Assembly (NCBI GenBank): GCA_015478655.1
Contig: JADMIJ010000046.1
Location: 1 to 33,463 of the forward strand
Direction: 5' to 3'
Length of the DNA stretch: 33,463 nt
Origin: Acidimicrobiales bacterium
GTDB lineage: Bacteria > Actinomycetota > Acidimicrobiia > Acidimicrobiales > RAAP-2
Part shown: one piece after another, positions 1 to 33,463 of the stretch
Numbering within the stretch: the first letter of the stretch is position 1
Layout of the letters: each line of letters opens with the position of its first letter
Made by a program: the position numbers and the translations under genes
The notes under the pieces: model-generated
Seen by the model: only the letters and a program-made list of their open reading frames with translations
Database searches by the model: none
What the model was told of the DNA's origin: nothing

Positions 1-49
1 CATGTCACTGGCAAAACCAGCGGTCAGCTGGTCCCATGTCGCTGGCAAA
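1..49 (+). repeat. Short direct repeat, 34-bp period
   Basis: CATGTCACTGGCAAA at 1-15 recurs with one change as CATGTCGCTGGCAAA at 35-49. The 34-bp offset is not a multiple of three, so the repeat is not a protein repeat. It falls at the 5' end of the methyltransferase reading frame, and the left copy touches the window edge, so the array may continue outside. Confidence 0.5.
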
Positions 50-728
50 CGACATTGCCGGGACCGGGCGTATACATGGGCTCCAATGTCGCCAGACCGT
101 GGGGGTCGAGCTAGAGCCGGAGTGGGCGGCCATGAGCCCCGACACCATCGTTGGCGACGCCACTGCTCTGCCGTTCCCCGACGCCTCGTTCGACGTGATC
201 GCCACGAGCCCTGCATACGGGAACCGACTGGCCGACCACCACGAGGCAAAGGACGGCAGCCGGCGACACAGCTATACCCACGATCTGGGTCGGCCACTCC
301 ATCCGCAAAACGCCGGGGCGATGCAGTGGAGCAAGGGGAAGGCGGGGGATGCCTACCGCGGCCTGCACCGCTCCGCGTGGTCAGAGGCAGTGCGGGTGCT
401 GCGTCCCGGGGGTCAGTTTGTCCTCAACGTCTCGGACCACGTACGCAAGGGTGAGGTCCAGCCGGTCACGGCATGGCATCTTGACGCCCTCATTGCTCTT
501 GGCCTCATTCTCACCGAGGTCCACGAGATCCCGACCCCGCGGCTCCGGTATGGGGCAAATGCCCGTGCCCGGGTGGGATTCGAGACGATCGCCGTACTCC
601 GTAAGAGAGACAACCCCGGACCGAAGTCCGAGGTTGCCAGCGAGTCCATCTCCACAACGTCATCGCCGACCTCCATTGTAGCTGGTCGGCCCACAGGGAA
701 GTCGATCAGCGATGGCACCCCGACCTGA
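36..728 (+). CDS. DNA methyltransferase, N4-cytosine/N6-adenine type
   Basis: Probable SAM-dependent amino-methyltransferase acting on DNA. Near the N-terminus is a glycine-rich motif I (DIAGTGRIH, residues 6-14). A GVELEPEW acidic strand end follows, then the catalytic motif TSPAYGNRLADH (residues about 59-70), a variant of TSPPY in which the second proline is alanine. Later come RVLRPGGQFVLNVSDH and a C-terminal beta-strand region typical of the fold. The reading frame is open back to the window edge, so the true start may lie upstream; motif I sits unusually close to the chosen ATG, which hints at N-terminal truncation or a missing upstream part. The last about 35 residues are Ser/Thr-rich. 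It overlaps the next gene by 17 bp. Target sequence is unknown; it could protect the element or serve as an orphan regulator of DNA state. Confidence 0.75.
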   Translation: MSLANDIAGTGRIHGLQCRQTVGVELEPEWAAMSPDTIVGDATALPFPDASFDVIATSPAYGNRLADHHEAKDGSRRHSYTHDLGRPLHPQNAGAMQWSKGKAGDAYRGLHRSAWSEAVRVLRPGGQFVLNVSDHVRKGEVQPVTAWHLDALIALGLILTEVHEIPTPRLRYGANARARVGFETIAVLRKRDNPGPKSEVASESISTTSSPTSIVAGRPTGKSISDGTPT

Positions 729-1251
729 CCTTCCGCGCTCCCTCCGTCGCTCTGCGGACGCTCGGGCCGTTCGAGCCGCCCCGCCAGATCATCTGATCTC
801 CGCTGCCGCAGCCGGCATCCTCACGCGGGCGAATACGGAACCTGGCACCCGGGGCCGCCAGGCCGTCGACCGTCTCACGTATCAGCGCCGGACCTCGCCC
901 ATCAAGCGCAAGTACCCGGATCAGAAAGCAAGGGAGCTGGTCGGCCATGAGCAGGCCAGCGTCCGCGAGCACCGGTCCATTTCGGTGCTCTTCGACCGCC
1001 CGGCCCCGTATGGGGTCCTGGAACAACCGACCCGGGGTGAAGCTTGGAGGGCGGGCCGCTACTTGAATCTGACCAGGCTGCTCGCCCAGGGCAAGATCAC
1101 TCCACAGGCCTTCCGCCACCGGGTGGCGGGCTGGGCACCCATTCGTGGGGAGAATTTCCTGGCCGACCCCGATCGGGTGTTGGCCGTTTTGGAGGCCCGC
1201 CGCGCAACCGGGCTGGAGGTTTTTGAGTACCAGTCTGGGCGGCCAGCCTGA
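712..1251 (+). CDS. Hypothetical protein, 179 aa
   Basis: I do not recognise the family. The ATG lies inside the end of the methyltransferase gene and the TGA overlaps the next ATG (TGATG), so it is translationally coupled on both sides. The first half is basic and alanine-rich and probably flexible. The second half reads as a small helical domain (LNLTRLLAQGKITPQAFRHR and on), followed by LADPDRVLAVLEARRATGLEVFEY. Its position inside the methyltransferase-polymerase operon suggests an accessory role in element replication or DNA processing, but no motif supports a specific function. Confidence 0.65.
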   Translation: MAPRPDLPRSLRRSADARAVRAAPPDHLISAAAAGILTRANTEPGTRGRQAVDRLTYQRRTSPIKRKYPDQKARELVGHEQASVREHRSISVLFDRPAPYGVLEQPTRGEAWRAGRYLNLTRLLAQGKITPQAFRHRVAGWAPIRGENFLADPDRVLAVLEARRATGLEVFEYQSGRPA

Positions 1252-1592
1252 TGCAAGCTTTCGACCAACGCTGTCCGTTCTGCGGGTGCCCGGCCGACCA
1301 CCTTCACCATCCCACCGGGAGGGGTTCGGATGGCCGATACCACGATGCGTCTTTTGTCTGCCCTCTTTGTCGGCGCGAGCACATCGTGGAGCATCAGGGC
1401 TGGAACGTGGCCCACATCGGGGACGGATCCAAAGCAGATCACGCGGCCCTCCGTCTTCGTCGTACTGGCCACCTGCTGGTCCGGCTGGGTCAGCGCCATG
1501 GAACCAGTGTCGTGACCGTCCCGGCCATATTCATTCTCGGGCTGGGCCTGATGCTCCAGGACATTGCCGACGACCGGGAGCGGGGCCGATGA
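1251..1592 (+). CDS. HNH-like zinc-binding protein, 113 aa
   Basis: The N-terminal half has a CPFCGC pair (residues 8-13), then HLHHPTGRG, then VCPLCRREH. This is the CxxC...HH..GR...CxxC..H layout of small HNH or HNH-like zinc-finger proteins, so a nuclease or DNA-binding role is plausible. I cannot point to all catalytic residues: the central Asn of HNH is not evident. The C-terminal half is helical and hydrophobic (VTVPAIFILGLGLMLQDI). Start and stop overlap the neighbouring genes (TGATG upstream, ATGA downstream), placing it firmly in one operon with the polymerase-like gene that follows. Confidence 0.7.
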   Translation: MQAFDQRCPFCGCPADHLHHPTGRGSDGRYHDASFVCPLCRREHIVEHQGWNVAHIGDGSKADHAALRLRRTGHLLVRLGQRHGTSVVTVPAIFILGLGLMLQDIADDRERGR

Positions 1593-4500
1593 ACCCGAAA
1601 CGGCCCAACAACGAGAGTCGGCGGACGCGGGAGAGGCGGCAAGCAGAAGAGGCTGCTGCCCTGCGGATGGAATTGTCCACTCGTGGGGTCAATCTCCGGG
1701 GTTGGCCCGGTGGCAAGCCCATGGCAATCAAGCGACCACCCACCTACTCACCCCGTCTCGCGGAACGGGTCAGCCTGGTCATGGTGGCCGCAGCCGAGCT
1801 AGGCGCCATGCGGGAGACGTTTGGACTCGGGGCTTACCTCGTGATCGCTGGTCCATCGACATTGGACGCCGGGATCATTGTGTCTGACACCCTCGACGCC
1901 GAAGCACTCAAAGGAATAGAGACGTGGGCCAGGAACCATCGGGTTATCACCGCCGCGGGGTCACGTCGTTGGGCCGTGGTCACTGTCAGCCAGTTCTTCG
2001 ACCCTCGGCGTGGCACCTTTGTCCAACGGACCTACAGCGGCAGCGGATGGTTCATCGGTGCGGACCTCGGCCGGGTATTTGGGCTGACCGCCGAGCACGT
2101 CGTACCCCGGCGTGGTCGCAATGCTGGGTCGTGGGAGATCTACCCGCCCGGATGGGGTTACATAGGCCCAAAGCAGAACGTGCGCAAGGCCTCGCCTCAT
2201 CGTCCACCACTTCGGATCTCGTCCGGACGTACCGGGTGGCAAGTCGAGTTCGGCCCCGTAGAGCACGGGAACGGGAAGCAACGCAACGGCCAGTATTCCC
2301 GTGGGGACTTCCTCGACGTGCTCTCGCTCGCCGACTCCCAAGACGGGGACAGGGCGGCTGACTTCTCCCAGCACCGTGTGAATTTCGGACTCGCGCCTCA
2401 TTCCATGCCCATCGCCGTCCCCGTTACCGGCGAAGGAGCACAGCAGATGGCTGACGCGGTGGCAGCCGTCCACGAGCTGGCCCTGGTCCTGGACGAGAAA
2501 GCGGCTGATTGGTTCACTACGGCTCAGGACCGGGCCGAAGGTCGGGGACGGATCGACCTCTGTCGCACGCCGACCCCGGGCACTCTGGCGGCCCAGATTC
2601 CGGCGCGTTTCGGGGTCCGAGCACCAATGGCCACATTCGACCTGACCGAAGAGGAGCACCTGAGGTGGGCAGAGAGCTTCCACGGTGGCTGGACCGATGC
2701 ATGTCCCAAACTGCTCGGTACCCCGTTCCCGGCAGTGACGCTCGACGTGTCCTCCTGCTTCCCTCTCGTGGCCCACCTCATCGGCTGGTGGGAGGTGCTC
2801 TGTGCCGACGGGATCGGGCGGCAGAACAGGACCGACGCTCTGCGCCGGCTCTGCGAGAGATCGATCGCGGACCCGGCCGTGGTCCTTGACCCGGCTGTGT
2901 GGAAGCAGTTTGGCTGCTGTCTGGTGACGGTCCAACCGGATGGGGAGCCCTTCCCTGTCGAGGTCGAGGACAAGCACCGGCCCGACGGCCGGCTCGAAGT
3001 GGTCCCGCTCTATTCACCTGACCGCCCGATGCACTACTCGGCTCTTGACGTACTGGCCGCGGCGGTGCTCTCGGGGCAGGTGCCCGAGATCCTGTCAGCA
3101 ACGGCCTACCGACCGATCGGCCACCAAACCAGTCTGCGCCTTCGCTTGCCCATGCTCCCGGGGCTCACCCTCACGCCGGAGGATGACCCAGCGGTTGAGC
3201 TGGTGGCCCGGCGCCGGAATGCCAAAGCAGCCGGTGACATCGTGCTGGGCGCCGAGCTGCGGGTTGTGGTCAACGCCCTGACCTATGGCAACCTCTGCCG
3301 GTTTGATCGCGAGCTGAGCAAGGTGGGCCAGACCTGGGTACGACGTGAACGGCCCGGACCACTCAACTGCATGCCCATTGCCTCGTCGGTCACCGCCGGC
3401 TCGCACTTGCTCCTCGCCGTGCTCGACCGGATTGTGAGGGACAAGGGCGGTCTCGTTGCCTACCGGGCCAGCGACTCATCCATCGTCCCTTCCAGCCCCC
3501 TCGGGGGGGAACAGCCACTTACTGGTGGCGGGGTGATACACGCCCTGTCGTGGTCTGAGGTCGACAGCATTGTGGCCCCATTCGATGCTCTCTCACCCGA
3601 CCCCGAATGGACCGTATGGAAGGTCGACCGGGGAACGGAAACTGAACCAATGCAGGCCGTCATTTTCGGACCAAACCGTCATGCCGAGGTAGTCGGTGAT
3701 GAGGTGGTCGATCTGACCGAAGCCCAACTGGGAGGGGTCTATTCGGACCCACCGAGCATGAGGGGAAGAGACGGCAAGATTCGGGCCTGGTCCCTCCCTG
3801 CCGTGGCTCGTGAAGTTGCCTATGCCGTCGACCGCAACCAGGATCCAGACAAGGCCGTTCGGCCCGATGCTCTATGGGACGCGGGGTCGGTCTTGGCCTT
3901 CCCTGCCCTGCGCCGGCTCAGTGCCAGGACGCCCGAGATGGTGAGGCTCTTGCCGTCAGCGCTTGGGCCAAGGCCGGGCACTCGCTATGCGGAGGCCAGC
4001 GAAGACGAATGGAGCCTCTCATCATGCGGTCGCATCGTGGTCGCCTTCGACCCCGGCGGTGCGCTGGATGACTGGTCAAGCCTTGGTTGGGTCGACAAGC
4101 ACACCGGGGAGCCGGTCCGGGTCACCACCGACACATTGAACCGCAATGCCGTTGCCGTCGAGTCCCTCGACCGTCGGGCCATTCAGTGGTCCCGTCGGCC
4201 ATTGGGCGAGCCCATCGAGTCAGTCACCGTAAACGCCGATCTCCTGTCCCACCGTGGCCTTGTGTCTGGAGTCCTCGACGCCAATGGGGATGGGATTGGA
4301 GGCTCCGATCTGTGGAACCGGCGGGTCGTTTACGACGAGAGCAACGCTGCGGCCTTCGTCGTGGCCGAGGCTGACCGCCTCGGCCCATCAGCCTTCGCCG
4401 GTCGGTACGGGGTACCCATCAGCACGGCCGAGAAGCTGTCGGCAGGCAGGGCGCCGGGCCGGGGCACCGTCCACAAGGTGCTCGCTGCTGTCGGGCCGGA

Positions 4501-4774
4501 CGGCAATCGAGCATGTGCGCTCGACGGCTGCACCGAGCCGGTGTCCCGGACCAATGCCATCTTCTGCTGCAAGGCCCATCGGGACCGGGCATTCAGGCAG
4601 CGTCGGCAGGCCGAGCGGGAGAGACTGCTCAGTGCCCCCAAACGGCCACGGAAGGCAGCATCCGATCCGTTCGCCGGCCTTCCCCGATGCGTCCGGTGTG
4701 AGGCCGTCATGGCAGGCACCGCCGACCGCGGTGATGGCGTGTGCTTCTCCTGTGACGAGGAGGGGGTGGCATAG
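1589..4774 (+). CDS. Divergent family B DNA polymerase-like protein with C-terminal zinc fingers
   Basis: 1061 aa from the ATG at 1589, which overlaps the upstream TGA (ATGA); the frame is open further 5', but that part lies over two other coupled genes. Three polymerase motifs occur in the right order and spacing. Motif A is TLDVSSCFP (Asp386, compare DxxSLYP). Motif B is VVNALTYGN (Asn562-Tyr566-Gly567, compare NSxYG). Motif C is AYRASDSS (Asp629, compare YxDTDS), which keeps the essential second Asp but has Ala in place of the first. The N-terminal about 300 residues fit a decayed or divergent RNase H-like 3'-5' exonuclease (GWFIGADLGRVFGL; MADAVAAVHEL), though the exonuclease motifs are weak. 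After the palm comes a long C-terminal part, a helix-turn-helix-like stretch (FAGRYGVPISTAEKLSAGR), then CALDGC...FCCKAHRDRAFRQRR and a CVRC...CFSC zinc ribbon. It probably replicates the element, in the cytoplasm, together with the ATPase encoded next. The assignment rests on motifs I can see, not on a database match. Confidence 0.6.
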   Translation: MNPKRPNNESRRTRERRQAEEAAALRMELSTRGVNLRGWPGGKPMAIKRPPTYSPRLAERVSLVMVAAAELGAMRETFGLGAYLVIAGPSTLDAGIIVSDTLDAEALKGIETWARNHRVITAAGSRRWAVVTVSQFFDPRRGTFVQRTYSGSGWFIGADLGRVFGLTAEHVVPRRGRNAGSWEIYPPGWGYIGPKQNVRKASPHRPPLRISSGRTGWQVEFGPVEHGNGKQRNGQYSRGDFLDVLSLADSQDGDRAADFSQHRVNFGLAPHSMPIAVPVTGEGAQQMADAVAAVHELALVLDEKAADWFTTAQDRAEGRGRIDLCRTPTPGTLAAQIPARFGVRAPMATFDLTEEEHLRWAESFHGGWTDACPKLLGTPFPAVTLDVSSCFPLVAHLIGWWEVLCADGIGRQNRTDALRRLCERSIADPAVVLDPAVWKQFGCCLVTVQPDGEPFPVEVEDKHRPDGRLEVVPLYSPDRPMHYSALDVLAAAVLSGQVPEILSATAYRPIGHQTSLRLRLPMLPGLTLTPEDDPAVELVARRRNAKAAGDIVLGAELRVVVNALTYGNLCRFDRELSKVGQTWVRRERPGPLNCMPIASSVTAGSHLLLAVLDRIVRDKGGLVAYRASDSSIVPSSPLGGEQPLTGGGVIHALSWSEVDSIVAPFDALSPDPEWTVWKVDRGTETEPMQAVIFGPNRHAEVVGDEVVDLTEAQLGGVYSDPPSMRGRDGKIRAWSLPAVAREVAYAVDRNQDPDKAVRPDALWDAGSVLAFPALRRLSARTPEMVRLLPSALGPRPGTRYAEASEDEWSLSSCGRIVVAFDPGGALDDWSSLGWVDKHTGEPVRVTTDTLNRNAVAVESLDRRAIQWSRRPLGEPIESVTVNADLLSHRGLVSGVLDANGDGIGGSDLWNRRVVYDESNAAAFVVAEADRLGPSAFAGRYGVPISTAEKLSAGRAPGRGTVHKVLAAVGPDGNRACALDGCTEPVSRTNAIFCCKAHRDRAFRQRRQAERERLLSAPKRPRKAASDPFAGLPRCVRCEAVMAGTADRGDGVCFSCDEEGVA

Positions 4775-5926
4775 ATGACCGTGGCCCCTCCCGAGGCGAT
4801 CGCCCTCAATGACGTGGTGACCGCTCATCAGGAGACTCTCTGGATGCCAGACCCCAGCACCCTTCTGGTCACCCTTGCCACCGTGGTCGGAAATCGGATG
4901 GCCGGTGATCCCATCTGGCTGATGCTCATTGGCGCTCCATCCTCTGGCAAGACCGAGATCGTGGAGTCCTTCGCAGAACTGCCCGAGGTGCACTGGCTCA
5001 GCAGCACGACCAAGGCCGGACTACTGAGTGGGGCGGTCGGCGAGGGTGGCACCGGTGGCCTGCTGTGCACGATCGGCGATCGCGGGCTGCTCATCATCAA
5101 GGACTTCACCACCATCCTGTCCGAACATTCATCAACCCGGAATGAGGTGCTGGCCATATTTCGGGAGATGTTCGAAGGCAAGTTCGACAGGGCTGTCGGG
5201 ACCGGCGGCGGCGTTGTCCTGAGATGGCGGGGCCACGTCGGGTGTATCGCCTGCACTACCCAGGCCGTCGACCAGGTGAGCATGGCCGCGTTCGGTGAGC
5301 GGTGGGTACGGTGGCGACTCCCAGCCACCAGCCACGATGACCGGTTCCTTGCCGGGCTGACCGCCCTGGAAAACCAGGGCAAACAGCAAGACCAGCGTGC
5401 CAAGCGGCAACGGGTAGTGGCCGACTTTCTCGCCAACCTGGCTATTCCTGACCTGCCCCCGCCACTCACGTCACGCGAGCAGGAGCGGCTTGGCCTATTG
5501 GCCGACCTCGGTACCCGGTGCCGCAGTGAGGTGACCCGAGATGGGGGCAGCGGCGATCGGATCGAACTGATCCCCGACCCCGAGGAACTGCCCCGACTCA
5601 TCTCGGAGCTGGCCCAATTGTCCGCGGGACTCACGGTAATCGGCGTGGGCGACGAGGACCGTTGGCGGCTTCTGGTGGGCTGCGCGTTGGGAGGCATGGA
5701 GAGCCTACGCCGGCAGGCCGTCGACATACTTCTCGGCGCCCCCAATGGCCATACCACTGCAACGATCGCCGCACGGGCCGGGTTGCCACGAACCTCTATG
5801 CACCGGCACCTGGAGAACCTCACCGCATTGGGTGTGCTCGACAGGATCGACGGCCCGCCGGAGATTTGGTTCACGTCAGACTGGCTGCGGGACCGCTGGA
5901 CGGCCGTAAGTGGGGAGGGGCTGTGA
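4775..5926 (+). CDS. P-loop ATPase with C-terminal winged helix
   Basis: 383 aa, starting directly after the polymerase stop codon. Walker A is GAPSSGKT (Gly53 to Thr60); the Walker B strand is GLLIIKDF (Asp110), followed by a sensor-like segment VGCIACTTQAVD and an arginine-containing stretch FGERWVRWRLP. The last about 70 residues (TIAARAGLPRTSMHRHLENLTALGVLDRI) are a clear winged helix-turn-helix. The layout resembles AAA-type replication initiators or helicase loaders of phages and plasmids, so it may load or assist the adjacent polymerase. A transcriptional role through the winged helix is an alternative. Membership of a named family was not determined. Confidence 0.7.
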   Translation: MTVAPPEAIALNDVVTAHQETLWMPDPSTLLVTLATVVGNRMAGDPIWLMLIGAPSSGKTEIVESFAELPEVHWLSSTTKAGLLSGAVGEGGTGGLLCTIGDRGLLIIKDFTTILSEHSSTRNEVLAIFREMFEGKFDRAVGTGGGVVLRWRGHVGCIACTTQAVDQVSMAAFGERWVRWRLPATSHDDRFLAGLTALENQGKQQDQRAKRQRVVADFLANLAIPDLPPPLTSREQERLGLLADLGTRCRSEVTRDGGSGDRIELIPDPEELPRLISELAQLSAGLTVIGVGDEDRWRLLVGCALGGMESLRRQAVDILLGAPNGHTTATIAARAGLPRTSMHRHLENLTALGVLDRIDGPPEIWFTSDWLRDRWTAVSGEGL

Positions 5927-6282
5927 TGCCCGAGCGGCCCGCGGACAAACACAGACTGACTAAGCCCACGATCCGTCGACGGCGCCGATTCCCCGCCCCC
6001 TTTGACCGGTCGCTCTCGCTTGAATACCAAAAGGCCTATGACGTGACCCCGGAGGCCGCCGATTTACTTGTGGCCATATGGCAGAGCGACCCTGAGGACC
6101 TGGCCATGGCGGCCCTGGTGCTGACGGCCACCACGGACGCCTTGGAGGCCGGAGCGGGAACCGCCGATCAGAAGGACATAGAGGCCAGGGTCGACGCCCT
6201 ACGCCGGAAGACGGATAACCCAAGTGGTCTCGACCTATGGCGAGCCATCGCCCGGGATGTTGTCCTGAGGGAGAAGGACTGA
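5926..6282 (+). CDS. Hypothetical protein, 118 aa
   Basis: The ATG overlaps the ATPase stop (TGATG), which fixes the start and places it in the same operon. The N-terminus is very basic (TIRRRRRFPAPFDRSLS). The middle and C-terminus are helical: YDVTPEAADLLVAIWQSDPEDLAMAALVLTA..., then IEARVDALRRKTDNPSGLDLWRAIARD. No catalytic or metal motif is visible and I do not recognise the family. A small adaptor or DNA-associated accessory of the replication module is possible but is only inferred from position. Confidence 0.6.
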   Translation: MPERPADKHRLTKPTIRRRRRFPAPFDRSLSLEYQKAYDVTPEAADLLVAIWQSDPEDLAMAALVLTATTDALEAGAGTADQKDIEARVDALRRKTDNPSGLDLWRAIARDVVLREKD

Positions 6283-6286
6283 TCCT

Positions 6287-6595
6287 ATGGGGACCATCCG
6301 CCACAGGTCACCCGAGAACCCTGCCACCCGGGCCAGTACCGACACGAAGGCTTCACTATGCACGATGGCCGGATGGTTGGAGGGGAAAACAGGGGTGGTC
6401 GGCTCTGACATAGGGACCTCTCAAGGGCGGGGGAGCGGAGGTAATCGTACCTCCGGCCAAAGGCGGACCAACAGGGTATGTCGGGGCATTCGATCAAAGC
6501 TCCGGAACATAGAGCGTGCCCTGAGGATGCCTCACCGATTCCTCGGCCACTTCCGCTCCTGCGACGGTCGGTGGACGGTACGGGAGAAGGGATGA
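6287..6595 (+). CDS. Doubtful ORF, 102 aa
   Basis: An open frame four bases after the previous stop, ending just before the GTG of the next gene. Composition is low in hydrophobic residues and rich in Arg, Gly, Ser and Thr, with no recognisable motif, and the frame contains a perfect 8-bp hairpin (6436-6455). It may be a real fast-evolving gene, because spacing in this operon is tight, or simply an intercistronic region. I lean slightly towards non-coding. Confidence 0.3.
   Translation: MGTIRHRSPENPATRASTDTKASLCTMAGWLEGKTGVVGSDIGTSQGRGSGGNRTSGQRRTNRVCRGIRSKLRNIERALRMPHRFLGHFRSCDGRWTVREKG
6436..6455. other. Perfect hairpin, 8-bp stem
   Basis: CGGAGGTA (6436-6443), loop ATCG, TACCTCCG (6448-6455). 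There is no T-run after it, so it is not a typical intrinsic terminator. It lies between the 118-aa gene and the zinc-ribbon gene and could be an RNA processing or stabilising element within the operon transcript. Confidence 0.4.
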
Positions 6596-6599
6596 GCCG

Positions 6600-7259
6600 G
6601 TGAGGTACTACCCCGTGGAGTGTCCGAAGTGCGGGCACGCTTGGCAATCTCGATCCGAAAGCGGCCGTACTCAATGCCCGCGTCCGCCCACCGGTTGCGG
6701 AAGTCGGGTCTATGTCCCCCTTGCCGTCAGACAGGCGGCAGCCGAGGGCATGGAGAGGCGGCAATTGGCCCCCTCCTGCCAACCGAGCCCAAAGCCGGCC
6801 CCTGAGAGCCCTGTGGCGTCTGTAGCGTCCACTCATAGCCCCCCAACCGCTCGCGGGACCCTGCCTGACAGGACTGGTGGAATCACTTACATAGATGCCG
6901 CCTCCCGGGCCGTGAACCTTGTTGCCGCGTTCATGGGGATGGGGTCACCAGACCCGCCGGAAACCGAACCGGAGATACAGCCGAATCCGATTGCACCGTC
7001 GGCGCCCCCTTCACCGCCGGTCCCGACACAGGTAACCCCTCAGCCGGAACCGGCCGACTGGAGCCAGCCCCATCCCTATGTCTTGGAGGTGAGTTGCGGC
7101 TGCCCATGCTGGTGGCACAACACGGACCCACCAGCCGTGGTCCAATGCCCTCGACATGGTCCGGTGACGGTTCGCAGCATGCACTCGTCGGATGCCGGCT
7201 CAGCGCCATCGGTGCCATTGCCGTCCTCGATTTCTGAGACTCCGGACTACTTGGTATGA
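6600..7259 (+). CDS. Zinc-ribbon, proline-rich protein, 219 aa
   Basis: GTG start at 6600. The N-terminal 40 residues are a zinc ribbon: CPKCGHAW, then QCPRPPTGCGSRVYVPLAVR. A long Pro/Ala/Ser/Gln-rich linker follows (about residues 50-150), and a second cysteine/histidine cluster near the C-terminus (VSCGCPCWWHN...VQCPRHGPV). Such ribbons usually bind nucleic acid or scaffold proteins. It is the last clear gene of the polymerase operon; the following about 190 bp hold no gene I can support. Function unknown; a DNA- or RNA-binding accessory protein is the most reasonable reading. Confidence 0.6.
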   Translation: MRYYPVECPKCGHAWQSRSESGRTQCPRPPTGCGSRVYVPLAVRQAAAEGMERRQLAPSCQPSPKPAPESPVASVASTHSPPTARGTLPDRTGGITYIDAASRAVNLVAAFMGMGSPDPPETEPEIQPNPIAPSAPPSPPVPTQVTPQPEPADWSQPHPYVLEVSCGCPCWWHNTDPPAVVQCPRHGPVTVRSMHSSDAGSAPSVPLPSSISETPDYLV

Positions 7260-7447
7260 CGCTCACCCAAGGCGGACTGAACGGATGTACCCGCAGCACA
7301 TCTCGGGTGTGACGGAACCTGGCGGAACAATCCAGGAACCCCGCGACTAGGGCAACCAATGGGGATCCCGCGCACTCAGGTTAAGCCCGTCCTTCCGATT
7401 GTCGATAACAACTTCCAGTACATCTCCGGACCGCTTGCGAGGCAACG

Positions 7448-7663
7448 ATGGGCGAATATACGAAGAGCCGACTGACGATAGACATCTATCCGGATATTTC
7501 GAAGAGATCGACGAAGTTGCTGGCCGAACTCGTTCGACAAGTAGCCGACCAGATCGAAAACCACAGCAATTTGGATCGGCACACGGGTCCCGTAGTGGAA
7601 CTGACAGGGATTGGAGACAACGTTGGACGCTGGAGGTGGACCCCACACAAGATTCGCTGGTAA
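7448..7663 (+). CDS. Small hypothetical protein, 71 aa
   Basis: ATG preceded by a GAGG purine stretch. The protein has a regular beta-strand-then-helix start (SRLTIDIYPDISKRSTKLLAELVRQVADQIENH) and a conserved-looking tail, PVVELTGIGDNVGRWRW. This is more protein-like than the competing frames at the same place (a 109-aa frame on the plus strand and about 90-aa frames on the minus strand). No family recognised. It sits alone between the replication operon and the DUF4145 gene. Confidence 0.45.
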   Translation: MGEYTKSRLTIDIYPDISKRSTKLLAELVRQVADQIENHSNLDRHTGPVVELTGIGDNVGRWRWTPHKIRW

Positions 7664-7814
7664 CGCATCCGTCAGGATTGGGCTTGAAGCAGTTTCAACA
7701 ACATAGAAGAAAGCCGCCCTCTCAGTAGAGGAATTCTCGGCTCTGTGGGTGGTGCCAACCGTCCACCTCCGTGCTTCTGTGGCTCTAGAAGTGATTCCGT
7801 TTGGTCTGGCCTTC

Positions 7815-7820
7815 TATGAT
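7815..7820 (+). promoter_or_regulatory. -10 box (TATGAT) for the DUF4145 gene, leaderless
   Basis: TATGAT lies exactly 6 bases before the ATG at 7827, the spacing expected when transcription begins at the start codon. A GTGATT at 7791-7796, 18 bp upstream, could be a weak -35. It argues for the ATG at 7827 over the upstream GTG at 7749. Confidence 0.5.
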
Positions 7821-7826
7821 TTGCTC

Positions 7827-8531
7827 ATGGCTGCGGAAATCATGGGGGTACCCGACCGATACAGGCGCTACGACGCTGAGGAGCCAATCGACGCGTGTCC
7901 GAACTGCGGCCAGTCATCCCGGCTGCGGCGTCATGACCGGCGGGTTGTGTGGCCAAAAATCACCCACAACCTGGCCCCTCTGTTCGATCCGTATGCCATG
8001 GAGGAAGTGTGGGAGTGCCTGCTTTGTAAGAAGTCCATGATTATTGTGCGGACTTTCGAGGCGGGTGAGAACCAGGAGCGTGAACCGGTCGCAGCCAGCA
8101 TCCTGTATCCCGTTCTTCCCCCAAAGACTCTGCAAGATGAAGCCCCCGCTGCTGTGACGTCACTGTACCGGGAGGCATCGGTTGCGGAGAACGCTGGGGC
8201 GTTGCGTGGGGCAGCCGCCCTCTATCGTGCTGCCGTCGAGCAACTCCTTACCGACCTGGGTATCCCAGATGGAAAATTGGGGAGACGCATCGAGCAACTC
8301 GCAGACCGGGGTGTCGATGTTGACGTCGTGACCTCATTTCATGAGGCGAGGTTGCTCGGCAACTGGAGCCTCCATGATGGGGTGGAGTTCTCGCCCGAGG
8401 AAGTAAGTGACGTAGCCGAACTCATTGTTGAAGCCACCGAAGAGTTGTATGTCATCCCGGCGAAGCGTGAAGAGATGCGGGCCGCACGTGCTGCTCGCCG
8501 TACCAAGGACACTCCATCCACATCTGGTTAG
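7827..8531 (+). CDS. DUF4145 domain protein with N-terminal zinc ribbon
   Basis: 234 aa from the ATG at 7827; the frame also has a GTG at 7749, but a TATGAT box 6 bases before this ATG favours it. The N-terminal third has ACPNCGQSSRLRRHDRR and, about 50 residues on, WECLLCKKS, a split zinc ribbon. The C-terminal half is helical: SLYREASVAENAGALRGAAALYRAAVEQLL, then LADRGVDVDVVTSFHEARLLGNWSLHDG. This matches the DUF4145 pattern as I know it. DUF4145 occurs next to restriction and other defence genes and in mobile islands, but its biochemical role is not established. Here it lies between the replication module and the tRNA boundary. Confidence 0.7.
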   Translation: MAAEIMGVPDRYRRYDAEEPIDACPNCGQSSRLRRHDRRVVWPKITHNLAPLFDPYAMEEVWECLLCKKSMIIVRTFEAGENQEREPVAASILYPVLPPKTLQDEAPAAVTSLYREASVAENAGALRGAAALYRAAVEQLLTDLGIPDGKLGRRIEQLADRGVDVDVVTSFHEARLLGNWSLHDGVEFSPEEVSDVAELIVEATEELYVIPAKREEMRAARAARRTKDTPSTSG

Positions 8532-8542
8532 CAGGCAATTCG

Positions 8543-8980
8543 GTGCGAAGACTATTGGGAGCTGCAGGCATCGGGGTGGCACTTTTGGCGGTGGGGTGTT
8601 CATCGGCGTCGGCCAATGCGGTTTCTGAAGTCCGGGCAGCATGCGGCCACGGGTTACCAGGGGCCACGGGCGGCAATGGCAACGAAACCTGGGGCGAGAT
8701 TCTGGCGACCTACCAGGCGGCGCAGATGGATTCAGCAAAGGCGGTTGCAGCGGACCCTCGATGGGACTCGCTCAACAGTGCGTATGGCACCTTGATTTCG
8801 GCATGGGGCGCACTGGTAGCGATAACCGGACCTGATATTACGAACAACGACAGCTCCACGAACGTTGTGGCTCAGGCCGACGCCGGTCAGATTGCTGCTT
8901 CTCGGGCACAGTGGTCCGGTCCGGCTGGACAGGCTGAGGCGACAGTGCGGTCTCAATGCGCTATCGCAAAGGCGTCATAG
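8543..8980 (+). CDS. Small lipoprotein, 145 aa
   Basis: GTG start, 11 bases after the DUF4145 gene. The first 19 residues are a typical lipoprotein signal: MRRLLGAAGIGVALLAVGC, with lipobox LAVGC, so the mature protein would be anchored to the outer face of the cytoplasmic membrane at the cysteine. The rest (about 125 residues) is Ala/Gly/Ser/Gln-rich and helical (ATYQAAQMDSAKAVAADPRWDSLNSAYGTLISAWG), with two further cysteines (RAACGHG and SQCAIAK) that may form a disulfide. Function unknown; it is the last gene before the tRNA-Arg boundary. Confidence 0.7.
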   Translation: MRRLLGAAGIGVALLAVGCSSASANAVSEVRAACGHGLPGATGGNGNETWGEILATYQAAQMDSAKAVAADPRWDSLNSAYGTLISAWGALVAITGPDITNNDSSTNVVAQADAGQIAASRAQWSGPAGQAEATVRSQCAIAKAS

Positions 8981-9066
8981 GTGTGACGTTAGTCACCCCA
9001 CACACACCAACCCACTAATCCGCCGCGCGTCGACTCTGTAGCCCCCTCCCTCTAAACGCCCGCTGG

Positions 9067-9096
9067 CCCCTGGCCCCTGGTGCCCCGGCCCTCCCC
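9067..9096 (-). other. G-quadruplex-prone G-tract cluster
   Basis: The plus strand has five C-tracts (67-70, 74-77, 83-86, 89-91, 93-96 in the 9000s) separated by 1-5 bases, giving five G-tracts on the minus strand. The region 8981-9221 holds no gene I can support; this tract and a strongly pyrimidine-rich plus strand are its main features. It lies about 130 bases past the 3' end of tRNA-Arg, at the suspected element boundary. Confidence 0.45.
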
Positions 9097-9221
9097 GCTT
9101 CCGGTGGCCCTCCCGCCGGTCTCCCCTGGCCGGTCGCCCCGGCCCGTCGGGGCCTCTCCGTGCGCGGCGGTTTCCTGCCGCCCCTGCCTGTCGTCTCCCT
9201 CTCTCCCCAAGACCCAATTTT

Positions 9222-9296
9222 TGGTGCCCTCGGCAGGACTCGAACCTGCGCACACGGCTCCGGAGGCCGATGCTCTATCCGCTGAGCTACGAGGGC
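9222..9296 (-). tRNA. tRNA-Arg (anticodon CCG), CCA encoded
   Basis: Read on the minus strand: acceptor GCCCTCG pairs with CGAGGGC, followed by discriminator A and an encoded CCA. The D arm is GCTC...GAGC, the anticodon loop CTCCGGA (anticodon CCG, decoding CGG), and the T arm GCAGG-TTCGAGT-CCTGC. The 27-43 pair at the top of the anticodon stem is a T-T mismatch; all other stems are intact. The variable loop is short. It probably serves as the attachment site for the element to its left. Confidence 0.93.
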
Positions 9297-9428
9297 GGGT
9301 GTCTGCGGCGATCGCCGTCGGATGGACCCGGTGAACTCCACGCCGAACGCCCAACTGTAGTGCCGCCACCGGTTCGGACCCGAAGCCTTGCCGGCTGTGG
9401 TCGTTCGAGGACGTATCCTCACTGCAGC

Positions 9429-11069
9429 ATGTCGACCCGTGAGCACCTCGCCACTGCCGTGAGCCGCGCTGTCGCCGACGTCGCCGCACGTGACGGGCTC
9501 GACCTGAGTGTCGAGCCCGGCTCCGTCCACCTCGAGCGCCCAGCCCGACGCGAGCATGGTGACTGGTCGACCAACATCGCCCTGGTCACGGCCAAGCAGG
9601 CTGGCACCAACCCTCGGGCTCTGGCGTCCGCACTCGTTGACCAGCTGAACGCCCAGCCGCCGGCCCACACCGTTTCCATTGAGATCGCGGGACCCGGATT
9701 CATCAATTTCCGGCTCGACGACGGGTGGTTGCACGACGCCCTGGAGGAGCTCCTGACCGAGGGCGAGGACGCCTTTGCCCGACCGGACGTGGGCCACAGC
9801 GAGCGCGTGCAGATCGAATTCATCTCCGCCAATCCGACCGGCCCGATCCACGTGGGCAACGGGTGGTGGGGCAGTTACGGCGACGCGCTGGCCCGGGTGA
9901 TGGCCCGTGCCGGGTATCAGGTGAGCCGGGAGTACTACGTCAACGACACCGGCGGACAGATCAGAACGCTCGGCGAGAGCTTGCTGGCTCGGCACCACGG
10001 CCAGGTCGTGCCGGAGGGCGGCTACCACGGCGACTACGTGGCCGAGTTGGCGCTCGCCTATGACGGTCCCGATGAGGTCACCGCGGCAGGCCGGTGGGCT
10101 GCCGACCGGATTCTGGACCTCATCAGGAACTCGCTGGCCTCGGTCGGCATCACCTTCGACGAGTGGTACAGCCAGGCGTCCATCGAGGAGAGCGGTGCTG
10201 TCGACGAGACCATCGCCCTGCTGGACGCAAAGGGCCTGGTCTTCGAACAGGACGGGGCCACGTGGTTCCGTGCCACCGAGCTCGGCGACAGCCGCGACCG
10301 TGTCCTTCGGAAGTCGGACGGCGATGCCACCTACCTGGCCGGCGATCTCGCCTACCACCGCGACAAGTTCCTGGTGCGGGGGTTCGACAGGGTCATCGAC
10401 GTGTTCGGTGCCGACCACCACGGTCAGGTCGCCAGCCTGATGGCAGGCATCGAGGCCCTCGGTGTCGATCCCGGGCGCCTCGAGGTGAAGCTGGGCCAGA
10501 TGGTCTCGCTGGTGGACGGCGACGAGACCGTGAAGATGGGCAAGCGGGCCGGTAACGCCATCTCGCTCGACTCCCTGGTGGCCGACATCGGGCCCGATGC
10601 CACCCGGATCCTCAGCCTGATGACGTCGCTCGATCAGGCGAGCACCTTCGATCTGGCCGCCGTCAGGGAGCAGTCGGTGGAGAACCCGGTCTTCTACGTA
10701 CAGATGGCCAGTGCCCGCATCGGCGGGGTCGGCCGCAAGGCATTGGAGCGCGGCGTGGTCCGGGCGCCCCTCTCCGAGGTCGACCTCTCACTCCTCACCC
10801 ACGAGCGCGAGCTCGACCTGATCCGGTGCCTCGAGGAGCTCCCCGAGGTGGTGGCTGATGCCGCCATCGATCGAGCTCCGACCAAGGTCACCGCCTGGGT
10901 CCGCCGGCTGGCCACCTGCTTCCACGGCTTCTACCATGACTGCCCGATCTTGGCCGAGGACGTGGACCCCGCCCTGACCCAGGCCCGCCTCTGGCTGGTC
11001 GAGGCGACCCGGATCGGGCTCGCCATCGGCCTGGGTCTCCTGGGCGTGACGGCTCCGGAGGCAATGTGA
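9429..11069 (+). CDS. argS: Arginyl-tRNA synthetase
   Basis: Class I aminoacyl-tRNA synthetase that charges tRNA-Arg with arginine in the cytoplasm. 546 aa, normal for the family. The HIGH-type motif is NPTGPIHVGN (residues 135-144) and the KMSKS-type motif KMGKRAG (residues 369-375); the N-terminal Add-1-like domain includes GPGFINFRL and the C-terminal helical anticodon-binding domain is present. The ATG at 9429 was chosen because upstream codons in the frame run through the tRNA gene, and because a TATCCT box (9414-9419) lies just before it. Its last codon and stop overlap the GTG of lysA, so the two are coupled. It starts the conserved actinobacterial argS-lysA-hom-thrC cluster. Confidence 0.97.
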   Translation: MSTREHLATAVSRAVADVAARDGLDLSVEPGSVHLERPARREHGDWSTNIALVTAKQAGTNPRALASALVDQLNAQPPAHTVSIEIAGPGFINFRLDDGWLHDALEELLTEGEDAFARPDVGHSERVQIEFISANPTGPIHVGNGWWGSYGDALARVMARAGYQVSREYYVNDTGGQIRTLGESLLARHHGQVVPEGGYHGDYVAELALAYDGPDEVTAAGRWAADRILDLIRNSLASVGITFDEWYSQASIEESGAVDETIALLDAKGLVFEQDGATWFRATELGDSRDRVLRKSDGDATYLAGDLAYHRDKFLVRGFDRVIDVFGADHHGQVASLMAGIEALGVDPGRLEVKLGQMVSLVDGDETVKMGKRAGNAISLDSLVADIGPDATRILSLMTSLDQASTFDLAAVREQSVENPVFYVQMASARIGGVGRKALERGVVRAPLSEVDLSLLTHERELDLIRCLEELPEVVADAAIDRAPTKVTAWVRRLATCFHGFYHDCPILAEDVDPALTQARLWLVEATRIGLAIGLGLLGVTAPEAM

Positions 11070-12445
11070 GCCAAACGTCTGGGGGTGCGGCCCCGCCGAC
11101 CCAGGGCGATCCGACCGCCCCTGTGTTCCCCGGGCTGTTCCCGATGACCTCGGAGGTCGACGCGTCCGGCCGGCTGCGAGTCGGGGGCATCGACGTGATC
11201 GACCTGGCCGAGCGGTTCGGCACTCCGCTGTTCGTCTATGACGAAGCCCACCTCCGGGCCCGGTGCCGCGACGCGGTGGAGGCTTGGGGCGACGGCGTGG
11301 CCTACGCCACCAAGGCGTTCCTGTGCGTGGCCATGGCCCGACTGGCCAACGAGGAAGGCATGTACCTCGACGTCTCCACAGGCGGCGAGCTCCATGTCGC
11401 GCTCCTGGCCGGGGTCCCGGCCGACCGGCTGGTCCTCCACGGGAACAACAAGTCGGACGAGGAGCTGGCGGCAGCCCTCGCAGTCGGCGTCGGGCGGATC
11501 GTGATCGACTCATTCGACGAAATCGACCGCATTGAGAGGTTGCTGTCGGACCCGCTTCGGTTCGATCAGACGCCATCGGCCGCCTCCGGGCGGCCGACCC
11601 TGCCGCAGCGGCCCAAGGTGCTGGCCCGGATCACCCCGGGAGTCGAAGTGCACACCCACGAGTTCGTCCGTACCGGACAGGACGATTCGAAGTTCGGGTT
11701 CGGTCTGGCCTCAGGAGCAGCGGTGCGGGCGGTCGATCGGCTCTCGGAGCTCGCCCGTCACGGGGTGGTCGAGTTCGTGGGGATCCACGCCCACCTGGGG
11801 AGCCAGGTCTTCGCTCTGGCCCCCTTCGTGAAGGCCATCGAGGTGCTGGCCGGGTTCTTCGCTCCGCTGGGACTGCCCGAGCTGGTGGTCGGTGGAGGCC
11901 TCGGCGTGCCGTATGTGAACGGAGAAGAGGCACCGCCTATGGCCCAGTGGGCGTCGTCGGTCCGGCTGGCCTGTCGGAACGCCGGCATCGCCGACTCGGT
12001 GCGGGTGACGGCCGAGCCGGGGAGGGCGATCGTGGCATCGGCTGCCATCACCCTCTACCGGGTTGGGACGGTCAAGGACGTACCCGGGCACCGGACCTAC
12101 GTCTCGGTGGACGGAGGGATGAGCGACAACCCCCGTCCCGTGCTCTACGGCAGCGGCTACGAGGCCTTTCTCCCCCGCGAAGCGGGCGCGGCCCGTCCCG
12201 TCCCGATCCGCGTGGTGGGCAAGCACTGCGAAACCGGTGACGTCCTGGTGTCGGAGGCGTATGTCCCCGAGGACCTGGCGGTGGGTGACATCCTGGCCAC
12301 GCCGGTGACCGGAGCGTACGGACACTCGATGGCGTCCAACTACAACAAGGTGCCACGTCCGGCCGTGCTCTTCGTGGCCAACGGCGAGGCCCGAACGGTC
12401 GTCCGGCGCGAGACGTTCGACGATCTGGTGCGCCTCGATCTCTGA
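11066..12445 (+). CDS. lysA: Diaminopimelate decarboxylase
   Basis: Converts meso-diaminopimelate to L-lysine, the last step of lysine synthesis, using PLP. 459 aa, fold type III alanine-racemase-like barrel. The Schiff-base lysine is Lys83 in YATKAFLC. Further family motifs are HGNNKSDEEL, GIHAHLGSQ, the glycine-rich GGGLGVPY, the phosphate-binding AEPGRAIVA, CETGDVL and TGAYGHSMASNYN. The GTG at 11066 overlaps the argS stop by four bases; a later ATG (residue 27) is possible but would break the coupling. The N-terminal about 25 residues are Pro/Gly-rich and probably disordered. Confidence 0.96.
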   Translation: MSQTSGGAAPPTQGDPTAPVFPGLFPMTSEVDASGRLRVGGIDVIDLAERFGTPLFVYDEAHLRARCRDAVEAWGDGVAYATKAFLCVAMARLANEEGMYLDVSTGGELHVALLAGVPADRLVLHGNNKSDEELAAALAVGVGRIVIDSFDEIDRIERLLSDPLRFDQTPSAASGRPTLPQRPKVLARITPGVEVHTHEFVRTGQDDSKFGFGLASGAAVRAVDRLSELARHGVVEFVGIHAHLGSQVFALAPFVKAIEVLAGFFAPLGLPELVVGGGLGVPYVNGEEAPPMAQWASSVRLACRNAGIADSVRVTAEPGRAIVASAAITLYRVGTVKDVPGHRTYVSVDGGMSDNPRPVLYGSGYEAFLPREAGAARPVPIRVVGKHCETGDVLVSEAYVPEDLAVGDILATPVTGAYGHSMASNYNKVPRPAVLFVANGEARTVVRRETFDDLVRLDL

Positions 12446-12450
12446 CTCGT

Positions 12451-12876
12451 TCAGGTCGGGACGTCGAGCTGGCGGTGGAGCCGGGTGAGGGCCATCGTCT
12501 TGATGAGCCAGCGGCCGCCGACCTTCACGTACGTCTCGGTGTAGTGGCCGTAGCCGTGAAGATGGCTGAGGGGGCTGCCCTCCGGCCACCAGATGCGGTC
12601 CTCCATGGCCCACACTCCGGTGGCGGTGGTGGGGGAGGTGAGCTCCACCTCGGGCATGTGCCCGTGATGGACGGTGGTGGCGCGCTCGAGCATCGTGCGC
12701 AGGAAGGGAATGTATTCGCTCACGCCACGAGTGATCCGGCCGCCCTCCCCGGTCATGTCGATCTCCACGTCGTCGGCGAACACCTCGGCCAGGCCTACCC
12801 AGTCCTTCGTGTCCATCAGCCGGAAGTACCGGGCCTTCAGCAGTTTGATGGCCTCGATGTCGCCGGATTCAGTCAC
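12451..12876 (-). CDS. SnoaL-like (NTF2 fold) protein
   Basis: 141 aa. The sequence has the SnoaL/NTF2-like pattern: EAIKLLKARYFRLMDTKDWVGLAEVFADDVEIDM, then VSEYIPFLRTML, VHHGHMPEVEL, GVWAMEDRIWW, and YHTET-type strands ending in VGGRWLIKTMALTRLHRQL. Such proteins are small cone-shaped barrels acting as hydratases, isomerases, dehydratases or ligand binders; the substrate cannot be inferred here. The GTG at 12876 was chosen because codons upstream run into hom on the other strand. It stands convergent to lysA (5-bp gap) and divergent from hom, and is an insertion into the usual lysA-hom order. Confidence 0.85.
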   Translation of the reverse strand: MTESGDIEAIKLLKARYFRLMDTKDWVGLAEVFADDVEIDMTGEGGRITRGVSEYIPFLRTMLERATTVHHGHMPEVELTSPTTATGVWAMEDRIWWPEGSPLSHLHGYGHYTETYVKVGGRWLIKTMALTRLHRQLDVPT

Positions 12877-12960
12877 CAGAGCGTGTCGTCCGAACGCATC
12901 GCCGCAGTCTACGCACGGCCTCTTCGAGTCTCGACCTCGTTGCCTTCTCCGGTCAGGCGG

Positions 12961-12966
12961 TAGCGT
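12961..12966 (+). promoter_or_regulatory. -10 box (TAGCGT) of hom, leaderless
   Basis: TAGCGT stands 7 bases before the GTG start of hom, so transcription would begin at or within a base of the start codon. A TTGCCT at 12940-12945 is a possible -35, though the spacer of 15 bp is short. Confidence 0.45.
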
Positions 12967-12973
12967 GACCTGA

Positions 12974-14284
12974 GTGACCCCGGCATCCCCCTCCGAGCGT
13001 GTCGTGCGCGTCGCCGTCCTCGGGTGCGGGACGGTTGGCACCGCCCTCGTCCGCATCCTCCAGGACCGCTCGGATGCACTTGCTGTCCAGAGCGGCGCCC
13101 GACTGGAGGTGGCGGGAATCGCGGTCAGGGACCTGGCCCTCGAACGCGCGCCGGGTATTCCCCGCGGCCTGCTCACGACCGGTGCCGCGGAACTGGTGGC
13201 TGACCCATCCGTCGACGTGGTGGTGGAGCTCATCGGGGGGACGGACCCTGCCGAGAGGTTGGTGAGGAACGCCCTGGAGCTCGGGAAGCCGGTGGTCACA
13301 GCCAACAAGGCCCTGTTGGCCTCACCCGAGGGCGTGGCCTTGCGCAGCCTGGCCAAAAAGCACGGGGCAGATCTGCTCTATGAAGCCGCGGTGGCGGGAG
13401 CCATACCCCTGGTCCGCGCCCTCCGGGAGTCACTGACCGGCGAGCGGATCCATCGCGTGATGGGCATCGTCAACGGGACCACCAACTTCATCCTCACCAA
13501 GATGGGCGAGCAGGGCGCCGACTACGCCGATGCTCTGGCCGAGGCGCAGGCGCTCGGGTTTGCGGAGCGTGATCCCACCGCGGATGTGGAGGGATTCGAT
13601 GCCGCGGCAAAGGCGGCCATCCTGGCCGGGGTGGCATTCGGCTATGACGTCGCCAGCGCCGATGTCATGCGCGAGGGAATTACCGCCATCCGGGCCGTGG
13701 ACGTCGAATTTGCCGACCGGCTCGGGTATGCCGTGAAGCTCCTGGCCGTCGTCGAGCGGACCGGTGACGACGCCCTCTCGGTGCGGGTTCATCCGGCCAT
13801 GGTGCCGAAGTCGCACCCGCTGGCGGGGGTACGCGGTGCCTTCAACGCCGTGTTCATCGAGGGGGAAGCCGCCGGGGAGCTGATGCTCTACGGCCAGGGG
13901 GCGGGCGGTCTCCCCACCGCCAGTGCGGTGGTCGGCGATCTCATCGACGCCGTACGCAACCGGCTGGCCGGGACCACGGCACCCTCACCCGATCGCCAGC
14001 CGGCCAGGCTCCTCCCGGAGTCCGAGTTGCGGACCCAGTGCTACGTGAGCCTCCAAGTTACCGATCGTCCCGGTGTCCTGGCCGCGGTGGCCAAGGTGTT
14101 CGGTGACAACAATGTGTCGATCCGGTCGATGGAGCAAGAGGGGTACGCCGGCGAGGCGCAATTGCTGTTCCTCACTCACCTCACCAGCGAGGGGGATATG
14201 CGGTCCACCCTCGCCGCGCTGTCGGACCTGGACGCGGTGGAGAGGATCGGAGGGCTGATGCGCATCGTGGGTGAGCCGGAATGA
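12974..14284 (+). CDS. hom: Homoserine dehydrogenase
   Basis: Reduces aspartate-4-semialdehyde to homoserine with NAD(P)H, the branch point to threonine and methionine. 436 aa. The N-terminal Rossmann domain has [14 protein letters not shown]; then come [25 protein letters not shown] (active-site region) and the signature [35 protein letters not shown]-terminal ACT domain ([31 protein letters not shown]...) implies allosteric control, usually by threonine. The GTG at 12974 fits a TAGCGT box 7 bases upstream. The stop overlaps the thrC start (ATGA). Confidence 0.96.
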
Positions 14285-15351
14285 CGACGCCCGGGCGCAC
14301 CGGCTTTTGGGGCGGCGTCATCGAGGAGTACCGCAGTTTCCTTCCTGTGTCGGACGCCACGCCGGTGGTCACGCTGCTCGAAGGCGGAACGCCGTTGCTC
14401 CCGGCTCCCCGGCTCTCTGCCCGGGTCGGCGCACGTGTGATGCTGAAGGTGGAAGGTGCCAATCCCACCGGTTCCTTCAAGGACCGGGGGATGACCGTGG
14501 CCATCTCCAAGGCTGCCGAGGAGGGGGCCAAGGCCGTCGTGTGTGCGTCGACCGGCAACACCTCGGCATCGGCGGCTGCGTTCGCGGCCCGTGCCGGCCT
14601 CACGTGCGCGGTCCTGATACCGGAAGGTCACATTGCCTTGGGGAAGTTGGCGCAAGCGCTGATCCATGGAGCGCGGGTGTTGCAGGTACGGGGCAACTTC
14701 GACCAATCCCTCACCATCGTGCGCCAGTTGGCAGAGCGGGCTCCTGTCACGGTCGTCAATTCAGTCAACCCCTACCGGATCGAGGGCCAGAAGTCAGGAG
14801 CGTTCGAGATCGTGGACGCGCTGGGGGATGCTCCCGAGGTCCATTGCATCCCAGTGGGCAATGCCGGGAACATCACCGCCTACTGGAAGGGTTATCTGGA
14901 GTTCAAAGAGGCCGGGCGCTCCACCCGTCTGCCGCGCATGCTCGGCTTTCAGGCCGCAGGAGCGGCACCCATCGTCGAAGGCCATCCGATCGAACACCCG
15001 GAAACGGTTGCAACCGCCATCCGGATCGGCAATCCCGCCGGTTGGTACGGTGCGACCTCGGCGGCCTCGGAATCCGGCGGCGGGATCGCCGCCGTGACCG
15101 ACGAAGAGATCCTGGCGGCGTATCGGTTTCTCGCCGCGGAGGAGTCGGTGTTCTGTGAGCCGGCGTCGGCCGCGTCGGTGGCCGGCCTCATCAAGACCGG
15201 CCTGCCCGACGGCGTCGGTGCAGGTGCCACCGTGGTGTGCGTCCTCACCGGGCACGGATTGAAGGACCCGGACATCGCCATCAGTCAGATCTCGGTGCCG
15301 ACGGTGGTGGACGCCGACCTCGGTGCCGTGCTGGACGAGTTGTCGCTGTAG
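14281..15351 (+). CDS. thrC: Threonine synthase
   Basis: PLP enzyme making threonine from O-phosphohomoserine. 356 aa, the short class found in actinobacteria. The PLP lysine is Lys67 in [32 protein letters not shown] is the phosphate/substrate loop and [15 protein letters not shown] a typical glycine-rich segment. ATG overlaps the hom stop by four bases. In most actinobacteria thrB (homoserine kinase) follows at once; here the next gene is rho, 322 bp later, so the phosphohomoserine substrate must come from a kinase encoded elsewhere. Confidence 0.96.
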
Positions 15352-15673
15352 TACCCGTTCGGGCCCGTATGGTGACGTCTCGGTCATGGCCCGTGAGGTC
15401 TCTCGACCCTCGCCGGGGCCTCCCGGGGGAGGGTTGTTGCCGGAGTGGTCAGCGCCCTGTAGTATGGGTGAACCTTCGCTTCCACAACACGCCCGTTCGG
15501 GCCTGTGGGCGAGACCTTCTGGTTTGTGTCTGACGACGCGATCAGCTCGCACTTGGCGTCGGGGGGAGTACCACACGAGAGGCGATCTCGAAACTGGCAA
15601 CTCCCCACCCCTGATTCCCTGGCAGATGGAGTCAATCCACCTGCCAACGAGGACATTCGAAACGAGGAAGCCG
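15352..15673 (+). promoter_or_regulatory. rho leader region
   Basis: 322 bp between thrC and rho without a gene I can support. It holds the promoter at 15437-15465, which would give an untranslated leader of about 200 nt. Long leaders are common on rho genes because Rho autoregulates by early termination. Open frames here are short and look like upstream extensions of the rho frame. No intrinsic terminator for thrC is evident. Confidence 0.4.
15437..15465 (+). promoter_or_regulatory. Sigma70-type promoter of rho
   Basis: TTGCCG (15437-15442), 17-bp spacer, TAGTAT (15460-15465). This is the best -35/-10 pair I found in the window and lies about 210 bp before the rho ATG. Confidence 0.5.
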
Positions 15674-17635
<1,962 letters not shown>

Positions 17636-17780
17636 CCTGACTCGGGGCGGGCTGGACCAAGCCGGGACTCACACTGGGCAGCCAGCCGCCTGAACCGGTT
17701 GTACGACCGAGTCCGGTACACTCTGTCCGCTGCGATTCGGTCATCCGACACCGATATGCCGCCACCAACAGGAGATTCCC

Positions 17781-18020
17781 ATGAAGACTGACATCCACCC
17801 TCCCTACGTCGAGGCATCGGTCCGTTGCTCGTGCGGCAACACCTTCACCACTCATTCGACCAAGTCGGAGATCCACCTCGAGCTGTGCAATGAGTGTCAT
17901 CCGTTCTTCACCGGAAAGCAGAAGCTGGTGGACTCCGGGGGTCGCGTCGAGCGCTTCCAGCGTCGCTATGCCAAGACGGGATCCCGCAAGAAGTCCGCGG
18001 CCCCGCGTGCGTCCTCCTGA
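17781..18020 (+). CDS. rpmE: 50S ribosomal protein L31
   Basis: 79 aa; component of the large ribosomal subunit at the inter-subunit bridge. Zinc-binding form: CSCGN near residue 16 and CNECH near residue 37 give the C-x-C...C-x-x-C set. [24 protein letters not shown] is the family signature. Good ribosome binding site (AGGAG, 6 bases before the ATG). A TACACT at 17717-17722 may be its -10. The C-terminal tail is Lys/Ser/Arg-rich. Gene order rho-rpmE-prfA is standard in actinobacteria. Confidence 0.95.
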
Positions 18021-18108
18021 TCGGATAGTCGCTCCCTCCCCGACCCTTCCCCCCTCCTCGGGCCGAGAGTTGCCCGGCGGGACCTGAGGCGTCGCGCCTG
18101 GTTGCCAC

Positions 18109-18114
18109 TACCCT
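18109..18114 (+). promoter_or_regulatory. -10 box (TACCCT) of prfA, leaderless
   Basis: TACCCT lies 6 bases before the GTG start of prfA, consistent with transcription beginning at the start codon. No clear -35 is visible. Confidence 0.4.
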
Positions 18115-18120
18115 TGGTCC

Positions 18121-19197
18121 GTGTTCCACGACGTATTCCACGATCGCCTGACGGAGCTCGAGCAGGAGTACGAAGGAGTCCTCGCCGAGCTCAACGATCC
18201 GACCCTCTCGTCGGATCCGCGCCGCCTGCGCCAGGTTTCCCAACGTCATCGCGACCTCAAGGAAGTAACCGACGGGTGGCATCGTCTGCAGGCTGCCGAG
18301 TCCGATCTCGACGCAGCTCGCGAGATGTTCGACGATTCCTCAGGCGACCAGCGTGAGCTGGCCCAGCTCGAAGTGGTCCAGGCCGAAGAGGAGATCGCCC
18401 GTTTGGAGGAGGAGCTCCGGCTCCTTCTGGTGCCGCGTGATCCGAATGCCGGACGGAATATGATCATGGAGATCCGCGGAGCCGAGGGAGGCGAAGAGGC
18501 CAACATCTTCGCCAAGGATCTGTTCGAGATGTACTCGCGCTACGCCGCCAACAAGGGGTGGAAAGTCGAAGTGCTCTCTTCCAGCCCGTCCGAGCGGGAT
18601 GGATTGAACGAGGTCACCTTCCTGGTCAAGGGAGACGACGCCTGGCAGCGGCTCGAGCACGAGGGTGGTCCGCACCGAGTCCAACGGGTGCCGGTGACCG
18701 AGTCCCAGGGCCGAATTCACACCTCGTCCGCGGCGGTGGCGGTGTTGCCCGAAGCCGAGGAGGTGGACGTGGCCATCGACCCCAGCGACCTCAAGATCGA
18801 CGTCTACCGGTCGACCGGTCCGGGCGGACAGTCGGTGAACACCACCGACTCGGCTGTGCGTATCACCCATCTGCCCACCGGCATCGTGGTGGCCATGCAG
18901 GACGAGAAGAGCCAGATCCAGAACCGGGCCAAGGCCATGACCGTGCTGCGCTCGAGGCTCCTCAAAGCCGAGCAGGACCGCCAGGCCGCCGAGCTCTCGC
19001 AACAGCGCCGCAGCCAGGTCGGAGGGGGCGGAAGGTCCGAGAAGATCCGGACCTACAACTACAAGGACAACCGGGTGACCGATCACCGGATCAAGCTGAC
19101 GCTGCACAAGCTCGACCGCATCCTGCTGGGCGATCTCGACGACCTCACCGATGCCCTCATGGCCGACAAGCGCTACCGGCAGCTGGGTGAAGGTTGA
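18121..19197 (+). CDS. prfA: Peptide chain release factor 1
   Basis: Recognises UAA and UAG stop codons and triggers peptide release on the ribosome. 358 aa, normal length. The catalytic GGQ is at residues 235-237 ([20 protein letters not shown]); the codon-recognition tripeptide is PVT at residues 191-193 ([17 protein letters not shown]), which marks RF1 and not RF2. The N-terminal coiled-coil domain 1 is complete. The GTG start has a TACCCT box 6 bases before it. The gene for its methyltransferase, prmC, follows after four bases; PrmC methylates the GGQ glutamine. Confidence 0.97.
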
Positions 19198-19201
19198 TTC
19201 G

Positions 19202-20164
19202 ATGACGACGCGGGCTGCGGCAACCGGGTCGGCTGGGACCACTCCCGGAGACGTCGCTCGAGTCCACGCACCGGCGAGCCTGGTGTCGTCGATCGCTGCG
19301 CAGCTGGGCTCGAGGCGAGAGGCAATCTGGATCGTGCAGCACGCCTCCGCCGACAGCGCTGGTGAACCGCGGCTCGAACGGGTGGCTCACCACTTGGCGG
19401 ACCGGAGATCGGCCGGGGAGCCCCTCCAGTACGTGCTCGGTCGCTGGCCCTTCCGTTCACTGGACCTGAAGGTCGACCCGCGGGTGCTCATTCCCCGGCC
19501 CGAGACCGAGGAGGTGCTCGGGGTGGCTCTGGCAGAACTGCGCCACCTCCGGGCCAGTTCGGGCTCCGACGTCGCCGGCCACGGCCCGACGGCAGGCCCG
19601 CGCCCCGGCCCGGTATGCGTGGACCTGGGGACCGGGGCCGGGGGGATCGCCCTCTCGTTGGCGACGGAGGGTGGAACGGTGAGCCCGGGCTTGGAGGTCT
19701 GGGCCACCGACCGGTCCGCCGCCGCGCTGGATGTGGCTCGGGAAAATCTCGCCGATCTCGGCGACTCCGATCCGACCGCCGCCTCGCGGGTCCGACTTCT
19801 GGAGGGGTCGTGGTTCGACGCCCTTCCAGCCGGGTTGGCCGCCCACGTCGACCTCGTGGTCTCGAATCCGCCCTATGTGGCCGAGTCCGAGTACCCCGAT
19901 CTCGATCCCGTGGTGCGCCAGTGGGAGCCCCGGGCGGCGCTGGTGGCGGCCCGGGGAGCGGGTGGCGTGGGCGGGATGGCGCACATCGAGGCGGTCATCG
20001 CCGGCGCACCTCGGTGGCTGCGCAGCTCGGGCGCCATCGTCATCGAGATCGCTCCTAGCCAGGCGCGCCCCTCCGTCGAGGCGGCCCGGCGTGCCGGCTT
20101 CAGCCACACGACGACGGAACGGGACCTGTCCGGGCGGCCGCGAATGCTCGTGGCGAGGTGCTGA
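19202..20164 (+). CDS. prmC: Release factor glutamine methyltransferase PrmC/HemK
   Basis: SAM-dependent enzyme that methylates the Gln of the GGQ motif in RF1/RF2. 320 aa. An N-terminal helical domain ends in EPLQYVLGRWPFRSLDLKVDPRVLIPRPETEEV, the family's conserved segment. SAM motif I is DLGTGAGGIALSLA, and the catalytic NPPY is at residues 222-225 (VVSNPPYVAESEYPDLDP). A 20-residue Gly/Pro-rich insertion (GSDVAGHGPTAGPRPGP) precedes motif I and is not usual. Start ATG four bases after the prfA stop. Its end overlaps the possible GTG start of the next gene. Confidence 0.94.
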   Translation: MTTRAAATGSAGTTPGDVARVHAPASLVSSIAAQLGSRREAIWIVQHASADSAGEPRLERVAHHLADRRSAGEPLQYVLGRWPFRSLDLKVDPRVLIPRPETEEVLGVALAELRHLRASSGSDVAGHGPTAGPRPGPVCVDLGTGAGGIALSLATEGGTVSPGLEVWATDRSAAALDVARENLADLGDSDPTAASRVRLLEGSWFDALPAGLAAHVDLVVSNPPYVAESEYPDLDPVVRQWEPRAALVAARGAGGVGGMAHIEAVIAGAPRWLRSSGAIVIEIAPSQARPSVEAARRAGFSHTTTERDLSGRPRMLVARC

Positions 20165-20166
20165 CG

Positions 20167-20817
20167 ATGGGATCGAACTGGCTCCCCGCCTCGAATCCCG
20201 ATGCGATGGAACTGGCCGCAGAAGCGCTCGGCCAGGGTCTGGTGGTGGCCCTGCCGACCGACACCGTCTACGGTCTGGCCGTCGATCAGTCACAGCCCCA
20301 AGCGGTGGAGCGGCTCTTCGCCTTGAAGGAGCGTCCCCGGGATGTCGCCATCCCCGTGCTCATCGGCACGCAGGACCAGGCAGAGCTGGTCGCGGGGCGA
20401 CTGGAGGGCGCGGCCGAAGCGCTCACCGGGCGCTACTGGCCGGGGCCGTTGACCGTGGTCGTCCCGAGGGGGGACCGCTTCGCGGCTGACCTGGGCGGCC
20501 CTTCATCGTCCCGGCATCTGGTCGGGATGAGGTGGCCGGATCATCCGATCGTGGAGCGTCTGTGCCGTGCGCTGGGTCCCTTGGCCGTCACCAGTGCCAA
20601 TCCTCACGGAGTAGGTCCGGCCACCACGGCACAAGCGGTGCGTGAGGCGTTCGCCGATCGTGGGGAGCTCGGGGTCATCATCGACGGCGGGGTGTGCGAC
20701 GGCACACCTTCCACCGTGGTCGAGTGCCTCGGGGTCGCCGTCCGGTGCCTGCGCGCCGGCGCACTTCCCTGGGGTGAGATCGTCGGCGCCTGGCCCGGTG
20801 GATCCCCCTCGGAGTGA
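20167..20817 (+). CDS. Threonylcarbamoyl-AMP synthase (TsaC/Sua5)
   Basis: Makes threonylcarbamoyl-AMP from Thr, bicarbonate and ATP, the first step of the t6A37 modification of ANN-decoding tRNAs. 216 aa from the ATG at 20167; a GTG at 20158 is possible and would overlap prmC. Family motifs: ALPTDTVYGLAVD, LKERPRDVAIPVLI (Lys-x-Arg substrate loop), YWPGPLTVVV, RWPDHP and GPLAVTSANPHG, then GTPSTVVE. It is the short TsaC-like form without the C-terminal Sua5 domain. prfA-prmC-sua5 is the conserved actinobacterial order. Confidence 0.93.
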   Translation: MGSNWLPASNPDAMELAAEALGQGLVVALPTDTVYGLAVDQSQPQAVERLFALKERPRDVAIPVLIGTQDQAELVAGRLEGAAEALTGRYWPGPLTVVVPRGDRFAADLGGPSSSRHLVGMRWPDHPIVERLCRALGPLAVTSANPHGVGPATTAQAVREAFADRGELGVIIDGGVCDGTPSTVVECLGVAVRCLRAGALPWGEIVGAWPGGSPSE

Positions 20818-20952
20818 ACTCGATGCATGCCCATCGGGGGTCGAGGCCTGTGTGGTCGTCCCCGTAGACCGGGCCGGCCGGGAAATGGACCTGAACATGG
20901 TCGTCGTGAGCCGACCGGCGGTGCCCAGCCGGGCTCGAGCCGTAGCACGGGG

Positions 20953-20982
20953 TTGACGGTCCCCCTCCGCTCGGGGGAGACT
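20953..20982 (+). promoter_or_regulatory. Candidate promoter of the leu leader
   Basis: TTGACG (20953-20958), 18-bp spacer, GAGACT (20977-20982). The -10 is weak but keeps the key A at position 2 and T at position 6. Transcription would start at about 20989-20991, at the ATG of the leader peptide, so the leader would be translated as a leaderless mRNA. A hairpin-capable CCCCC...GGGGG lies within the spacer. Confidence 0.35.
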
Positions 20983-20990
20983 GGTGCCCC

Positions 20991-21038
20991 ATGGAGACCC
21001 GGTTCGACGCGCGCAGCTACGTATTCATTATCGACTAG
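20991..21038 (+). CDS. Leader peptide of the leuB-ilvE-cimA attenuator, 15 aa
   Basis: Reads METRFDARSYVFIID then TAG. The last codons before the stop are Val-Phe-Ile-Ile-Asp, i.e. amino acids made by the pathway encoded downstream, and the stop codon overlaps the foot of a hairpin (21038-21062) followed by a terminator (21068-21092). That arrangement is the classical design of a translating-ribosome attenuator. The frame is too short to prove by sequence alone; the position relative to the two hairpins is the main support. Confidence 0.6.
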   Translation: METRFDARSYVFIID

Positions 21039-21062
21039 GCACATACCCGCCCGGTGTGTGCC
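21038..21062 (+). promoter_or_regulatory. Pause/anti-antiterminator hairpin
   Basis: GGCACATACC (21038-21047) pairs with GGTGTGTGCC (21053-21062) in a 10-bp stem with one G-T wobble and loop CGCCC. The 5' arm starts at the last base of the leader stop codon, so a ribosome stalled on the Val/Ile codons would keep this stem from forming. Bases 21047-21052 (CCGCCC) can instead pair with GGGCGG (21082-21087) in the terminator 3' arm. Confidence 0.55.
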
Positions 21063-21067
21063 TCGTG

Positions 21068-21092
21068 ACCGTCCACCTGGTGGGCGGTTTTT
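21068..21092 (+). terminator. Intrinsic terminator (attenuator) before leuB
   Basis: ACCGTCCA (21068-21075), loop CCTGG, TGGGCGGT (21081-21088, one T-G wobble), then a T-run ending at 21092. It stands 30 bases after the leader-peptide stop and 180 bases before leuB. Because it sits in front of leuB and not behind a gene, it is best read as the regulated terminator of an attenuator. Confidence 0.65.
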
Positions 21093-21272
21093 CAATTGGG
21101 GGCCGCCCAACGGGGCCGGTCACGATGGGAGAGGCATGTGGACCAGCGACTTCTCGGAGCGAGCGCCATCCAGCGGGCTCGGGAACCACGGGTCGGCCAG
21201 GGACTGGGCTGGGCAGCAGGATCCGCCAGTCTGGACGATGACCAGCAGACGAGAGCAGAAGGACAGAGAAGA

Positions 21273-22292
21273 GTGAGCACCTACAAGGTTGGCCTGATCG
21301 GTGGAGACGGCATCGGTCCTGAGGTGGTCGCCGAGGCATTGAAGGTTGTCGAGGCGGCCGGAGTGTCGCTGGCCACCACCGACTACGACCTCGGGGCGGA
21401 TCGCTATGTCCGCACCGGCGACATCCTTCCAGATGCGGTCCTCGGGGAACTGCGGAGCCAGGATGCAATCCTGCTCGGAGCGGTCGGGCCCCCGGTGGGC
21501 TCCACCTCCGTCCCCCCCGGGGCCTTGGAGCGGGGTCTCCTCCTCCGCCTCCGCTTCGAGTTGGACCTCTACGTCAACCTGCGCCCATTCACCGGGGTGC
21601 CCGGTGCGCTCGCCCCGGACTGCGACTTCGTGGTCATACGCGAGAACACCGAGGGGACCTACGCCGGCGAGGGGGGATTCCTGCGGCGGAGCACACCCTT
21701 CGAGGTGGCCACGCAGGGGTCGGTGAACACCCGCCACGGGGTCGAAAGGTGCGTCCGGTTCGCCTTCGCCTTGGCGGGGGGGAGGGCCCGGCGCCACCTC
21801 ACCCTGGTGCACAAGACGAACGTGCTCACATTTGCCGGCGACCTCTGGCAGCGGACCGTCGACGAAGTGTCGATCGACTACCCGACGGTGACTCGCGACT
21901 ACAACCACGTCGACGCCACCTGCATCTACCTGGTGGAGAATCCGGCCCGCTACGACGTGATCGTCACCGACAACCTGTTCGGCGACATCATCACCGATCT
22001 GGCCGGCGCTGTGGCCGGCGGAATCGGTTACGCGGCCTCGGCAAATCTCAATCCCGACCGCACCGGACCATCGCTGTTCGAACCCGTTCACGGTGCCGCC
22101 CATGACATCGCCGGCACCGGCAGGTCCAATCCAGCCGCCGCCATCCGCTCGGCGGCGCTCATGCTCGAACATCTCGGCGAGGCCTCGGCCGCCGAAAAGG
22201 TGACCCACGCCGTCACCGAATTCATCACGTCCAAACCCGACCCGGCGCTGTCGACTGCTGCAATCGGCGACGCCATCGCAGAAAGGCTCTGA
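21273..22292 (+). CDS. leuB: 3-Isopropylmalate dehydrogenase
   Basis: Oxidises and decarboxylates 3-isopropylmalate in leucine synthesis; the same enzyme type can serve the citramalate route to isoleucine (beta-methylmalate), which fits cimA downstream. 339 aa. Motifs: [19 protein letters not shown] at the N-terminus, [32 protein letters not shown], the catalytic VHKTNVL and [11 protein letters not shown], and [29 protein letters not shown]. The GTG at 21273 gives the standard N-terminus and has an AAGGA about 9 bases upstream; the frame is open 177 bp further but that part is not dehydrogenase-like. First gene after the attenuator. Confidence 0.95.
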
Positions 22293-22295
22293 GCC

Positions 22296-23225
22296 ATGCC
22301 CGTTACCCCGAGCGACAAGATCTGGATGGACGGCGAATTCGTCGACTGGGCCGACGCCACGGTGCACGTGCTCACCCACACCATGCACTACGGATCGGGC
22401 GTCTTCGAGGGCATTCGTGCCTATCCCACCCAACGGGGAGTGGCCGTGTTCCGCCTGCGCGACCACATCCAACGACTCTTCGTCTCGGCCAAGGTCTTCA
22501 TGATCGACATCCCCTTCTCGATCGACGACATCGTCGATGCCACCCGCTCGCTCATCCGGGTCAACGGGCTCGACGGCGGCTGCTACATCCGCCCGCTGGT
22601 CTACCTGGGCTATGGGGAAATGGGACTGAACCCCATTCCCAGCCCGGTGAACGTGTCCATCGCCGCCTGGCACTGGGGGACGTATCTGGGCGACGAGGGT
22701 GTGGCCAACGGCGTGTCGACCAAGATCAGCTCGTGGCGGCGGCACGACCCCAATGCCGTTCCCACGGCGGCCAAAGGGACCGGGATGTACGTGAACTCGT
22801 CGTTGGCCAAGGTGGAGGCGTTGAAGGCCGGCTATGACGAAGCCATCCTCCTCGCCCCTGACGGACATGTGAGCGAGTGCACGGGGGAGAACATCTTCAT
22901 CGTCCGCAAGGGGCGACTGATCTCCCCGCCGACGTCTGATTCCGGCGCGCTCGAGGGCATCACCCAGCAATCGGTCGAGACCATCGCCCGCGACCTCGGC
23001 TACGGCGTGAGCTATGAACCGATCATCCGCACCGACCTCTACACCGCCGATGAGGCGTTCCTGACCGGAACCGCCGCCGAGTTGGTGCCCATCCGATCCG
23101 TTGACGATCGGCTGGTGGGCGAGGGCAGGCCGGGCCCGATCACCCAGAAGCTGCAGCAGACGTACTTCGCCACCGTGCGCGGTGAGGTCGACCAGTACAA
23201 GGACTGGTTGGACTATGTCGAATGA
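22296..23225 (+). CDS. ilvE: Branched-chain amino acid aminotransferase
   Basis: PLP-dependent class IV transaminase for the last step of Leu, Ile and Val synthesis. 309 aa. N-terminal KIWMDGEFVDWADATVHVLTHTMHYGSGVFEGIRAY is the class IV signature; the PLP lysine is Lys160 in PTAAKGTGMYVNS; the conserved SECTGENIFIVRKGRLISPP and FLTGTAAELVPI (cofactor phosphate) follow. ATG three bases after the leuB stop. Its end overlaps the cimA start by 11 bp, so leuB-ilvE-cimA form one operon. Confidence 0.95.
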   Translation: MPVTPSDKIWMDGEFVDWADATVHVLTHTMHYGSGVFEGIRAYPTQRGVAVFRLRDHIQRLFVSAKVFMIDIPFSIDDIVDATRSLIRVNGLDGGCYIRPLVYLGYGEMGLNPIPSPVNVSIAAWHWGTYLGDEGVANGVSTKISSWRRHDPNAVPTAAKGTGMYVNSSLAKVEALKAGYDEAILLAPDGHVSECTGENIFIVRKGRLISPPTSDSGALEGITQQSVETIARDLGYGVSYEPIIRTDLYTADEAFLTGTAAELVPIRSVDDRLVGEGRPGPITQKLQQTYFATVRGEVDQYKDWLDYVE

Positions 23226-24984
23226 CGGCCCCACGCTCAACGACGACAGCCACCGCGGCGGTCGACCGCAGACCGGCCACACCCATGCGCACGGCAACGG
23301 ACCGAGCCACGCTCATCCGTTGACCCCCGGGCAGCACGCTCACGCCATGGGCAAGGGTGCGACCGGAGGGGCGGTAACCGGCGGTGGGCACGACTTCGAT
23401 CTCCCCGCGCTACCCGACGCCGTCGACGTCTTCGACACCACCCTCCGGGACGGATCGCAGCAGGAAGGGCTCTCGCTGACCGTCGACGACAAGCTCCGTG
23501 TGGCCGAGCAGCTCGATCACCTCGGGGTCACCTTCATCGAGGGGGGATGGCCGGGCGCCAATCCCAAGGACGAGGAGTTCTTCGCACGGGCGCCGTCCGA
23601 GCTCTCGCTGTCGAGGGCGATCCTGGTGGCGTTCGGCTCCACCCTGCGGGCCGGTGTGAAGGCGGAAGACGACGAGACGCTGCGGCATCTGGTCGACGCC
23701 CAGACCGAGGCGGTCTGCATCGTGGCCAAGTCATCCGAGATGCATGTCGTTGACGCCCTCCGCACCACGCTCGACGAGGCGGTGGCCATGGTGGCCGACT
23801 CGGTGGAGTTCCTCCGGTCCAACGACCTCCGCGTCTTCCTCGATGCCGAGCACTTCTTCGACGGCTACAAGGCCAATGCCGACTTCGCCAAGCGCATCCT
23901 CCGTGCCGCCGAGGAGGCCGGTGCCGAGACCCTGGTCCTCTGCGACACCAACGGGGGGACCCTGCCCTTCGAGGTGGAGCGCATCGTGACGGATGTGCTG
24001 GGCGGGTACGAGACCCAGGTCGGGGTCCACTTCCACAACGACAGCGGTTGCGCGGTGGCCAACTCCGTCGCCGCGGTGGCGGTGGGGGCCACGCACGTCC
24101 AGGGATGTGTCAACGGGTACGGCGAGCGGGCGGGCAACACCGACCTGTCGGCAGCCATCCCCGACCTGTCACTCAAGCTGCGAGTCGGCACCATCCCCCA
24201 GGATCGGCTGGAGCTCCTGACCCCGGTGTCCCACCACATCGCCGAGTTGGTCAACATCGCACCGAACCCGCAGCAGCCCTTCGTCGGTGGATCGGTGTTC
24301 GCCCACAAGGCCGGGCTCCACACCTCTGCCATCGCCCGGCGATCGGATGCCTACGAGCACATCTCGCCCGAGCTGGTCGGGAACGGGGCCCGCTTCGTGG
24401 TGTCCGAGATGGCCGGTCGCTCGACCCTGGCCATGAAGGCGGACGAGCTTGGTCTCGAGCTCGATTCGCAGGCCATGTCCTCGGTGCTGGACTCCCTCAA
24501 GCGGCTCGAGCACGCCGGCTATCACTTCGAGGTGGCTGACGGCTCACTCGAGCTGCTTCTGCGGAACTCGACGGGATGGGAGCAGTCCTTCTTCGAGCTC
24601 GAGTCCTATCGGGTCATCGCCGACCACGGCGAAGGCGAGTCCACCGAGGCCACGGTCAAGATCCTGGTGGGAGACGAACGGGTCGTCGCCACCGCCGAAG
24701 GGAACGGGCCAGTCAATGCGCTCGACGGCGCCGTGCGCGCCGCCATCGGCGCTCGCTACCCGGCCCTCGCCGGGGTGCACCTGGTCGACTACCGGGTGCG
24801 GGTGCTGGACTCGGCCAGGGGAACCGGATCGGTCACGCGGGTCCTCATCGACTCGACCGATGGCAACCGAACCTGGACCACCATCGGAGTCTCCGAGAAC
24901 ATCATCGCCGCATCCTGGCAGGCCCTCTCCGACTCCATCGTCTACGGTCTGCTCCACGCGGGGGCATCCTCCGACGCCCAGTAA
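23215..24984 (+). CDS. cimA: (R)-Citramalate synthase (CimA-type)
   Basis: LeuA-like enzyme condensing pyruvate with acetyl-CoA to citramalate, the entry to threonine-independent isoleucine synthesis. 589 aa. The HMGL-like barrel starts at VDVFDTTLRDGSQQEGLS (metal/substrate Asp-Arg-Asp), then FIEGGWPGANPKDEEFF, LVLCDTNGGTLPFEV, VGVHFHNDSGCAVANS (metal His residues) and GCVNGYGERAGNTDLSA. The C-terminal about 150 residues are the regulatory LeuA dimer domain. Sequence features favour CimA over 2-isopropylmalate synthase (GWPGANPKDEEFF), but 2-IPMS-like or homocitrate activity cannot be excluded. The N-terminal about 60 residues are a His/Gly-rich extension with many His, absent from most family members. 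Confidence 0.85.
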   Translation: MSNDGPTLNDDSHRGGRPQTGHTHAHGNGPSHAHPLTPGQHAHAMGKGATGGAVTGGGHDFDLPALPDAVDVFDTTLRDGSQQEGLSLTVDDKLRVAEQLDHLGVTFIEGGWPGANPKDEEFFARAPSELSLSRAILVAFGSTLRAGVKAEDDETLRHLVDAQTEAVCIVAKSSEMHVVDALRTTLDEAVAMVADSVEFLRSNDLRVFLDAEHFFDGYKANADFAKRILRAAEEAGAETLVLCDTNGGTLPFEVERIVTDVLGGYETQVGVHFHNDSGCAVANSVAAVAVGATHVQGCVNGYGERAGNTDLSAAIPDLSLKLRVGTIPQDRLELLTPVSHHIAELVNIAPNPQQPFVGGSVFAHKAGLHTSAIARRSDAYEHISPELVGNGARFVVSEMAGRSTLAMKADELGLELDSQAMSSVLDSLKRLEHAGYHFEVADGSLELLLRNSTGWEQSFFELESYRVIADHGEGESTEATVKILVGDERVVATAEGNGPVNALDGAVRAAIGARYPALAGVHLVDYRVRVLDSARGTGSVTRVLIDSTDGNRTWTTIGVSENIIAASWQALSDSIVYGLLHAGASSDAQ

Positions 24985-24990
24985 CGCCGC

Positions 24991-25012
24991 CGACGGTGGA
25001 GAACCTCCGTCG
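24991..25012. other. Hairpin after cimA
   Basis: CGACGGTGG (24991-24999), loop AGAA, CCTCCGTCG (25004-25012), one T-T mismatch. No T-run follows, so it is a weak terminator candidate at best; Rho-dependent ending or read-through to the next gene is as likely. Confidence 0.3.
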
Positions 25013-25046
25013 GGTATCCGGGGTCATCGACATCAGGAGCCTTGCA

Positions 25047-25568
25047 GTGACACAGCCCAGTTTCGTGCCGATCGTCGAGGCTGACCAGGTCCGTCCCACG
25101 TATCAGCTGCGTGTGCCCGGCATCTGGACGCAATCGCGGCCCTCTGAGCTCCGGGGCGCCTCCCAACCTCGAGGGCGCCAGTTGGGCAGCCCCGGACCTG
25201 ACCAGGGATTTGCCCTCAAACTGGCCCGTGGGTTCGAGGATCGGCTCGAGCTGGCCCCGGGGGAGTCGTGCGAGGATGCCATCGCCGGCTGCACGGCCGT
25301 GGCCACGCGTCGGTGCGCCACCTTCGGTCGGGCCCCGGTCGTGCACGATCTGACCTTCGGGTTCACCTTGTGGGGCTTCCTGGGAGATGCTCCGGCCGAC
25401 CTGGTGGAGGCGCGCGGACGTCTGTTTCGCTCGGCTGCCCACCATTACCAGGCTCAACGTGCGATTGCCGACCGTGTGAAGGAGGAGACGCTGCGACTGA
25501 CCCCTGAGGCGGTCGCCGAGCGCCTCGGTCGGTGGCATGAAATGCTGATGGTCCCCGAGCCGGGCTGA
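25047..25568 (+). CDS. Conserved-looking hypothetical protein, 173 aa
   Basis: GTG start at 25047 preceded by AGGAG seven bases away. I do not recognise the family. The protein begins TQPSFVPIVEADQVRPTYQLRVPGIW, with a basic, Gly/Pro-rich middle, and two segments that look conserved: LARGFEDRLELAPGESCEDAIAGCTAVATRRCATFGRAPVVHDL and FTLWGFLGDAPADLVEARGRLFRSAAHHYQAQRAIADRVKEETLRL, the latter amphipathic helices. Three cysteines in the first segment (EDAIAGC...RRCATFGR) might bind metal. It follows cimA by 62 bp on the same strand, but no link to amino acid synthesis is visible. Confidence 0.65.
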   Translation: MTQPSFVPIVEADQVRPTYQLRVPGIWTQSRPSELRGASQPRGRQLGSPGPDQGFALKLARGFEDRLELAPGESCEDAIAGCTAVATRRCATFGRAPVVHDLTFGFTLWGFLGDAPADLVEARGRLFRSAAHHYQAQRAIADRVKEETLRLTPEAVAERLGRWHEMLMVPEPG

Positions 25569-25728
25569 CCTCCGGGCTGAGTTGACGCGCCGGCCGGCTT
25601 CCGTGCCCAGCCAACTGATCTGTCCCGCCCGCCACCGCCGATGGCCACGGCCGCGTCGGATGCCCGGTACTTCTGGGAACAGGTTCGGGGCACGACGCGA
25701 GACCCCGGGGTGATCGATCAGCGGGCCT

Positions 25729-26118
25729 TCAGCGACCCTTGCGCCACTTGCGCTTGGGCGGCGGTCCGAAGGTCGAGCCGGCGCTCGCCGCTCCGTGCGT
25801 GCTGCTCCCCGCTCGGGCGCCGACCAAGGATCTGGTCGGGACCGGCGCGCGTACGCTCCGCTCGTCATCGTGGTCGTACTTCACCGAGACGTTGTCGGCC
25901 AGGTGCGACCCCTCGAGTGCCTTCTTGAACAGGTCGGGGAATTGAGGTCCGACCCGGCCTGGTTCCTGCGCGGGGCCCTGCCACCGGTGCGGCTCGGACT
26001 CACCCGCCACCTGAGCCGGGATTTCTGTGTTGGCGGTGTCCGACGGGTGCAGCTCGGGCGGATACCACTTGCCGTCGCTGGCTATCCACCAGCCTGGCCC
26101 CTCAGATTTATCACTCAT
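25729..26118 (-). CDS. Small Acidimicrobiia-type protein with WYPPELHP motif
   Basis: 129 aa. The N-terminus MSDKSEGPGWWIASDGKWYPPE resembles the short tryptophan-rich DUF2510-like module (GWxxDPxxxxxxRYWDG-type) in the variant typical of Acidimicrobiia, where it is often found at the termini of small or membrane proteins. The middle is polar; the C-terminus is basic (GPPPKRKWRKGR). No membrane segment is evident. A GGAGG lies before the ATG and a TAGAGT (26134-26139, minus strand) may be its -10. It is divergent from the acyl-CoA dehydrogenase. Function unknown. Confidence 0.75.
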   Translation of the reverse strand: MSDKSEGPGWWIASDGKWYPPELHPSDTANTEIPAQVAGESEPHRWQGPAQEPGRVGPQFPDLFKKALEGSHLADNVSVKYDHDDERSVRAPVPTRSLVGARAGSSTHGAASAGSTFGPPPKRKWRKGR

Positions 26119-26350
26119 ACGGGTGCCTCCACTACTCTATGCGTTAATTGATAAGCGAAGCGTAGCCTGTCCGCGGGCTAATTGTCACCTGGGAGCCTTG
26201 TCGACCGATACCGGTTTCGCCTTGAGAACATCCTGCTCACGCAGCTTTCACGCCATGGCAACAGCGGGTTCGATGGTTCGGTAGGGGGTGCGGATCGCAC
26301 CCACCCGGCTGGTCGCCGACCCGGTCGGCGTGGGCGTGAGTACCGGTGAG

Positions 26351-26356
26351 TACCGT
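26351..26356 (+). promoter_or_regulatory. -10 box (TACCGT) of the acyl-CoA dehydrogenase gene
   Basis: TACCGT lies 6 bases before the ATG at 26363, consistent with a leaderless transcript and supporting this start over the GTG 75 bases upstream. The rest of the divergent region 26119-26362 shows no further element. Confidence 0.4.
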
Positions 26357-26362
26357 GTGGCT

Positions 26363-27514
26363 ATGAATCCACCCGGCTTCGGCCTCACCGAGACCCACCG
26401 GCAGTTCCGCGACACGCTCCGCAGGTTCGCCGAGGACCGGATCGCCCCCAACGCCGTGCAGGCCGATCGAGATGCCACCTTCCCCCAGAAGTCCTTTGAC
26501 GCCTGCGTCGAGCTCGAGCTCCCCGCCCTGGGCATCCCCGTCGAGTACGGAGGAGCCGGCGCCGACATGGTGACCCAGGCCATCATGGCCGAAGAGCTGG
26601 CCAGGGTCTGCTCCTCTACCTCCCTCACGCTTCTGATCTCCAAGCTCGGGATGTCGCCGGTGATGAACTGGGGCTCCGAGGACTTGAAGCGCAAGTACCT
26701 GCCACGGGTCGCATCGGGCGAGCGACAGGCCAGCTATTGCCTGTCCGAAGCCGACGCGGGCAGCGACATTGCCGCCATGCGGGCCCGAGCTGTCCGGCAG
26801 GGTGACCACTACCTCCTCTCGGGGACCAAGTACTGGGTCACCAATGCGGGCATCTCGGACACCTACACGGTGTTCGCGGTGACCGACCCGGCCGCCGGTC
26901 GCCGTGGCATCAGCTGCTTTGTGGTCGAGGCGGATTGGGGTGTCGAGGTGGCTCCCCACGAGGACAAGATGGGTCTCCGGGGCAGCCCTACGGCGGCGGT
27001 GACGTTCGACGAGGTGATAGTTCCTGCTTCCAACCTGGTCGGGGAGGAGGGGATGGGAATGACCATCGCCCTGCATGCACTGGACCGGAGCCGGCCGACG
27101 ATCGGTGCCCAGGCGGTGGGGATCGCGCAGGGTGCCATCGACTACGCCGGGGGCTACATGAAAGAGCGTCAGGCATTCGGCAAGGCCATCGCCGACATGC
27201 AGGGTCTGCGATTCATGCTGGCTGAGATGGCCATGCGCACCGAGGCGGCACGCACCCTCATTTACCGCGCCTGTTCCCTGATCGACAGCGACGGCCCCGA
27301 AGGAGAACTCACCATGATCGGTGCGATGGCCAAGTGCTTCGCCTCGGACACCGCCATGGCCGTCACCACCGATGCCGTCCAGTTGCTGGGCGGATACGGA
27401 TTCACCAAGGACTTCCCCGTCGAGCGCTTCATGCGCGACGCCAAGATCACCCAGATCTACGAGGGCACCAACCAGATCCAGCGGGTGGTCATCGCAAAGA
27501 AGCTGCTCGAATAG
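26363..27514 (+). CDS. Acyl-CoA dehydrogenase
   Basis: FAD-dependent enzyme that introduces the alpha-beta double bond into acyl-CoA esters, passing electrons to ETF. 383 aa, the typical length. N-terminal helical domain (LTETHRQFRDTLRRFAEDRIAPNA), the flavin-binding SYCLSEADAGSDIAAMRARA and KYWVTNAGISDTYTVFAV, then MGLRGSPTAAVTFDEVIVPASNLVG and the C-terminal QLLGGYGFTKDFPVERFMRDAKITQIYEGTNQIQ with the catalytic glutamate at position 367 (YEGT). Chain-length specificity (short-chain or branched-chain likely) cannot be fixed from sequence alone. The integrase gene begins 86 bp after its stop, so this 3' end may lie at an integration junction. Confidence 0.93.
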   Translation: MNPPGFGLTETHRQFRDTLRRFAEDRIAPNAVQADRDATFPQKSFDACVELELPALGIPVEYGGAGADMVTQAIMAEELARVCSSTSLTLLISKLGMSPVMNWGSEDLKRKYLPRVASGERQASYCLSEADAGSDIAAMRARAVRQGDHYLLSGTKYWVTNAGISDTYTVFAVTDPAAGRRGISCFVVEADWGVEVAPHEDKMGLRGSPTAAVTFDEVIVPASNLVGEEGMGMTIALHALDRSRPTIGAQAVGIAQGAIDYAGGYMKERQAFGKAIADMQGLRFMLAEMAMRTEAARTLIYRACSLIDSDGPEGELTMIGAMAKCFASDTAMAVTTDAVQLLGGYGFTKDFPVERFMRDAKITQIYEGTNQIQRVVIAKKLLE

Positions 27515-27587
27515 GGTTTCTGGCTTCGCTGGTCGGGGCCTCGAAGGCCAGTTTGGGCCTCGCATCCCTACTTTATCCCTACTGGGC

Positions 27588-27593
27588 TACGCT
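27588..27593 (+). promoter_or_regulatory. -10 box (TACGCT) of the integrase gene
   Basis: TACGCT stands 7 bases before the GTG at 27601. The same spacing as at several other genes here supports that GTG as the start of the integrase reading frame. A tandem TCCCTACT repeat lies just upstream (about 27565-27583). Confidence 0.4.
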
Positions 27594-27600
27594 TGGGCCC

Positions 27601-28769
27601 GTGGCCACCATCCGAGAGAGGTCCCCGGGAGTCTGGGAAGTGAGGGCGTTCACCGGCAGTGATGGCCAGGGTCGCCCCACCCAGGTGAGCCGGACCGTCC
27701 GGGGCGGGAAGCGCGAGGCGGAACGGGTGGCTGCCGAACTGACTCTGCGTCGGGGGAGCGAGGCCGGCAAGGTCACCGTGTCGGAGCTGCTCGACCTTTG
27801 GATGGAGCAGCACACGCCCTCCTGGTCGCCGTCGACTTTCGAGAACCACAAGAGCGGGTAGCCCAGGTGAAGGCCGATCCCATCGCCAAGGTCCGCCTGG
27901 CCAAGCTGTCGGCGGTGGACGTGGACCGCTGGCACGCCCGACTGGCCCGGAACGGATCCGGCGACGGGTCGATCCGCAACCAGCACCAGGTACTCCGGGC
28001 CGCCGTGACCCAGGCAGTCCGGTGGGGCTGGGTCATGACCAACGTGGTCGCCGTGGCCCAACTGGGCAAACGGAAGCAGGTACCACGGGGAGCGCTCGGC
28101 GAAGATGAGGTCCGGAGAGTCCTTGCCGCATCTGAGGAGCTGGCCGTCGCGCTGGAGGTCGAGCCGGCCGCACCGATCGCGCTCCGCCTGGCCGCCATCA
28201 CCGGGGCCCGTCGGTCGGAGCTGGCGGCGCTGCGATGGGTGGACCTGGACGGCGACCGACTGACCATCGACTCCAGTGTGGCCATCATTCGCCATGGAAC
28301 GCCTGAGGAGCGGAAGATCCCGACCCTGCGGGACGATCCGACCAAGACAGCCAACCGCAGGACAGTCACGCTGGATGCGACCACAGCCGAGGCGTTGCAG
28401 CGATTGAAGCGGCACCAACACAACCTCGGACCCTGGATCCTGAACGTGGGGGACCGGCCGGTGAATCCGGAGCGGATCGGGGCGTGGTGGCGCCGCGCTC
28501 GGGACCGGGCCGGTGTGGACGGTCGGTGGCGGCTCCACGATCTTCGGCACTGGTCGGCGACGATGTCGATCTCCCGGGGGCATGACATCCGGACCGTGGC
28601 CAACCGTCTCGGCCATGCCAATCCGGCCATGACGCTCCGGGTGTACGCCCATGCCGTCGAGTCCGCTGACCGTCCGGTGGCCGCCATGCTGGGCAACATC
28701 CTGGACGAGGCGGAGCCGACGGATGCCCCCATTCTGGCCATCATCGAGCCTGCCGGACCGGCCACGTAG
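27601..28769 (+). pseudogene. Tyrosine recombinase/integrase, one-base frameshift
   Basis: Phage-type site-specific integrase. The first 86 codons from the GTG at 27601 give the N-terminal arm-binding and start of the SAM-like core-binding domain (ATIRERSPGVWEVRAFTGSD... VSELLDLWMEQHTPSWSPSTFENHKS) and then hit TAG at 27859-27861. The rest continues in another frame: ERVAQVKADP..., VDRWHARLARNGS, then the catalytic domain with ITGARRSELAALRW (Arg), RLHDLRHWSAT (HxxR) and LGHANPAMTLRVYAH (His/Tyr nucleophile). Restoring one C near 27855 (AGCGGG to AGCCGGG) joins the two as HKSRVAQV. So either the gene is dead, or the base was lost in sequencing/assembly. An ATG at 27798 could still yield the catalytic part alone. 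Otherwise full length, about 390 aa. Confidence 0.85.
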
Positions 28770-28797
28770 GCCCACTCGGCCCCTATGCCCGCCGTTG

Positions 28798-28968
28798 TCA
28801 GTGGATCGGGGTGCCCAGCAGCTCTTCCATGGCCACTCTCGGGATCACGATGCGCCGCCCCAGTCTGATGGCGGGCAGTTCACCCCTGGCCACGAGCTCG
28901 TAGGCGAGCCCTCGTGAGATGTTCAGCAGGTACGCCACCTCGTCGACCGTTAGGACGAGTCGGTCGTT
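28798..28968 (-). CDS. Excisionase-like HTH protein, start not identified
   Basis: Reads NDRLVLTVDEVAYLLNISRGLAY..., then RGELPAIRLGRRIVIPRVAMEELLGTPIH, a typical MerR/HTH_17-type DNA-binding domain of the excisionase family found beside integrases. The frame is open for about 120 codons upstream (to 29157) but contains no ATG, GTG or TTG before the domain; the only in-frame GTG (28936-28938) lies inside the first helix. A GAAGGAG purine stretch precedes by about 20 bases. Either a rare start codon is used or the 5' end is damaged. It is convergent with the integrase (28-bp gap); xis genes more often lie upstream of int on the same strand. Confidence 0.6.
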   Translation of the reverse strand, partial: NDRLVLTVDEVAYLLNISRGLAYELVARGELPAIRLGRRIVIPRVAMEELLGTPIH

Positions 28969-29153
28969 AGTTGAGGAGGCTCTCTCCTTCTGATTGCCCT
29001 CCTCGGCCCGTGGCGCAGTACCGAGGGGCGGCTCCTCGACCTTCCGGACGAGCGAGGGTGCTGCTGGTCTGCGGGTTGATGAATGGTGGTATGGCGGTGT
29101 TGTCTCATGTCGGGCTCCGTTCAGTTGGTGTGATCTCGTCCATCGTCCACACC

Positions 29154-29295
29154 AACGTCACCCTCAACGTCACCCTCAACGTCACCCTCCGATATCTCGC
29201 CAGCAGCACTAACGTCACCCTCAAGCTCCAGCGGTCTGACGGCAATGTCACCCTCCCAGCTCAGAGTCCTGTCGGTGTCACCGAGGAGGCGTCAC
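29154..29295 (+). repeat. Left array of AACGTCAC sites
   Basis: Core octamers AACGTCAC, usually followed by CCTC, start at 29154, 29166, 29178 and 29211, with AATGTCAC at 29244 and degenerate copies GGTGTCAC (29274) and GGCGTCAC (29288). Intervals are 12, 12, 33, 33 and 30 bp. All are on the plus strand. The first three form a perfect 12-bp tandem. Near-helical spacing suggests a protein-binding array more than a coding or slippage repeat. Confidence 0.8.
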
Positions 29296-29324
29296 GGGCC
29301 ATGTGGCCATCGTCTGAGCCCACA

Positions 29325-29365
29325 TACAGCACTCCCCCCGGCATCGAGCCGGGGGGAGTGCTGTA
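29325..29365. other. Perfect 18-bp hairpin
   Basis: TACAGCACTCCCCCCGGC (29325-29342), loop ATCGA, and the exact reverse complement (29348-29365). It is the strongest inverted repeat in the window. There is no T-run on either side, so it is not a standard intrinsic terminator. Confidence 0.75.
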
Positions 29366-29383
29366 CCCCGACCCGGTTCGGCG

Positions 29384-29420
29384 GGCCACCGGACGGGGGC
29401 GCACGTCCGCCCGTGTGGCC
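29384..29420. other. Hairpin with bulge
   Basis: GGCCACCGGACG (29384-29395), loop GGGGCGCA, CGTCCG (29404-29409), 5-nt bulge, GTGGCC (29415-29420). Two stacked 6-bp stems, all Watson-Crick. Confidence 0.5.
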
Positions 29421-29467
29421 ACTCACGACGGTTCCGGGAGCTCACATCGTTCCGGGGATCGAGTGGA

Positions 29468-29503
29468 GGCGCTCAGGCGGGCATCGAGCCCGCCGTGGGC
29501 GCC
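29468..29503. other. Hairpin with ATCGA loop
   Basis: GGCGGGC (29476-29482), loop ATCGA, GCCCGCC (29488-29494), extended by an outer 5-bp stem GGCGC/GCGCC (29468-29472 with 29499-29503) across an internal loop. The loop equals that of the hairpin at 29325-29365. Confidence 0.5.
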
Positions 29504-29573
29504 TGGGTGACTCTGCGGATCTGCTTCGCCGGAGGGGATCATCCATGTCCACACACCTGCATCATCGGACGCG

Positions 29574-29696
29574 AACGTCACCCCCTCACGAGACTCGATT
29601 TCGCGCGGTGGCAGAGTCCGCCCGAAGGCGTCGGACTCGTGAGTGCAACTGTGTGGACATTGAATGTCCCGATCAGGCGGAGCCGAGGGTGACGTT
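29574..29696. repeat. Inner inverted pair of AACGTCAC sites
   Basis: AACGTCAC on the plus strand at 29574-29581 and GTGACGTT (minus-strand orientation) at 29689-29696. Between them CTCACGAG (29585-29592) pairs with CTCGTGAG (29636-29643), giving an 8-bp stem around 43 nt. The switch from plus- to minus-oriented sites occurs here, so this is the dyad centre of the whole arrangement. Confidence 0.6.
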
Positions 29697-29711
29697 CTCA
29701 TCGGCGACCAC

Positions 29712-29730
29712 GGCGGGCTCAATGCCCGCC
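29712..29730. other. Hairpin with the same stem as 29476-29494
   Basis: GGCGGGC (29712-29718), loop TCAAT, GCCCGCC (29724-29730). Stem identical to the hairpin at 29476-29494, different loop. Confidence 0.5.
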
Positions 29731-29848
29731 ATGGCGCCGCTTCGTGAGGGAAGCCGATGTGACAGAGGAGATCAGTTCATGCGCGAGCGCTCCACAGGTG
29801 GCCACCAGAGCTTTGCCTTCGGGTCCTTGGGGCAGCGGTTCGCCAACG

Positions 29849-29865
29849 CCGGCCAGAATGGCCGG
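29849..29865. other. Short hairpin, 6-bp stem, 5-nt loop
   Basis: CCGGCC, loop AGAAT, GGCCGG. Together with the previous hairpins it makes several with 5-nt loops within about 540 bp. No convincing gene covers this stretch; frames on both strands are low in protein-like features. Confidence 0.4.
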
Positions 29866-30135
29866 AGAGGCGACGGCGGACCGGTGCCCGGCCCCGTGGG
29901 GGCCAACTCCGGCAATGGGGCCCTTGCAATCGTGTTCGGCCGCCTCCGGTGGAGTTCGTGGGCCTGAGGCAATGAGCCATCCAGCCGTCGCCTGCTGGCT
30001 TCCCAGCGGCGGAGGCGGACCCAAGGCTACGAGAAGCCCAGAACCGGGATCAGATCTGGGGGTAATGGCACAGGACCGGGGACTGTCGCTCCCGTGGGAA
30101 CCTTGGACGGCCGATATTCCGAGGCGGTCGTGAGG

Positions 30136-30295
30136 GTGACGTTCGGGGTGACGTTGCATGAGTGGCGATGGTCGTGAGGGTGACGTTCGTCCCACACCCA
30201 CAGAGGTGAGGGTGACGTTGGAGGCGTCGTGACGGTCATGAAGGTGACGTTCGTCCCATCCCGACACGGGCCAGGGTGACGTTCGGGGTGACTGT
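30136..30295 (-). repeat. Right array of GTGACGTT sites
   Basis: GTGACGTT octamers, mostly within GAGGGTGACGTT, start at 30136, 30148, 30180, 30212, 30244 and 30276, with a degenerate GTGACTGT at 30288. Intervals are 12, 32, 32, 32, 32 and 12 bp. All are opposite in orientation to the left array. Two units share GTGACGTTCGTCCCA beyond the core. Such exact periodicity with otherwise differing spacer sequence points to selected binding sites. Confidence 0.8.
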
Positions 30296-30396
30296 GAACC
30301 GCTGTCGGAACAGCTCGCCGGAGCACCAAAGTCGCCGCATTGGCCCCGTGTGTCCCAATAACGCGATTGGCCGGCGGAAGTGCCCCCGACCGGCAC

Positions 30397-31146
30397 TTAT
30401 GGGATGCCTTCGCTTCTCAGGCCGCCTTCGTCAGCCAACGCCATTTCTGCTCTGGCGATCGGACTCTCCGGCCTGAACCCTTTCCATGCGCAGTAGATGC
30501 CGAGGAATGCTTCCCACACGATTTCCGGGAGTGCGAGCAGGGAAGAAGGTCCGGAACCGTTCTTGTAGACACCAAATAGGGTCAGCACGAAAGAAAGAAT
30601 GAGTAAGGAGCCACCGACGAGGCCAACGATTGCCATGCGAGGCGGCACGAGTGCCGATCTGTACATGAGGTAGCCCAGCATCAAGCCGTTCCCGATTCCC
30701 GCAACGAGTCCGGGCCCCCACTGGAAGGCCCATTCGTAGGTGTTCACCAGCGAACTGCCGGAAGCACCGATTGCGGTGGCGTGAACGCCGGTAGCTGAGG
30801 TCAGCGAGTTCGCCACGCCGACGACCGAGATGATGCTCATGAGGCCGATCGCGGCAAATACCGACTCCATGATGCGGGCGGTGACGTAACCGAGCGAAAC
30901 GGTTTCGCTCTGCCGCCTGACGAGCGGGTAGATCACCACTGCGGTCGCGATCTGCGTGAAGATGAGACCGAACTCCAGAATGGCCCCAACCTTCAGGCTG
31001 GTGTTGGAGGTCGCCCCGGGGATGAAATGCATGTCGGTCCAGCTCGCTCCAGTGCCATGCACGAAGAGAATCCGAGCTGGGATGCTGGTAATGAACGTGC
31101 CGATGAAGAACCAGCCGAAGATCCGCCCTGTCCGCTTAACATCCAT
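30397..31146 (-). CDS. DUF4386 family membrane protein
   Basis: 249 aa, about six membrane segments: GRIFGWFFIGTFITSIPARILF, LKVGAILEFGLIFTQIATAVVIYPLV, ARIMESVFAAIGLMSIISVVGVAN, FQWGPGLVAGIGNGLMLGYLMY, MAIVGLVGGSLLILSFVLTLFGVY and LLALPEIVWEAFLGIYCAW. The conserved glutamate in RIMESVF and the final WEAFLGIYC segment fit DUF4386, a family of unknown function. A GGGAGGA ribosome site precedes the ATG. It lies just beyond the right array. Codon and base usage are somewhat less GC-rich than in the core genes, in keeping with accessory DNA. Confidence 0.8.
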   Translation of the reverse strand: MDVKRTGRIFGWFFIGTFITSIPARILFVHGTGASWTDMHFIPGATSNTSLKVGAILEFGLIFTQIATAVVIYPLVRRQSETVSLGYVTARIMESVFAAIGLMSIISVVGVANSLTSATGVHATAIGASGSSLVNTYEWAFQWGPGLVAGIGNGLMLGYLMYRSALVPPRMAIVGLVGGSLLILSFVLTLFGVYKNGSGPSSLLALPEIVWEAFLGIYCAWKGFRPESPIARAEMALADEGGLRSEGIP

Positions 31147-31213
31147 TGAGTCCTCCCAGTCCGCTGAGCGTTTAATTTAGTCGTAGCCGCCCGCCCCGAC
31201 ACGGTTCGGGCGA

Positions 31214-32215
31214 TCAGTGCAGGGCCGGCTCCAGGTGCTCCGTCTCCGACAGATCCGCCGCCGGAGGGGCCGTTCCCCGGGAGGCGGCCCGCTCGATCCA
31301 GATGTCGAGCACGAGCAGGCTGAGGTTCGACACGACCGCCGCACCGATGATCGTCGTGATCAACGCTATGAGCCCGTTGGTCACGTGGAAACCGAGTGCG
31401 GCTCCGACAACCGCACCGACAGCCGCGGCAATCATGCCCTTGGCCCGCATCGCCTTCGGCGTGTCGGTGCAGACCCAGCCGGCGTAGACCCCGAGCCAGA
31501 TCGGCACCGCGACCGAGACCACTGACAGCAGCTGGTCGGGGAGCGCCCGGCTCGGCCAGAACCGCAGTACCAACAGTTCGCCGAGGAACCATCCGCCGAG
31601 TCCGAACACGATCGGACCGGCCGAACGGATCCATGCGCCCGTCTTGCGGCCGGTACCGCCTCGGCGGCGGATCCGGATCGCCAACACCACGAGCCAGATC
31701 ACTGCCAACAAGGCGAAGCCGATCATAAACCCAAGGATGTCCTTGGCAATCGCTGCCTGTGATTGTGGCGTGGCGAAGCTGACAACGTTCGGGGTGTAGC
31801 GGGACGTGTCGACCTGGCCGGTGGCGTAGAACGTGGTCAGTAACTGCGTGCTGGCGCTCGGCTCGTAGGCGTCGAAGTCGTCCACGTGCCCGAGCCCGGG
31901 CAGGATGACCTGATGCCCGTTGGAAAGGTGCGGCAGCAGCTCCTTCGTGGCGTTCTGGGCCGGTGTCTGGAAGTCGAGCGTCCCGCCGATGAGCAGCGTC
32001 GGGACGCTCGAGTTCTGCACGCTGGTGTACTGGTTCTCACCCGGGTTGGCCGGCCAGGCGTGAGCCATGCCTCCCGCCCCCCACAAGAACTCCCCGAGGG
32101 GATTGCCGATGATCGAGCCCCGGTCCGCGCCGGAGCTGAAGTAGCGCTCGACGGGCTGCGCGTCGGCCATCCCGATGCTTGCAAACTCGCCCCAGGTGAA
32201 CGACTGGGGGAGGAC
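31214..32215 (-). pseudogene. Alpha/beta hydrolase (TAP-like) with membrane tail, N-terminus lost
   Basis: The kept part starts at about WLVLPQSFTWGEFASIG and includes the C-terminal half of a TAP-like alpha/beta hydrolase: VPTLLIGGTLDFQTPAQNAT (acid residue region) and GHQVILPGLGHVDDF (catalytic His). The nucleophile-elbow half is missing. A hydrophobic C-terminal domain with about five membrane segments follows (FMIGFALLAVIWLVVLAIRI, PIVFGLGGWFLGELLVL, LLSVVSVAVPIWLGVYAGWV and others). At about 32215-32230 the sequence switches to an IS110 transposase in another frame. The open frame runs on without a stop to 32578, so a 454-aa chimera is formally possible, but its first about 120 residues are an out-of-frame reading of the transposase. 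Confidence 0.7.
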
Positions 32216-32790
32216 GAGCCAACCGGTGGCGGATGGTCTCGGCCGGGGAGGACGGCTCGAACACTCCGAGCAGCCCGTCGGCGTCCGAAGCGTTGAGTTC
32301 CTTGGAGATTCCCCCTGCAGCCAGCGAGGCGATGTGCGCATGCAGTCGGCACACCAGCTTGGTGCGCAGGCTCCCGATGTCCTCGTTGCGCTTGGCCAGC
32401 AGACGCAATACATCGGCATGATCAGCCGACTGCACTGACCGGAGCCCCGGGGACCTGAGGGCAGCAATGGCCACCGACCGGGCGTCGTTGGGATCGTTCT
32501 TGTCCGACTTCCCCGTCCCGAGCACCCGCACCCTCGAGGCCAGAGTGGCAGGCACGTCGAGCACCTGCTCACCGGCATCGACGAGCTGTTGGGCCAGCAA
32601 ATAGCCGAGACCCCGGGCGGACTCGATGGCCCACGTTCGCTTTCGGAACGGCTCGGCCCACCCCAACAACTGGCCAGTTTGGTGTTTTGTTGCCCGGGAC
32701 GGTGACGGTGGCGAGCTCGGCCTCGTCACAGCCGATGGCCACCGCAGTGTGGGTGGCTTTGTGTGGATCGATGCCGATGATGACGTTCAT
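32216..32790 (-). pseudogene. IS110-family transposase, frameshifted and C-terminally truncated
   Basis: Begins MNVIIGIDPHKATHTAVAI (first Asp of the DEDD RuvC-like site), continues in a second frame with RATKHQTGQLLGWAEPFRKRTWAIESARGLGYLLAQ (Glu) and GKSDKNDPNDARSVAIAAL (the Asp-Asp part). This is the N-terminal half of an IS110 recombinase. Removing one C from the CCCGGG run at about 32693-32698 joins the frames as TVRATKHQ. The match stops at about SSPAETIRHRLA, so the C-terminal serine-recombinase-like (Tnp_20) half is gone and hydrolase sequence follows. Deletion between an IS110 insertion and the host gene would explain the join. Not functional. Confidence 0.8.
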
Positions 32791-33042
32791 GAGTACCTCC
32801 TGGTTCGTCGTTTAGGAACCGCCAGGGCACTCCTGATTCAGATCGTGGTGCACGTTCCTCTTTCGAGCCACTCGGCGGCGAGGACCCGGTGGGGAGCTCT
32901 TCGTTCGTGAACCAGACGGCATCAGCCGCCGGCAGGCACTTCGGGAGCAACCCCCCAGGTCCCCTGAACGCTACGAATCGGCAGCAGCGTCTGCCATAAG
33001 TCTCAATCAGGCACATCAGGGATTGCAGAGCCGTTCCACATC
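32791..33042 (-). other. IS110 upstream non-coding end (possible remnant)
   Basis: 250 bp before the transposase start with no gene I can support; a minus-strand frame here is a shadow. In IS110-type elements the region upstream of the recombinase holds the left end and the bridge RNA that pairs with target and donor. Some of this stretch may be such a remnant, but I cannot mark its outer boundary or its loops by eye. Confidence 0.3.
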
Positions 33043-33048
33043 TAGGCT
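33043..33048 (+). promoter_or_regulatory. -10 box (TAGGCT) of the last gene
   Basis: TAGGCT lies 7 bases before the ATG at 33056, again the leaderless spacing; it supports this ATG over the one at 33023. Confidence 0.4.
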
Positions 33049-33055
33049 TGCGGTC

Positions 33056-33412
33056 ATGGAAGATAGGGGCGAGGAAGCCTTCAAGGAGCAGCTTCGGACG
33101 ATTGCCGAGGCAACGGCCAAGGCACAGCACTACCTGGACCGGACCGCTCCGAAGTCGCCGGAGCACTCGACCCTACCCAGAGCTCACTGGCGTGAGACTG
33201 GCACCCAGTGGTTGGTTGCCCAACCAGGTCAACCACGCTGTGGGGCCAAGGCGATTGAACAAGTCGAAACTACGTTTCCGTACAGCCCGTCCCTCGTTCT
33301 CAGGAATCCCGAAACCTGTATTCGACCTCGTGGCCATGATGGCGAGCACGCTTCAGAGATAGTCCATCACCAGTATCGACACTCACGCTGGAAGGCTTTG
33401 GCCTGGGACTAG
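33056..33412 (+). CDS. Hypothetical protein, 118 aa
   Basis: Start taken at 33056 because of the TAGGCT box upstream; an in-frame ATG at 33023 would add 11 residues. The N-terminus is an acidic amphipathic helix (MEDRGEEAFKEQLRTIAEATAKAQHYLDR). The second half has two cysteines in similar settings, QPRCGAKAIEQ and PETCIRPRGHDGEHASEI, followed by histidines; the pattern CxRPxGHDGEH is seen in small actinobacterial proteins that may bind metal. No known function. It lies beyond the IS110 remnant and faces away from it. Confidence 0.55.
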   Translation: MEDRGEEAFKEQLRTIAEATAKAQHYLDRTAPKSPEHSTLPRAHWRETGTQWLVAQPGQPRCGAKAIEQVETTFPYSPSLVLRNPETCIRPRGHDGEHASEIVHHQYRHSRWKALAWD

Positions 33413-33463
33413 CCCGTCCTCTTCACGCCGCCATTCATCGGTGGCCTGATGCCGTCATTCCGG

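Follow-up and report, generated by a model that had tools for sequence, protein, structure and literature searches.

Inverted oriT-like modules between helically phased repeat arrays in a probable relaxase-less integrated element of Acidimicrobiales

The window, a 33,463-nucleotide stretch of an Acidimicrobiales genome (contig C325), contains a block of about 1.1 kb in which two opposed arrays of a short repeat enclose a pair of inverted oriT-like modules. Our analysis indicates that this block is probably the control and transfer region of an integrative mobilizable element (IME) without a relaxase that is integrated at the 3' terminus of an acyl-CoA dehydrogenase gene and would use the regulator and the relaxase of a helper integrative conjugative element (ICE). 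At the sequence level, this reading is grounded in the array, the homology of the core to oriT, the sites common to ICE transfer genes and the att core. The following features were located in the window:

27448-27515, plus strand: attL core, the last 68 bp of the acyl-CoA dehydrogenase gene (26288-27514)
27601-28769, plus strand: tyrosine integrase (PF00589, E = 1.3e-20, 27798-28766), GTG start at 27601 set by homology with the C21 integrase
28798-28980, minus strand: xis, an excisionase-like HTH_17 gene (PF12728, E = 7e-13)
29140-29148, minus strand: GGACGATGG box, directed towards xis and placed at +6 relative to the inner tandem sites
29154-29255, plus strand: left array, five sites at spacings of 12/12/33/33, facing xis
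29325-29365, no strand assigned: terminator-like hairpin, a perfect 18-bp inverted repeat with a loop of 5, in a region 83% identical in C219
29464-29590, plus strand: oriT-like module M1, with a TCCACAC core at 29548 and a 12-mer site at 29574
29637-29741, minus strand: inverted oriT-like module M2, with the core starting at 29657 and a 12-mer site at 29685-29696
30132-30295, minus strand: right array, six sites at spacings of 12/32/32/32/32 plus one degenerate site, facing right
30397-31146, minus strand: cargo, DUF4386 protein (PF14329, E = 3e-30)
31214-32170, minus strand: cargo, part of a TAP-like hydrolase (PF08386, E = 6e-6)

The sequence-only reading had described the repeat as an octamer. 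An exact-match scan of the window found it at 29154, 29166, 29178, 29211 and 29574 on the plus strand and at 29689, 30136, 30148, 30180, 30212, 30244 and 30276 on the minus strand, so that all positions given earlier stand except 29244, which reads AATGTCAC and has one mismatch. The window holds 15 exact octamers against 0.94 expected (none of 100 shuffles reached 15), and 12 of them lie within 29154-30283. The octamer repeat is real, but its true unit is longer, the 12-mer AACGTCACCCT(C/G). With at most one mismatch, this 12-mer has 101 matches in its own genome (16 for the reversed control), and 22 of the 26 exact copies there fall on five contigs (eight on C325, six on C219, five on C239, two on C21 and one on C92; four elsewhere). 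Other array loci of this genome are found on C219 (111-1454) and C239 (2457-3276), with remnants on C21 and C308, and the gene order int, xis, array is common to the window, C219, C239 and C21. Viral contigs gave no match to the tandem 12-mer. A coding repeat (NVTL) was also considered as the source of the arrays; the left array taken alone is in frame, but it cannot account for both arrays together because the spacings in the right array (32) and elsewhere (20, 44 and 52) are not multiples of three.

The earlier impression that the intervals lie near whole helical turns was borne out in 20 stretches, where same-strand spacings of 10-70 bp fell at 12 (37 of 88), 13, 20-23, 32-35, 43-44, 52-54 and 61-67 bp. 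These spacings follow a period of about 10.5 bp (R = 0.82), as high as none of 500 random sets, in stretches that are partly orthologous and include a few 21-bp spacings inside relaxase genes. After removal of the 12-bp spacings, still none of 500 random sets reached the observed value, and on the 17 distinct spacing values alone five of 500 did. We take the array DNA to be read from one face of the helix, and the idea that a core is flanked on either side by helically phased sites of a single protein appears well founded.

Tandem pairs of sites were then compared across 29 stretches (40 pairs, 359,398 bases). GGA follows the inner site at exactly 6 bp in 23 of the 40 pairs (background 0.02), a count made on the same pairs in which the box had first been spotted, many of them orthologous and not independent. 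Seven boxed pairs face a relaxase gene, at 57 bp before the start in the six measurable loci (five as called, plus bog564), the seventh being G008:C105, whose start is not clear. Four boxed pairs face the first gene of a T4SS operon (at 60, 61 and 61 bp, and at 157 bp from the called start), four have xis within about 180 bp (the window, C219, G018:C103 and G012:C36), six lie on the int side at a longer or not fixed range (G037, C239, G004:C78, G007, G009 and G054:C9), and the remaining two are in C308 and G068. Among the 17 pairs without GGA, 15 are directed at a lipoprotein/Tad operon or are neighbours of the gene for the ribbon-helix-helix-like (RHH) protein described below; the others are that of the window's right array, which lacks GGA at +6 and has no called gene ahead of it on its own strand, and one inside a relaxase gene. 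As a separate observation, a gene on the array's int side in G009:C56 (L063 2441-3832) resembles, by eye, a serine recombinase.

The left array fits well as an operator of xis, and sites of the putative helper regulator are shared by the DNA before excision genes. The suggestion that the array is the cis-region of the neighbouring int/xis element is supported; the sites recur at xis, relaxase and T4SS promoters. The array might instead be a segregation or relaxosome site of the StbA/ParB type, where a protein would coat the repeats by oriT to anchor or segregate the circle and promoter control would be secondary, a reading that we consider rather unlikely. It draws on R388, a TrwC plasmid for which the cited passages describe two sets of five 9-bp direct repeats beside the stb operon, which adjoins oriT, bound by StbA and with copies in other promoters (PMC3098194), on the staphylococcal RHH relaxosome factor SmpO, described as determining oriT specificity (PMC8136818), and on a ParB-like gene just before the oriT of the ICE (PF02195, E = 4e-12). 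However, tandem sites keep a fixed distance from the GGA box and from start codons (57 bp for the relaxase, 60-61 bp for three first genes of T4SS operons), which points to transcription, and some 15 kb separate oriT from the sites at the T4SS promoter.

The core suggests a transfer function. M1 matches the DNA upstream of the relaxase gene on C239 (C239:31166-31273; 74% identity, 110 columns) and is also matched in G037 (71% over 107) and, over 25 bp only, in G018. Similarly, M2 shares 93% identity (99 columns) with a C219 module and 76% (89 columns) with the C239 DNA upstream of the relaxase gene. On the putative nicked strand the order from 5' to 3' is hairpin, about 8 nt, and GTGT/GG, and by analogy with F TraI the nicks are predicted on the minus strand between 29551 and 29550 in M1 and on the plus strand between 29654 and 29655 in M2. 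The Acidimicrobiales modules resemble the F TraI substrate in this order of hairpin, spacer and GTGT/GG; the cited passages give that substrate as GCAAAAACTTGTTTTTGC-GTGGGGTGT/GGT, a 49-mer with 27 nt before the nick (PMC5422253).

A stem after the core with a score of at least 4 was found in all 11 ICE copies and in 7 of 10 IME copies (random, 12%), many of the ICE copies being orthologous and hence not independent. The IME copies below this score are M1, one C219 copy and one G012 copy; the M1 hairpin has one mismatch on the top strand and a G-T pair on the other strand. ICE stems differ in sequence (GCATC/GATGC, GCACTC/GAGTGC and GCAC/GTGC), and DNA folding favours another pairing in three ICE copies (G004:C165, G008:C53 and G008:C105). 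The features by which a MOBF oriT is recognised, namely a hairpin 5' of the nick, a GTGT/GG-like site and a nearby TrwC gene, are all present in the ICE copies as read from their sequence, the helper oriT itself being predicted.

These homologies bear on the comparison with Tn7/Mu-type ends or inverted iterons that had been drawn from the sequence alone. If the block were a replication origin with inverted iterons, or the ends of a non-autonomous transposon, opposed direct repeats flanking a non-coding core would be expected, as is the case, and TGTCCACA resembles an actinobacterial DnaA box. However, the core consists of two oriT-like modules with homology to the DNA preceding the TrwC relaxase gene of an ICE in the same genome, and the border found is not the array but the att core beyond int, 1.6 kb outside it. 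No Rep protein was found among the ICE and element proteins scanned, which cover part of the genes. We regard both the origin and the transposon as very improbable.

The candidate helper is found on C239 of the same genome, which on its gene content is an ICE. It contains an integrase, an HTH_17 excisionase, an array, a T2SSE (Tad-like) ATPase (E = 7e-24), an SSB (4e-33), the ParB-like gene mentioned above, a TrwC (MOBF) relaxase with an AAA_30 helicase (E = 5e-76), a coupling protein of the T4SS (T4SS-DNA_transf, 2e-22) and, only just reaching the cut-off (25.9 vs 25.8 bits), a P-loop protein of VirB4/TraG type; three proteins of the T4SS operon gave no family above cut-off. The 12-mer sites stand before the relaxase gene (31348 and 31360), before the T4SS operon (46892, 46904 and 46956) and on the int/xis side, and four more, at 32568, 33366, 33780 and 33801, fall inside the relaxase gene and were discounted as coding. 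At all ten relaxase loci counted, 174-178 bp separate the core CCACAC-N3-TGCA from the start of the relaxase gene downstream; an array site occupies -78 in nine loci and -66 in six. This count excludes the incomplete relaxase gene in G008:C105 (preceded by a core and a site pair, start not clear), the G012:C11 fragment without a start, five more distant relatives and the C167 and C115 matches. Seven relaxase loci with upstream DNA have one core each, a count that degenerate copies would escape. Two more TrwC matches were detected in the own genome, at C167:11406-12185 (L163, E = 7e-63) and, partial, at C115:9062-9223 (L164, 6e-5). They are possibly other conjugative elements or remnants, and possibly other helpers, so C239 need not be the helper.

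If the block controls and enables the transfer of a relaxase-less IME, the arrays would be operators for the transfer regulator of the helper ICE, the left one serving xis. The ICE regulator, once made, would occupy the helically phased sites and turn excision on. The TrwC relaxase of the ICE would nick one of the two opposed oriT copies in the excised circle and pilot one strand through the T4SS of the ICE. Within this reading, we infer that the regulator activates and does not repress, where the nick falls, which protein the regulator is, the target of the right array and that transfer takes place.

StbA-type proteins are not known to be RHH proteins. A candidate regulator of RHH-like type is encoded between the ICE arrays by an 83-codon gene (C239 2726-2974). 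Its match to RHH_5 is below the Pfam cut-off (E = 7e-4; 19.7 vs 26 bits). Among five sequences, pN/pS is 0.24 in frame and 0.09 in the C-terminal domain part, against 1.1 and 2.5 in the other frames, and the gene is under purifying selection. It is present in 9 of 172 family genomes. A tandem pair was found in 9 of 61 family genomes, eight of which carry the RHH-like gene, as do none of the 52 others, a co-occurrence with some circularity, since the gene lies within the array. G012, G036 and G037 have a close relaxase and no RHH match, and G007, G009 and G016 have the RHH-like gene and no relaxase match at E<=1e-50; all genomes are draft MAGs, and their incompleteness may cause this mismatch. 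The monomer model (pLDDT 73) has two helices and no strand, and a Foldseek search with it listed Arc, CopG and ParG among the matches, all at E>1. Against PDB sequences the protein gave three matches, all to the gamma-tubulin complex at E 0.15 or worse. The regulator of the 12-mer may be this RHH-like protein.

Inverted oriT pairs were found at four places in 3 of 172 family genomes (the window, C219, G018:C103 and G012:C36; 0 for the reversed control), and same-strand core pairs at equal gap in none of the 172. A third core is present in C219 and in G012:C36, in neither of which all three are on one strand (same-strand cores at 768 and 1073, minus, in C219 and at 8027 and 8194, plus, in G012). 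In the stretches read, none of the four elements had a relaxase called next to it, and a whole-genome search with the TrwC family gave no match on C325, past whose end lies the right end of the window element. G018 has both an ICE (C164) and a twin-oriT element (C103), with 30 bp of core identical. The far side of G018:C103 and of G012:C36 has lone sites only. An order-wide search of 397 genomes, a sample with one other genome of the same genus, found twin oriTs in the own genome only. G107:C252 has an integrase (73%) and xis (83% over 59 aa) like those of the window, together with degenerate sites and a single oriT core, and it also adjoins the acyl-CoA dehydrogenase gene. The cargo of G107:C252 (L121 1-7109) is phage defence: an HmaA-like helicase (E 1e-189), an HmaB-like methylase (E 9e-117) and a GmrSD_N protein.

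The integrases of the four elements are about 30% identical, the exception being G018/G012 (58%), and they adjoin tRNA-Val, tRNA-Lys and tRNA-Glu in C219, G018:C103 and G012:C36, respectively, and the acyl-CoA dehydrogenase gene in the window. Because the integrases are so divergent and lie beside different genes, the block travels apart from the integrase, and the presence of inverted oriT pairs beside different integrases at four places argues against both attP arms and transposon ends. If the array were the arm-type part of attP, its ligands would be Xis and the tyrosine integrase encoded next to it. Short direct repeats can serve as arm sites of Int or as Xis sites, and in the window, C219, C239 and C21 the array is indeed found past int and xis. 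Nevertheless, the att core is on the opposite side of int (27448-27515), the same sites precede relaxase and T4SS genes, and one motif accompanies integrases of about 30% identity with different neighbour genes, which makes an attP arm highly unlikely.

Islands that sense a helper and mimic its oriT are already known (in the cited passages of PMC5704250 and PMC8409611). MGIVflInd1-type islands mimic the oriT of SXT/R391 ICEs, whose regulator SetCD triggers their excision, and, like the window element, they are described with a tyrosine integrase and RDF, an oriT related to the helper's and no conjugation protein (PMC5704250). Their helper relaxase is MobH, whereas that in Acidimicrobiales is TrwC/MOBF, and the inverted oriT pair with a helically phased array is a feature of the window element in this comparison. 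SGI1 is similar in that the activator AcaCD of its IncC helper acts via sites that precede the excision gene as well as further genes of the island, but by the cited account it has its own mobilisation genes, mpsAB, and the regulator type differs (PMC8409611). Staphylococcal mimics of the pWBG749 family are likewise non-conjugative carriers of multiple oriTs, often of different specificity, with an RHH specificity factor (PMC4652767, PMC8136818); two oriTs are described as invariably on opposite strands and three as never all on one (PMC4652767). Unlike the window element, they are plasmids and not integrated, their relaxase is different, and a long repeat array is not mentioned in the passages cited (PMC4652767, PMC8136818). 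Similarly, R388 is a TrwC plasmid with repeat sets (stbDRs) by oriT and in other promoters, but these are 9-bp repeats with two-nucleotide spacers and a StbA-type protein, as far as the cited text describes them (PMC3098194). The present case differs in phylum, in the MOBF helper, in the inverted oriT pair within an integrated element and in the long phased array. Among the open-access matches listed, judged by title, none concerned a comparable element in Acidimicrobiia.

Tentatively, and with more doubt than confidence, we propose that relaxase-less IMEs of Acidimicrobiales carry two or three oriT mimics distributed over both strands, with differing hairpins that might serve TrwC ICEs of different specificity, and that they sense the transfer state of the ICE via a long phased array bound by a small RHH-like regulator. 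Hairpins of the types GCATC/GATGC and GCACT(C) are present in three of the four twin-oriT elements. Hairpin type was tried as a marker of relaxase clade and rejected; dual specificity is put forward as a hypothesis because ten-sequence trees did not cleanly split the two hairpin types. If true, the multi-oriT, array-sensing reading would describe an actinobacterial counterpart of MGI/SXT and SGI1/IncC built from other parts. The IME reading itself, if right, would provide a sequence signature for finding hitchhikers and helpers in uncultured bog and palsa Acidimicrobiales. Furthermore, the staphylococcal rule of paired mimics on opposite strands, as given in the cited passages (PMC4652767), is also met in another phylum (4 inverted vs 0 same-strand, 172 genomes), and relaxase-mediated deletion as the cause of this rule becomes testable.

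The att core has a second copy in the own genome (C92:6648-6715, 93%), without the rest of the gene. It is also repeated on the contig of the gene in G008, G004 and G003, and as a shorter repeat in G007 and G009, with differing intervening content. Elements of different content use the same site at the 3' end of the acyl-CoA dehydrogenase gene (window 26288-27515), which looks like an insertion hotspot in the genus. The window element has its own integrase, excisionase and att site. Its integrase is frameshifted near 27852, where two tblastn pieces in different frames meet, and its xis frame has no ATG, GTG or TTG before the HTH domain, the first being a GTG at 28938 inside it; either the window copy is decaying or the draft assembly contains errors. 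The cargo also includes IS110-type transposase-like fragments (32037-32790, by eye).

By the second att copy, C92 encodes a nucleotidyltransferase and its partner (1470-2503, L016; PDC-M05A/B matches), a pair that resembles toxin-antitoxin systems, and two 12-mer sites lie about 80 bp away on the opposite side of the att core. The contig starts of C21 (L012 1-57) and C325 (window 3-61) have 57 bp in common (97%), possibly a repeat at an assembly break. At the other end of the window, positions 1-9221 hold non-core genes up to the 3' end of a tRNA-Arg gene (9222-9296, minus strand), including a methyltransferase, a 1017-aa protein without a Pfam match, an HTH_IclR protein and a DUF4145 protein with a PD-T7-4 defence match (E 6.5e-12), and this region may be another integrated element.
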